The notes beneath the pieces are model-generated. The model was given only the letters and a program-made list of their open reading frames with translations, was not told the DNA's origin and made no database searches. Shown here in pieces: positions 1 through 46,711 of a stretch of DNA of 46,711 nucleotides. Within the stretch, counting starts at the first letter, position 1, and each line of letters starts with the position of its first letter. Source of the DNA: a virus. The position numbers were made by a program, and so were the translations under genes. Location of the stretch: the IMG/VR virus record IMGVR_UViG_3300045243_000017, positions 1 to 46,711 of that record. The stretch is one strand, 5' to 3'.

Positions 1-516
1 CGCCTCAATGGTGATGTTCCTCACGTTATGGCGGAAGTCTTCGTCAACTTGGAAAATGGTCTTATCGAACAAATCCTCAAACTTGATGTTCTCCGCCACT
101 TCACTTGGAAGGATCTTTCCCAAGGTAATATCAATGGCGGCTATCTTCTTCTCAAATCGGGATTGTGTGGCCATGACGGTTTGTTGAACTGCAATAGGCA
201 TTTGGTTTAACGGAAGCTTGAAGGTTCCTTCGTATCGGCTCCAAGTGGCGCCCAATTTTTTCAAAGCCCTTGTCGTCCTGGCATCGAACCGGCCCGAGAA
301 GGTTCCGCGGTTGAATGTGATCTTGCCGGATTGGAGCGCCGCCCAAAGCGCTTCTTCGTCACCCAAGGCATTTGATAAGGCGTTATTCGGTTGTTGGATT
401 ATTTTTAAGAGCGGGTAATAAAGCTTTTTCTTGAACTCTTCACGAATTCGCCGTTCCATTTCATCAATGTAATCGGTCGGGACTTGAACCGGGGCAAGGT
501 GAATAAAGTTAGGCAT
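1..516 (-). CDS. Minor head protein (Mu F / SPP1 gp7-like), N-terminal part
   Basis: An ATG at 516 opens a frame of 172 codons that runs off the left edge without a stop. It begins MPNFIHLAPVQVP and contains a basic, mostly helical region. It follows the portal and HTH genes, the usual place of the minor head or head-morphogenesis protein that sits at the portal vertex. The preceding gene's TGA ends at 517, directly before this ATG. The frame at position 1 continues exactly into the partial gene at the right edge, which carries the family-typical C-terminal PGQDY..CRC motif. The whole protein would be 213 residues. The N-terminal half alone is not diagnostic; the call rests on the joined product and gene order. 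Confidence 0.75.
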   Translation of the reverse strand, partial: MPNFIHLAPVQVPTDYIDEMERRIREEFKKKLYYPLLKIIQQPNNALSNALGDEEALWAALQSGKITFNRGTFSGRFDARTTRALKKLGATWSRYEGTFKLPLNQMPIAVQQTVMATQSRFEKKIAAIDITLGKILPSEVAENIKFEDLFDKTIFQVDEDFRHNVRNITIEA

Positions 517-729
517 TCAATTTAATTCCCAATGTGGGAAGTCATCGTTGGCGACTCCCAAAATTACTTTCTTAAGAAAACCGTCACTCCCGAAGTTAAG
601 CCCCAAAGTTCCACCAATGAGACCGTCCCAACCTTCCCGAAAGAGATAACCGAGATTATCTTCCCACATGAAGCCGGAATGGTAAGTCTCGAACTTCTCC
701 ATTGTTAGGAATGGAAGAGTTTCAACCAC
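517..729 (-). CDS. Small hypothetical protein in head module
   Basis: A 70-residue acidic, aromatic-rich protein with a GTLGLNFGSDGF stretch; I recognise no family. The first possible start is GTG at 729, which overlaps the end of the HTH gene by 8 bases. An in-frame ATG at 702 would give 61 residues, but neither has a clear Shine-Dalgarno. Its TGA directly abuts the ATG of the minor head gene, so translation of the two is probably coupled. Location between portal and minor head protein suggests a structural or assembly role, which is inference only. Confidence 0.6.
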   Translation of the reverse strand: MVETLPFLTMEKFETYHSGFMWEDNLGYLFREGWDGLIGGTLGLNFGSDGFLKKVILGVANDDFPHWELN

Positions 730-1156
730 GAGTTTTCGCCGTAGCTTTTGGAGCCGCGGCAGGGGTAGGGAGCCTCACGACCGGCGCTTGAACGGCTGGA
801 GCCGGCGGGGGTGTTGGAGCCGTGGCCCCAGGATTTAAAACTTGAGGATGGGTCATTGGTTCGCTTGTCTCGATAGTTCCATCGGCGCTTGGCTTTGCGG
901 TCTCAACGGTCGGAACTTGTCCACGTTGACGGGCGAGAAAAGCATCTTCCCGGGCTTTCTTAGTCTCCGCCGATTCTTTTGGCGGTGCGTTCTTCTCGTA
1001 CTCTTCAAGTTTGTTATAAATGGTCTTCTCGGAAACTCCCAACGACTTCGCGGCCAAAGGCTTGGACCCGTTGAAGAAGGCCAAGCGATTGATAATGACT
1101 TGGCGTTCGATATGCTCCAAGGTCATCGTGTGGTTGTCATAAATCGGTTCGATCAT
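722..1156 (-). CDS. Fis-type helix-turn-helix protein in head operon
   Basis: A 144-residue protein. Residues about 12-53 match the Fis/NtrC C-terminal HTH pattern: an IERQVIINRLAFFNGSKP helix, then AAKSLGVSEKTIYNKLEEY as the recognition half. The rest (about 55-144) is a charged linker followed by a Pro/Ala/Thr-rich tail, probably disordered. The ATG at 1156 has a GGGGGA Shine-Dalgarno overlapping the end of the portal gene, and the 3' end overlaps the next gene by 8 bases. A DNA-binding domain between portal and minor head genes is unexpected. It could be a late regulator, a packaging or terminase-interacting factor, or a virion protein. The HTH is seen in the sequence; the role is not. Confidence 0.7.
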   Translation of the reverse strand: MIEPIYDNHTMTLEHIERQVIINRLAFFNGSKPLAAKSLGVSEKTIYNKLEEYEKNAPPKESAETKKAREDAFLARQRGQVPTVETAKPSADGTIETSEPMTHPQVLNPGATAPTPPPAPAVQAPVVRLPTPAAAPKATAKTRG

Positions 1157-1157
1157 G

Positions 1158-2918
1158 TCATCCCCCCATTTTTTTATAAAGGTACATCACAACCGGCCAC
1201 TTTAAATGGCCGTATTCCTTTTGTGTCGCTTCTTTCGCCTTTTCCCACACGGGCCCATTGGCCACATGGTTAATGGCTTCGGTCAATTGCTCGTTGGTGA
1301 ATTGCTCCGCTCCACCATCCGATTCATAAGCGGCCAACAATGATTTGATGTCAACGTCCCCCGGCTCACCTTCCCGAGAGTTCAATATACCCATAAAGGT
1401 TTTCAAGTGACCAATGATTCCGTTAAGTTTGGCTTCAACGGCATTCGCCTTTTTCTTGGGAGCGGTCGAAAGAGGTTTATCCCCGGGCTTCTTTTCCGGC
1501 TCTTGTCCCGGTTCCGGCTCTTCCTTGAGTTCGTCTGGATTCAATCGAGAGTCATCGGTATCAAGAGGCTTCTCAAGAAGATTCGCATGGTTACACCGTT
1601 CGCGAAACTCCAAATCTGTAATCTTATTGGCTTGAACCGCCCCAAGTAATCGGTTGAACTTCGAGGTTTTCACATTCTCTTCCCCTTCCGCGGAAAGAAC
1701 CCTCAATGGCTTGAATCCCGTTTCCAAGTCATCGGGGATAAAGCCAAAGAGTTGTTGGCACCGGTAAGAGGCTATCTTGAGAAGTGGTTCCCGAAGCTTC
1801 TCCCTCACATCACTTTCAACCATGCCGTTATAAACTTCAAAGTCGCCTTCATCGGTCGAGGAAAGGCCAGACAACGAAATCCCGAAAAGCTTCGTCATGG
1901 GCATTCGCATATCACCGCAAATCCCAATTCTAAATTGAGCCATCATTTCAGGAATGCCCGAGAAGGTTATGGTTTTGTGGTCGAAGTCGTCTTCGGCATC
2001 CATCACCAAAGCTTTTTGGAAGTTCTTGATTTGATTGGCCAAGTTGACCCGAGCTCGAACGTTAGCTTGGCCAACGGGGGTTAAGAGGGAGTTGAGAAGG
2101 TTCTTGATCTTGTAAACGTCAATCTTGAATTCGTCCAATACTTCAAAGGCAACGTTTTGGCTCTTCAAGAACTGATTGATTCCTCGAACGAGGATCTCAA
2201 GTTCTGAAAGTCCCCATCCCCTTAAGCGGGGGCGAATGAATGAGGGTGGGTCAATTCCAATCAAAGGCATGACGCGCGACTTGTCCACCGAGACATTGTA
2301 ATAACGATAAGCCTTGACGTTCTCAATGGCGATCGACGGGTCATATTGACCGGTATCGTTTACGTCCCAAAACAATTCCCAAAGGTCGGCGGCTTTGAAC
2401 TCAAGAGGGCTTCCTGGTCGTATCGCCTCGATGTCCAATTCGGTCTTTGGGTCTTGGTCGGTGAGAACAACAATACCCCCGCCACCAAAGCCACGAGTTT
2501 TTGACATGGCTCGACCGGCGACCGCCAAATCCTTTTTCAAAGTCATTGTTCTCTGGAGTTGCGAGATTTGCTTTTCATCGAGTTGTTCGGTCTTAATCTC
2601 GATTCCACCGCGGAGCCCATCGGAGACCGGGACATCACAAATGGTTCGAACCAATCCGATTTCGGCTATTGCGTAAGAAATGAGTTGGCGATTGTTCGAG
2701 AGAAGGTAATACCGAAGATTGTCAAAGAGGGTGTCCCATTGGGAGAGTTCTTGGCCACCACCTTGACCGGCAAATTGAGGAAGCCCCATTGGATTGAACG
2801 GAACTATTGGAACGGCATTTCGAAGTTCTTGTGTGTCTTCGAGAGAAATGGTTTTGTTATCGATGGAGAGGCTTACCGGTTCACCTTGGGAATTAAGAAT
2901 CAAGCCAGGTTGGGTCAT
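1158..2918 (-). CDS. Portal protein (DUF1073 / Acb1-like N-terminal family)
   Basis: A 586-residue protein forming, by family knowledge, the dodecameric portal through which DNA is packaged and ejected. Family hallmarks include the N-terminal WDTLFDNLRYYLLSNNRQL region, the VRTICDVPVSDGLRGG segment near residue 90, a conserved RGFGGGGIVVL stretch near 143 and MTKLFGISLSGLSSTDEGD near 345-363. Residues about 465-500 are a Pro/Glu/Lys linker. The C-terminal WEKAKEATQKEYGHLKWPV segment resembles a short motif I have seen at the ends of other phage structural proteins. The ATG at 2918 has a GGAAGG Shine-Dalgarno formed by the end of TerL. It lies directly downstream of TerL, as expected. Confidence 0.9.
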   Translation of the reverse strand: MTQPGLILNSQGEPVSLSIDNKTISLEDTQELRNAVPIVPFNPMGLPQFAGQGGGQELSQWDTLFDNLRYYLLSNNRQLISYAIAEIGLVRTICDVPVSDGLRGGIEIKTEQLDEKQISQLQRTMTLKKDLAVAGRAMSKTRGFGGGGIVVLTDQDPKTELDIEAIRPGSPLEFKAADLWELFWDVNDTGQYDPSIAIENVKAYRYYNVSVDKSRVMPLIGIDPPSFIRPRLRGWGLSELEILVRGINQFLKSQNVAFEVLDEFKIDVYKIKNLLNSLLTPVGQANVRARVNLANQIKNFQKALVMDAEDDFDHKTITFSGIPEMMAQFRIGICGDMRMPMTKLFGISLSGLSSTDEGDFEVYNGMVESDVREKLREPLLKIASYRCQQLFGFIPDDLETGFKPLRVLSAEGEENVKTSKFNRLLGAVQANKITDLEFRERCNHANLLEKPLDTDDSRLNPDELKEEPEPGQEPEKKPGDKPLSTAPKKKANAVEAKLNGIIGHLKTFMGILNSREGEPGDVDIKSLLAAYESDGGAEQFTNEQLTEAINHVANGPVWEKAKEATQKEYGHLKWPVVMYLYKKMGG

Positions 2919-2921
2919 TTA

Positions 2922-4337
2922 CTACCTTCCGTAATTTAATCCAAAGGCCGCGGCCATACCTTCGTTCACATCAACGATTGAACCGCCGCCGGTCAAGTCA
3001 TCAAAAGCCAATCCCGCCGCATCAACAATATCATCGTGAGAATATTCTTTGTCATCCTCGGAGAAGTTCTCAAACTCTTGGAACATTTCATCGTTCCAAT
3101 CCGCCCGAACAACACTCACGTTGCCATATTCGCATTGGCGAGAAAACGGCTTGGCCCGGACGGCTTTCTTGGTCGATACCGATATCGCCTTCACATCGAA
3201 CCCGGCCAAGAGTTTCACAAAATCATCGGCTTCTTTAACGCCGGCGCTCCCCGGGTCCTGATATCCCCTGATTCTAACACCTTGCCCGTCATGTTGTGCA
3301 ACGGTTTTAATCAGGCGTTCGACTTTGCCAGGGCTTCCACGTTCTGATTTCAAATCCGCAATGACATAAGTTCCATTTGGATAAGCATAAATCTTAATTC
3401 CCCGTGTCCAATCAGGATCCCGGTTTCCTTCGCTTGGCTCGGTCGCCGCCCTATCCCATGCCCGGCAAACCGCCGACCACCCGCCGGGAACCGTGTCGAT
3501 AACTGGAAACCATTGCCGCCTAAAGAAACTCCCCGCCGTGGCCCGAATGTTCCAATTACCGCGGTAAAGCCTTTCAACGTCCACATGGCTCATGGAAAGC
3601 AATGTGGCTTTATAACTCGGGTCGTCCTTCATCAAGATTTTGTTGTCTTCAAGCCGGGCGGGGATAAAGGTCAACGACTTGGGGAGAATGTGACTTCCGG
3701 TTCCGACCTTCTTGTAAATTTCCTGTTTGCTGGAGCCCCAAATGAATTCATCCTTTTGGCGAACGAAGTATCGAAGCTTGCCGGACCTGGATTTGATGGG
3801 GTAGCCCGTTTCCTTATCAATCCACCAATCGATGAATGATCTCACCCAGGAATCGGGGTCGGGGTTGGTTGTCGCGCGAACTCGCCCGGGGGTTCCAGCT
3901 TGGGAGCGGTTTCGGCTCATCATGTACATGAATTGGTAAAAGGTGAAATGCGTGAGTTCGTCAAAACCAATGTGGGGAATCTGGGAGCCCTGCCAATCGT
4001 GGACGGAACCTTCTTGTTCTAACCCGTCAAACCTTACTCCGAAGCCGGAAGGGAATTTCCATTTGAGGTATGTCTCGTGCGGCGTTCCTCGAAGAAAAGG
4101 GTAAATCTTTCGGCTTGTGTCCCATAATCCGCCGGTGTTGCGAACCTGTTTATTGTTTCGCCTAAATATAACGGATTCAAAGTAGGGATTGTCATAATGT
4201 CGCAATGGGTCCAAGAGTAATCCGAAAGTTTTGGAACCTCCAGCGGCACCCCCGAAAATGCAAATATCAGCCTTCGAGGATAGGAAGGCGGTTTGTGGGC
4301 CGGGTTGGGGGCCGAACTCGATAAGTTCTTCATTCAT
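2922..4337 (-). CDS. terL: Terminase large subunit
   Basis: The packaging motor ATPase and headful or site-specific nuclease. With the ATG at 4337 it is 471 residues. Walker A GGAAGGSKT is at 29-37 and Walker B IGFDE at 123-127. The RNase H-like nuclease acidic residues fall in AWDRA (D295), QDPGSAG (D361) and HDDIVDAAG (435-436). A longer frame starts with TTG at 4379, but I prefer the ATG because it overlaps the stop of the upstream small ORF as ATGA. A weak GGAAA lies upstream. It is followed after 3 bases by the portal gene. Confidence 0.95.
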   Translation of the reverse strand: MNEELIEFGPQPGPQTAFLSSKADICIFGGAAGGSKTFGLLLDPLRHYDNPYFESVIFRRNNKQVRNTGGLWDTSRKIYPFLRGTPHETYLKWKFPSGFGVRFDGLEQEGSVHDWQGSQIPHIGFDELTHFTFYQFMYMMSRNRSQAGTPGRVRATTNPDPDSWVRSFIDWWIDKETGYPIKSRSGKLRYFVRQKDEFIWGSSKQEIYKKVGTGSHILPKSLTFIPARLEDNKILMKDDPSYKATLLSMSHVDVERLYRGNWNIRATAGSFFRRQWFPVIDTVPGGWSAVCRAWDRAATEPSEGNRDPDWTRGIKIYAYPNGTYVIADLKSERGSPGKVERLIKTVAQHDGQGVRIRGYQDPGSAGVKEADDFVKLLAGFDVKAISVSTKKAVRAKPFSRQCEYGNVSVVRADWNDEMFQEFENFSEDDKEYSHDDIVDAAGLAFDDLTGGGSIVDVNEGMAAAFGLNYGR

Positions 4338-4474
4338 TTGATCTTGATTTCCAAAAGCTTCTTGGCTATTTCTTCGCAAATTGTGGAAATGAAAATTAAG
4401 GATTTAACGATGAAGAACTTAAACCCTTTGGTTTTGACCGTGACTTCCAACACTAATACTTTTTTGCTTGGCAT
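4334..4474 (-). CDS. 46-residue protein coupled to terL
   Basis: A short ORF, MPSKKVLVLEVTVKTKGF followed by a hydrophobic stretch (FFIVKSLIFISTI) and a basic end. ATG at 4474 is preceded by an AAGGGG Shine-Dalgarno 7 bases away. Its TGA overlaps the terL ATG as ATGA, the same coupling used throughout this genome. That overlap is the main evidence that it is real, and it also argues for the shorter TerL start. The hydrophobic segment could be a single membrane helix or a buried beta strand and helix. No family recognised. Confidence 0.65.
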   Translation of the reverse strand: MPSKKVLVLEVTVKTKGFKFFIVKSLIFISTICEEIAKKLLEIKIK

Positions 4475-4561
4475 GATCTCGCCCCTTAAGCTTATAATTC
4501 ACTCATAGCTAACTGCTTTGACCGGGGGTTGAACCGGCCCTTAAACGGCAAAGAATTAAAA

Positions 4562-4612
4562 GCGGCTTAAGCCGCACCAGAAACGGAACCAGGAACTTTG
4601 CGGGTTCCGTTT
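4562..4612. terminator. Terminator-like hairpins upstream of the terL operon
   Basis: Two adjacent inverted repeats lie in the 142-base gap between the Cys-rich gene and the small ORF before terL. One is a perfect 14-base palindrome GCGGCTTAAGCCGC (4562-4575). The other has 10-bp arms AAACGGAACC (4581-4590) and GGTTCCGTTT (4603-4612), with A and T tracts on both sides, so it could act in either direction. It would reduce read-through from the small-gene cluster into terL. Confidence 0.55.
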
Positions 4613-4616
4613 TAAT

Positions 4617-4817
4617 TTATGGGTGCGTCAAGTAAGCGGCTGGAATTCTTTTTTCAGTCGTTGGTGTTGCTTTGACAATATATTCTCGAACCGCCTTATA
4701 ATTGGCTTTGCAAAATTCGCATAGGCAAGGAACCCATTGCGTTTCGTGACGTTCGGGGCATTCGCACTTCCCCGAGCAACATTTCAAACAAGCGACACCT
4801 TCTGGTAATTGAATCAT
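4617..4817 (-). CDS. Small cysteine-rich protein
   Basis: 66 residues with eight cysteines in clusters: CLKCCSGKCEC (10-20) and CLCEFC (31-36). This spacing fits one or two zinc-binding knuckles. ATG at 4817 has a GGGAGG Shine-Dalgarno. It ends just before the bidirectional hairpin. No named family recognised; possible roles are nucleic-acid or protein binding, by inference from the cysteine pattern only. Confidence 0.7.
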   Translation of the reverse strand: MIQLPEGVACLKCCSGKCECPERHETQWVPCLCEFCKANYKAVREYIVKATPTTEKRIPAAYLTHP

Positions 4818-4829
4818 GAAATCCTCCCG

Positions 4830-5054
4830 TTACTCAGATTTATAAATAATTCCAGCAAATCCCGAAACCACACCCAACGTCAAAAAGAAAAGCCCGTTCC
4901 AATGGCAAAAGTAATCTTTAGCATCCCATGGAACATGAACACCATAAGGCAATGTGAATTGTGTTTGAGGCGTAATCGACAAAAGATGGAACCCAAGCTC
5001 TATGGCTCCAAGCGCCCAAACCTCAATCAAAATTAAAATCAAAGTCTTCTTCAT
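4830..5054 (-). CDS. Small two-helix membrane protein
   Basis: 74 residues from the ATG at 5054, chosen because a GGAGG Shine-Dalgarno lies 5 bases upstream; a longer GTG frame at 5066 would destroy that site. Hydrophobic segments at about 4-22 and 55-70 are separated by a polar loop with HVPWDAKDYFCHW. The topology is compatible with a membrane protein such as a second holin, antiholin or superinfection-exclusion factor. It lies far from the lysis genes, so I do not assign a function. Confidence 0.65.
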   Translation of the reverse strand: MKKTLILILIEVWALGAIELGFHLLSITPQTQFTLPYGVHVPWDAKDYFCHWNGLFFLTLGVVSGFAGIIYKSE

Positions 5055-5065
5055 GTTTTCCTCCA

Positions 5066-5338
5066 CTAGTGTAATTTAACAACCGCTCCGCCCATTCCTT
5101 TCGAAATCCTATTCTCGTACCGCTTAACCTCTTCGTTCATTTCCACTTCTATGGCCTTCTCGTATTCCTCCATGGTGATTATCCCCTTGGCAAACAAGAG
5201 TTTGACCAAGACGGCGTTGTCGCACATTGCGGCATTTACGCCAACCCTCAAATGTTTTGGGCTTGTGTCCTCGGAACCCATATTCATTTCCATGGCAACG
5301 CCCGATTGCATGGCGTGAAGCGCTTCTTGATAAGTCAT
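5066..5338 (-). CDS. Conserved small phage protein, function unknown
   Basis: 90 residues. The middle carries SPKHLRVGVNAAMCDNAVLV followed by a KGIITMEEYEKAIEVEM segment, a combination I associate with a widespread uncharacterised phage protein. The ATG at 5338 overlaps the upstream PDF-like gene's stop as ATGA. No catalytic motif, membrane segment or signal peptide is visible. Confidence 0.7.
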   Translation of the reverse strand: MTYQEALHAMQSGVAMEMNMGSEDTSPKHLRVGVNAAMCDNAVLVKLLFAKGIITMEEYEKAIEVEMNEEVKRYENRISKGMGGAVVKLH

Positions 5339-5529
5339 GATTCCCCCTTTTCTTTCTTCAAAGCCTCAACTACATCTTCGACCAAATGGTCAATAAACAG
5401 GATCCCGTCCATATGGTCAATCTCGTGAAGGATACACCGGGCCATGACTTGATGGAAGAATTGAAATTGAGTTCGCCCTATTAACTTACAATTCCGTTCA
5501 AAGTAAAGTAAAACCGGGTTTCGCCTCAT
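5335..5529 (-). CDS. Truncated peptide deformylase-like protein
   Basis: 64 residues that align only with the C-terminal part of peptide deformylase. The motif III block ARCILHEIDHMDGILFIDHL (30-49) carries the HExxH-type catalytic Glu and both zinc-ligand His. Motif I (GxGLAAxQ) and motif II (EGCLS, with the third zinc ligand Cys) are absent, and full-length enzymes are about 130-170 residues. ATG at 5529 overlaps the TerS-like stop as ATGA, so the short form looks like a real, coupled gene and not an accidental fragment. Without motif II, normal deformylase activity is unlikely. Confidence 0.7.
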   Translation of the reverse strand: MRRNPVLLYFERNCKLIGRTQFQFFHQVMARCILHEIDHMDGILFIDHLVEDVVEALKKEKGES

Positions 5530-5900
5530 ATCTTTTTTTTCTCGCTTCCATTCCCCGGCAACTTCACCAACACATTGACCGCATTTCCTTGAAATTCTAC
5601 CTCTTCCTTGACCTTTCCGATAACTCGATTCAAAAGCTTATCGAGCCTATCCATGTCGCCCAACTTAATTCCCTTCGCCGCCACCGACCCCACCCAAGCC
5701 TTTAATAAACTTGTCTTCGGGTCATTCTTAAGCGCCATGAGTTCTTTCTTGTTAAACCTCACGATTTGCGACATAACGTCCATCACTTCCGTTCGTGTCA
5801 TCCGTGCGAGTTTCTTTTGTTCCTCTGTCATCTTGGGTCGACCAACGGCCAACTTATTTCCCTTCTTGAACGGCTTCCCTTTTCCCCTTGGCTTGCTCAA
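5526..5900 (-). CDS. Probable terminase small subunit
   Basis: 124 residues from a TTG at 5900, chosen because a strong GGAGGGG Shine-Dalgarno lies 5 bases upstream; a longer ATG frame at 5948 has none. The basic, glycine-rich start (KPFKKGNKLAVGRPK) followed by helices (MTEEQKKLARMTRTEVMDVM) is typical of small DNA-packaging proteins that bind the genome and recruit TerL. It is the first gene after the intergenic region and the first of the late operon leading to terL. The family match is weak, so another DNA-binding role remains possible. Confidence 0.6.
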   Translation of the reverse strand: MSKPRGKGKPFKKGNKLAVGRPKMTEEQKKLARMTRTEVMDVMSQIVRFNKKELMALKNDPKTSLLKAWVGSVAAKGIKLGDMDRLDKLLNRVIGKVKEEVEFQGNAVNVLVKLPGNGSEKKKI

Positions 5901-5995
5901 AATTCCCCTCCAGCAATTTTTTGGCGTTAAAAACCGGCTCGATCCCATGTCCCGCGCGGTGAGGCGTGGTGACGGTGAAAGATGATATTTTCCTG

Positions 5996-6024
5996 ATACT
6001 ACATGAACATTAAATCGATTGCAA
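5996..6024 (-). promoter_or_regulatory. Candidate late promoter upstream of the TerS-like gene
   Basis: On the minus strand a TTGCAA (6019-6024) and a TAGTAT (5996-6001) are separated by 17 bases, a sigma70-like arrangement with 4 of 6 matches in each hexamer. It lies in the 160-base gap at the junction between early genes and the packaging operon, where a late promoter is expected. Predicted transcription would begin near 5989 and run into the TerS-like gene. Confidence 0.5.
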
Positions 6025-6044
6025 ATTTTTCAAAGTCTTAGAAT

Positions 6045-6060
6045 TGTTCCACATGGAACA
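6045..6060. promoter_or_regulatory. parS-like 16-bp inverted repeat
   Basis: TGTTCCACATGGAACA has 7-bp arms TGTTCCA and TGGAACA around CA. Bacterial chromosomal parS (ParB-binding) sites follow TGTTNCACGTGNAACA, so this site differs from the TGTTCCACGTGGAACA variant at one central base. It lies immediately after the stop of the PD-(D/E)XK-like gene and about 20 bases upstream of the candidate late promoter's -35. Alternatives are a repressor operator or a TerS recognition site. No ParA or ParB gene is present. Confidence 0.5.
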
Positions 6061-6669
6061 TTATTCCCATTCCCAAGAATTTGGATATCCGAAGAGGGAA
6101 GCCCAAACGTGTTTTACTCGCATTTTCATAATACTAATATCATTTTTTAGACGGTGAATTTCATCATGAAGCTTTGGAACCGTGGTTCTTTTCTCCAAAC
6201 AACGGGCGATTGCCGCGACAAAATGCCAGGGCGGTTCGGCGCATTCGTGGCCCGGGGCTTTGATGGTCTCGTAGAACTTGAATCTTGACCATTGAGGTTT
6301 AGGGATTCTCTCCACTTCCATGAGACCGGCGTAAGGTGGAATCTCATGAGGTTTCAAAAGTCCTTTAGGGGTCACGAACCAAAAGAAGTGAGAGTATTTC
6401 AAGGCGTTGGCGTGTTTTTGAGGGCGTTTCATTTCATGCTTGAAGTCGGCCCGGCTCACTTTGATCTCAAAAGCGTGGCGCTTCAAGCCGCTTGAGGGCC
6501 AAAGGTTCATGGCCCATGCGTCTATTCGATTATCCGACCCGCTCCCAAAGCCCGTTCCGAACGGCATTTCCTCCATGAAACACCACTCGCCCGGCGTGTA
6601 CTTCAAAGCCAAAGCCTGTTTTATCTCGTAAGCCTTTATCGGTTCTGATTTTTGTTTTTTTGTCTTCAA
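6061..6669 (-). CDS. PD-(D/E)XK nuclease-like protein
   Basis: 202 residues. A core D...EIK pattern is visible: NRIDAWAMNLW, then HAFEIKVSRADF (about 66-77), followed by SHFFWFVTPKGLL. This resembles the MmcB-like/restriction-endonuclease-like fold, where D and the E-x-K residues bind metal and cut DNA. A basic helical tail follows residue 150. The start is TTG at 6669, supported by a GGAGGGCG Shine-Dalgarno and a TTGA overlap with the preceding stop. It is the last gene of the early operon. Possible roles are host DNA degradation, recombination or resolution; the exact family is unsure. Confidence 0.6.
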   Translation of the reverse strand: MKTKKQKSEPIKAYEIKQALALKYTPGEWCFMEEMPFGTGFGSGSDNRIDAWAMNLWPSSGLKRHAFEIKVSRADFKHEMKRPQKHANALKYSHFFWFVTPKGLLKPHEIPPYAGLMEVERIPKPQWSRFKFYETIKAPGHECAEPPWHFVAAIARCLEKRTTVPKLHDEIHRLKNDISIMKMRVKHVWASLFGYPNSWEWE

Positions 6670-7307
6670 ACGCCCTCCCTTTCAGACGGCGGGTTGAGGG
6701 CTTCCGATAATTTTTTAGTAAATCCCAATGCCACGCCTAAATGACCAAATGAATCGCTTTGGGCGATCTCTTTAGCTTGCTCCAATTCAGCAATTATTCC
6801 TGGCACCCACTCTTCCAGCGCCCCACGCAAGCGGGATACTTCGGCCTCAAGTTTAAATATTCGGGCTTCGTCCTCTCCATTTATCGGAATATTTGCTAAG
6901 GTTTTCCTCAACTCCGCAACCTCTTTGGCGCTCTGGGCCTGACCTTGGGCGAAGGCTATATTTAGCCTCGCAACGTCTGCGCCAGCCGACAATTCATCGA
7001 CTTTCGTGTGAGCAACACCAGGGCCTTCAACCCATAATAGATTCCCTTCACGCCTCCCGAATACGTACGGCCCCTCGGCTGTTTTAACTGGCTCCCTCGG
7101 AATATTTCCAGACCCGTTACAGTTTGGACATGGCCCATTGACTCCGGGGTTTTCGCCGGTGATCTTCCATAGGCCATCACCTCCGCACATCGAACATTTT
7201 TCGACTGTTTCCGCAATGAGTCTTTTTTCTGGATTCTGTGCAATACATTGGAGATAGTGAAAAGTCCCACTTATCTCAAAACCACAGTCTTTGCAAAGTT
7301 CACTCAT
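6666..7307 (-). CDS. Zinc-binding protein with DnaJ-like CxxCxGxG motifs and coiled coil
   Basis: 213 residues. An N-terminal CKDCGF pair (5-10) is followed by CSMCGGDG (38-45) and CPNCNGSG (60-67), the CxxCxGxG type of zinc knuckle known from DnaJ. There is no J domain, so it is not a co-chaperone of the usual kind. The C-terminal half has Leu/Glu heptads (about 125-180), probably a coiled coil. ATG at 7307 overlaps the previous stop as ATGA. Function unknown. Confidence 0.65.
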   Translation of the reverse strand: MSELCKDCGFEISGTFHYLQCIAQNPEKRLIAETVEKCSMCGGDGLWKITGENPGVNGPCPNCNGSGNIPREPVKTAEGPYVFGRREGNLLWVEGPGVAHTKVDELSAGADVARLNIAFAQGQAQSAKEVAELRKTLANIPINGEDEARIFKLEAEVSRLRGALEEWVPGIIAELEQAKEIAQSDSFGHLGVALGFTKKLSEALNPPSEREGV

Positions 7308-7618
7308 TGGGCGCTCTCCAATTCTTTCATTTTGTGAAGTGCCATAGATAAATAAACATGAGCGGCACCGGTTGACGGAACTTCCGACCTAACTTTATAC
7401 AAGTAGCGATTCAGGGCATCCCACCGTTCCTCCGCCTTACCAGAGGCAAGAAGGCGGGCTTGGATTTCGGGCAACAGATCGTGTACCGTTACGTTTACGC
7501 CCTTGTAATTTTCGCACTCGTTCCTACCACCCGGATTATGTATGGTATGCCCTCCGTCACACTGGACACGTCCAACCACGCTATCCGGCCCCAAGGCTTC
7601 GCTAACGGGTTCACTCAT
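7304..7618 (-). CDS. Hypothetical protein
   Basis: 104 residues; starts MSEPVSEALGPDSVVGR and contains CDGGHTIHNPGGRNEC near the N-terminus. The second half is helical (VHDLLPEIQARLLASGKAEE). ATG at 7618 overlaps the methyltransferase stop by 8 bases, placing it in the same operon. No family recognised. Confidence 0.6.
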   Translation of the reverse strand: MSEPVSEALGPDSVVGRVQCDGGHTIHNPGGRNECENYKGVNVTVHDLLPEIQARLLASGKAEERWDALNRYLYKVRSEVPSTGAAHVYLSMALHKMKELESAQ

Positions 7619-9266
7619 TTGATTTTCCTTTCTTTTCCATTTTCAGGATCCCTTCCACTAATTCAATTCGCTCACCTATCCACCGTATAACAGGAACCGC
7701 CATTGAGTTTCCCAATGCCTTGTACCGCGGTCCATCCGGTTGGCCTTTGGCTTTCCCGGGGATTAAGGTGTAATCATCGGGGAATCCTTGAAGGCGTTCG
7801 CACTCCCGGGGCGTTAGTCGGCGAACCATTCCCATGACCGCCGCATCATCCGCCATTCTTCCCGGCCCTTGTCCTGGCATGGCCCTTAAAGTCGGAGCGA
7901 CCACGGCTTGACCTTGAGCCCCATCAATCGTATGGGAAACATCTTCGGCCACCCCGTGGCCATTGGCGCTCGTTTGAGCCGTCCGGATGGAAGCAATAAC
8001 CGGCGTTCGATTCGACCCACTATCGGCGCTTCCAAGCGTTGGTGACTTGTCTTCCTCGATTCCCAATCCGCCGGCTTTGGAGCCCTGACCGCCTTTGAAG
8101 GCCACGAGTGGCGTTGGGTCTCCGCTCTTGTGTTGGGACATAAGAGAAGCCACGGTATCTTCCGAAGGCTTTCCACTTCCAGTTCGACCAATGGCGGCTT
8201 TAAAAGCCATTGGAACATTTCCTCCGCCCGTTCCCATTCGAGAAGAAAGAGTTGGAACCACATCAACCTCTTTGATTCTTGAATCGTTTGGGTGATTCTC
8301 CAAAATAGAAGTTGCTTGAGGATTTATTATTAATCTTTCTTCTTGGCTTATGTTGTCGGAATATGGTTTAGAAGTTAAAGGCGGTATCACTAGGTTTTGG
8401 CATTCATCACCCGAGGGGCCACCGGTTCCCTTCGCCCATTTCTTCGTTACGGCCGGGGAAATCTCGCTTATGAAGGCTCCCGAGTTGTCGAGGTCGGTTG
8501 TGCGGAAGCCACCATCTTGAGAACTTCCTCCAAGGGTTCCGGCAACTTCTTTCCCCGCCGGTCGGCTCGGCGGAGAATTCCCGCACAAGCTGTACCGCTC
8601 AAAGAGTACCGCCGAAGATATTTGAGAAAATCTTCTTCGCTTTTGAATTGCGCTCTCGTTCGTGGGTTGTCCCAACTCTCCAAGATATCCGACAACGAAG
8701 ACGCGACGCCTTCGCTGTGGAACTCCAAAATATTGAGCGTCAAGGATTCTCCATGCGAGACCATACCCGAGTTCCGAAAGTCCAGCGAGGAAGGTGTCAA
8801 AATCGTTTGTTTGGGCTCCAACGGCGGTGTCATAGGCGAATGTTTGTCCATCTTTCCAAAAGTATTCACACTCACCCGGTTGGAAACTATCCTTGACATC
8901 TGACCAACTCGACAAGACCCCGGGGACGTTCTCCCAGACCACCCACTTGGGGCGTTTTCGGTCAAGAATCTTAAGAAATTCAAGGGCCAAGTTACCATTC
9001 GGAGAATCCAACCCCGCTCTAAGTCCCGCAATCGAGAAGGATTGACAAGGGGTTCCCCCGATAAGAACGTCAATTGGTCGCTCATTGAATGCCGCCTTTT
9101 CATAAATTTTTGTCATGTCCCCAAGATTTGGAATTCCTGGGTAATGGTGAGCCAAGACACGATTTGGGAAAGCCTCGATCTCGGAGAACCAAGCAGCCTT
9201 CCACCCCAACGGGCCCCAAGCCACGGTCGCCGCTTCTATCCCCGAACATACCGAGCCGTAAATCAT
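7611..9266 (-). CDS. DNA (cytosine-5) methyltransferase
   Basis: 551 residues from the ATG at 9266, which overlaps the adenine methyltransferase stop as ATGA and has an AAGGGAA Shine-Dalgarno. Motif I is SVCSGIEAATVAW near residue 5. The catalytic loop is GGTPCQSFS (Cys at about 74), ENVPG is at 112-116, QRRRRVFVVGYL is motif VIII, RLTPRECERLQGFPDDYT is motif IX and ALGNSMAVPVIRW is motif X. The long Gly/Ser-rich segment between VIII and IX is the target-recognition region, enlarged as in many phage enzymes. It would protect phage DNA from host restriction. No cognate endonuclease is next to it. Confidence 0.93.
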   Translation of the reverse strand: MIYGSVCSGIEAATVAWGPLGWKAAWFSEIEAFPNRVLAHHYPGIPNLGDMTKIYEKAAFNERPIDVLIGGTPCQSFSIAGLRAGLDSPNGNLALEFLKILDRKRPKWVVWENVPGVLSSWSDVKDSFQPGECEYFWKDGQTFAYDTAVGAQTNDFDTFLAGLSELGYGLAWRILDAQYFGVPQRRRRVFVVGYLGELGQPTNESAIQKRRRFSQISSAVLFERYSLCGNSPPSRPAGKEVAGTLGGSSQDGGFRTTDLDNSGAFISEISPAVTKKWAKGTGGPSGDECQNLVIPPLTSKPYSDNISQEERLIINPQATSILENHPNDSRIKEVDVVPTLSSRMGTGGGNVPMAFKAAIGRTGSGKPSEDTVASLMSQHKSGDPTPLVAFKGGQGSKAGGLGIEEDKSPTLGSADSGSNRTPVIASIRTAQTSANGHGVAEDVSHTIDGAQGQAVVAPTLRAMPGQGPGRMADDAAVMGMVRRLTPRECERLQGFPDDYTLIPGKAKGQPDGPRYKALGNSMAVPVIRWIGERIELVEGILKMEKKGKSNE

Positions 9267-10105
9267 AAGAGTTTCCCTTGGGGTTGATTCCTGTAAGCCG
9301 CATCGTTCATCCAAAGAACTTCCGTTCGAGGGCTTGCCCCATCCCCAAACGTCTTTCGGTTTATCCAAACAAAACCTTTATAAAGTTCATCGTAAAGTTC
9401 CGAACGATAACCCGAGATAATAACCATTCCTTTTAGGTCCCGGACCACCCGAGCCAATTCGGTATGTTGTTCGTCTGTCATTTCGTGGTTGTATCCATGG
9501 AGGTTCCCATGAATTCGTTTTCGACTTTTGAAAACATACGGTGGGTCAAGATAGTGAAGAACATCGGGGCCGTCATGTTGCTTTAATATTTCCGTGGCTT
9601 CGCGACATTCGATGATAACGCCTTTGAGGCGTTCGGTCATGGCTTCCAATGCCTCGGGGTAATTCGTCCAATCATGCGCCGGCGTAGTTCCGCTTCGATT
9701 TGAATTGGCTCGAAAGCCTGTGGCCACTCCCGTCTTGGTACTATCCGAACCAAATCCCATGAATGATCGAATGATCAAGCCCCGAGCTCGGTCGATGTTG
9801 TCTTCTTCAAAGTGAATCGACTTCATGAACTCCACTCGTGAATACGGGGTCAGTTCAAGACGGCGCTTTAATTCGGCGGCGTTGACCTGGTTCCTCAATA
9901 TCTTGAAGAGGTTGACCACATCTTGATCTAAGTCGTTGTAAACCTCTGCATAAGCCCGGCGCTTTTGCATCAAGACCGAGGCAGCCCCGCCATAAACCTC
10001 GGTGTAAATCCTATGCTCGGGAAAGTGTTCGATTATCCATGGAGCCAATAACCACTTGCCACCATGCCAACGAAGTACCGGTCTCGTGGGAATCGTTGGG
10101 TTCAT
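9263..10105 (-). CDS. DNA N6-adenine methyltransferase (D12/Dam class)
   Basis: 280 residues. WHGGK (13-17) and TEVYGGAASVL form the AdoMet-binding motifs, and DPPY (187-190) is the catalytic motif of the D12 class. The product methylates adenine, often in GATC, but the target cannot be read from sequence. A TTG two codons upstream (10111) is possible; I chose the ATG at 10105 because it overlaps the PP-loop gene's stop as ATGA. It sits in a block with a second methyltransferase and a PAPS-reductase-like protein. Confidence 0.92.
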   Translation of the reverse strand: MNPTIPTRPVLRWHGGKWLLAPWIIEHFPEHRIYTEVYGGAASVLMQKRRAYAEVYNDLDQDVVNLFKILRNQVNAAELKRRLELTPYSRVEFMKSIHFEEDNIDRARGLIIRSFMGFGSDSTKTGVATGFRANSNRSGTTPAHDWTNYPEALEAMTERLKGVIIECREATEILKQHDGPDVLHYLDPPYVFKSRKRIHGNLHGYNHEMTDEQHTELARVVRDLKGMVIISGYRSELYDELYKGFVWINRKTFGDGASPRTEVLWMNDAAYRNQPQGKLL

Positions 10106-11154
10106 TCGCAAAGTCCATAAATTGATTTACAACTCATGACTTGATCTTCAATAACCATTCTCTCAAGGTCGTATTGTTTCCCACCAAAAGAAGTTTTTGC
10201 CCATTCGGCGACTTCCATGATGTTATCCCCCATTGGTGTTCCGGTCTGGAAGAATGTACCCCCATCCCGCTTCGATGCCTGTTTAACTAAATCTTCCCAT
10301 TCCGCCACCCGCCTGAACTCTTCGGGATATCTCCGCGATATTTCAAGAAGTTCATTTTTTCTCGCATGGATGCACGGCATACAACCGACCCGGCCCATGC
10401 CTTCGAGATAAAGAGGATTTGGTTTAAGACCGTAATCCGCCGCCTTTTTAAATACTTGCTCCGCGGTCCAATCCAATATAGGGCGGTAATTGTAAAGCTT
10501 GGCCCCGTTCTCCCATTCTCCATCCCCGTCTATTTCGGGAAGAACTGAACGAGCCAATGATTCATCGCGCCTAACACCCTGCCAACTAATAACGGATATA
10601 CCTTTCAACAAAAATGGTAAATTTATTTGTTCCATGATTGGTCGTATTTTTAATTCATCGGTGCAAAACCTGGCTTTGGCGGAAGGGAACCGACCTTTAA
10701 CCAAACAAAGGTCAAGAAATGGAATTCCGGTCGGAACTAATACCTTCAAAGCCCTTTCGATTTTTTCTTCTGAAATGGGGGGAACATCTTCTTGATATTC
10801 TCGACAATCACAATTCCATCTTAAACGTCCATCATCTTTCCAATCTTCAACTTGTTTGTGGTTCTCATGCCCTTTTGGCCAAACCCATGCTTTCGTTGGA
10901 AGTCTCCATTTTTTTTGAATCACTTCTCTTTTATGCTCTATGGCTTTTGTGAAATCTGATTTTATTGTTTGAATTGGAAAAACTGTCTCACTCAAATACT
11001 TAATATATTCGTAAGTTTTTGGGTGTTCGTGTCCCGTATCAGCAAATACGGCTTGAAGTCTAGGGGCTTTTTTTTCTATCGCCAATAACAACGTGGCCAA
11101 ACTATCTTTTCCACCAGACACACTCACAATATTTATTCCATTCGGCAATTCCAT
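10102..11154 (-). CDS. PAPS reductase / DndC-like PP-loop protein
   Basis: 350 residues with the ATP-pyrophosphatase PP-loop SVSGGKDSLATLLL (SGGKDS at 13-18). Cysteines occur in WNCDCREYQ, ARFCTDELKIRP and GCMPCIHARKNEL, an arrangement seen in phage PAPS-reductase-like and DndC-type proteins, where some bind an Fe-S cluster. Family members activate sulfate or use ATP to add sulfur. True sulfate assimilation is unlikely in a phage with no other sulfur genes. Position beside two DNA methyltransferases suggests nucleic-acid modification, which is inference. ATG at 11154 has an AAGGA Shine-Dalgarno. Confidence 0.85.
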   Translation of the reverse strand: MELPNGINIVSVSGGKDSLATLLLAIEKKAPRLQAVFADTGHEHPKTYEYIKYLSETVFPIQTIKSDFTKAIEHKREVIQKKWRLPTKAWVWPKGHENHKQVEDWKDDGRLRWNCDCREYQEDVPPISEEKIERALKVLVPTGIPFLDLCLVKGRFPSAKARFCTDELKIRPIMEQINLPFLLKGISVISWQGVRRDESLARSVLPEIDGDGEWENGAKLYNYRPILDWTAEQVFKKAADYGLKPNPLYLEGMGRVGCMPCIHARKNELLEISRRYPEEFRRVAEWEDLVKQASKRDGGTFFQTGTPMGDNIMEVAEWAKTSFGGKQYDLERMVIEDQVMSCKSIYGLCE

Positions 11155-11156
11155 TT

Positions 11157-11627
11157 TTAATCCTTCCCAAAATTGTAAATGACTTCATTCTCACAAATCC
11201 CGGTTTGAGTATTGTACTTCCTCCACCAACACCATTTTCCTTTTGGATAAAACCCCCATCTTCTTTTACGACCCGACACCACCATCAACGTCCAGACCTC
11301 GGGCGTTTTAAGAACTACGCGGTGCCTCCAAGTTGCCGGTCGGTAAGCAATACTTCCGGCCCGGCGGTATTTGCTCTTGGTCAATAAGTCACCATCCCAA
11401 GCGGTCAAGTATCCATTGCAATCTATCCCATGGATTTCAACATAAGCCCCCGAGAGGACGACAGAGATAAAGTTCCAAGGATGATCATGTAAAGCCCGGT
11501 CATTATCGGAACTTAGGAAGTGGTGAACATAGATTCCGAACAACGAACATTCGAAGAGTATGTGGCGTATCAGGTAATTCTCTCCGATGACCCGGCGTTC
11601 GTTAAAGTACATTCCTTTCCAAATCAT
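11157..11627 (-). CDS. Cupin-like protein
   Basis: 156 residues with a conserved ALHDHPWNFISVVLSGAYVE segment (His at about 47 and 49), a later WRHRV His and a WGFYPKGKWCWW end. The His spacing and the surrounding strands fit a double-stranded beta-helix (cupin) metal site. Similar small proteins occur in many phages without a known substrate. The ATG at 11627 overlaps the upstream stop as ATGA. Function could be sugar or nucleotide modification, but nothing here shows which. Confidence 0.6.
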   Translation of the reverse strand: MIWKGMYFNERRVIGENYLIRHILFECSLFGIYVHHFLSSDNDRALHDHPWNFISVVLSGAYVEIHGIDCNGYLTAWDGDLLTKSKYRRAGSIAYRPATWRHRVVLKTPEVWTLMVVSGRKRRWGFYPKGKWCWWRKYNTQTGICENEVIYNFGKD

Positions 11628-11890
11628 CTTCTCACCAAATCAATGGCTCTCCGCTTCGGAGCCATTCCTTTCAGGAATTTAAAATCCGCATATCTTTGAT
11701 TCGCTCTTTTGAGAACTACCCGATGAACTACCGGATTGAATAAATAAATCAACGCTTGTCTTCTCTTAACTTTTTCCCTGTACTTTTCGTCATTGCGATA
11801 CTTCTTTTTTCGCCATTCACGTTGATATTTTCTAACCTTATCCATATCCAAGCCTCTTCGTCTTGTGATGTAGTTGTAAGGTTTTCCCAT
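11624..11890 (-). CDS. Small basic protein
   Basis: 88 residues, strongly basic (KVRKYQREWRKKKYRNDEKY), probably helical and nucleic-acid binding. The ATG at 11890 shares its A with the preceding TAA (TAATG) and has a GAGAAG Shine-Dalgarno; a TTG frame at 11905 is less likely. It may be a degenerate HNH-associated or AP2-like protein, but no zinc or HNH residues are seen. Confidence 0.6.
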   Translation of the reverse strand: MGKPYNYITRRRGLDMDKVRKYQREWRKKKYRNDEKYREKVKRRQALIYLFNPVVHRVVLKRANQRYADFKFLKGMAPKRRAIDLVRR

Positions 11891-12279
11891 TACTTCTTCT
11901 CCCAAAGTGGAATAGCAACAAAAGCTTGACGATCAAAACCTCCTTCTTTCCAGTATTTCCAAACGGCTTCGGTTTTCAACTTATCCAGGGTCAAGGTTAA
12001 TGTTTCGCGAGTATCCTCGACATCGAGAACAAAAAGCTTTAACCCCATCGGCTCCAACGCCTCGATGACATAAGCGGAGATTCCAAAGGCGTTCAAAATA
12101 TTGTGGCGGTGTTTCATAAACCTCTTCAAGAAAAGGATCCCGGTGTAAGGGTCGAACTTTCCAGCGAAGCGCCATGACCCCTCTTCGGGAAGCCAAACAT
12201 GAACTTGGATATCGGGGTCGATGTTCTCAAGACTGACCTTGACCCCGCCTTCAAACTCTCTCTTTTGAACTTGGCTCAT
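11890..12279 (-). CDS. Hypothetical protein downstream of HerA-like ATPase
   Basis: 129 residues. The N-terminal half is beta-rich (VSLENIDPDIQVHVWLPEEG, FDPYTGILFLKRF). The second half contains VEDTRETLTLTLDKLKTEAVW, a pattern compatible with a small alpha/beta domain. ATG at 12279 overlaps the ATPase stop as ATGA, so it may be its partner. It has no resemblance to NurA that I can see. Confidence 0.6.
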   Translation of the reverse strand: MSQVQKREFEGGVKVSLENIDPDIQVHVWLPEEGSWRFAGKFDPYTGILFLKRFMKHRHNILNAFGISAYVIEALEPMGLKLFVLDVEDTRETLTLTLDKLKTEAVWKYWKEGGFDRQAFVAIPLWEKK

Positions 12280-14051
12280 AGGTCAAGAACCTCTTTGTTT
12301 ATTTTGAATCGCCCGTCATGCTCCTTAATCGTTAAGCCAAGCCCGTTCACCTTCGACATTGCGTTTCTAAAACTTGGGCTCTCGGGAGAATAGTTCGTTG
12401 GAGTTTTCCCGGCAATTTCTAATTTGCTCAAAGAACCGTTCTGGTTTGCCAAAAGAACTTGCATGATCTCTCGTTCGGCTTTCCCAAACCGAGCCATGAA
12501 AACGTCAAATAGATTCTCGTTCCATTCCTTGTTTGAAGGATCCCCCACAATATTGGCCGCCATGTCGAAGTTGAGAAGCTTGATCATCTTTCCTTCTCCC
12601 CCGACTATGCCTTGGCTCCTGACCTTTGAAAGAGCGTTTCTAAAAGAAGGTGATTCGGGAGCGTAATTGGCTCCGACCGCCACTTGAACTTTGGTGAATT
12701 CTCTTTCACCGCGCGGAGCCAAGAACTTCAAGATAGCCTTTTCAGCCTTTCCATAAATAACTTGCCCCGCCTCTTCTTTAACTATTGATGGTAAATTCGT
12801 AACTTGTGCCGCAATTTTATTTATTGGCTTCCAATTTAAAGGTGGCACAAATGGATATACCTTCTTTTCCAATGCTTCGGTCGGCCCTGAATGTTTCTTG
12901 TAAATTTCGTTTGAGACTTTTATAAAACCTTCTTGCATTTCCACCATTGCTTTTTTGATTTCAGCGATACGGCGTCGATCAAATTCCTTCGTTAGATTCT
13001 CCGCTTGTCGGTGGTAATCTTCCCGAAGCTTCTTAATTTCCTTGTCGGGTAATTCCGATATGGGCTTTGGCGCTGGAGCCCTCTTTACTTCGGCGAGTTC
13101 TCGGGTCAATTGAATATTCCGCTTCTTCAAATCCTCCAAGGTTCGAACCTCTTCTTGGGCTTCCTTCGGCAAATCCTTGAACTTGTCGAGGATAGCTTTA
13201 ACCTTGGCGGTCGGGGCCGGCGCTTTCATAACTCCATGGCCAGAACCGGTCGGCTTCGTGTCGGGCATTAATATTTGAGCCAACTTAATGTCATGGCCAA
13301 GAGCGGGGCCGTAGGCGTAGAACTGACCCGGGGGTAACCGCCTCAAACTTTGAATTTGTTCTTGGCTCGTGAATTCCAATTCTTTGGCCGCCCTGACCCG
13401 GTCTTGGTCTTGGTACATCACTCCAACAATCTTATTCCCCAATTCCGCCGTGAGGTTTTTAGAAATCTTCGCCATGCGTTGTGTGGCTGGAATAAAACCA
13501 ATCTTTCGTTTCCGGCCCTTGGCGCTTACTTCCGTCATGGCCCCCAAAGCTTCGGAATCACCTTGGCCTTTTTCCGGTGCGTAGTTGTGGGCTTCGTCCA
13601 CCAAAAGCAAACGAGGCCTCCAAAGGTTCCGCGGTGCATCCAACCAAGTTTCCAAGAAGATTCGAACAAAGCGGTGTTTCTCATGAGGTTTCAATTCGTA
13701 AAGGTCGATGATACAACTTGCGTTTTCCTCCAAAATCTTCTTGCAAAGAATGGCCGCCAAGTGAACTTGTGTCGGGAAATCCCCGCCGGGCCCGGCCAAT
13801 AAGAAGTCATGGCGCTTCCGAAGCGGGGCAAAGTCCCCTTCGTTATCCAATACCACTTGGGGGAGCAAGCCGGAAGTCGCTTCAAGTATCTTGAAAAGGG
13901 CGTAAGTCTTTCCACCCCCGGAACTGGCAAAAACCCCCAATCGGCTTTCAATCAACTTATCAATGTCCAAATCCAAATAAGCGTTCTTCCCCATTCCGAA
14001 TGGTTGTTTACCTTGATACGGCAATAGATTTCCAATTTTTACTTTTTTCAT
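12276..14051 (-). CDS. HerA/DUF87-like ATPase with tandem C-terminal repeats
   Basis: 591 residues from the ATG at 14051 (GAGAAGG Shine-Dalgarno, ATGA overlap with the previous stop). Walker A ASSGGGKT is at 42-49, an acidic LDNEGDF follows, and Walker B LLLVDEAH is at 148-155. KGRKRKIGFIPATQR holds the sensor and likely arginine-finger region. This is the HerA-FtsK pattern of DNA-pumping ATPases. A charged coiled coil covers about 300-365. Two related repeats follow (about 434-494 and 523-586), each with PESPSFRNA.SKV, probably winged-helix DNA-binding modules. No NurA nuclease is found. A role in DNA movement, repair or counter-defence is possible. Confidence 0.8.
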   Translation of the reverse strand: MKKVKIGNLLPYQGKQPFGMGKNAYLDLDIDKLIESRLGVFASSGGGKTYALFKILEATSGLLPQVVLDNEGDFAPLRKRHDFLLAGPGGDFPTQVHLAAILCKKILEENASCIIDLYELKPHEKHRFVRIFLETWLDAPRNLWRPRLLLVDEAHNYAPEKGQGDSEALGAMTEVSAKGRKRKIGFIPATQRMAKISKNLTAELGNKIVGVMYQDQDRVRAAKELEFTSQEQIQSLRRLPPGQFYAYGPALGHDIKLAQILMPDTKPTGSGHGVMKAPAPTAKVKAILDKFKDLPKEAQEEVRTLEDLKKRNIQLTRELAEVKRAPAPKPISELPDKEIKKLREDYHRQAENLTKEFDRRRIAEIKKAMVEMQEGFIKVSNEIYKKHSGPTEALEKKVYPFVPPLNWKPINKIAAQVTNLPSIVKEEAGQVIYGKAEKAILKFLAPRGEREFTKVQVAVGANYAPESPSFRNALSKVRSQGIVGGEGKMIKLLNFDMAANIVGDPSNKEWNENLFDVFMARFGKAEREIMQVLLANQNGSLSKLEIAGKTPTNYSPESPSFRNAMSKVNGLGLTIKEHDGRFKINKEVLDL

Positions 14052-14611
14052 TCGCCCTTCTCCCCTCGCTCTGAATCGTTGAAATAAGTTTCCGACACAA
14101 TCGCATTCTTCAAGTCTCTCAAATTCCAAACCTTCCCCACTTTACGAATGAGCCTCTTCTCCAGTTCAACCATTCGTTCTTGAACCGCGGTGTTTCGATA
14201 ATCCATCCGTTGGCCTTCCCCGGTCGGGGCGTTCGTCTTTGCTTCGTGAACCGGCCCCGGTATCAACTGCAAATTGAGAGGGCTCAAAATCGCTCCAAAA
14301 GGTTCGTACCCTGGAGCGTTCCTTCCCCTGATATGGTCAAGCTCATACCTTCTCAAAGTCTTGACCGGTATCATGGTCGCCTCGTGGACTTCCTGAATGA
14401 TCAAAACTCTCATGTGTCTTAAGACCCGCTCTTCGTTCCCCCGCTTGGTGTCGCCCGTCTTTTTCAACTTTCCTTCCGACTTCAAGCCCTTTTGCGGGAA
14501 CCCGGCGTTTCGGTGCATCCCAAACCCGCCACGGCCTTTGACTTTATGCGCTTCCAAAGGATGAAAGTTCGCCGCCTCTTGCGTTGATAAATTATTGAAG
14601 GAATGGTTCAT
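14048..14611 (-). CDS. HNH-like endonuclease domain protein
   Basis: 187 residues. The central part has RRYELDHIRGRN followed by LSPLNLQLIPGPVHEAKTN, matching the DH...N...H pattern of HNH nucleases but without zinc-binding cysteines. The N-terminal third is basic and Gly-rich (HKVKGRGGFGMHRNAGF). ATG at 14611; the end overlaps the HerA-like gene as ATGA, so nuclease and ATPase may be co-produced. The fit to HNH is partial: the three motif positions are present, but the family is uncertain. Confidence 0.55.
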   Translation of the reverse strand: MNHSFNNLSTQEAANFHPLEAHKVKGRGGFGMHRNAGFPQKGLKSEGKLKKTGDTKRGNEERVLRHMRVLIIQEVHEATMIPVKTLRRYELDHIRGRNAPGYEPFGAILSPLNLQLIPGPVHEAKTNAPTGEGQRMDYRNTAVQERMVELEKRLIRKVGKVWNLRDLKNAIVSETYFNDSERGEKGE

Positions 14612-14612
14612 T

Positions 14613-14990
14613 TCAATATCTCTTTCCGTGTTTATTGGGTCTGGTTTTGTTGTACTTCAATTTAAGACGAATACATTTCTCAAGATTGATTCCCCTTCTT
14701 TCCGCCAAGTCCATTATCCTCAACATTGCATCCGCCAATTCAATTCCGAAACCTTCCGGCTTACGACCTTTTGAAAAATATATTTTTTTGCAATCCCCAT
14801 CTTTCCGAAGTTCTTCCATCGCTTCCGAAATTTCTCCATGAACCATCAAAAGCTTCTTCTCCGTGCTTTCAATTTCGATTGTATGATCATAGATGTGGCA
14901 CGAAACTTTTATTGTTTCATCTTCCCAAAACCCTTTTTCCAATGCCAACTTGTGGTTCTGTTTAGCTAATTTATTTATTTCAATCCCCAT
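14613..14990 (-). CDS. MazG-like nucleotide pyrophosphohydrolase
   Basis: 125 residues. HGEISEAMEELRKDG and, after a loop, GFGIELADAMLRIMDLAERRG give the ExxE...ExxD metal-binding signature of the MazG/all-alpha NTP-PPase superfamily. The conserved C-terminal NKTRPNKHGKRY is also typical. Phage members hydrolyse NTPs or alarmones such as (p)ppGpp precursors to alter host metabolism. ATG at 14990 is preceded by GGAGG; the upstream TTG at 15002 overlaps that site and is rejected. Confidence 0.85.
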   Translation of the reverse strand: MGIEINKLAKQNHKLALEKGFWEDETIKVSCHIYDHTIEIESTEKKLLMVHGEISEAMEELRKDGDCKKIYFSKGRKPEGFGIELADAMLRIMDLAERRGINLEKCIRLKLKYNKTRPNKHGKRY

Positions 14991-15011
14991 TACTTCCTCC
15001 AATGTATTTTT

Positions 15012-15494
15012 TTACAACAACACAACTCCATTCTTCCAAGTCTTCGAGGCTTCCAAAAGTCTCTTTTTTTCAAAATCAGGCAAATCGCGCGGTGATATCC
15101 ATTCCCCATCCCAAATCAATTGGGCACAACAAAGGGCGGAATTTGCGTCAAGGTATGGTTGCGCCAATCGCTTGTAACTTTCCCGGCGAATCCTCAACTT
15201 TTTAGAGAATGGAACATTAACTCCAGCCCCAAGCATCCCACCCGCCCATCCGCAAAACGGACACCAATATTCACAACCATTAAAAGCGAATGTCCAAATG
15301 AGTGGGATTTCTCTTTCTGGATGACAGTCTCCACAAACTTTTACAACCTCGGGACACTTATGAGAGCCGGGAATCCATTCTTTCATTACGTCCCCATCCT
15401 TGAAGTCGCCTTTGCACCCCTTACACAAATCTTCGCCACACTCTTCGCAAGTACTTACACAAAAATTATTTAAGTGATCGCAAGCATTCTTCAT
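15012..15494 (-). CDS. Cysteine-rich zinc-binding protein
   Basis: 160 residues from the ATG at 15494, which has a GGGAGG Shine-Dalgarno and overlaps the DUF5131 stop as ATGA. The frame is open to 15695, but that extension lies inside the DUF5131 gene. Cysteines come in pairs: CEECGEDLCKGC, CGDC and CPFCGW, suggesting two or three zinc ribbons. The C-terminal part (KLRIRRESYKRLAQPYLDAN) is helical. Coupling to the DUF5131 gene suggests related use. Confidence 0.65.
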   Translation of the reverse strand: MKNACDHLNNFCVSTCEECGEDLCKGCKGDFKDGDVMKEWIPGSHKCPEVVKVCGDCHPEREIPLIWTFAFNGCEYWCPFCGWAGGMLGAGVNVPFSKKLRIRRESYKRLAQPYLDANSALCCAQLIWDGEWISPRDLPDFEKKRLLEASKTWKNGVVLL

Positions 15495-16285
15495 ATCAAC
15501 CTCCCGAATTTTGGAAACTCTTTGATATCCCAAAGGCCATTTGGAATCGACCCTTGACAACCAGACTTCACCGCCGACCCTTGCTTCATAAAAAAGGCGG
15601 TGCCGGCCGATTGACATTGGGCGTAAAGATTCATGGCCCAAACCGGATTCATGCCGCGATAACCTTCCCCACTTTCTCCGCCGCAAATTACCCAATCAAG
15701 TTTTTGACCAACAACCTCTCCCATCAAAGATCCTGATTTGAATTTAACAGAATCCAATAAATAAGGTCGAACATCTATCGGACCCAATAAAGGTTCGGCG
15801 CTTATGAAAAGAACTTGAGCGGGGATACTACCGAGGATTGGCAACCTATCAAAAACCGCTTCTTGGTTCTCGACCGATGCTCCCAACCAAACATTCGCAA
15901 GGGTCGGCTTAGTGAATAAATATTCTTTGGCTTTGAAAACCCGCTTAGTAAGTAAAAGCCAATCGAGATTTGGAGTTTCGACTATCAGTTGGAAGAGTTC
16001 ATCACGCCAAGAATCGGGGACTTCTTCGTCAAAAACATCGGCAAGGCTTGCACAAAACACACGGTATCGAACTCCGAGTTTGTAGGCTTCTCGGTTCCAC
16101 TTTCGGGGCCCTGACCAATCTTTTGTTTTTACTCTTGGTTGACCGACTCCCCACCTTGCCCGGTGGTAAAGATGGTCTTGTTGTGCTTCGGCGTAGCAAT
16201 GGGCGCATCCTCCAGATATTTTTGTGCAACCTATCCACGGGTTGAAAGTGTGATGTGTCCAACCAATCTTCGAGTTCTCACCCAT
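15491..16285 (-). CDS. DUF5131 (phage Gp37/Gp68 family) protein
   Basis: 264 residues. The N-terminal WTHHTFNPWIGCTKIS then GGCAHCYAE gives the CxxxxxxCxxC of this family (Cys 20, 27 and 30), related to radical-SAM spore-photolyase-like folds. Later conserved blocks are VFCASLADVFDEEVPDSWR, DWLLLTKR, NVWLGASVENQE, ISAEPLLGPI and WVICGGESG. The length is normal for the family. Biochemical role is unknown; phages and plasmids commonly carry it. It is flanked by small zinc-ribbon genes with overlapping ends. Confidence 0.9.
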   Translation of the reverse strand: MGENSKIGWTHHTFNPWIGCTKISGGCAHCYAEAQQDHLYHRARWGVGQPRVKTKDWSGPRKWNREAYKLGVRYRVFCASLADVFDEEVPDSWRDELFQLIVETPNLDWLLLTKRVFKAKEYLFTKPTLANVWLGASVENQEAVFDRLPILGSIPAQVLFISAEPLLGPIDVRPYLLDSVKFKSGSLMGEVVGQKLDWVICGGESGEGYRGMNPVWAMNLYAQCQSAGTAFFMKQGSAVKSGCQGSIPNGLWDIKEFPKFGRLI

Positions 16286-16484
16286 GTTTCACTTCCAAGG
16301 TCTTGCGAACCATGGTGGTGGTGTAATTACAGAACCCACCACAAAGAGGATTGGCGTATTCGGAAATGGTTTCTTGGAATCCACACTTGGGACAAACGTA
16401 CTCGACTTGTTGAACCGGCTTATTCGTTTCTTGAAGCGTTAGGCTTTCAGCTTGGCCGCCCCCAGATACTTTCTTCTTCCTCAT
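16278..16484 (-). CDS. Small zinc-ribbon protein
   Basis: 68 residues. A single ribbon is visible: YVCPKCGFQETISEY, then NPLCGGFC. The first 30 residues are basic and Ser/Gln-rich. ATG at 16484 has a GGAG Shine-Dalgarno; a TTG at 16496 is less likely. It overlaps the DUF5131 gene by 8 bases and is itself overlapped by the short gene upstream. Function unknown. Confidence 0.65.
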   Translation of the reverse strand: MRKKKVSGGGQAESLTLQETNKPVQQVEYVCPKCGFQETISEYANPLCGGFCNYTTTMVRKTLEVKHG

Positions 16485-16620
16485 GCGATTCTCCAATTAG
16501 TCTTAATACCGCCGGAACGCAAAACGGGCACTCCGACCCCTCAATGGGCCAAGAGTGTTCACACCGTTCTACACGGTCGGTTTGATCAAAAAAGAATGGG
16601 CGAACTTGTGTGGTAGTCAT
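16447..16620 (-). CDS. 57-residue Cys/His protein, overlapping reading frame
   Basis: ATG at 16620 opens a frame (MTTTQVRPFFFDQTDRVE) with RCEHSWPIEGSECPFC at about 19-34, a CxHxW...CxxC zinc-knuckle pattern that recurs in phage proteins. It ends at a TGA inside the next gene (38-base overlap). No Shine-Dalgarno is seen, but an extended -10 like TGCTATGAT lies about 15-20 bases upstream. The metal-binding pattern and the otherwise empty 130 bases support it. Confidence 0.55.
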   Translation of the reverse strand: MTTTQVRPFFFDQTDRVERCEHSWPIEGSECPFCVPAVLRLIGESHEEEESIWGRPS

Positions 16621-16650
16621 AACAGGATATTATCATAGCATCGTAACAAT

Positions 16651-16962
16651 TCAATTTATTTCTTTGGCCAACCTTTCCAAGTGTAGGGTTCCCATCATTT
16701 CCAAACCGGGTCGGCGATTAACCATCATGAACCGCCATTTTCTGGCCATACCTTCGAGGTCTTTACCAAACTCCTTTTTCAGAACTGGAAGAGTTTGGCG
16801 CTTCTTAACATCACGGTAACCTACCTTCCCATCCCGGTTTCGAAAGGTCGCCATTTCAAAGACCGTACCATCCTTTGTCAAAATCACAACCGACCCCCAA
16901 TTTAATTCACCGCGGAACTTCTCTTCCCACTCGATCATGGCGGTGACGGGAACCAACTTCAT
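16651..16962 (-). CDS. Hypothetical protein
   Basis: 103 residues, basic. Two beta-like segments (WGSVVILTKDGTVFEMATF) are followed by a helical region (PVLKKEFGKDLEGMARKW). The ATG at 16962 overlaps the preceding stop as ATGA. No family recognised. It lies among small zinc-binding genes but has no cysteines itself. Confidence 0.6.
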   Translation of the reverse strand: MKLVPVTAMIEWEEKFRGELNWGSVVILTKDGTVFEMATFRNRDGKVGYRDVKKRQTLPVLKKEFGKDLEGMARKWRFMMVNRRPGLEMMGTLHLERLAKEIN

Positions 16963-17165
16963 TGAGCCACCTTACACCCGGGGCAAGTCACTTCTTCCCG
17001 CTGGCTGGTATAAAACTTTGTCTCGTTGTTCTTCTGACCGCACGGGAACGGCGTTTTTTCGTGAACCGCTCCTGGTGCCCAATGAGTAACTTTGACCCGG
17101 GGGCCGTATCCCCCTCGTGGGCCGTTCGGGCCGTGGGGCCCTCTCTTCAAGACTTGAAGCGCCAT
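16959..17165 (-). CDS. Small Gly/Pro-rich protein with CxxC
   Basis: 68 residues from the ATG at 17165, 3 bases after the HNH stop, with a GGGAG Shine-Dalgarno supplied by the end of that gene. The N-terminal half is rich in Gly, Pro and Arg (RGPHGPNGPRGGYGPR). The C-terminal half has PFPCGQKNN and EEVTCPGC, three cysteines that may bind zinc. Extension to 17228 would run through the HNH gene and is not used. No family recognised. Confidence 0.55.
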   Translation of the reverse strand: MALQVLKRGPHGPNGPRGGYGPRVKVTHWAPGAVHEKTPFPCGQKNNETKFYTSQREEVTCPGCKVAQ

Positions 17166-17167
17166 GA

Positions 17168-17470
17168 TTAGCTCCCTTTTCTTTTTCTTCGGCGGGGTGT
17201 GTTTCGAGCGTTCTCCCGGCGAGTACAAACTCTCAAATTTGAACGCCTATTGTCCAAACGATTCCCGTTCAAATGGTCAACTTCCAACCACTTGGCCGGA
17301 TTCAAGATAAACCGGTGCATATAAATTCTTTGGTGTCCTTTCCCAACTCTTTGATTATTTGAAGCGTATCCAATTTTCATCAAATGCCACCGCAAAAGAG
17401 AAACGGCGTAAAAATCTTGATCATCCACCAAAGCGACTTTTCTTGAATTTGAAAGCTTTATTACGGCCAT
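17168..17470 (-). CDS. HNH endonuclease (HNH_3 type)
   Basis: 100 residues. IYMHRFILNP followed by EVDHLNGNRLDNRRSNLRVC and ENARN is the HNH_3 pattern of phage homing-type nucleases: VDH supplies the first His, and the NRRSNLR Asn/His-equivalent region follows. ATG at 17470 has an AAGGA Shine-Dalgarno. It is a free-standing gene next to the DnaA-box cluster, a common insertion point for mobile HNH genes. No separate DNA-binding repeat (AP2 or NUMOD) is seen. Confidence 0.88.
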   Translation of the reverse strand: MAVIKLSNSRKVALVDDQDFYAVSLLRWHLMKIGYASNNQRVGKGHQRIYMHRFILNPAKWLEVDHLNGNRLDNRRSNLRVCTRRENARNTPRRRKRKGS

Positions 17471-17509
17471 TTTCTATCCTTAGTGGAATACATAAGTTCC
17501 GATACCAAA

Positions 17510-17725
17510 TGTGGATATGTGCATATCTTTGGGGATAACTTGTCAGTTTATCCACAATATCAACATCACTTTTAAAAATAAGTAAGTTGTCCACACTATC
17601 CACAATTCAATCCACCGGAAATCCACACCCTCACCTATATGGAGAAAAACGACTTATCCCCGCTATCCACACCCCTAACCCTACTACTCTTCTTTAAATT
17701 TTTAAAAATCTTAAAAGAAGAAAGA
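17510..17725. other. Candidate replication origin: DnaA-box cluster plus AT-rich stretch
   Basis: Within the 265-base gap, 9-mers close to TTATCCACA occur at 17548-17556 (perfect, + strand), 17587-17595 (TTGTCCACA), 17596-17604 and 17663-17671 (both CTATCCACA), 17619-17627 (AAATCCACA) and 17654-17662 (TTATCCCCG). On the minus strand they occur at 17510-17518 (ATATCCACA) and 17530-17538 (TTATCCCCA). Next to them, 17689-17725 is almost purely A/T with an imperfect inverted repeat (CTTCTTT...AAAGAAG), suitable as an unwinding element. The density and the neighbouring AT tract match bacterial and plasmid DnaA-dependent origins. Confidence 0.75.
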
Positions 17726-17735
17726 CGTTTTGAAT

Positions 17736-17960
17736 TTAGCCTTTAAGCTTTTTCAACAAAAGGCCATAAACCACCGAGTTTTCCATCATGAGTTCTTCCA
17801 AAGCGCAAACAACTTGTGAATGACTCAAATTGACATTGATGTCATTACTCATTTGGCGGATGCACTTGTCCACCGCTTGGGCCAATTTGATTGGTCGCGA
17901 AACGGAACTCGGGGCCGTCTTCTCCCCCTCTGATTTCTTTACTTTCTCTTTGCTTGCCAT
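17736..17960 (-). CDS. Small hypothetical protein beside the origin
   Basis: 74 residues: a basic N-terminus, then SRPIKLAQAVDKCIRQMSND and SHSQVVCALEELMMENS. The strand-helix-helix order is compatible with a ribbon-helix-helix DNA-binding protein, but the match is weak. ATG at 17960 lies within the HNH gene upstream (22-base overlap) behind GGAAAGAAG. Its 3' end abuts the AT-rich part of the DnaA-box region, so an origin-binding or copy-control role is possible but unproven. Confidence 0.55.
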   Translation of the reverse strand: MASKEKVKKSEGEKTAPSSVSRPIKLAQAVDKCIRQMSNDINVNLSHSQVVCALEELMMENSVVYGLLLKKLKG

Positions 17961-18625
17961 TCTTTCTTCCTTTCGATTAAATATTTGGCGAATCGCCTTC
18001 TAAATTCTTCTTCCGTCATGTTCTTCTTCATCATGTTACATCTATTGCAACACCCAACCAAATTAGTTGGGCTTTCCCCGCCGCCTAAATCAACCGGCTT
18101 CTTGTGATCAACCGTGAAAAAGTCGTGTCTTGATCTTTCAAAATTCTTTGGACCTTCAAAGACGGTTTTGATTTCACAATAAAAACAAATCCCATTCGAC
18201 TTTATCCAAACGATTCCACGAACAATGGGGCCCAATACGGCTCTTTTCCTTTTCCCTTTAAACTTTGATTGTTCATATTGCTCACTTGAAACGGCTTTGA
18301 CCTCTTCCAATGTCCAAGCCTCATTGCCGACCGAATCACCCCGCTTCGAACGTTCCGGCTTCTTGTTGGCTGTTTGAATCATCTTTAACTTTATTTCGTC
18401 TGGAGTATTTTCGTTCCAATACCGGCGGAACTCCTTTCTATTCCAAACGTCAACACTCACCCACATATCCGGCCAAATTGAATCCTTGAGAACGTTTCCG
18501 ATTGGTTTGTAGCCTTGGGGCTTTACGGTAACCGTCTTGCCTTTGAGATACCAAACCAACTTACCTTTTTGATGGAAGGTCTCCCCATCGGCTTTTAGAA
18601 ACCTTCCATCGAATAAGGAACTCAC
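17939..18625 (-). CDS. HNH endonuclease with C-terminal nuclease domain
   Basis: 228 residues from a GTG at 18625, which overlaps the RecT-like stop as GTGA with AAGG upstream. An ATG at 18685 would overlap by 64 bases and is less likely. The C-terminal part has NGICFYCEIK, FTVDHKKPVDLGGG and SPTNLVGCCNRCNMMKK, the complete Cys4-HNH signature (two CxxC pairs, DH, N and a catalytic-region Lys). Residues 1-120 are of unknown fold. In this place, right after the annealing protein, it may act in recombination or be a mobile gene. Confidence 0.85.
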   Translation of the reverse strand: MSSLFDGRFLKADGETFHQKGKLVWYLKGKTVTVKPQGYKPIGNVLKDSIWPDMWVSVDVWNRKEFRRYWNENTPDEIKLKMIQTANKKPERSKRGDSVGNEAWTLEEVKAVSSEQYEQSKFKGKRKRAVLGPIVRGIVWIKSNGICFYCEIKTVFEGPKNFERSRHDFFTVDHKKPVDLGGGESPTNLVGCCNRCNMMKKNMTEEEFRRRFAKYLIERKKEWQAKRK

Positions 18626-19497
18626 TTCATACGCCTTATTGTTTCCTCGCACATTTGAGCCATAGCGTCCAAATCCCTGACACAATCGGTATAAAGTTTA
18701 TATTTCTTAGACAAGGTATCGTACCCCGCCGAATTCAAAGCCTCGGTCAAGGCGATAGGAAACGATTGGACAATCTTATCCATTGGCGCTTCATCCTTGG
18801 ATTCCGTTTTTGGAGCGGGATCCTTGGAGACCACTTTGATTCCGGTCGCTTGGGCAACCTCAACTTCGCTCAAGACAACCGCATCTTTAATGTCGATAAT
18901 TTCGGATTCATCCGGCATTGAAAGACCACAAATCGAAAGAGTTCCGCGGCGCTTGGCTTTGGTCTCGCACTTCATTATGGCGTTCGCCCGTTCTTGGCCT
19001 TTGAGGTCGTAATCAACTTTCTTGTTCTTGCCGTTGACAACTTCCCATTTTTGGCCAACCAGGTATAGAACACCACTCGCCATGTCCGTCTTTCCATACT
19101 TGTCTTTCATGGTTACGTCCACGGTCACGGTCTTTTCTTCTTTATCGAATGACCGCATAAGTGATGTTACCCCCACTCCATGGATTTTCCGAAGTTGTTC
19201 GGCGCAATCCTTTTTGGCGTAGAGCGTCATTTTCCCATCCAATTGAATGTATCCAAAGGGTTGGGTCAACGGATTGAGCATGAGCGACTTACAAACGTCC
19301 AAATAAAAATTGTAACGTTGCTCGGGCGACAAGACCGCCAAGTCGCCACCAATCAAAACACTCTCAAGGGGGGAAAGCTTCATCCCTTCTTTGACCTTTG
19401 AGATTTCAACGGCTGGAGCGGGGGGGGGCACTATGGCCACCCCCTTATTGTTCTTCGGGCGCTTGGCCTTTTTCCTCTTCGTTTTTGCCGGTGCCAT
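18622..19497 (-). CDS. RecT-like single-strand annealing protein
   Basis: 291 residues. The central LSPEQRYNFYLDVCKSLMLN and PFGYIQLDGKMTLYAKKDCA blocks, followed by QLRKIHGVGV, match the RecT-type annealing proteins of phages. GQERANAIMKCETKAKRRGT is the conserved later block. The N-terminus is Lys/Pro-rich and the C-terminus (about 215-291) is a variable helical tail. It would pair single strands for recombination-dependent replication or repair. ATG at 19497 shares its A with the preceding TAA. No exonuclease of the RecE or lambda Exo type is adjacent. Confidence 0.82.
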   Translation of the reverse strand: MAPAKTKRKKAKRPKNNKGVAIVPPPAPAVEISKVKEGMKLSPLESVLIGGDLAVLSPEQRYNFYLDVCKSLMLNPLTQPFGYIQLDGKMTLYAKKDCAEQLRKIHGVGVTSLMRSFDKEEKTVTVDVTMKDKYGKTDMASGVLYLVGQKWEVVNGKNKKVDYDLKGQERANAIMKCETKAKRRGTLSICGLSMPDESEIIDIKDAVVLSEVEVAQATGIKVVSKDPAPKTESKDEAPMDKIVQSFPIALTEALNSAGYDTLSKKYKLYTDCVRDLDAMAQMCEETIRRMK

Positions 19498-20153
19498 TAT
19501 CCGAATTTCACTTGTTGATCATCATAGATGCGAACACCGGGGATGGTTGGGAAGGCAGTACCGACCTTTCCTTTAACGGCATTGAGTTTGGTCATGTCCA
19601 CCGAGAGATATTCACGAGGGACAAGGCTTTCATCAATCACTTCCACCTTGCGGAACCGGGCGGAATTGTCGGTTTTTTCAGCCGCTTTGAATTCAATTTT
19701 TGTTTGAATCGATTCGGCTTTCTTGACGGCTTTGTCTTGCTCTTTCGCGGTATTGGCGTTGGCTATGGCGAGGTCGGCCAACCTTTGCTTTTCGGCCAAC
19801 TCACGAAGTGCCTTTTGCTTCTTCTCTTCTTCGGCCCGAATGAACTTACGGCACTCTTCCCGCATGGCATCTGAGGCGGTTTCAATGGCGTTGGTTATCC
19901 CACTCAAAGCCGACTTGATCTTCTCCAGCCCCTTTTTGTATGGGGCCATGGCCACCTCACCCGCCGACTTGAGGGCTTTCAAAGACGTTGCACCCTCTTT
20001 CCCGAGTGAGACCGCCAAGTCGTAATCCTCTTGGGTCTTGACCTTCACAGCCCCCATGCGGGAAACCAAGTCGCCGAGACCTTTCTTGATTTCATCGATT
20101 TGGATTAAATCCTTGTCAACCGTCACAACTTCCTTCGTGCTTGTTTTCGCCAT
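19497..20153 (-). CDS. Coiled-coil protein associated with annealing protein
   Basis: 218 residues. A long helical part (residues 20-150) with many Ala/Lys/Glu ends in a conserved tail: SLVPREYLSVDMTKLNAVK and IPGVRIYDDQQVKF. Proteins with this tail commonly lie next to RecT, Erf or Gam-like genes in phages. Its role is unknown and could be accessory to recombination or nuclease inhibition. ATG at 20153 has an AGGAG Shine-Dalgarno. Confidence 0.75.
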   Translation of the reverse strand: MAKTSTKEVVTVDKDLIQIDEIKKGLGDLVSRMGAVKVKTQEDYDLAVSLGKEGATSLKALKSAGEVAMAPYKKGLEKIKSALSGITNAIETASDAMREECRKFIRAEEEKKQKALRELAEKQRLADLAIANANTAKEQDKAVKKAESIQTKIEFKAAEKTDNSARFRKVEVIDESLVPREYLSVDMTKLNAVKGKVGTAFPTIPGVRIYDDQQVKFG

Positions 20154-20224
20154 GTTGTTCTCCTAGTTTTATTTAACTACCCGACAATTAATAACATAAT
20201 ATTTTAATAATACAATAACAAAAA
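20154..20224 (-). promoter_or_regulatory. AT-rich leader with possible promoter
   Basis: A 71-base gap, more than 75% A/T, precedes the recombination genes. On the minus strand TTGTTA, 17 bases and TATGTT can be read as a weak sigma70 promoter. The very high A/T makes chance matches likely. An AGGAG Shine-Dalgarno closes the region. Confidence 0.35.
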
Positions 20225-20638
20225 TCAAAACTCCTTTCTAAAGAACGTCCATTGAACTTCGGGCGTTCCAAATCCATATTTACCCCACGAGTGAATCGCT
20301 TCGATTTCCATAAACGTGAAAGCGATTAAGGCAATGTCGGCGGTCCCCACCGGCCAGTTCTTTAAATGATCATGGTCAAATTGGTCACAACCTCCAATTG
20401 TCAAAACAGTTGCGGCGGTATCCAAAGCGTAGGCGACTCCCCAAAGTCCACGGTCAAAAAAGAATTTATTAAATTTGTTCTTTTCTTGGCTGTTTAATAA
20501 ATATCCGTTCGGCCATTGTGGGTGTTCCGCATCCGCTTTGCGGTAATGAATACCGATATTGGGTTGGGTATAAACGAAGATATCATCGTGTTCCATAGCC
20601 AAGACTTGCATCAATAAAGCCAAATGAATTCCGGTCAT
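20225..20638 (-). CDS. Hypothetical protein with hydrophobic segments
   Basis: 137 residues from the ATG at 20638, which overlaps the preceding stop as ATGA. It starts MTGIHLALLMQVLAMEHDD and contains GLWGVAYALDTAATVLTIGG and DIALIAFTFMEIEAIHSWG, which may be amphipathic or membrane helices. A FDHDHLKNW stretch is His-rich. I recognise no family. It follows a gene encoding a single-helix membrane protein, so the two might act together. Confidence 0.6.
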   Translation of the reverse strand: MTGIHLALLMQVLAMEHDDIFVYTQPNIGIHYRKADAEHPQWPNGYLLNSQEKNKFNKFFFDRGLWGVAYALDTAATVLTIGGCDQFDHDHLKNWPVGTADIALIAFTFMEIEAIHSWGKYGFGTPEVQWTFFRKEF

Positions 20639-20862
20639 TTCAATACCTCGTAAATCCAAAAGACAACGACCCCAACCAAACAAACCTCAAAGAACGCTTC
20701 GACAATGGCCCTCTTGACCCGATATCGCTCTTGAATTCTCCGAGTGTCGCGAATGTACTTATCCCACGTTGATTTGTAATTGCTTTCGTTGGAAGCCCTA
20801 AGAAGGTCGGCCCTGACCCTTTCATCATCAACGGGCGAGTTACGGTCGAGATAGATTTTCAT
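20635..20862 (-). CDS. Small protein with C-terminal membrane helix
   Basis: 75 residues from an ATG at 20862. The first two thirds are charged (MKIYLDRNSPVDDERVRADL, then RDTRRIQERYRVKR). Residues about 57-73 (AFFEVCLVGVVVFWIY) form one transmembrane helix, so it is probably tail-anchored. An AGAGG lies 3 bases upstream. A longer ATG frame from 20889 lies inside the preceding gene. Confidence 0.6.
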   Translation of the reverse strand: MKIYLDRNSPVDDERVRADLLRASNESNYKSTWDKYIRDTRRIQERYRVKRAIVEAFFEVCLVGVVVFWIYEVLK

Positions 20863-20995
20863 AAGCCTCTTTCTCCGCCATGGATTCATAAAACTTCATG
20901 TCCATATAAGCCCAAAAGAAACCCCGCACGTTGTTTACCTTCACGGCTTCTTGTTGCATGGCAAAGGCTTGGTTCCAAAGAAGTTTCCAGTTCAA
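20840..20995 (-). CDS. 51-residue protein with TTG start
   Basis: TTG at 20995 is preceded by AAGGAG 6 bases away and overlaps the stop of the upstream gene as TTGA, the coupling form also used by the PD-(D/E)XK-like gene. The product (LNWKLLWNQAFAMQQEAVKV at the start) is helical and has an aromatic middle (GFFWAYMDMKFYESM). It ends at a TAA inside the next gene (23-base overlap). It fills a gap that would otherwise be empty. Confidence 0.55.
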   Translation of the reverse strand: MNWKLLWNQAFAMQQEAVKVNNVRGFFWAYMDMKFYESMAEKEAYENLSRP

Positions 20996-21177
20996 TGCTT
21001 GCTCCTTATGACCTTCTCAAAAACTCGAATCATCCCATGAGCCGATTTTCCCCACTCCACAAAATAATCACCGTTTTTATTATCAGGGTGCGGAGAGTGA
21101 ACTATTCTTTTTGGTGCCTTGTGCTTTTTATATTCTTCCATTGCGAGTTCAACGGTTTTACAGGCCAAAACTTCCAT
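20992..21177 (-). CDS. Small hypothetical protein
   Basis: 61 residues with MEVLACKTVELAMEEYKKHK as a helical start, then PKRIVHSPHPDNKNGDYFVE. ATG at 21177 has a strong AGGAGG Shine-Dalgarno. It is the first gene after a 138-base gap. No family recognised. Confidence 0.6.
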   Translation of the reverse strand: MEVLACKTVELAMEEYKKHKAPKRIVHSPHPDNKNGDYFVEWGKSAHGMIRVFEKVIRSKH

Positions 21178-21305
21178 GATTTCCTCCTGATAAAAATTAA
21201 AGGGCCGGTTGATCTTATCCCCTCGGTGTCTCTCCTACCGGGATTGATTCCTTACCATCGGCCCCCATCCAAAACACATAAGCCGGTTAATCTTTACTTA
21301 TTTAA

Positions 21306-21326
21306 CGAGGGGGGCTTATTCCCTCG
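21306..21326 (-). terminator. Weak hairpin at the end of the DUF7715-like gene
   Basis: CGAGGG (21306-21311) and CCCTCG (21321-21326) form a 6-bp stem across the stop codon region; downstream on the minus strand the sequence is A/T-rich but has no T run. The rest of the gap (21178-21305) contains a near-repeat GCCGGTTGATC/GCCGGTTAATC and no gene that I can support. Confidence 0.3.
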
Positions 21327-21747
21327 GGAGTTCACCCTTGGCCTTCGGGTTTACCTTATTCGTTTTCCTGTTTGCCAATTTATTTCCACGTTTCTCAATG
21401 ATCATTCCAACATCGAACGTTGACGCATAAATCAACAAATCTTTCGTTTCGAGGGTCACATCTTCTTCGGTCATGATCTTGTTTTTGATGTAATCATCAT
21501 AACCTTCACGAACGAGCGCCCTCAATTCCGCCATTGTCATATCTCTTTGGATAACCTTCATGGTGGTTGTCGCTCCATGGCTCTTCAAACCAATCATGGC
21601 TCTCATACAACCGCACCCACCATCAATGTCGTTTCGGTCACGGTCGCAAGCCCCACCACCCATATAAACCGGGTCGCCTTCTTCGGCGTGAGAAAAATCA
21701 CTTTTTCTTTGGCCTTGAGTTTCTTTTGTCGCCACTAAAAGTTTCAT
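21316..21747 (-). CDS. DUF7715-like protein
   Basis: 143 residues from the ATG at 21747 with AAGGAG upstream. It begins MKLLVATKETQGQRKSDF, followed by ACDRDRNDIDGGCGCMRAM and LKSHGATTTMKV. I know this pattern from an uncharacterised family in actinobacteria and phages, which I recall as DUF7715. The Cys/Asp cluster (GGCGCM) may bind metal. The C-terminal end is basic and probably flexible. Function unknown. Confidence 0.65.
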   Translation of the reverse strand: MKLLVATKETQGQRKSDFSHAEEGDPVYMGGGACDRDRNDIDGGCGCMRAMIGLKSHGATTTMKVIQRDMTMAELRALVREGYDDYIKNKIMTEEDVTLETKDLLIYASTFDVGMIIEKRGNKLANRKTNKVNPKAKGELPRE

Positions 21748-21767
21748 GTCCAACTCCTTTTTAGAAT

Positions 21768-22097
21768 TTACCAACACATATAATCGGAACGTATCCCAAC
21801 TTTGTTATCCGGCAAAATCTTTCGTTTCGCTATCGAGTTACCGCCGTGAACGTACTCCAACCAATAACAAACATCGAATTCTTGCTCACGGGTACAAACA
21901 ACGGTGACGCTCTTATAAGGAACTTTGTCTTTGAAGATTGGACAAATGGTTTCACTCTTCGCCACAATCATTCCATCACCCTCGGGAAAGATAACTCCTT
22001 TCTTGGTAAAGATGGGGTCGGGCCCCCAAACGTCTTGCTTAGTTACCCGTTTGGGTTCCCGAAAAGTCGGTTCACTTACAAGTATTATTGGTTTCAT
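21768..22097 (-). CDS. Hypothetical protein
   Basis: 109 residues from the ATG at 22097, which overlaps the preceding stop as ATGA. Beta-rich (MKPIILVSEPTF, GVIFPEGDGMIVAKSETI, SVTVVCTREQEFDV) with a C-terminal DYMCW. No family recognised. Early operon position suggests a host-interaction role, which is inference only. Confidence 0.6.
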   Translation of the reverse strand: MKPIILVSEPTFREPKRVTKQDVWGPDPIFTKKGVIFPEGDGMIVAKSETICPIFKDKVPYKSVTVVCTREQEFDVCYWLEYVHGGNSIAKRKILPDNKVGIRSDYMCW

Positions 22098-22528
22098 GAT
22101 TTGTTTGTGTTGGAAAGCAAAGTCAATTTGTTCGATTGGATTAATATTTTGACTTGATTCTCCGAGACACAATAACCGTTTCCTTTTCCTGAAACCGGTC
22201 GAATGATAATCGGAAATTTCTTTCGAACGTTGATACCGGCGATTTTGTAATCCTCGCCATGGTATTTGAAAACCTTGGTGGTATCTTCTTTGCTCAATCC
22301 ATAAATCTCACGATACCTTTCCAAATCGATTTCGATTTTCTCGACCGCTTTTCCATCCTCTTTGGTCGTGGCCACTTCCAACTTGTACTTGGCCAAGGTT
22401 GGTTCGTAAGTGCAACCCATGGCCTTCAACTGCAAGCCATACTTCTCACCAACTCCCTTAAGGGCTGAATCGATTTCTTCCCTTAATTTTCTCAAAATCA
22501 CGTTATCGAATTGGGTAACTTTCTTCAT
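22094..22528 (-). CDS. Conserved phage protein, function unknown
   Basis: 144 residues. LRKLREEIDSALKGVGEKYG, then YEPTLAKYKLEVATT and DYKIAGINVRKKFPIIIRPV resemble an uncharacterised protein found in many tailed phages. ATG at 22528 has an AAGGAG Shine-Dalgarno. No catalytic residues or membrane segments are visible. Confidence 0.65.
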   Translation of the reverse strand: MKKVTQFDNVILRKLREEIDSALKGVGEKYGLQLKAMGCTYEPTLAKYKLEVATTKEDGKAVEKIEIDLERYREIYGLSKEDTTKVFKYHGEDYKIAGINVRKKFPIIIRPVSGKGNGYCVSENQVKILIQSNKLTLLSNTNKS

Positions 22529-22543
22529 GTCCTTCTCCTTATA

Positions 22544-22738
22544 TTAGTTTTTGACAACCCCATCGGCTCCGACTATACAAACCAAATCTTCCGGTTTGAA
22601 CAAAGGAAAGATTAAGGCTATGACGTTGGCCCCGGCATAAGCGAAGATTCCTTCCGTCTTGTCATAGAAGACCAAGATTGGTTTCTCATTCGCCTTCGCC
22701 ATCACCTTCGCTTCTTCAACTGCTTGCTCTTTCGTCAT
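22544..22738 (-). CDS. Small hypothetical protein, first of the early operon
   Basis: 64 residues from the ATG at 22738, with GGAGAAGG upstream; an earlier in-frame ATG lies inside the operator palindrome. TKEQAVEEAKVMAKANEKP is helical, then ILVFYDKTEGIFAYAGANVI is beta. It is the promoter-proximal gene of the leftward early operon, so it may be made first after infection. Confidence 0.6.
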   Translation of the reverse strand: MTKEQAVEEAKVMAKANEKPILVFYDKTEGIFAYAGANVIALIFPLFKPEDLVCIVGADGVVKN

Positions 22739-22759
22739 GTCCTTCTCCTTAACTGCCTT

Positions 22760-22778
22760 TGATAACATCATGTTATCA
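22760..22778. promoter_or_regulatory. 19-bp operator-like palindrome
   Basis: TGATAACAT-C-ATGTTATCA has perfect 9-bp arms around one base. A further half site ATGTTAT follows at 22778-22784. It lies 22-40 bases upstream of the first early gene, with no gene on its other side until the terminator. This is where a repressor would control the early operon. I cannot identify the binding protein. Confidence 0.6.
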
Positions 22779-22811
22779 TGTTATAGATAGAGCGCAAGCA
22801 CAAAATGAAAT

Positions 22812-22850
22812 AAAAAAAGCCTCGGGGGTGGGTGCCCCAAAGGCTTTAAA
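22812..22850. terminator. Strong bidirectional terminator between late and early operons
   Basis: AAAAAAAGCCT..GGGG and CCCC..AGGCTTTAAAAA form a stem with A and T tracts on both sides. On the minus strand it follows the last late gene (C1 peptidase) and would end that transcript before the early promoter region. A second GC-rich inverted repeat (CCCCCTCGGGGG, near 22890-22901) lies between the hairpin and the peptidase stop. Confidence 0.8.
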
Positions 22851-22916
22851 AACGGCCACTTTTGCTTAAAACCACCCTTTTTAGGGTTTTAAACCCCCTC
22901 GGGGGCCCACTACCCG

Positions 22917-23687
22917 CTAAACGGTCGGAACCAAGCTTATCTTCCAAAAATCGCTCGATATGCTTCTATTGGTAAGGTACTCATAAGGAAGATAAAAATA
23001 TCCCTTGTCGCCCCAATCCTCACCCCACCAATTTGAGCAAATCCAACTTTGTTTTGAATCATCGTATCCGACCACACATACCGCATGACCGCCGACCATC
23101 TTTTCACCATGGCCCGGCATTGGAGCCATTCCCGTTTTGGAAACTTCTTCGCTCTCGAAACTTTCATAAACTTCAAAACCAAAGATTGAGGGCCACCCAG
23201 ATACCAAACAACCTTTGATATGGTTCATGTCCTGGTTGAGAGTTTGATAAAGAATGTTCCTTTGGGTTAAGGCGTTGAATGTTAAGGCGTTTCTAAAGGC
23301 TTGTTCTGGAGGCTTCTCGGTAAATCGCGCGACATCATAAGGCCAATCTTGTTCCCCGGTCACACCCTTGGCCGCAATGACTTTAATCCCGTCGCGAATT
23401 TCGGCGCCCGAATCCTCGTTGACGTTTCCTTCTTTTTCACGCTCCATGTAGTAAATCAAAAGCCTTGAAGGTGGAAAAGGAGTGAGGAAGTTTTGACGCA
23501 TCATTTCAAATTGAAGAGCGAAGGCAATAGCGTTAGCCGTACAAGAGCCAAGTTGTCCCTGATTTGGGAGAGGTGGGCAAAGAGGGCGAAGGTCGATGAT
23601 CGAGGGGAAGACAAAAGAGGTGGGTGGCGCAAGCTTATAATCCCGAGGATCCTCGAACTTTTGCTTACGCCACCCGTAACGCCTCAT
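22917..23687 (-). CDS. Papain-family (C1) cysteine peptidase
   Basis: 256 residues. The oxyanion Gln and nucleophile are in QGQLGSCTANA (Q43, C49), the catalytic His in GGHAVCVVGYD (H201) and the Asn in ICSNWWGEDWG (N219), with the expected surrounding Trp and Gly. The N-terminal WRKQKFEDPRDYKLAPP and IIDLRPLCPPLPNQ are as in bacterial and prophage C1A members. There is no signal peptide or long propeptide. ATG at 23687 overlaps the preceding stop as ATGA. It ends the late operon, next to lysis and export genes. Possible roles: cleaving host or virion proteins, or aiding lysis. Confidence 0.9.
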   Translation of the reverse strand: MRRYGWRKQKFEDPRDYKLAPPTSFVFPSIIDLRPLCPPLPNQGQLGSCTANAIAFALQFEMMRQNFLTPFPPSRLLIYYMEREKEGNVNEDSGAEIRDGIKVIAAKGVTGEQDWPYDVARFTEKPPEQAFRNALTFNALTQRNILYQTLNQDMNHIKGCLVSGWPSIFGFEVYESFESEEVSKTGMAPMPGHGEKMVGGHAVCVVGYDDSKQSWICSNWWGEDWGDKGYFYLPYEYLTNRSISSDFWKISLVPTV

Positions 23688-24208
23688 AGTTTTGCGAATA
23701 TATGAATCAAACTATCCGCTATGGATTCCAAGGGAACGGCCCCGCCGACCGTCACACGGGTTCCGGGCTTATCAAATTCACCTTGAATTCCTACCGTCAA
23801 TTGTGGAATGCCTTGAGCTGCAGGGATACCAATTTCGACACCCCATTCGACCACCACAACGCCTTGGCCATTTTTCGCGAAAAAGTCGGTCAAGTTAGTG
23901 TTGAGACCGCCACCAATGAATAAAAGGGCGTTCACGTTCACATTTGAGCCGTTACCAGGTTTTAGGTTAAAGATTCCGAAAGCTTCCTTTACCCCAATAC
24001 CGTAAGAGTTCGGCAAGTTTTCCGTGGCGAAAGAATATTGGGCATCAACCAAAGGCATGACCGCCAATACATCTTCCCCGCCAATCGGAACTTCTCCGAC
24101 CGAGATACCGGGTTTACCGATACCCAAAGCCTTTCCCGAAAGCTCCCACCCGAAGGAAGAGCCCACGAAAGCCAAACTCAAAACCATCATCAAAAATAAT
24201 CGTTTCAT
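23684..24208 (-). CDS. Exported protein, possible outer-membrane beta-structure
   Basis: 174 residues with a clear Sec signal peptide (MKRLFLMMVLSLAFVGSSFG, cleavage after about 20). The remainder is rich in alternating hydrophobic strands and glycine (ALLFIGGGLNTNL, VVVVEWGVEIGIP, TVGIQGEFDKPG), suggesting a small beta barrel or surface protein. ATG at 24208 has a GGTAGGA Shine-Dalgarno. Its role is not known; superinfection exclusion or envelope modification are possibilities. Confidence 0.7.
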   Translation of the reverse strand: MKRLFLMMVLSLAFVGSSFGWELSGKALGIGKPGISVGEVPIGGEDVLAVMPLVDAQYSFATENLPNSYGIGVKEAFGIFNLKPGNGSNVNVNALLFIGGGLNTNLTDFFAKNGQGVVVVEWGVEIGIPAAQGIPQLTVGIQGEFDKPGTRVTVGGAVPLESIADSLIHIFAKL

Positions 24209-24256
24209 TGTCCTACCTTTCCAAAAATAAAATTACCCTCGCTTTAAAGGCAAAGG

Positions 24257-24649
24257 TTACGGCGTTGTCTTCGGCGGAGCCGGTAAAGGCGTCAAAACTG
24301 AATTCGTGGGAATCGGCACTTCTTGAGGCAAAGCCATGACGTTATCTTGAACGACCGCAAGGATCTTGTCATGGTTCTCTTGCGCCCAAGCCCTTATGGC
24401 TCCAGACACGGCAATATAAAGACCCCCGCCGAACCCTACCAAGAGCAAATGGAAATCATGAGGCATTGGAGCGCCGGCGGTAATACTGTCAACGATGCTC
24501 TTCAAAACCGTGGCGAAGTATCCGAGAACGGAAGTAATGACGACCTTTTCCAAACTCGACAAAATGTTCTTGAACTTTGGATGGGCTGTTAAAAAATTAT
24601 CAATTGGTTTAACGGCCGTAACGAAAAACAACTTTATCTTGTCCCACAT
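24257..24649 (-). CDS. Holin-like membrane protein
   Basis: 130 residues from the ATG at 24649 (AAAGGTG Shine-Dalgarno). Hydrophobic helices lie at about 35-55 (VVITSVLGYFATVLKSIV) and 70-90 (LLLVGFGGGLYIAVSGAI), after a basic amphipathic N-terminus. The C-terminus is Pro-rich (PLPAPPKTTP). Size, two-helix layout and closeness to the lysozyme fit a class II-type holin, which would form membrane lesions to release the endolysin. Not provable from sequence. Confidence 0.6.
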   Translation of the reverse strand: MWDKIKLFFVTAVKPIDNFLTAHPKFKNILSSLEKVVITSVLGYFATVLKSIVDSITAGAPMPHDFHLLLVGFGGGLYIAVSGAIRAWAQENHDKILAVVQDNVMALPQEVPIPTNSVLTPLPAPPKTTP

Positions 24650-24907
24650 AATTAACACCTTTCAAAACAAAAGTTTGGGCCCGGCATTGCCCGACCCCGC
24701 AAGGAAACCGAAGCCGTTCGCCTCAAAGCTGGAGGCCTTGAAGCTTACCCCGCGGTTCCGCGCGGAGCCTAGGAGATGGTCTTCCCCCGAATCTTTTTAC
24801 AAACGGGCGGCGAAAAACCGGGCACGGCAACGCACCCTCATGAAGCGATCCCATTAAACCCACCAAAGAGCCATTGCGGCCAGAACTAAGGCGGGGACAA
24901 GTAGAAC
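24650..24907 (-). terminator. 258-base gap with terminator-like hairpin
   Basis: No supported gene. At 24677-24697 a GGG.CG.GGC-AAT-GCC.G.CCC hairpin (one internal mismatch) is followed on the minus strand by AAACTTTTGTTTTG, resembling an intrinsic terminator between the exported protein and the holin-like gene. A second GC palindrome (CCGCGGTTCCGCGCGG) lies near 24759-24774. A 76-codon open frame crosses the region, but it has Arg/Pro/Ser-biased composition and starts inside the upstream gene. Confidence 0.45.
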
Positions 24908-25375
24908 TTAATGAAAAATTCCGTTGAGGGCATCCAAGGCGTTCGAATACCAAATCTCGTATCCCTCGATAAGACCCTTTTTATAAACGCAATTATCCGC
25001 CTTCACTTTATCAAGGGTCGTCCTGACTTGAGCCAATAGCGCCAAGGCCTTGGTTTTGTTCAAATCCCCCTTGGTCTTGTCATATCGGTATCCCTTGGAA
25101 GCGTTCCACTTGCCAACCAAACAACCTTCGGCGTTTAAAAGATAACTCGCCTGGTAGGCTTCTTGGGGATGCTTCATGGCCGCGGTTTCGTACTTCTCCG
25201 CCGCCAAATCCAACTGGCCTTTGTCGCGATAAGCTATCGCCTCTTTCTTCAACGACCAAGCATCGGCGCATTGAGCCTCGGTGGCCAAGCAACCGGCATT
25301 GGCTTTGACGGAAACCAAAAATCCGGTCACCAATCCCATGGCCAGAACTAAAAAAACCAAAGTGAATCTTTTCAT
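24908..25375 (-). CDS. Exported helical (TPR-like) protein
   Basis: 155 residues. Signal peptide MKRFTLVFLVLAMGLVTGFL up to about residue 27 (cleavage near ANAG). The mature part has cysteines (CLATEAQC, CLVGKW, DNCVY) that could form disulfides, and a helix-turn-helix with KEAIAYRDKGQLDLAAEKYE, like a single TPR unit. ATG at 25375 overlaps the preceding stop as ATGA. Periplasmic or secreted; function unknown. Confidence 0.7.
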   Translation of the reverse strand: MKRFTLVFLVLAMGLVTGFLVSVKANAGCLATEAQCADAWSLKKEAIAYRDKGQLDLAAEKYETAAMKHPQEAYQASYLLNAEGCLVGKWNASKGYRYDKTKGDLNKTKALALLAQVRTTLDKVKADNCVYKKGLIEGYEIWYSNALDALNGIFH

Positions 25376-26034
25376 TTACTATTCCTCCGACTTTTAATTG
25401 GGGCCACCTTGCGGGGCACACCGGGAATCATTGTATAAAATAGCCTTTCGCCTTGATGTATGGATTTCAAATAACCGTCATTTTCGTATTCTTCACGGTC
25501 TAAAAACCAAGTCTTCCCCGTTTGCCACCAATGGGAAGCCCGGTCAAGTCCTACCTGATTAACTTTATCAACGTAGGCATGGGCCACAATCCACGTTCCA
25601 AAGGCGGGATCCTTGGCGCATCGTTCTTTAAGGTCGTCCATTTCATCCGAGTAAGGGTTCTTCATTACCGCGGTGGTGATATTTAATCGCCTCGCCTGTT
25701 GAACCAATAGGTTCAAATGAGACCCCAAGGCATCGTAACGGGGCCATTGTTTATCGGGGGGGGCCAATGGGTCAATCCAAGCTGCCAATTTAAAATGACC
25801 GGATTCGTGGTTCTCCTTGGATGCTAACCTGACCGCTATTTTCCAGTTACCGCCGGCAACGTCCCAATTCTTAAAAGCCAAGTCTTTCGAGGCTTGAATT
25901 GGCATCCAATGATTCATCGATTGAGTGAAGTTGACGAAGGCGGCTTCATAGTCGGAATAGGTATAAGCCTTCGAGCTCGAACAAAAGCCCAATAGAAGCG
26001 ATAGGATTAAACTTGTGAATCTGACCGAACGCAC
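25372..26034 (-). CDS. Exported protein, function unknown
   Basis: 220 residues if read from GTG at 26034; a TTG at 26046 would add 4. Neither start has a good Shine-Dalgarno, and the start lies inside the lysozyme gene. The N-terminus (RFTSLILSLLLGFCSSSKAY) is a signal peptide; LGFC is a poor lipobox, so lipidation is doubtful. The mature part has KNWDVAGGNWKIAVRLASKE, a SGHFKLAAWIDP stretch and many Trp. No family recognised. It lies between lysozyme and another exported protein, so it acts in the envelope or outside. Confidence 0.65.
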   Translation of the reverse strand: MRSVRFTSLILSLLLGFCSSSKAYTYSDYEAAFVNFTQSMNHWMPIQASKDLAFKNWDVAGGNWKIAVRLASKENHESGHFKLAAWIDPLAPPDKQWPRYDALGSHLNLLVQQARRLNITTAVMKNPYSDEMDDLKERCAKDPAFGTWIVAHAYVDKVNQVGLDRASHWWQTGKTWFLDREEYENDGYLKSIHQGERLFYTMIPGVPRKVAPIKSRRNSK

Positions 26035-26564
26035 CGTAAAAGCCAATCATCTAGGAATTTTTTCTTCTCGGGTTTCTCCAATACCCTGGAAGCGTAATAA
26101 TTTTTTCTCCAATTAATGAACGAGTTTATTATTTGATCAATCACACCTTGAGGATTATTACATTCTTGAATCGTTATAGGTCCAAGGTTCCCATCGGCTC
26201 TAATTCCTAAAACCCCCTGCAAACCCTTTACCGCGCGGTCACCGATATTCACAACCGCATCATAAACTTGGGTCGCCAACTCTTGGCTTACCAATTCACC
26301 CAGGCGATGAGAGTTCCAAAGGTTCTTATAGAATTGTTCAACCAAAGCCAACAAGGATTGGTCCTGGACCGCGAAATGTCCGGCGGCGTGGAAGTCTGGA
26401 GCGGAAGCAAGATATTGGTCGATGATTGCCCACCCTGGCCAATTCGGGTTGTAATGCCGTGAGATACCACAAAAAGTTAAAAGCCCGGAATCCCCGGGTA
26501 CGTTTTCCAACATGACACCTTCAAACCTCATGGTTCTTTTGTAAGGTCCCTCGAATGTCGCCAT
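26007..26564 (-). CDS. Endolysin: GH108 lysozyme with PG-binding domain
   Basis: 185 residues. The N-terminal RFEGVMLENVPGDSGLLTF carries the catalytic Glu of the EGG-type motif (E15, with Val in place of the second Gly), and CGISRHYNPNWPGW follows as in Glyco_hydro_108. The C-terminal half AVVNIGDRAVKGLQGVLG then DGNLGPITI is the PG_binding_3 pattern. It would cleave peptidoglycan glycan strands. No signal peptide, so export needs the holin. ATG at 26564 shares its A with the spanin-like stop (TAATG). Confidence 0.85.
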   Translation of the reverse strand: MATFEGPYKRTMRFEGVMLENVPGDSGLLTFCGISRHYNPNWPGWAIIDQYLASAPDFHAAGHFAVQDQSLLALVEQFYKNLWNSHRLGELVSQELATQVYDAVVNIGDRAVKGLQGVLGIRADGNLGPITIQECNNPQGVIDQIINSFINWRKNYYASRVLEKPEKKKFLDDWLLRCVRSDSQV

Positions 26565-26839
26565 TACGGATTCCTTCGATACATGGCTCGTTTAATGTCC
26601 TTCATGTCTTCTCGTAAATCGTTTTGGCCCTTCTGGATAACATCGAGTTTTTCATTCAATTGGTCTCTCAAAACTTGGGTATCTTTCGCCGGGGTATAGC
26701 GACCGTCCATCCAAGAAAGGGTCGCCACGGTGCCAACAATGAGAGAAATCGACACGGCTATCAAACTTTTGAGCCACCCGGGGAGAACCACCTTACCCGC
26801 ATCGGTTGACCTCGAATGAGAATGAACGTGTTCGGTCAT
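26564..26839 (-). CDS. Spanin-like membrane-anchored coiled-coil protein
   Basis: 91 residues from the ATG at 26839 (AGGAGAGG Shine-Dalgarno). A single helix LKSLIAVSISLIVGTVATLSW (about 24-44) follows a short His/Ser-rich cytoplasmic part. The rest is a charged coiled coil (TQVLRDQLNEKLDVIQKGQN). This is the layout of an inner-membrane spanin (Rz-like) or XhlA-like protein. It is directly coupled to the lysozyme gene. No overlapping outer-membrane spanin lipoprotein was found. Confidence 0.6.
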   Translation of the reverse strand: MTEHVHSHSRSTDAGKVVLPGWLKSLIAVSISLIVGTVATLSWMDGRYTPAKDTQVLRDQLNEKLDVIQKGQNDLREDMKDIKRAMYRRNP

Positions 26840-26853
26840 TTCAACCTCTCCTA

Positions 26854-27978
26854 TTAGTAAGTTAATCTTGTCGCCCAAATCGAACTTCTCAAAATGCAAT
26901 TTGTTCTTGTGCCCGTGTAATTGACATAAGTGTCCAAATAAATCACATAGTTTGAAGTTACCGTCACGTTTATTTCAGGAACAACAACTTGGAATCCCGA
27001 GGGCCCCGCCGGGACATTTATCATTGATCGAGCCACACCCCCATAAAGCGGATAAACAATTCCGCCATTTACAGAAATATTACCGCCCGTGACCAAAGTG
27101 GCCGGAACCGAACTGGTATTGTCTCCATTGGTACTCGCCCAAGCATAAGACAATCCCAATACAGTTATGGAAGCGACATCATTACCGGCGGCAACCATTC
27201 CCCCCACCGTCCAATTACCAGGGGAAAGCGTGATCGAATTACCCGACATTTGAACAAAACTATTCGTTTGAGTAGGAACGGCCGTGGCGGATTGAGAGAA
27301 AATGTAATTGGCCGGGGTATTAGTCATCGTAGGCGTTGGAGTAATGGTTGGCGTGTTGGTATTGGTCGAAGTGAAAGTCAAAGTGTTGGTGGGTGAGGAA
27401 GTCCAAGTGAATGTCGGGGTGTTGGTATATGTCGGCGTATTAGTGAAAGTAGGTGTTCGAGTATTGGTAAAGGTGTTGGTATTAACCGGGGTGAAAGTGT
27501 TGGTTCCAGCCGGTAGGGTATTGGTATTGGTGGGCGTGTTCGTGAATGCGGTCGTATTTGTAGGCGTTGGCGTAAATGTGTTTGTGTAAATAGTCGTATT
27601 AGTGAAAGTATTAGTCGGAGTGAATGTCGGCGTAGAAGTGAAGGTGGGAGTAAAAGTCAAAGTGTTGGTTGGCGTGAAAGTGGGTGTCACCGTCCAAGTT
27701 GGCGTATCCGTCCCGCGCATGGCAATTTGTCTCCAAACGCTTCCATTCCATTTATAAATGGCGTTGGTGTCGCTCGTGTCCCATTCATCCCCGATTTGTA
27801 ATCCGACCGTGGATTGGGCTTTCATTTGGGCAAACGTTCCGGTAATGGCGGCGCTTGGGATTTCAAGGTCGCTCGGGAGTTGAGGACCAAGGCTTCTTAA
27901 TGTCTTCGCCTGTAATGCGGTGACAAGCAAGATTGAGAAAATAGCCCACCAACCGATAAACTTAATTACTCTTTTCAT
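26854..27978 (-). CDS. Secreted Thr/Pro-repeat protein with C-terminal beta domain
   Basis: 374 residues. Signal peptide about 1-24 ([20 protein letters not shown], ending ALQA). Residues about 40-85 resemble a small module also seen at fibre starts ([20 protein letters not shown]). Residues 92-225 are a low-complexity repeat of TNTPTFTPT units. The C-terminal 150 residues form a beta-rich domain with [23 protein letters not shown] at 27978 has AAGGGG. The combination of Sec signal, stalk-like repeat and beta head suggests a surface-displayed or secreted adhesin-like protein. A virion fibre is an alternative, but a signal peptide would be odd. Confidence 0.75.
27304..27705 (-). repeat. Thr/Pro/Asn low-complexity repeat region
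   Basis: Imperfect tandem units encoding T-[NPT]-T-[FP]-T, visible on the + strand as repeated GTGTTGGTATTGG- and GTGAAAGT-like words. Synonymous changes between units show it is old or diverging, not a fresh expansion. Such tracts can gain or lose units by slippage. Confidence 0.7.
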
Positions 27979-27990
27979 GTCTAACCCCTT

Positions 27991-29187
27991 TTAATAAATG
28001 AATCCAGCCGGAACCGGCAAAGTCACGTTTCTTATGTTTGTTGTTCTTGTAAGCGTTCCACCAAAATAATTTAAAATTTGATTTGAACTTCCCGAAGCGT
28101 CTATATCCGTTATGTTGGCGTTTGATATTTGGCAATTTGCGAGAGTTCCGGTGTAATTAAGATATGCCGTTGACGACCCCGTTACACATTTCAACGAAGA
28201 CGGATTCAATCGATCGGATACAAGTGTAAAACTATTGGACACCGCTAAAGTAGTTCCAACCCCTAAAGAGGACGTGACACCTGCCGGAATATTGTAGTCT
28301 GTACAGCTAAATTGAAATGGGCCGATAATATTTTTTGCGGCTGCGAGAGTTATTCCGGTATAAGAAACGGCGCCATCGCAAATAAAATTACTTTGGATAG
28401 TTAGACCCGATGAAGTCGTTGTTGCGTTATTAACTCTCTGCCAATGAATACCTGGAAAATTACAAGTGTAAGTCCCGGTAAGATTTAATGTTGCGCCTGA
28501 CGAATTAATCGTTCCCGCAATATAAGAAGCGGGTCCGCTTGTCGCTGTGATATTTTGAATAGTTATACTTCCAGATGTGTTTAAGTTGACTTTACTTGTT
28601 CCGGTTCCGGTAAAATTACCGGTCCAATTTCCGCTTCCGTTCATTACAAAAGTCGTGGTTCCAGTTAGCGCACCGTTCGAGCTAAGATTTCCTCCGACAG
28701 TTATAGAGTTTCCGTTGACGATATTATTCGCGTTCCCGAAACTAACCGAGCCAGAAATAGTCCAGGCGTCCCCAAGGGTATATGTTTGTTGAGCCGCTTG
28801 AGGACCGATAAACGTACCCGGGAAAACAAGTCCCTGAGATGTCATAGTTGAGTTGACGATAACCGAAAGAACGCCGGTCCCGATCAAGGTCATGCCGGAA
28901 CCCCATATAACATTTCCGGAAACCGTTAGAGTTTGACCGGCAGAAAAAGTTAAATTTGAAACGTAACCGGTGGCCGTCACGGATTTACAAACAGCCGTTC
29001 CAACGTCCACCGTAATCGGGCCGGACGAAGCGGTAACGGCCACATCATCGGCAGCCGTTGGGGTAGCCGCTCCAACCCACGAAGCTGTACTCGACCAATT
29101 TCCACCGCCGGCCGCCGCGATAATCGTGGTTGCGTTTCCGATGGAATATAAAAAAAGGAATAGGACTAAACCTAAAAAGCCCTTCAT
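27991..29187 (-). CDS. Secreted beta-helix-like protein
   Basis: 398 residues. Signal peptide [20 protein letters not shown]. The mature N-terminus has [19 protein letters not shown] and [15 protein letters not shown], a pattern common at the start of bacterial secreted parallel beta-helix or G8-like proteins. About 300 residues of short strands rich in Ser, Thr, Asn and Gly follow ([24 protein letters not shown]), ending in [14 protein letters not shown] at 29187 overlaps the previous stop as ATGA. Probably a secreted or surface-attached protein; a carbohydrate-binding or depolymerase role is possible but no catalytic site is seen. Confidence 0.75.
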
Positions 29188-30464
29188 CGTTTTTGCTCAC
29201 TTGGAAGGTCGATTGAATATTGACCCGTGGCCATCATGTTTGTAACGGGACCCGAATTGAAAAATATCAAAGGTCGGTTAAATCCGCCCGAGAATATCGG
29301 AGCGCCAATATTAAGCCCAAGATTTCCTCCGCCGATTGTGACAGGGCCAAGAAGCGTCACCGTTCCATCGGTCACATAGAAAGGCCCGGCGGTTGAAGCC
29401 GTGGTGTTTGTCACAACCAGTTCTCGAAGAGTGTTGTAATAACCAGCCGTAGCGGCAACGATTGTGTTGGCACCCGAGGCGGAAGAGTTCACAATGAATC
29501 CAAAAGCGCAAGGCGTTGGAGAAGGCGTTGTCGTATAGTTCGGAGTTGGTGTAATGGTTGGAGTGTTGGCGCTTGAAGATCCTCCACCGGGCGAAGGCTG
29601 TTGCATGGGGGCCCAATAAAATTGGCCATGAGGAAGAGGGGTAATGGTTCCGGTCGGAGTAATGACGACCCAATTTTTTACATCAATAGCGTCATAAGTG
29701 GCAGTAGCCATGGGAGTGGCCGTAGCCGAGCCGCTTGGAGTCCAAGTTGACGTTGGAATAGTTGTGAAAACTGGAGTTCTTGTAGGCGTAGCGGTCGGCG
29801 AGTTGGTTGGCGTAGGACTTGGAGTTTTAGTTGGTGTATTTGTCGGAGAATTAGTTGGTGTTTTTGTTGGAGTATTAGTCGGCGAATTTGTGGCCGTGTT
29901 CGAGATTGTACCCGTGACCGTAAATGTATTCGTGAGAGTAGGAGTTTTGGTAGGAGTGTTGGTAGGAGAATTGGTTGGGGTCACGGTTGGTGACAAAGTA
30001 GGCGTATTGGTTGGGGTGTTGGTGGGTGTGCTGGTACTGCATGGGTTCACGAAGGCGGCGTAAGTAGTCGGGGCCGAACAAGTCAAATAGGTGGCGTTCT
30101 CTTGGGCAATGATGATGATGTAGCCCGAATAAGTCGAGGATGGAACGGTTACCGTCCTGGTTATCGTGTTGAGAGCGTTGCCATTGTCGAAGAAGGTAAA
30201 GCCCCGGTCGCCGGTCGTACAAAGCATGGTTGACCCGAGATAGGAAGAATAAGCCGACCCATCCGCGGTGGTCGCCGCCGAAAACAAAATGTCGTAACTC
30301 ACGGTTCCAAAATCCCCCGCGTCGCGAACCTTGAAAGTCACAGAAATGGAAGCCCCAGGGTTTCCACAATTGGGAGCCCCGGTAATCGTAATGGCCGACA
30401 CTTGCGCCATGGATGGAATCGCAAGACCTAAGAAAATAAATAAAAATGCCAATAGTTTACGCAT
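29184..30464 (-). CDS. Secreted Thr/Pro-repeat protein
   Basis: 426 residues from the ATG at 30464 (GGGGGGA Shine-Dalgarno). Signal peptide [20 protein letters not shown]. Then a beta domain with paired cysteines ([20 protein letters not shown], related to cohesin/Ig-like secreted domains), a [15 protein letters not shown]-type repeat at about 143-256 and a C-terminal beta domain ([19 protein letters not shown]). It is the first gene behind a sigma70-like promoter and leads an operon of exported proteins. Similar Thr/Pro stalks occur in secreted proteins of several uncultured bacterial lineages. Confidence 0.75.
29697..30038 (-). repeat. Second Thr/Pro/Ser repeat region
   Basis: About 114 codons of [19 protein letters not shown] units; on the + strand seen as repeated GTTGGTGTATTTG and GTAGGAGT words. 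It differs in residue choice (Lys, Ser) from the repeat at 27304-27705, so the two were probably not copied from each other recently. Confidence 0.7.
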
Positions 30465-30511
30465 TGAATCCCCCCATCTTTGAATCCCGTCCCCACGGGT
30501 ATGACAAGCCA

Positions 30512-30540
30512 AGAATACTTTGTTTCGTGGCCTTTGTAAA
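30512..30540 (-). promoter_or_regulatory. Sigma70-like promoter for the exported-protein operon
   Basis: On the minus strand TTTACA (30535-30540, 5 of 6 matches to the -35 consensus), 17 bases, then TATTCT (30512-30517, 4 of 6). It lies 48 bases upstream of the ATG at 30464. A small CCCGT-CCCC-ACGGG hairpin (30487-30500) sits in the predicted leader. Confidence 0.6.
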
Positions 30541-30558
30541 CAAAACCACTTTCAACGA

Positions 30559-30575
30559 ATTGAAAAATTTTCAAT
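30559..30575. terminator. AT-rich palindrome after the fibre gene
   Basis: ATTGAAAA-A-TTTTCAAT, a 17-base palindrome just downstream of the fibre stop at 30581. It is weakly stable and has no GC stem, so termination is uncertain; it could also be a protein-binding site. Confidence 0.35.
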
Positions 30576-30580
30576 AATTT

Positions 30581-31975
30581 TTAAATGCCGTAATCCCCAA
30601 CCATTTCAGCCAATGCCATGGAATAAGCAAAGGCGGAATTCGCCCGAAGATAAACATAAGGCTTTATGGCGGTTTGGGTTGTGGTCGAAGGTGAAGGAAC
30701 TTTTGAATTGGAAGAAACGTTTATAGCGATCGAGGCTCCGACATAAGCGTCATAAATAACTTCGCAAGTAATTATCCCGGTCAAACAATTTGCGCTCAAA
30801 TTGACGAAGAACTCTCCGCTTCCGGTGATAGGTGTCGCAATCGATGTGATTGTACTCGTGGCGTTTCCGTTATTATTCACCAAAGACATTGAGTAATTAT
30901 TCGCCGAAACTTGTTTAAACCAAATTCCCCAACCCGTCAAATTCGCGAGTGGGTCGGTTCCGGTCAAGTCAGGGTCGCCCGAAGCATACCCAATGAAAGA
31001 TTGTTGAGCGCCTCCCGATGGAGTTCCGAAACCCGGGATATGAATAAAAAGATTCATCAAGTTATAAACCGGAAGTAAAAGATTGGCCGGGGTGTATTTG
31101 GCTTCATGCCCACTCGTGTTATCAACCGAAACCATAATGTAAGGAGTCGTGAGTAAACCGGCCAACCACGATTCGGCCAAGCTTCCGCCGGTTCCAGAAA
31201 GAGCCATAGTTCCTTGAACCATACCGGTCGAAATAAAGTTCGTGGCGCTCAAGTCGGCCATTAAGGACCATTGGCGGCGTTCTTTTCTTGGGTTGACCAA
31301 ATTCCATTGGGTGCCGTTATAAATCAAAACAACGGTCATTCCTTTTCTTATCATTCCTGATTGAATCGGAAATCCATCGTTGTCATAAATATTTAAAGCG
31401 GCTTGCGAATTTACTTCCAGAGTGCAACCGGATGGGTGCCCATTGGTATTGTCTTTGGAGGCCACAAAAGCCAAAAGGGTTCCGGCGGCGATATTGGCAT
31501 TGGCCGGGAATCCTGTTACGCCTGTGGCTTTATATGTGTTCACTTCCGATGCTTGGCTTGTATCCGTGCCACACCAAAATATAGCATTCGCAAAAATCTT
31601 CCACTTCGTGGAGTCGGTTGGAAGATTTCCAAGGTTGTTGTCGGTCAAAGATTGATAAGTTTTTCCGCCATAAGAAACAAATGAATCGGTGAAATAGTTC
31701 GTTCCCGAATCATATGGAGGGATACCATCTTGGAGGATTTCAGCAATTTGGGAAGTGATGACATAATCGAGGGCGTTCATATCTTCGAGAACTGGAAGAC
31801 CACCATTTAAAGCGTCATCCCACCCAAATAACCAAGCCGGACTTTGAAGAGTGTCAAGATCCGTGGAGAATGCCGGGGGGCCAATGGCCGAAGACCCGAA
31901 AACGGAAAGGCCACCAGGAACGGCTCCCAAGCTTTGTCCAAATATTTTTGCCGTCTTCCGCGGTATTCGAGCCAA
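30581..31975 (-). CDS. Tail fibre / receptor-binding protein
   Basis: 464 residues from a TTG at 31975 with AAGGAG 6 bases upstream. The N-terminus MARIPRKTAKIFGQSLGAVP then GGLSVFGSSAIG is a typical short virion-attachment segment of phage fibres. Next comes SVFGSS...LDTLQSPAWLFGWDDALNGG and a small domain with SYGGKTYQSLTDNNLGNLP, a carbohydrate-binding-like fold pattern. The C-terminal 200 residues are beta-rich and probably bind the host. It directly follows the baseplate genes. Unlike the next three genes it has no signal peptide. Confidence 0.75.
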   Translation of the reverse strand: MARIPRKTAKIFGQSLGAVPGGLSVFGSSAIGPPAFSTDLDTLQSPAWLFGWDDALNGGLPVLEDMNALDYVITSQIAEILQDGIPPYDSGTNYFTDSFVSYGGKTYQSLTDNNLGNLPTDSTKWKIFANAIFWCGTDTSQASEVNTYKATGVTGFPANANIAAGTLLAFVASKDNTNGHPSGCTLEVNSQAALNIYDNDGFPIQSGMIRKGMTVVLIYNGTQWNLVNPRKERRQWSLMADLSATNFISTGMVQGTMALSGTGGSLAESWLAGLLTTPYIMVSVDNTSGHEAKYTPANLLLPVYNLMNLFIHIPGFGTPSGGAQQSFIGYASGDPDLTGTDPLANLTGWGIWFKQVSANNYSMSLVNNNGNATSTITSIATPITGSGEFFVNLSANCLTGIITCEVIYDAYVGASIAINVSSNSKVPSPSTTTQTAIKPYVYLRANSAFAYSMALAEMVGDYGI

Positions 31976-31985
31976 GGCAAACTCC

Positions 31986-32699
31986 TTAAACGTTAATAAA
32001 ATCTTGTGTCGTTAAAACGTGACCGGTCAAAAGGTTGCTTGTGGTACTCACGGGCGAGATATAAGAAGGTGGCGGAGTCAATGCCCTTCGGAAGCCATAG
32101 AATTTTTGACCCGTATAAGGAAAAGTATAAACGATACTTCGGCCAACCGCCAAGGGTTTAGGAAGAAGACCCGCTTTTATGAAAAATTCGGCGACTATGT
32201 TTTGACCAATTTCGGCGCTATAAAAGTAAGTCATGTGCATGGCCAAATCATCAATGACTTGCAAAACGTCTGAAAAAAATTCAAATATGAAGTTGTTTAT
32301 GGCGAATGTGGTTCCTTTTAGGATATTTCGAACCGCAACGATTTTCATTATTTGGCGGTATTGATCATCGTTTAATGTGATGAATCCCGAGAAGTCTTGG
32401 CCCTGATTTGAAACCCCTACATATTTTCCAATGAGCAAAAGTTGATTCCCAATAGCTGTATTAATGTCAAAAGCTTGAGCAATGGCGAGGGGGATTATTG
32501 GTTCGGTCGTATTGGTGAAGAGTAAGTCGCCGTCATTGTCTTTCAGGGGTTCCCCATCATTGTCGGTCAAAATGTCATGGCCTTGAGGAACCAAGAGTGG
32601 CCCAACAAGCGCTTCAATATTTAAAGTGGCTTTTGTGAGCCCCAAATATTGGCGTATTAAAAGACCGGCGTAATAGTCAATGATTTCTTGTGTTGTCAT
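31986..32699 (-). CDS. Baseplate protein, DUF2612 family
   Basis: 237 residues. IPLAIAQAFDINTAIGNQLL and GKYVGVSN, then LNDDQYRQIMKIVAVRNILK match DUF2612 baseplate wedge-tip proteins (P2 gpI-like role of linking baseplate to fibre). The ATG at 32699 directly follows the TAA of the J-like gene. The C-terminal part (PPPSYISPVSTTSNLL) may contact the fibre encoded next. Confidence 0.8.
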   Translation of the reverse strand: MTTQEIIDYYAGLLIRQYLGLTKATLNIEALVGPLLVPQGHDILTDNDGEPLKDNDGDLLFTNTTEPIIPLAIAQAFDINTAIGNQLLLIGKYVGVSNQGQDFSGFITLNDDQYRQIMKIVAVRNILKGTTFAINNFIFEFFSDVLQVIDDLAMHMTYFYSAEIGQNIVAEFFIKAGLLPKPLAVGRSIVYTFPYTGQKFYGFRRALTPPPSYISPVSTTSNLLTGHVLTTQDFINV

Positions 32700-34109
32700 T
32701 TATGTAACCGTCACCGTGGCCGTTCCAGTATTCCCGAGGTCATCGGTAACCAAAATTGTGTCGGTGGAAGGAGTTGGCCCCGCGGTATAAGCCCCGGTTC
32801 CGCTATCTATCAACCCGCCACTATTATTCGTCCCGAATGAATAAACATAAGTTCCATGGCCACCCAAGGCGGCGAATTGAACCGTTCCGGTGTTATGAGG
32901 AACGATTGAAGTGGTCGGATTTAAAATAATTGGCAAAACGATGATATCTTCCGAGGCTATTTGGAACTGATAATTCAAAGCCGCCGGGGTAAGAGTGTTT
33001 GTGAAAGGGCCGGTATCAGACAACGAAAACCCGGCATTCGTGACCAATGTATTGGGGTCAATTTGTTGAACGAATGTCGCGAGTTGGTTTATGTTTATTT
33101 CGGCGGCAATACCAGGAACGAACAAAGTGGGGAGTTGTGCCACGATTGCCGCGATATTCGGCGGCGTTGTTCCGTTGATCGAGGTCGCCGTGAATCGTAT
33201 GAATACTTCAATTCCGACCACGATATCCCATTGGATGGTGAAAAGAGTTCCATCGGGTTGGGTCACATTATAGGTTTGGTCACCTTTCATGTTACAACCT
33301 TCGGTTCTATTGACATAAATGGCGTTGGCAATGTCGGCGGCGGCAGCCGACCCAGAAATAACGGCATAAATCGAATTTAAAGGGGAAGCGTAAGGCGGGT
33401 TGGCTTGGCCATAATTCTCATAAACTTTCGCATAAGAAACACCTGGGACGTTCCCGAGCGCCGCCTGGGTGCCTTGCTGGAATCCTTGTGATGGAAGCGA
33501 AACGGATTGTTGGCGCCGGATTTTGAGCGCGGCATCGGTTTCTTGGTTTATACCTGAAATTGTTCCAATAATTGTTGGGTTGTTGATCGCCGTCACACCT
33601 AAAACGATAAGACCTGGAACCGTGATCGTGTTTGGAAGAACTGAAATCGCTCCGGTGTTGGCCGCCTGGAATTGATAAGAAGCGGTTCCGGGGCCACTTA
33701 CGGATTGGGTCGTAATGAGATTCCATTTGTTCCCGGCGTTGTCGGTCACATAGTAAACGGGATTGGTTGTTTGGTCTAAACCATAAAGATTCAAAGCCCG
33801 GTCGGTTGTTACGGAAACCGGCGTGGTGGTATAAGTTCCACCTTGAACTTGAATTCCATTTATTCCAACCCTTTGCCAAAGAATGGTTCCAATGGCTTGG
33901 TCAGGGTCGAAGGAGGTAAAAACTTGTTGAATGATTGTCCGAATATCGGTGGCACCCTGACAATAAATATTAATGGCGTTGGCATCGGGGGATCCTGCCG
34001 TCACATCGATATTGATACCATAAATGCCTTTGAGGAAAGCCGTTAGGTCGGCAATGAGTTCCGCCTGGGTCTTTAGAGTTAATCCGTTAGCCGTTAAGGA
34101 ATCGGGCAT
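32700..34109 (-). CDS. Baseplate J-like wedge protein with C-terminal Ig-like domain
   Basis: 469 residues. The N-terminal GLTLKTQAELIADLTAFLKG then GSPDANAINIYCQGATDIRT, and QETDAALKIRRQQSVSLPSQ in the middle, are baseplate-J (gp6/gpJ) hallmarks; it would form the wedge ring. Residues about 395-469 are an added Ig-like domain (GTYVYSFG..., TDTILVTDDLGNTGTATVTV) that closely resembles the N-terminal domain of the neck/terminator gene at 40870-41616. ATG at 34109. Confidence 0.88.
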   Translation of the reverse strand: MPDSLTANGLTLKTQAELIADLTAFLKGIYGINIDVTAGSPDANAINIYCQGATDIRTIIQQVFTSFDPDQAIGTILWQRVGINGIQVQGGTYTTTPVSVTTDRALNLYGLDQTTNPVYYVTDNAGNKWNLITTQSVSGPGTASYQFQAANTGAISVLPNTITVPGLIVLGVTAINNPTIIGTISGINQETDAALKIRRQQSVSLPSQGFQQGTQAALGNVPGVSYAKVYENYGQANPPYASPLNSIYAVISGSAAAADIANAIYVNRTEGCNMKGDQTYNVTQPDGTLFTIQWDIVVGIEVFIRFTATSINGTTPPNIAAIVAQLPTLFVPGIAAEININQLATFVQQIDPNTLVTNAGFSLSDTGPFTNTLTPAALNYQFQIASEDIIVLPIILNPTTSIVPHNTGTVQFAALGGHGTYVYSFGTNNSGGLIDSGTGAYTAGPTPSTDTILVTDDLGNTGTATVTVT

Positions 34110-34111
34110 GG

Positions 34112-34486
34112 TTAGGCCGCCATTTCATGAAAGATTGAATCTTTAACCGTTGAAAAAACGGTCTCAACTGAATATTGAATCGAGAAAGCCCGATTCGAAG
34201 GTAAGCTTATTTCCAATTGTAATTGACCTGTCACCCCTTGGGTATTGATGATTGCCGCGGATATCGCGAGTTGTAAAAGAATCTCATTGTTCCGAGACCC
34301 CAAGAGGTTGAACCAATCGATACCGGTATTCATCGACCAAAAAGCGTTGTTGAAGAATTGAAGGATATTGCTTCGGATTTGTTGGGCCATGGCGGCATTA
34401 CCCGAAAGGTAATTCCCTTTACCGGTTCCGAACGTCCAATCGCCCTCTTGATCAAGAGCTCGAACTATGGTTTGGACTTCACTCAA
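34112..34486 (-). CDS. Baseplate wedge protein, gp25/GPW-like
   Basis: 124 residues from a TTG at 34486 (GGAGAATTAC Shine-Dalgarno, 8-base overlap with the spike gene). DWTFGTGKGNYLSGNAAMAQ then NILQFFNNAFWSMNTGIDWF is the gp25-like pattern of the sheath initiator in contractile baseplates. It lies between spike and J-like genes, as usual. Confidence 0.85.
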   Translation of the reverse strand: MSEVQTIVRALDQEGDWTFGTGKGNYLSGNAAMAQQIRSNILQFFNNAFWSMNTGIDWFNLLGSRNNEILLQLAISAAIINTQGVTGQLQLEISLPSNRAFSIQYSVETVFSTVKDSIFHEMAA

Positions 34487-35147
34487 GTAATTCTCCTAGC
34501 TTCCCGGCTGTTGCCCCAAGGCTAGCCGAATTCAAAGGTGTTCCACTCACTCCAGGGGCCGAAGTAATTGGGACCGTAATTGATTGTATTTCACTTATTA
34601 GTTCTTGTAAAAGTGCATTTAATTTATAAGTGTCATTGCCGATAAGAACTTTTGAAGAACTTACACCCACTTGACCTCCGCCAATCCATTGTAAAAGCAA
34701 ATGATTCATGTCGAAGTTAGTTAAAACGTTCCCTTTTGATCGAGGGCCCACCAAGATAACAGCATCCGAAAAAGAGTGAAGTCTGGAGGTATCCGGAGCC
34801 CCAATAACACTACCAGCAAACCAAGCGTCCATATCCCGGTCATTGAAAAATATAAAACATTCGTCATTTTTAGCGATTGGGAAAGTTAATGAGGTTTGGC
34901 CACCCCTTAAGAACATTACGGGGGAATCGGCTATTGGCGGATAATCCACGAGTTGGGTTTTATTTTTTTGGGTGTCGGTATCAAAAATCAATATTTCCTT
35001 TTTGTAATTGATCGAAGCCGTAGCGGTTTGGTTGGCTGGATTGAAGGATTGAATTGTCCCAATGTGATGACAATTGAAATTTAGAAGTAAATTTCTTTGA
35101 AACATATTAAAGATGTCGGGTAATTCGGGATTTGTTAATAGGGTCAT
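34479..35147 (-). CDS. Central spike protein (Gp138 N-terminal family)
   Basis: 222 residues. The OB-like N-terminal part (IGTIQSFNPANQTATASINY, then YPPIADSPVMFLRGGQTSLT and GDECFIFFNDRDMDAWF-like AKNDECFIFFNDRDMDAWFA) matches the Gp138 N-terminal domain of cell-puncturing spikes. The C-terminus is a short beta-helix and helical tail. It is about half the size of T4 gp5 and has no lysozyme domain. ATG at 35147 overlaps the hub stop as ATGA. Confidence 0.85.
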   Translation of the reverse strand: MTLLTNPELPDIFNMFQRNLLLNFNCHHIGTIQSFNPANQTATASINYKKEILIFDTDTQKNKTQLVDYPPIADSPVMFLRGGQTSLTFPIAKNDECFIFFNDRDMDAWFAGSVIGAPDTSRLHSFSDAVILVGPRSKGNVLTNFDMNHLLLQWIGGGQVGVSSSKVLIGNDTYKLNALLQELISEIQSITVPITSAPGVSGTPLNSASLGATAGKLGELLE

Positions 35148-36055
35148 GCTGGTATGTCCACGAGTTCCGATACGACAAATGGGGCGAATAGACCCACGTT
35201 AGTAATGGCATCCCCGCAAACGGAATCCGAAATGGTTCCGCGGTGGCCAAGGCTTACGACCTTATAGTCATGGTTGAGTGTCGGATTGGTCAAGGTGACC
35301 AACTTAACTCTTTGAGCCATAATCAATCGAGGCTCGAAAAGCATCGAATAATGGATGATAGATTGTTCCCAAATCGGAGTTTCCAAGAGCCCGGCGGAAG
35401 CATCAATGACGTTTATTCCATCCGATGGGATGCACTCGTTATCTTCCAAAATGTAGGCTTTCCCGAGGTCGATAAAGAACCCGCTCGATGTAGGAGTGGT
35501 TGACGTCCAATTTTTAAGAACTTCCAATGGGTGTTCGGAAAATGAGTTTGAGCGGCTCAATGTGCCTTGAACGGCTCTTCCAACCGCCCCAAGTTGGACA
35601 ACCTGGCCTTGGTTGTTACCAGGAAGGGCGTTAAGAAGGGGTTGAATCATGGCTTGGCGGGGGGTGCCGGCCGGAAATGTTTGTGTGGCGACCGTGGGGG
35701 CGTTGGCGAAAACAAATCCTCCATCAAACGATTGAATCTCGGTGACTATATCAACCCGGCTTTGTTTATAAGAATAGCATTGGGAAATCATGCCCCTAAA
35801 ACAAACCGGAATATTTATGGAACTATACCCGGCCTTGAATGTGATGGTTCTCAAATCGCCAACGTCATTGATATTCTTTTGAATGGCGCTTCGGTGAGAT
35901 TCCTCCAGGTTGTAAAGCTTGAAACTCGCGACATTGGCGGATGACAAGGCGTTTCGCTGGATATCGAATTCACAAGTGAACGGAAGCTTTATGGTTAGGA
36001 TATCCCCGCTTTTGGTTTGAATATTGATTTCATAGATTCGACCGAATTTAAGCAA
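35144..36055 (-). CDS. Baseplate hub protein (gp27/gpD-like)
   Basis: 303 residues from a TTG at 36055. The N-terminal beta domain (FGRIYEINIQTKSGDILTIK) and ASFKLYNLEESHRSAIQKNI segment are typical of hub proteins of small myophages. FKAGYSSINIPVCFRGMISQ and WTSTTPTSSGFFIDLGKAYI follow. It should trimerise below the tube and hold the spike encoded next. An 8-base overlap joins it to the plug gene. Confidence 0.8.
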   Translation of the reverse strand: MLKFGRIYEINIQTKSGDILTIKLPFTCEFDIQRNALSSANVASFKLYNLEESHRSAIQKNINDVGDLRTITFKAGYSSINIPVCFRGMISQCYSYKQSRVDIVTEIQSFDGGFVFANAPTVATQTFPAGTPRQAMIQPLLNALPGNNQGQVVQLGAVGRAVQGTLSRSNSFSEHPLEVLKNWTSTTPTSSGFFIDLGKAYILEDNECIPSDGINVIDASAGLLETPIWEQSIIHYSMLFEPRLIMAQRVKLVTLTNPTLNHDYKVVSLGHRGTISDSVCGDAITNVGLFAPFVVSELVDIPA

Positions 36056-36407
36056 GTTGACCCGCCTTTAGCGCCGCCTCGTATTGTTGAACCTCCGCTT
36101 GGGTCAAAACGTAAAGTTGGAAAGCGCCACTCGAAAGATCCTCCAATTGTGTCGGTTCCCTTCCGGTTTGAGTGATGCAAGTTAAGCCGAAGTTGATAAG
36201 ATTTTTGAATTGCCTTAAGGCGTTAGGAATGACACAAACCCGAGTGATTCCGAGTTGGAACCCTTGGGCGGAATTCACGATTGAGGTATAAAACCAACCT
36301 GTTTGAGAGGCCACATAACTCAATGAAATAACGAGTTTGCTCCCATCGGGCAAAACAATGGTCATCGATTGATTTGGGTCGCTTGTCAAATTCAAAATTG
36401 GAAGCAT
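36048..36407 (-). CDS. Baseplate plug-like protein
   Basis: 119 residues. LTSDPNQSMTIVLPDGSKLV and GWFYTSIVNSAQGFQLGITR resemble the small plug protein (gp18) of the minimal baseplate of cyanophage Pam3, which is inserted in the hub. The ATG at 36407 has a TAAGGA Shine-Dalgarno. Position directly before the hub supports the call, but the family match is from memory. Confidence 0.7.
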   Translation of the reverse strand: MLPILNLTSDPNQSMTIVLPDGSKLVISLSYVASQTGWFYTSIVNSAQGFQLGITRVCVIPNALRQFKNLINFGLTCITQTGREPTQLEDLSSGAFQLYVLTQAEVQQYEAALKAGQLA

Positions 36408-36416
36408 GATTTATCC

Positions 36417-37181
36417 TTAGAATAAACTTGAGACAAAAGGAATGCTCGAAGGTGATGGGGTCGTAGTTCCCAAATCCACGTTGGGGGATAACGCTTGCCC
36501 GGCCCTTCCATCCAAAACCACCGCCGGCGTACTTGTCGTATTTGAAAACCTGATTTCCTTAAACGTTATGAAAAAATCCGTCAACTCGGTTGTTTCTTCC
36601 GATTGAAGAGGGACAATAGATTCCGGCATCATGTTTAACATTAACGCCCACGGGGTTTGGATATTGAAAAGCCACCGTTGAATCCTCGCCTTTGCCCACC
36701 ATTGAAAAGCGGCTTGTTGCTTATTTTGGGTTCCTTGTCCCGAGAGGGAATTCCAAGCGCTTGCCGCGGCATTGGCTAAGTTGGCGGCTTGAGAATAAGC
36801 GCTTGAGGCTTCATTTAAAAGGTTTAAAGCCGTCACCGAGAGCCCCGGGGCAAAGTCGGATATGGGCACAAGGGCCGAGCTCACCGCTTGGAGAACCGGC
36901 GATTGGAACGGCAAGAGGTCGTTGAGTTCACCAATAAAACCATGGGTTGAATACTTGATTGGCGGAAGGGCGGAATGGTCCTGAATGGCCGAATTGCTTT
37001 CGATGTAATGGTCGGTGATATCGATTTTCAATTCCATCTTTTGTTCGCCTTCGGTATGGAAAAGAAAGGTCGGGGTAATGATCGAGCCATTGAAAATGCC
37101 CTGATACCCCACGTTTGAAGCGGGGGTGATCAAGGCGATATTTGAGAGACCCGCGGTTAAAGCTTGAACGTTCGGAATCAT
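36417..37181 (-). CDS. Dit-like baseplate/distal tail protein
   Basis: 254 residues. FLFHTEGEQKMELKIDITDH followed by the YIESNSAIQDHSALPPIKYS and THGFIGELNDL segments match the Dit-like tail proteins of small contractile phages, which connect the tube end to the hub. The middle is a long Ala/Ser helix (ASSAYSQAANLANAAASAWN). ATG at 37181 shares its A with the tape-measure stop (TAATG). Confidence 0.78.
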   Translation of the reverse strand: MIPNVQALTAGLSNIALITPASNVGYQGIFNGSIITPTFLFHTEGEQKMELKIDITDHYIESNSAIQDHSALPPIKYSTHGFIGELNDLLPFQSPVLQAVSSALVPISDFAPGLSVTALNLLNEASSAYSQAANLANAAASAWNSLSGQGTQNKQQAAFQWWAKARIQRWLFNIQTPWALMLNMMPESIVPLQSEETTELTDFFITFKEIRFSNTTSTPAVVLDGRAGQALSPNVDLGTTTPSPSSIPFVSSLF

Positions 37182-38281
37182 TATTTCACCGTACTTTGAT
37201 CAAGGTTTCCGGCTGCCTTCTTCATTTCCCTCTTGAGGGCTTCCGAAATCATTTTCCCATACATTTCGGGATTCGCCACGGGCCCAATGCCATTAAGGTT
37301 TATTTGGGCGTTAATGTTGTGGATAGTTCCGCCGGTCGTTGAACCTGTTTTCAAGTTATATATGACACCGCCCATGATATCCTCCAAGGCGGCGGCGCTT
37401 TCCCTTCCGAACTTACTTGACCCGCCTTGGAACTCGAACATATCGGCCATGTGACTTGTGATGGTGGCCCACCCCGACATACTCTTCCCAATCAGTTCAA
37501 AAACCTTTAACTTTTCGGCCAATTTATCCAAGGCCGTCACGAGCCTCAAAGCTGGAGGGATGATTGCGTCAATTTCCTTGGCTATGTCGGCCCCCCGGAA
37601 CGAGGCAAAAGAATGGAAAGCGTGTTGAATATCAATTCCGAGTTGGTTCCAGGCTTCCCCGGTTTTCTCCAGGCGGCTAATAGTGGCATCCGAAAGGAAG
37701 GGAGCCTTTGAGATTTCATCGGTTCCAAGCCGACCCTGCATGATTCGCGCGATAAGGTTTTGGTCGCCGATGAATGATTTAAGGCGGTCAACGGCCAACC
37801 CTGGAACCTTTTCTTTCATGGCGTACTCTCTTAGACGCTGGAAAAGGAACTCGGGGTGTTCGATATATTTATCGATGTCGGAACCCTTGGCATCCCCTAA
37901 AACGGCATGAATCCAAAACATTCCTTCGGGAGCCTGACCTTTGAACTTTAAATCAACCATGGCTTGTTTAAGTTTTAAAAGGCTTTGGGTCATCGTACCG
38001 TTGGCGATACCGAGTTTACCGGCGGCGTTCTCGTATTGCTGGATGGATTGGGAACTCTCGCCGATAAGGGTCTTGGCGTTGGTCATTCCGATACCAAACT
38101 CGCCCGATGTGGTGAAGAGCTTCTCCAAGGCGTAGAAAGCGCCGACAATGGCCGCCTTCGCTTGGAAGGACATATCCTTGATATCGCCCAAGCCTTCCTT
38201 TGCCCCTTTGAGAGCGTTAAGGGTTTTCTCATGCCCGTTTATACCAAGGTTTATGAATAAGTCACCAACGCTTTTGCCCAT
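37181..38281 (-). CDS. Short tape measure protein
   Basis: 366 residues. The N-terminal GKSVGDLFINLGINGHEKTL and LNALKGAKEGLGDIKDMSFQ, a hydrophobic helix (AKAAIVGAFYALEKLF) and a largely helical body with no repeats fit a tape measure. It follows the chaperone pair and precedes distal tail genes, the canonical place. At about 0.15 nm per residue the tail would be near 55 nm, very short for a contractile tail. The end (HNINAQINLNGIG) resembles C-terminal parts of other tape measures. Confidence 0.82.
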   Translation of the reverse strand: MGKSVGDLFINLGINGHEKTLNALKGAKEGLGDIKDMSFQAKAAIVGAFYALEKLFTTSGEFGIGMTNAKTLIGESSQSIQQYENAAGKLGIANGTMTQSLLKLKQAMVDLKFKGQAPEGMFWIHAVLGDAKGSDIDKYIEHPEFLFQRLREYAMKEKVPGLAVDRLKSFIGDQNLIARIMQGRLGTDEISKAPFLSDATISRLEKTGEAWNQLGIDIQHAFHSFASFRGADIAKEIDAIIPPALRLVTALDKLAEKLKVFELIGKSMSGWATITSHMADMFEFQGGSSKFGRESAAALEDIMGGVIYNLKTGSTTGGTIHNINAQINLNGIGPVANPEMYGKMISEALKREMKKAAGNLDQSTVK

Positions 38282-38886
38282 CTATTTCTCCGGCGCATTA
38301 AGCGCAATGAATTCTTCTTCGTACTCTTGAATAAAATTTTCGTAATTAAGAACCTGGAGAACCTTACGGGCGGGTAAGCTTTCGGCTTCCAAAAGAGAGC
38401 TTGCGTATCCACCTTTGACCAGGCGGCAATGAATCAAAAATATGTCGTCATGAGATTCTACTTTTGGGAAGAATCTCTTTTTCCTTCGGCCTTTTGTGAC
38501 GACTTTAACAAGAGGCCGCTCAAAAAAGGGTCAAGGTTTTGGGTCATGACCTCGATACACACCAAAACAAAATCGCCTCTTGCCACCAATGGTTCGAATG
38601 TCGCTTCGGTAATCTTTTGGTCGCTTCCATTGGCTATTTCAGGATGGGAATAAATCGCACGTTGAAAGCACTTCATAACGGATTGATGAACCTCGGGGGA
38701 AGAAAGCGTCAACGGCAAGTAATCCATGATAACGTCTTTTTTGGTCTTACCCTCGGGGACTTCCGCGAATACGAGCATCTTGAGAACTGATTGGTAAAGT
38801 GAATGGGCATCCCTGAAAGGAGCGTCATTGATTTTAAGGGTCGCTCCGCTAGGTAGCGGAACCACCCTCATTTCTTGCTCTGTCAT
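38282..38886 (-). CDS. Tail assembly chaperone, -1 frameshift product
   Basis: The upstream chaperone frame can shift -1 at TTTTTTG (38521-38527) and continue for 79 codons to a TAG at 38282-38284, giving a 201-residue fusion. The extension contains DDIFLIHCRLVKGGYASSLL and REVLQ-like KVLQVLNYENFIQEYEEEF, which is the usual sequence type of the second chaperone domain. No start codon with a Shine-Dalgarno exists for the extension alone, and it ends directly before the tape-measure ATG. Location between tube and tape measure matches lambda gpG/gpGT and P2 E/E'. Confidence 0.85.
38458..38886 (-). CDS. Tail assembly chaperone (gpG/E-like)
   Basis: 142 residues in frame 0. MTEQEMRVVPLPSGATLKIN then APFRDAHSLYQSVLKMLVF is typical of tail assembly chaperones of contractile phages. 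The C-terminal SSQKAEGKRDSSQK tail ends at a TAG and lies within the region where the frameshift extension reads the -1 frame. It should bind the tape measure together with the fusion product and is not expected in the virion. ATG at 38886. Confidence 0.85.
   Translation of the reverse strand: MTEQEMRVVPLPSGATLKINDAPFRDAHSLYQSVLKMLVFAEVPEGKTKKDVIMDYLPLTLSSPEVHQSVMKCFQRAIYSHPEIANGSDQKITEATFEPLVARGDFVLVCIEVMTQNLDPFLSGLLLKSSQKAEGKRDSSQK
38521..38527 (-). promoter_or_regulatory. Programmed -1 frameshift site TTTTTTG
   Basis: In frame 0 the codons are CCT TTT TTG AGC, giving the slippery heptamer T_TTT_TTG, the same as in phage P2 genes E/E'. The overlapping C_CCT_TTT also fits the XXXYYYZ rule. 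The -1 frame has a TGA immediately upstream and is then open for 79 codons, so the shift must occur between that TGA and the frame-0 TAG at 38458. A-rich GGAAAAAGA further on is a weaker alternative. Confidence 0.8.
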
Positions 38887-38897
38887 GTTTCATCCCC

Positions 38898-39362
38898 CTA
38901 GGCTACGATTCGCAAGGCCTTGGAAAAGTGGATTTCATACATGACTTTGGCTTGGTCGGTATTACCTTCCACGTTTTCTTTGCCCGGCGTTTGTTTCTGG
39001 AAAACTCCACCCGACAAAAGGTAGGTATCCGCCGAAATGTTACTCGCTCCATCACCAACGTTTTTGACGTATTGGCCAGTAAGAAGAGTGAATCCGGCGA
39101 AGTTGGAGTTCTGGAGGTTGAGAAGGTTTAACAAGAAAACGTCATCGGCACTCGCCCGAACCAAGCCGATTTTCAAAACTCCGATTTGGCCCTGGGTGTT
39201 TAGAGCGAATAAGGCGTTCCCATTCTTTCCCTTCTTCACCGTGGCGATTCCATTTGGGAAGTCGAGGTCGATGGTGTCGGCATCGGCGAAGTCGTTAAAA
39301 ATCCTTTGGTTGATGATTAATGTATCCGCTCCCGCAAGGGCTGCAACGTTTGAATCTGGCAT
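38898..39362 (-). CDS. Tail tube protein
   Basis: 154 residues. DTLIINQRIFNDFADADTID then FPNGIATVKKGKNGNALFA and SADTYLLSGGVFQKQTPGKE have the beta-rich layout of small-myophage tube proteins (DUF3277-like). It lies directly between the sheath and the chaperones. It should form the inner tube through which DNA passes. Confidence 0.85.
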   Translation of the reverse strand: MPDSNVAALAGADTLIINQRIFNDFADADTIDLDFPNGIATVKKGKNGNALFALNTQGQIGVLKIGLVRASADDVFLLNLLNLQNSNFAGFTLLTGQYVKNVGDGASNISADTYLLSGGVFQKQTPGKENVEGNTDQAKVMYEIHFSKALRIVA

Positions 39363-39372
39363 GGCTTACTCC

Positions 39373-40839
39373 TTAAGGTTGAAGATTGATAATAATATTG
39401 GAAGTTTCGGCGGAACCCGCTTCTTTAAGCGCACCTTGAACCAACGGCATCTTCCGGGCGTTTCGGTCGGCTTGAGACTGTTGGGCAATCGGTTGGGCGA
39501 ACAAATACCAGCCCACCGCGGTAATGTTGTTGGAGAAGGTTTGAGGATCCCCGAAAGGAATCGAACCCGTCCACACGAGACCGGAAGCCCCGAAACCGCA
39601 AGTAACGGCTTGTTGCATGACAACACCCAAGGCGGCTTTGTAGCCGGTGACCCCCGGGTCGGTTTGTGGGATTTTGGTATTGGTTTGCGCCAAGTAGTTA
39701 AACCCGGCGATTTGAAGGGCCATGGAAAGCCAAATCGAGCCATAAACTTGGTCCCAATAAAGATTGGCGCCGGAAATCAGAACGCAAGGGTAACCATCGA
39801 CCGAGGCGTAAATGTCGGCCCCGTTAGTGGCCGCTTCCCCTTGGGCGTTTCCAATGGTTGAGGTCATGTTGGGGTCAGGAACAATCGAATTCAATTGTTT
39901 CAAGTCAATATCGAGGAAAGTATTCGACCCGGAGAAATCAACGCAATGCGCGCGGAAAGCGTAAGCCGCGGCGAATTTCATGGCATTGAGCCCACCGACT
40001 GTTGAGTCCCCGTAATAAAGAAGGCGAGTATGGGTAAAGGAACCCGAAACGAGTTGAGACCCGATTCCCGCCGCTTGGATATCGGCTTCGGTGTAAGACA
40101 CGATATAAAGCAAAAGTGGCAAGCCTTGAACAATGGCGGCCGCGGCCAAAGTGTCGGTCGAACCGATGGTGGCATAGGTTAAGTTTTGAAGGATCCCGCA
40201 ATAATTCACAACGCCCTGGGTGCGAGTAATGGCAGCCCCCAAGGTTTCAGCTTCTTGGGTATCGGTAATGGTGAACGTGATTGGAGCGATTCCAGCCGTT
40301 TGAAGACTGTTGGCCGCCACGGTGACGGTCGCCGTTTCCCCATAAGTCCCGCCGGTCACAATCTTTAAATCTTGAGAAGCCAAAGAGCCGGTGACCGTCC
40401 ACTTGGATTGACCGGTAACGGCTTGAAGTTTGGTTTGAATGGCTCCGACCGTATCATCCCAATTAATGGCCGCCGTGGTTCCATTGGCGGAAGCAATCTC
40501 AAAAGTCCCGCTTGCCGGTACTCCCGAGAGAGCCAAATCGAATTTATTCAAAAGCAACGTGATGATGATAAGTTGACCGTCACCGCTCAAGAGGTTTGGA
40601 TTTTGAGCGAACCCCGCCACGGCCATTTGATAGGTTTGGGAAGACGAACCGAAGTCGGTCGCCACATCGGAAGAGTTTTGATAAAGCTTATATCCGTTTG
40701 TTCCGAAAGAACTACCCGGGATTTCACTTGAGAAGAGCGCCACGTTGTTGGGGTTGAACTGATTGATTCCAAGAGAGGTTTGAGAAACCGAAACATTGAT
40801 AACTCGAGAAAGCGGAAGAATGTTAGCCGGTGCGGTCAT
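39373..40839 (-). CDS. Tail sheath protein (DUF3383) with inserted domain
   Basis: 488 residues. The N-terminal VINVSVSQTSLGINQFNPNN and the C-terminal region (GYKAALGVVMQQAVTCGFGA, YLFAQPIAQQSQADRNARKM) match DUF3383 contractile sheaths. Residues about 108-205 look like an inserted module: GTFEIASANGTTAAINWDDT, then VGAIQTKLQAVTGQSKWTVT, a pattern also seen in surface domains of other phage tail and capsid proteins. The sheath defines the phage as a myovirus. Confidence 0.9.
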   Translation of the reverse strand: MTAPANILPLSRVINVSVSQTSLGINQFNPNNVALFSSEIPGSSFGTNGYKLYQNSSDVATDFGSSSQTYQMAVAGFAQNPNLLSGDGQLIIITLLLNKFDLALSGVPASGTFEIASANGTTAAINWDDTVGAIQTKLQAVTGQSKWTVTGSLASQDLKIVTGGTYGETATVTVAANSLQTAGIAPITFTITDTQEAETLGAAITRTQGVVNYCGILQNLTYATIGSTDTLAAAAIVQGLPLLLYIVSYTEADIQAAGIGSQLVSGSFTHTRLLYYGDSTVGGLNAMKFAAAYAFRAHCVDFSGSNTFLDIDLKQLNSIVPDPNMTSTIGNAQGEAATNGADIYASVDGYPCVLISGANLYWDQVYGSIWLSMALQIAGFNYLAQTNTKIPQTDPGVTGYKAALGVVMQQAVTCGFGASGLVWTGSIPFGDPQTFSNNITAVGWYLFAQPIAQQSQADRNARKMPLVQGALKEAGSAETSNIIINLQP

Positions 40840-40869
40840 TTTTAAAATCTCCTTTGGGTCCTGGACCCT

Positions 40870-41616
40870 CTACGGTTGAAGTGTAATTTCTGGAGTTAGA
40901 ACTCCATCAAAATAATCAACATCTTGCTTGAGGCTCTTAGAATACAACACCGAAATAGAACACACAAAGCGAAAAAGAATTGCGGCCCCGTCTTGTTCTG
41001 AAATATCTACAAACCCGTTCGGGATTGACGGAAGCTTAAAGGAATTCGCCACCTGTTGATTTTGAGAATAAAATGATTTCAAAGCCATGAGAACTTCTTC
41101 TTGGCGGTAAACCGCTTCCATCGACCGGCTAAAGATGTTCACGTCGATCAAAGCCGCCGTGTTGACCGTTTGGCCCGAGACTTCGCCACCGCCGTTCACC
41201 CCCGCCGGGAATCGCCGATTGGAATAAGGCTTCAAATTCACGATTTTTAAGACTATGTAAAGTGAATCGTTCTCGGGCTGGAAACCCTTTTGGTTGTAAT
41301 AATAAATGTGTTCGTTATCCAAGCCCATGAACTTTTGAATAACGTCCAAAAGCATATCCAAAGCGGAGCCAACCATGATTGTGGCCGTGGCTGTGTCCCC
41401 GTTGTCATCGGTTACCAGGATGGTGTCTATTTGGGAGTTTGGGGGAAGGTTCACGGTCGCCGGGGCCGTGTAAATTCCGGTTACTGCGTTGATCGACCCG
41501 CCGGCCCCGCCACCTTGCACCGAATAGACGTAAGGGGCCGTTCCACCCGCCGCGAGGAAAGAAGCGGTGAGGTTCGGAGTTAAAGCGGTCTTGGTTTGCT
41601 GGATGGTTATACTCAT
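40870..41616 (-). CDS. Neck / tail-terminator protein with N-terminal Ig-like domain
   Basis: 248 residues. Residues about 1-83 are an Ig-like domain (YVYSVQGG..., TDTILVTDDNGDTATATIMV), almost a copy in pattern of the C-terminal domain of the baseplate J-like protein. The remainder (ALDMLLDVIQKFMGL, AALIDVNIFSRSMEAVYRQE, SISVLYSKSLKQDVDYFDG) fits the LIC_12616/gp12-type neck terminator family. It lies between neck genes and sheath. ATG at 41616 overlaps the previous stop as ATGA. Confidence 0.72.
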   Translation of the reverse strand: MSITIQQTKTALTPNLTASFLAAGGTAPYVYSVQGGGAGGSINAVTGIYTAPATVNLPPNSQIDTILVTDDNGDTATATIMVGSALDMLLDVIQKFMGLDNEHIYYYNQKGFQPENDSLYIVLKIVNLKPYSNRRFPAGVNGGGEVSGQTVNTAALIDVNIFSRSMEAVYRQEEVLMALKSFYSQNQQVANSFKLPSIPNGFVDISEQDGAAILFRFVCSISVLYSKSLKQDVDYFDGVLTPEITLQP

Positions 41617-42080
41617 GAAGTCATTGCCTCGCCTTTACCATCGAAAACTATTTTCTCTTCGTTGTCGTAAAGAAGGTTGTAAGGGCTCGTATTGGTGTAA
41701 TCCTGAATTAAGAAGTATTGCATGAATCCATAGATTCGATAGTCGTTCAAATCCATTACCCGGTATTGTTGGCCCTTGTAAATGATGGTGTCGTCCAAAT
41801 TCAACTTCAATTGGGTTTCGGCGAACACCATAAACCACTTCCATTTACGCTCACCTTGCATCCTGATTTGGAGTGAGGTCGGCTTGTGAGGGGTAGGGGC
41901 GCTCCCTTGGAATTTTGTCTCGACAACGGTTTCGGTGACTTTCCCAACCGATGTTTTCTTGGTTACTATCCCAAAATTCATCGTTTGGAACCAATCAAGG
42001 AGCGCATCCGACATATCGGGGACGGAACCTTGGCGAACATTGAACGGTATATTGGCGGCGTTTTTTATTGGGCCACTCAT
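41613..42080 (-). CDS. Head-tail connector / neck protein
   Basis: 155 residues. MSDALLDWFQTMNFGIVTKK and YKGQQYRVMDLNDYRIYGFM then QYFLIQDYTN are beta-rich, as in neck or stopper proteins. ATG at 42080 overlaps the gp10-like stop as ATGA. It lies between gp10-like and terminator-like genes. The specific family is not certain. Confidence 0.65.
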   Translation of the reverse strand: MSGPIKNAANIPFNVRQGSVPDMSDALLDWFQTMNFGIVTKKTSVGKVTETVVETKFQGSAPTPHKPTSLQIRMQGERKWKWFMVFAETQLKLNLDDTIIYKGQQYRVMDLNDYRIYGFMQYFLIQDYTNTSPYNLLYDNEEKIVFDGKGEAMTS

Positions 42081-42565
42081 TCTTTAACCTCGCTCGTGAT
42101 CGAATCCCTCAATTGTTGTGTCTCAACCAACGTCATTTTAACTTTCTTCCTGGTCATGTCGGATTGTTTCCACTTACCGAAACCGCCCGTTTGGAAAGCG
42201 TCTTGGATAATTTCTTCGGCCAATATTCCAATCTTTTTCATCCATGGAACAATTGTACCCGACTTGAGAACTTCTTTCATTTCGGCTTCGCCAACGGCCC
42301 CTTTCTTTTCCATTCGCTCTTGTAAATGGTCAATAAGCGGAACTCTAAGGAAAGACCTTTGGGGAAGATTGTGTTTCGGGCTTCCGTATTCGTGCGCCGC
42401 CCCGATTTCTGAATTGGTAGGGGCTGCCTTCTCTCCCTCTTCCGCGGAACGCTCATTCTTGTCTCCGATGATTCCGACCCGGGTAACGGGCGGTTTTTTC
42501 TTTAAGGCCTTACATAATTGATCAAGCCCCGTAACGTTAATGGTGTCATCATCGAAACGAGCCAT
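42077..42565 (-). CDS. HK97 gp10-like / virion morphogenesis protein
   Basis: 162 residues. TRVGIIGDKNERS, then SEIGAAHEYGSPKHNLPQRS and FLRVPLIDHL are the conserved core of the gp10-like or Mu gpG-type head-tail joining family (the AxxxExG...PxRxFL pattern). It would act in joining or completing the neck. ATG at 42565 shares its A with the preceding TAA (TAATG). Confidence 0.82.
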   Translation of the reverse strand: MARFDDDTINVTGLDQLCKALKKKPPVTRVGIIGDKNERSAEEGEKAAPTNSEIGAAHEYGSPKHNLPQRSFLRVPLIDHLQERMEKKGAVGEAEMKEVLKSGTIVPWMKKIGILAEEIIQDAFQTGGFGKWKQSDMTRKKVKMTLVETQQLRDSITSEVKE

Positions 42566-43002
42566 TACGGTTGTGTCATTTGAGCCGGATTCACGAAGAC
42601 CATTCCGCTCAATTGCGGGAGAACGTACATCAAATATTCTTCCCCATATCCTGTTTTCATCAAATTGGCCAACTCGGGGTTGTCCAATAACCTTTGAGGG
42701 ATAGTGAATGAGGAACTAACCGGCCCGGCGCTCTTTCCCGTCAAAAGGAATGAGGCTTGGCTGTTAAGACCTTGGCCACTCCGCCGAATGCTCAAGACCA
42801 TGTAATGAGCCGCCAAAGCCAAATAATTGTTGTTGTAAGTGCTTTGGTCTGGAAAGAAATCGGGGTTGATGAATGGGTTTACTTTGGTGAAAGCAACGGC
42901 AATATCGGTATCGGTAATGCCTTGGTTGATGTCGGTCGAATAAGTGAAATCCCGAACGAAGTAATTCTTGAAATCAGCCACTTGAGGATTGGTAAAAGCC
43001 AT
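42565..43002 (-). CDS. Head-tail adaptor, DUF4054-like
   Basis: 145 residues from the ATG at 43002 (AGGGGGG Shine-Dalgarno). It begins MAFTNPQVADFKNYFVRDF and has DTDIAVAFTKVNPFINPDFF and NNNYLALAAHYMVLSIRRSG, the helical layout of adaptor proteins that bind under the portal. An ATG-less longer frame to 43035 is not needed. First gene after the capsid terminator. Confidence 0.78.
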   Translation of the reverse strand: MAFTNPQVADFKNYFVRDFTYSTDINQGITDTDIAVAFTKVNPFINPDFFPDQSTYNNNYLALAAHYMVLSIRRSGQGLNSQASFLLTGKSAGPVSSSFTIPQRLLDNPELANLMKTGYGEEYLMYVLPQLSGMVFVNPAQMTQP

Positions 43003-43018
43003 GGGCCCCCCTAAAAAT

Positions 43019-43053
43019 AAAACGCCCCGAGGCAATTAAGCCCCAGGGCGTTT
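43019..43053. terminator. Terminator-like hairpin after the capsid gene
   Basis: AAACGCCC (43020-43027) and GGGCGTTT (43046-43053) form an 8-bp stem between the capsid stop (43075) and the next Shine-Dalgarno. With flanking A/T it could act in both directions. Partial termination here would raise capsid RNA relative to neck and tail RNA. Confidence 0.65.
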
Positions 43054-43074
43054 AGAACTAAAACCTTGTGAGGC

Positions 43075-44205
43075 TTACCCGTTAGCTAAAGAAGCCGCGT
43101 ACTTGAAGTACACCATTTCCAAGGGGCGGAGAGCGGTTAAGCCCGTGAACTGACCCCATGCGCCGTTCTGGAATTGGACGTTGTTCAAGCTGTTGGCCAA
43201 ACTCGTGGTGTAATCCACGGGGATATTCAACCGGAACGATTTCTCGTCATAGTTGTAAAGGGCGTACACTTCGTTGGCCGAATCGCCTCCGAAGCTACCA
43301 GCGAACGCACCGTCCCCATACTTGCAAGGCAAGATTTCGAACTTGCCACGGCCGTCTTTTCCATCGAAGCCGGTCATGATCTGGAGCGCCTCTTCCATGA
43401 CCTGGAGTTTCGACTTTAAGGGGAATTGAGGCGAAGAAGGCGTACACATTCCCAAGTAGTCGCTTTCAGGAATCGCGAAACGATTCGGCCAAGCCGAAGA
43501 AACGCAATTCGTGCGGAATATCTGGAGGATCTTACCCAAGAAGGTGGAATAATCCGTGACGCTCATTTGGGTCAAGGGCCCGGCCAAAGCGGTGGTGTTA
43601 ATGGTGATACCGGGTTGGTTCAAGAGACCCATACATTGCGCCGGGGCTCCGCCAACTCCGTTGAATCCTGGCATACCCAAGAAGGCGATTTGCTGGATAC
43701 CCAAGTCCCAAGCTTTCTTGCGGGACTCTTCCAAGTTGGTGACCAAATCCCAATTTCCGGCTTTGGAAGCCACTTCGAGTTCCATCAAGGTCCAACCGAT
43801 TTCGGTCGCCCAATTGTAAACCTTCGTGGTGACCGTATCGACCGCGGCATTGACAACGGCCAACCGGCCATTGTTTCCACCGAGGTTAATCAATCCCTTG
43901 GTGAAAGAATCCCCCACCAAGAACGAACGATAAGTCACGAGGTTGGTTGACCAAGCGCCTTCGCCCACAACTACGGGCATATAACGGGAAGGCTGGATTT
44001 CGAAGAACTTTTGTTCCGAGACCTTTTTCATGAGCGTGGTCAACGTGGTGATGTTGACCTCCATACCCAAGGCGTTGACTCGGCGCTGGATTTCGTTACA
44101 AATCCTTTGCTCAAGAAGGGAAAGTTTAACTTCCTCGCCCTTCGAGTTTTTTAATGCTTTCGTGCCAACCGGGGGTTGGTCAAAGTTCGTCACGGTGTGA
44201 ATCAT
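43075..44205 (-). CDS. Major capsid protein (DUF2184)
   Basis: 376 residues. RRVNALGMEVNITTLTTLMK, QPSRYMPVVVGEGAWSTNLV, TYRSFLVGDS and TKVYNWATEIGWTLMELEVA are DUF2184 capsid hallmarks, and FAIPESDYLGMCTPSS with YNYDEKSFRLNIPVDYT follows. It should have the HK97 fold. ATG at 44205 has AAGGAG upstream, preceded by a GC hairpin in the leader. It lies after protease-scaffold and decoration genes, as expected. Confidence 0.92.
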   Translation of the reverse strand: MIHTVTNFDQPPVGTKALKNSKGEEVKLSLLEQRICNEIQRRVNALGMEVNITTLTTLMKKVSEQKFFEIQPSRYMPVVVGEGAWSTNLVTYRSFLVGDSFTKGLINLGGNNGRLAVVNAAVDTVTTKVYNWATEIGWTLMELEVASKAGNWDLVTNLEESRKKAWDLGIQQIAFLGMPGFNGVGGAPAQCMGLLNQPGITINTTALAGPLTQMSVTDYSTFLGKILQIFRTNCVSSAWPNRFAIPESDYLGMCTPSSPQFPLKSKLQVMEEALQIMTGFDGKDGRGKFEILPCKYGDGAFAGSFGGDSANEVYALYNYDEKSFRLNIPVDYTTSLANSLNNVQFQNGAWGQFTGLTALRPLEMVYFKYAASLANG

Positions 44206-44227
44206 TTTCTATGCTCCTTTTCTTTTT

Positions 44228-44242
44228 CCGCCCCCTCGGCGG
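44228..44242 (-). promoter_or_regulatory. Leader hairpin before the capsid gene
   Basis: CCGCC (44228-44232) and GGCGG (44238-44242) form a short GC stem ending just upstream of the capsid AAAGGAG. No T run follows on the minus strand, so it is more likely an RNA stabiliser or processing site than a terminator. Confidence 0.4.
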
Positions 44243-44295
44243 GTTCTAAAAAACTGGTTTAAACTTCTTGCTTCACTTCTCGAATCGAATAAATC

Positions 44296-45087
44296 TTAGC
44301 CGGTCACCAACGGGATTGACGGGCACCGCAAGAACACACGGGCCGGAATACCATTGTTGGCCATTTGGTCGTAAGCTTCTCCGACCAAAGAGGCCGAACC
44401 ACTTCCGCCGGCTCCGACAACGTTTTGAACTGCCGCAACCGCGGTGATGTCCAACATAACTTCCGCACCTTTGGCGATTGTCTGGGTGGCGAACAAGCGG
44501 ATGACGTTACCGCCACGGCTAACCGAGATTCGGTCACCGGCCACATAAGAGGGTTTGATGTAATCGTAATTGATGAAGCCCCAAACCGGGTCATTGTTGG
44601 CGGTGCAAGGCGTGAAGGTGGGGAAAGGAGTGTTGGTGTTCACGATCTTGACGGCTTGGCCAGGATAAGCCGTTCCACCGAATCCCGCATCGATGACACC
44701 CTCGAAGGAGTTTGCGGAGAACTGTTGGTCAACCGTACCGGCTATTTCAGTCGGTGCGGCAACGTTCTGGCTCAACTGTTGGGAAAGCGTGGAAGCCATG
44801 GTGAATTGAGTGGACTGTTGAGTTGCGTTGCCGTTTCCGGTGTCCACCGCTTCGGCGACATAATAATAAACCGTGTTGGGGATTAAGCCGGTGTCCTGAA
44901 ATGTGAGAGTGCCGACCGCAAGCAAGGTCGCCACTTCGTTTCCAGCCGCCGGGGTGAACCCGGTAACCGTGGAACGATAAAGATTATGCTTGTAAGGACC
45001 CGTTCCGCCCGTGGACTCGGGAATAGTGATAAGCGCGGATTGAGACTGAATGTTGCTCGCCGTTGGGGGTAATTGCGTCAAAGACAT
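44296..45087 (-). CDS. Capsid decoration protein with FN3-like domain
   Basis: 263 residues. Residues about 10-97 resemble a fibronectin type III or Ig-like fold (TGPYKHNLYRSTVTGF, TLTFQDTGLIPNTVYYYVAE). The C-terminal part (PGQAVKIVNTNTPFP, then AGDRISVSRGGNVIRLFATQ and GAEVMLDITA) matches structural cement or head decoration proteins that stabilise the shell. ATG at 45087 has AAAGGAGT upstream. Order protease, decoration, capsid is canonical. Confidence 0.82.
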   Translation of the reverse strand: MSLTQLPPTASNIQSQSALITIPESTGGTGPYKHNLYRSTVTGFTPAAGNEVATLLAVGTLTFQDTGLIPNTVYYYVAEAVDTGNGNATQQSTQFTMASTLSQQLSQNVAAPTEIAGTVDQQFSANSFEGVIDAGFGGTAYPGQAVKIVNTNTPFPTFTPCTANNDPVWGFINYDYIKPSYVAGDRISVSRGGNVIRLFATQTIAKGAEVMLDITAVAAVQNVVGAGGSGSASLVGEAYDQMANNGIPARVFLRCPSIPLVTG

Positions 45088-45149
45088 TTGAGACTCCTTT
45101 CAAATTACCGTTCTTGCGAACGGCTGGTAAATCCACAACACTTCAAATC

Positions 45150-45815
45150 TTAATACTTAGCTTTTCCTTCCGCGGCCCGGTCGGAGGTCGTCTTGATTTC
45201 CCCGCCGTCTTTATCCTTGGATTGAGCGTTCTTGATCTTTTCAGCTTCCAGCTTGTCGGCTTCAGCTTGAGCGTTCTTTAAGGCATTGAAATGCTCGATA
45301 CTGTTTTTCTTGGCCGCCTGGAGCTTGGCCGGAACTTCCAAACCTTTGGCCAAATACAACTTCTCCAAATCGGAAAGAGCGTTCATCTTTTTCTCTTTCT
45401 CGGCCATTTCGGCTTTCTCGTGGTCTTCAATCTCCTTCGCCTTCCCGGCGATTTCTTTGTCTTCCGCGGGATCCTCGGAGTTGTGTTCTTCGGTGCCTTC
45501 TTCTTTTCCCTCTTCCTTGGGCATCTTGGCTTTCATTTCCTCGTTCTCTTTTTTGAGGGCTTCCATGGCTTCGGAATTGGTTTTGTGCATTTCAAGCAAC
45601 TCACCAACGTTGCACATTTTTCCATCGTGGAGTTTCACTTTGTGGGATAGGTCGGCGGCGTACTCGTTCTTGGCTTCCTTCACTTCTTTTTCATCGGCAT
45701 CATTGACCAGCTTGGAAAGTTCAACTTGCTTTTTTGACTTAGGAAGTTCGACCACCGCACCTTCCAAATCCGCGGTATTTTCGATTTTCTTTTTGCCGAA
45801 TAAGGTAAAAGCCAT
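45150..45815 (-). CDS. Nested in-frame scaffold protein
   Basis: ATG at 45815 (MAFTLFGKKKIENTADLEGA) is preceded by AAAGGAG 8 bases away, inside and in frame with the protease gene. It would give the 221-residue scaffold domain alone, in the way lambda Nu3 lies within gene C. The junction between protease and scaffold domains falls exactly at this codon, which supports a real start. Confidence 0.7.
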   Translation of the reverse strand: MAFTLFGKKKIENTADLEGAVVELPKSKKQVELSKLVNDADEKEVKEAKNEYAADLSHKVKLHDGKMCNVGELLEMHKTNSEAMEALKKENEEMKAKMPKEEGKEEGTEEHNSEDPAEDKEIAGKAKEIEDHEKAEMAEKEKKMNALSDLEKLYLAKGLEVPAKLQAAKKNSIEHFNALKNAQAEADKLEAEKIKNAQSKDKDGGEIKTTSDRAAEGKAKY

Positions 45816-46355
45816 GGTTGAAACTCCTTTTGAATTTTTGAGCGCCATCCGCTCATTTAACTTCTTCGCGTTGTACGCCTTGAACTCTTCCGGCGTCAAA
45901 ATAATACTTTCTTGATACCTTGGCCTTGGCGTTAAAGCCAAGTGTTCGTATTCCCCGGCGGTGATTGCGTTGTTGTACCGCATCCCGTGATACTCACCAG
46001 GTCCGTCTTGTTGCTTTGGGATATAGCTATTCGAAAGAACGAACCCTTTCGATATCGCTTCGTGACCCAAATCACTTTGAATCGTGAATTCCGCCCAATG
46101 GGCCCCATCCGCCTCGTTGAAGAAAGATCGAATCCAAACCCCGGCGATTTCATTTTCCAACTTACTCAAATCAACTTCATCAACGTGGTGAACATAAACC
46201 GGCTTTCCTTGCGCCGTTGGGTCCATGTTCTGGAGTGTCGGTTCTTCGATCAAGATTGTTGGTGCCCCCGGTATTTCGGGGTATTGCGCCAACCCGGCCA
46301 CCATGTGAAGCCCGTAATAAACTTTGGGGAGTTGCGAGGCGTTTTTGAAAGCCAC
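45150..46355 (-). CDS. Prohead protease-scaffold fusion (DUF2213)
   Basis: 401 residues from a GTG at 46355 with AGGGG 7 bases upstream. Residues 1-165 (LIEEPTLQNMDPTAQGKPVY, VHHVDEVDLSKLENEIAGVW, GFVLSNSYIPKQQDG) match DUF2213 proteases. Residues 181-401 are a highly charged, coiled-coil scaffold with EEGKEEGTEEHNSEDPAEDK. The protein should assemble the prohead and be cleaved. An internal ATG with its own Shine-Dalgarno at codon 181 suggests separate scaffold synthesis. Confidence 0.85.
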   Translation of the reverse strand: MAFKNASQLPKVYYGLHMVAGLAQYPEIPGAPTILIEEPTLQNMDPTAQGKPVYVHHVDEVDLSKLENEIAGVWIRSFFNEADGAHWAEFTIQSDLGHEAISKGFVLSNSYIPKQQDGPGEYHGMRYNNAITAGEYEHLALTPRPRYQESIILTPEEFKAYNAKKLNERMALKNSKGVSTMAFTLFGKKKIENTADLEGAVVELPKSKKQVELSKLVNDADEKEVKEAKNEYAADLSHKVKLHDGKMCNVGELLEMHKTNSEAMEALKKENEEMKAKMPKEEGKEEGTEEHNSEDPAEDKEIAGKAKEIEDHEKAEMAEKEKKMNALSDLEKLYLAKGLEVPAKLQAAKKNSIEHFNALKNAQAEADKLEAEKIKNAQSKDKDGGEIKTTSDRAAEGKAKY

Positions 46356-46367
46356 TTTGTTTCCCCT

Positions 46368-46402
46368 AAAAAAAAAGACCCGCTTTCGTTTCGAAAGGGG
46401 CC
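46368..46402 (-). terminator. Intrinsic terminator between minor head and protease genes
   Basis: On the minus strand GGCCCCTTTCG (46392-46402), a three-base loop region and CGAAAGCGGGTC (46377-46388) form a long stem, followed by nine Ts (46368-46376). It is a complete intrinsic terminator inside the head operon. The protease Shine-Dalgarno (AGGGG) lies immediately after the T run. Confidence 0.82.
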
Positions 46403-46424
46403 TTAGAGTTTTCTCTATCAGCTT

Positions 46425-46586
46425 TTAATTTTTTTGCGCCGCGTCAATTTCTTCTCGGTCCGACTTATGAATGAATTCTACATCGACAAGTTTTCCGTGT
46501 GCAATAGAAAAAGTAATTTTGCAATGTTTTAGGTCTAAGCCTCGTTGAAATAATTTCAGAACCAAAGCCGTAAGTTTTTCATTCAT
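46425..46586 (-). CDS. 53-residue hypothetical protein
   Basis: MNEKLTALVLKLFQRGLDLK then HCKITFSIAHGKLVDVEFIH. ATG at 46586 has AAAGG about 7 bases upstream and overlaps the minor head TGA; another ATG one codon earlier (46589) gives an ATGA overlap and is equally possible. Helix then beta hairpin. It ends before the terminator. I recognise no family; similar short ORFs often follow minor head genes. Confidence 0.65.
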   Translation of the reverse strand: MNEKLTALVLKLFQRGLDLKHCKITFSIAHGKLVDVEFIHKSDREEIDAAQKN

Positions 46587-46711
46587 CATGAAGCCTTTGC
46601 GAATTCAACGAGTGGAACGGCTTTACAACGGCATCCATAATCTTGACCAGGATTGTTTCGGCGTATGGGTTCCCCGGGCCCCGTGGTGATTGGTGGCTTG
46701 TCAAACCTTTG
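46586..46711 (-). CDS. Minor head protein, C-terminal part (joins to position 1)
   Basis: The frame enters from the right edge with QRFDKPPITTGPGEPIRR and contains PGQDYGCRCKAVPLVEF before a TGA at 46586-46588. The PGQDxxCRCxAxP pattern is the conserved C-terminus of Mu F/SPP1 gp7-type head-morphogenesis proteins. The first full codon (CAA) starts exactly at 46711, and the left-edge fragment ends in a full codon (GCG) at position 1, so the two halves join in frame. Confidence 0.8.
   Translation of the reverse strand, partial: QRFDKPPITTGPGEPIRRNNPGQDYGCRCKAVPLVEFAKAS

Follow-up and report, generated by a model that had tools for sequence, protein, structure and literature searches.

The gap at positions 17471-17735 of IMG/VR record IMGVR_UViG_3300045243_000017, a 46,711-base uncultured virus sequence that was analysed over its whole length and is referred to here as the window, spans 265 bp and is among the largest intergenic gaps in a genome that is roughly 92% coding according to our gene list. 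Nearly all genes lie on the minus strand, as do the two ORFs that border the gap (Table 1). Between 17510 and 17671 the gap holds 11 nine-mers that differ by at most two mismatches from the DnaA box TTATCCACA. One of these is perfect (17548+), five carry one mismatch (17510-, 17530-, 17587+, 17596+ and 17663+) and five carry two, and a departure from the consensus is seen in most boxes of the gap. Seven boxes point rightward and four leftward, and three pairs abut with zero gap (17548/17557, 17587/17596 and 17654/17663).

Table 1. Features of the gap and of the genes discussed in the text (positions in the window).
Feature	Position	Strand	Remarks
Whole oriC-like intergenic element	17471-17735		Gap between HNH ORF and 74-aa ORF
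Left sub-cluster	17510-17538	-	Boxes at 17510 (ATATCCACA), 17518 (ATATGCACA) and 17530 (TTATCCCCA)
Tandem pair with perfect box	17548-17565	+	TTATCCACA and ATATCAACA, no gap
Tandem pair	17587-17604	+	TTGTCCACA and CTATCCACA, no gap
Weak box	17619-17627	+	AAATCCACA, from the scan at up to two mismatches
Unwinding-proximal tandem pair	17654-17671	+	TTATCCCCG and CTATCCACA, no gap
C-rich 9-bp spacer	17672-17680	+	CCCCTAACC; within the published spacer limit
Five DnaA-trio-like triplets	17681-17695	+	CTA CTA CTC TTC TTT; bottom strand 3'-GAT GAT GAG AAG AAA-5'
A/T-rich tract with imperfect inverted repeat	17688-17725		Candidate DNA unwinding element
HNH ORF	17168-17470	-	Left border of gap
74-aa orphan ORF	17736-17960	-	Right border of gap; helical (low-confidence model), no family
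Single-strand annealing protein, Bet/ERF/Rad52-like	18622-19497	-	Fold searches, homologs
HerA-like ATPase	12276-14129

The clustering of DnaA boxes in the gap is far beyond chance. The weighted 200-bp cluster score was 19, against a maximum of 10 among 1000 order-3 Markov genomes and of 8 when the gap itself was dinucleotide-shuffled 5000 times, and none of the other loci scored (~2.8 Mb, from phages or with prophages) reached 10. As the whole window contains 139 matches at up to two mismatches where 130 are expected, an ordinary number, it is the clustering that is special. Comparable repeat clusters or other iteron arrays were not found elsewhere in the genome, an Rfam search gave no match, and the phages and plasmids searched yielded only short near matches to the gap, one of which (in MT835491) covers three boxes. 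The left sub-cluster matched at 91% over ~35 bp a DnaA-box cluster of Listeria. This Listeria cluster is dense (L366, ~2600-3040) and lies upstream of a gene that we take from its sequence to be rlmH.

At its right edge the cluster continues in the order TTATCCCCG-CTATCCACA-CCCCTAACC-CTA-CTA-CTC-TTC-TTT-AAATTTTTAAAAATC. In the bacterial basal unwinding system (BUS), a single DnaA box or a pair is followed by a spacer that does not exceed 16 bp and peaks at 10-13, and then by at least three DnaA-trios, which have a central A on the 3'-5' strand and of which GAT is the commonest (PMC8287927). A box with at most two mismatches, an optional tandem box, a spacer of at most 16 bp and at least three NAN trios define the module, and the 17654/17663 boxes form one with their 9-bp spacer and five trios, the leading two of which are CTA (3'-GAT-5'). 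A search of both strands of the genome with a stricter form of the published rule returned a single match in the window, at the same module (17654-17695), and none of 300 shuffled genomes contained a match whose box had no more than one mismatch. The A/T tract by the trios, which ranks second in the genome for lowest stability over 30-40 bp, is an adjacent and easily melted region of the kind found at oriC-type origins, and its inverted repeat (17688-17721) is imperfect, with 16-nt arms at 81%. Since spacer, trios and A/T tract come after tandem boxes, these elements stand in functional order, and at the level of sequence the tandem box, spacer, trio-like repeats and candidate unwinding tract match the published BUS order. 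The least stable stretch of the genome, at 20154-20224, is likewise A/T-rich and intergenic; it lies upstream of the 19497-20153 gene and has no DnaA boxes.

As in the BUS of Bacillus subtilis and other bacteria, tandem boxes, a short spacer, NTN triplets starting from CTA (3'-GAT-5') and an A/T tract follow each other in the same order and on the same strand. The element differs from these systems in that it is found in a phage and not beside dnaA, its boxes are more degenerate, its later triplets deviate (CTC, TTC) and its unwinding is a prediction. The gap is not linked to dnaA/dnaN or any other chromosomal oriC neighbour, the adjacent genes being the HNH and orphan ORFs, and is therefore not a chromosomal oriC. 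The best reading is that the element would work like a bacterial oriC with a BUS. The earlier note had described a dense DnaA-box cluster near 17510-17725 with one perfect box and most boxes in the same orientation, next to an A/T stretch with an inverted repeat, and this description was confirmed, the cluster exceeding all shuffles. Its proposal of an oriC-like DnaA origin gains from the BUS-order element, which had been missed, and loses from relatives without boxes and from a GC skew that turns elsewhere, two outcomes that the note itself had listed as refuting; on balance the proposal is supported in part.

The phage groups with dwarf myoviruses related to phi1422. Its major capsid protein and that of Bdellovibrio phage phi1422 share 50% identity, and the ~45-kb genome and shared structural module are those of the phi1422/phiPLPE-like dwarf myoviruses. 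The closest contig, G001 (IMGVR 3300037104_000152), has late genes that are 44-77% identical. phi1422 is a lytic phiPLPE-like dwarf myovirus in a group whose structural modules are conserved and whose replication modules vary (PMC3391216); it resembles the present phage in its late module, genome size and capsid, but encodes a primase and two helicases and is without a DnaA-box cluster. Gene order across the window ends matches that of G001, except that one head gene is incomplete, which indicates that no more than a few hundred bases were lost and that the genome is almost complete; the absence of replication genes is therefore meaningful. Near both of its ends, G001 encodes Ala-Ala-Tyr/Asp/His repeat proteins (213-980, 1657-2661 and 45091-45504). 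A pattern-based scan by capsid of ~85,000 species (one genome each), which can miss some, found no prophage relatives; this fits a virulent lineage, and we infer a lytic lifestyle.

Genes for DnaA, DnaB, a family-A polymerase (PolA) or a VapE-type primase-helicase were not found in the window, and Pfam/PHROGs searches of the early proteins revealed no polymerase, primase, helicase loader or Rep. The statement in the earlier note that the phage has no polymerase, primase, helicase or Rep accordingly holds as far as domain and Pfam/PHROGs searches reach. One DNA methyltransferase matched phrog_864, labelled 'DNA primase', but its methyltransferase matches were stronger and the label was read as that of a fused or misnamed family. 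Several small early proteins have no assigned family, and any of them might hide an initiator. The annealing protein ties the module to recombination and is not a Rep, and by known function neither it nor the HerA-like ATPase is a replicative initiator. A NurA-like partner of the ATPase was not seen. Elsewhere in the window, a cytosine-type DNA methyltransferase gene (7611-9368), in whose product a long insert separates the conserved blocks, adjoins an adenine methyltransferase and a PAPS-reductase-like gene, a 64-aa ORF (5335-5529) matches phage peptide deformylase over no more than the C-terminal part of that enzyme (motif HEIDH) and is possibly truncated, an early-region ORF (21316-21777) strongly matches DUF7715 (PF24831), and the tail-region proteins at 26854-30512 bear long Thr-Pro-Thr-Asn repeats.

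No relative found through TerL or the capsid protein carried the box cluster, and neither the cluster nor a BUS match was present in 24 near-complete relatives or in phi1422. There is consequently no comparative conservation of box spacing, a check suggested in the earlier note, the boxes being absent from the relatives compared. One relative (G042) was rejected as a carrier of the cluster, its score of 13 arising only from a tandem hexamer repeat. A recognised replication gene is present in about half of the near-complete relatives: G002, G056 and G059 have a polymerase with a VapE-type protein, the polymerase of G002 being PolA, and others have DnaB-like or primase-like genes. Because these relatives carry replication genes of their own, the absence of boxes can be attributed to module exchange. 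Judging from presence and absence, the replication region would be an exchangeable part of the genome, in which a cis element here appears to replace a gene module. About half of the relatives were without every replication family tested and also without the cluster, so that a lack of enzymes alone does not imply a DnaA origin. Single-sequence queries with the annealing protein or the HerA-like protein found no close relatives. None of 103 loci with annealing-protein homologs had a cluster nearby, which means that gene and element do not move together.

GC skew was also expected in the earlier note to mark the locus. Instead, both the overall skew and that at third codon positions turn at 4.76 and 27.3 kb and not at 17.5 kb; they change sign at the borders of the early and late modules though all genes run the same way. 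Skew was therefore rejected as support for an origin at 17.5 kb. For an origin in a small genome whose genes run in a single direction, a skew minimum, which the element lacks, is supportive and not defining, and we regard the mismatch as neutral to mildly negative.

The combination of boxes and trios was investigated further in IMG/VR viral contigs, which were scanned for two adjacent boxes followed by CTACTA within 3-14 bp. This returned 35 contigs, compared to 26 for the scrambled control hexamer TCATCA, and the count alone is thus not much enriched. At least four good boxes lay nearby in 19 of the 35 CTACTA contigs as opposed to 2 of the 26 controls, and at least six in 11 as opposed to none. 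The 35 contigs fall into ~20 groups with few proteins in common. Host contamination as signalled by dnaA was rejected, no DnaA gene being found at the family cut-off in the 28 box-trio contigs tested; some of the contigs are of short length and might represent host DNA that was classified wrongly. One contig (L060) has the motif overlapping a replication-initiation (DnaD-like) gene, and another (L091) has it beside a DnaD-like loader gene, a link that supports origin function in phages. Both resemble the present phage in having tandem DnaA boxes and then CTA trios in a phage genome without dnaA, but their motif is within or adjacent to a helicase-loader gene, and no such gene was found in the window. 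L074, L061, L073, L083, L085 and L090, which have 6-15 good DnaA boxes as well as trio repeats, are candidates for DnaA-driven phage origins. The earlier note calls such origins rare in lytic phages, a remark that has to be qualified in that several unrelated phage contigs hold similar elements. A literature search, with most subscription papers outside its reach, found no published oriC-like phage origin.

We consider the gap at 17471-17735 to be an oriC-like, host-DnaA-dependent phage replication origin with a probability of roughly 0.7, a reading drawn from sequence comparison. Given its oriC-like layout in a phage without recognisable DNA-copying enzymes, the phage probably borrows DnaA from its host. 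Host DnaA would bind the box cluster, and a DnaA-ATP oligomer would grow from the 17654/17663 tandem boxes across the spacer onto the trio-like triplets, where it would open the adjacent A/T tract. The host helicase loader, helicase, primase and polymerase could then assemble at the opened tract, and the gap would serve as origin during infection. The Bet/Rad52-like annealing protein may later support recombination-dependent replication. We give even odds to the phage being virulent, having no initiator, helicase loader or replisome gene, and starting replication only via a compact, self-sufficient bacterial-type oriC.

Alternatively, the cluster could bind host DnaA as a decoy, or regulate it, in the manner of datA in E. 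coli and of the DnaA-box clusters in B. subtilis, and so slow host initiation or alter the nucleotide state of DnaA while the phage itself replicates by other means. The datA and DBC clusters also hold many DnaA boxes away from the chromosomal origin, but they are regulatory and to our knowledge have no trio-plus-unwinding element. That clusters outside oriC regulate initiation in bacteria (PMC5295017, on which the comparison with regulatory clusters partly draws) speaks for a decoy, as do the likeness of the left sub-cluster to the Listeria cluster upstream of rlmH and the several relatives without recognised replication genes that manage without a cluster. Nevertheless the element has both trios and an unwinding tract in phase with the boxes, for which a decoy would have no use, and an alternative origin or initiator was not found in searches of the window. 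We find this explanation unlikely. Distinctly less credible is a promoter region at which DnaA would regulate transcription of an operon running leftward from 17470. The gap does lie upstream of the HNH ORF and the co-directional genes that follow, and DnaA is a known transcription factor (PMC4447404). However, the only nearby sigma-70-like site (17354-17383) is inside the HNH ORF and no better than chance, and the number of boxes together with trios and A/T tract goes beyond what a promoter requires.

It is very improbable that the repeats are bound by a phage initiator, for instance an orphan early protein such as the 74-aa product, either with the likeness to DnaA boxes being secondary or in concert with host DnaA as at the P1 plasmid origin. 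The predicted, mostly helical nature of the adjacent 74-aa orphan (low-confidence model) and the DnaD-like loader gene with which other phages pair the box-trio motif are in its favour, but no Rep family or fold match was obtained and the repeats fit the DnaA consensus, and the trio pattern specific to DnaA, rather than a private iteron. The P1 origin, oriR, which the plasmid prophage uses, is phage-borne and combines boxes for host DnaA with a neighbouring A/T-rich region. It shares boxes and A/T-rich region with the present element, but needs its own RepA and iterons, whereas neither a Rep gene nor private iterons were found here. That a piece of host oriC was joined into the phage contig during assembly can practically be dismissed, for although the contig is metagenomic and the element absent from all relatives compared, two joins around 265 bp would be needed, both flanks are same-strand phage genes leading into late genes in synteny with those of G001, and the gap has neither dnaA nor dnaN nor rlmH as a neighbour.

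In the usual view, tailed phages bring at least an initiator or a helicase loader. A phage that relied on an oriC-like cis element alone would have its copy number tied to host DnaA-ATP. It would constitute a small natural test of what suffices for a bacterial origin, and would allow the trio rule to be tested away from chromosomes. Phage origins may in turn be searched for by means of the box-trio pattern seen in unrelated phage contigs. If it indeed has no initiator, helicase loader or replisome gene and starts replication only through this element, the phage would be one of several independent lineages that have adopted the origin grammar of their hosts and would therefore compete directly with the chromosome for DnaA.
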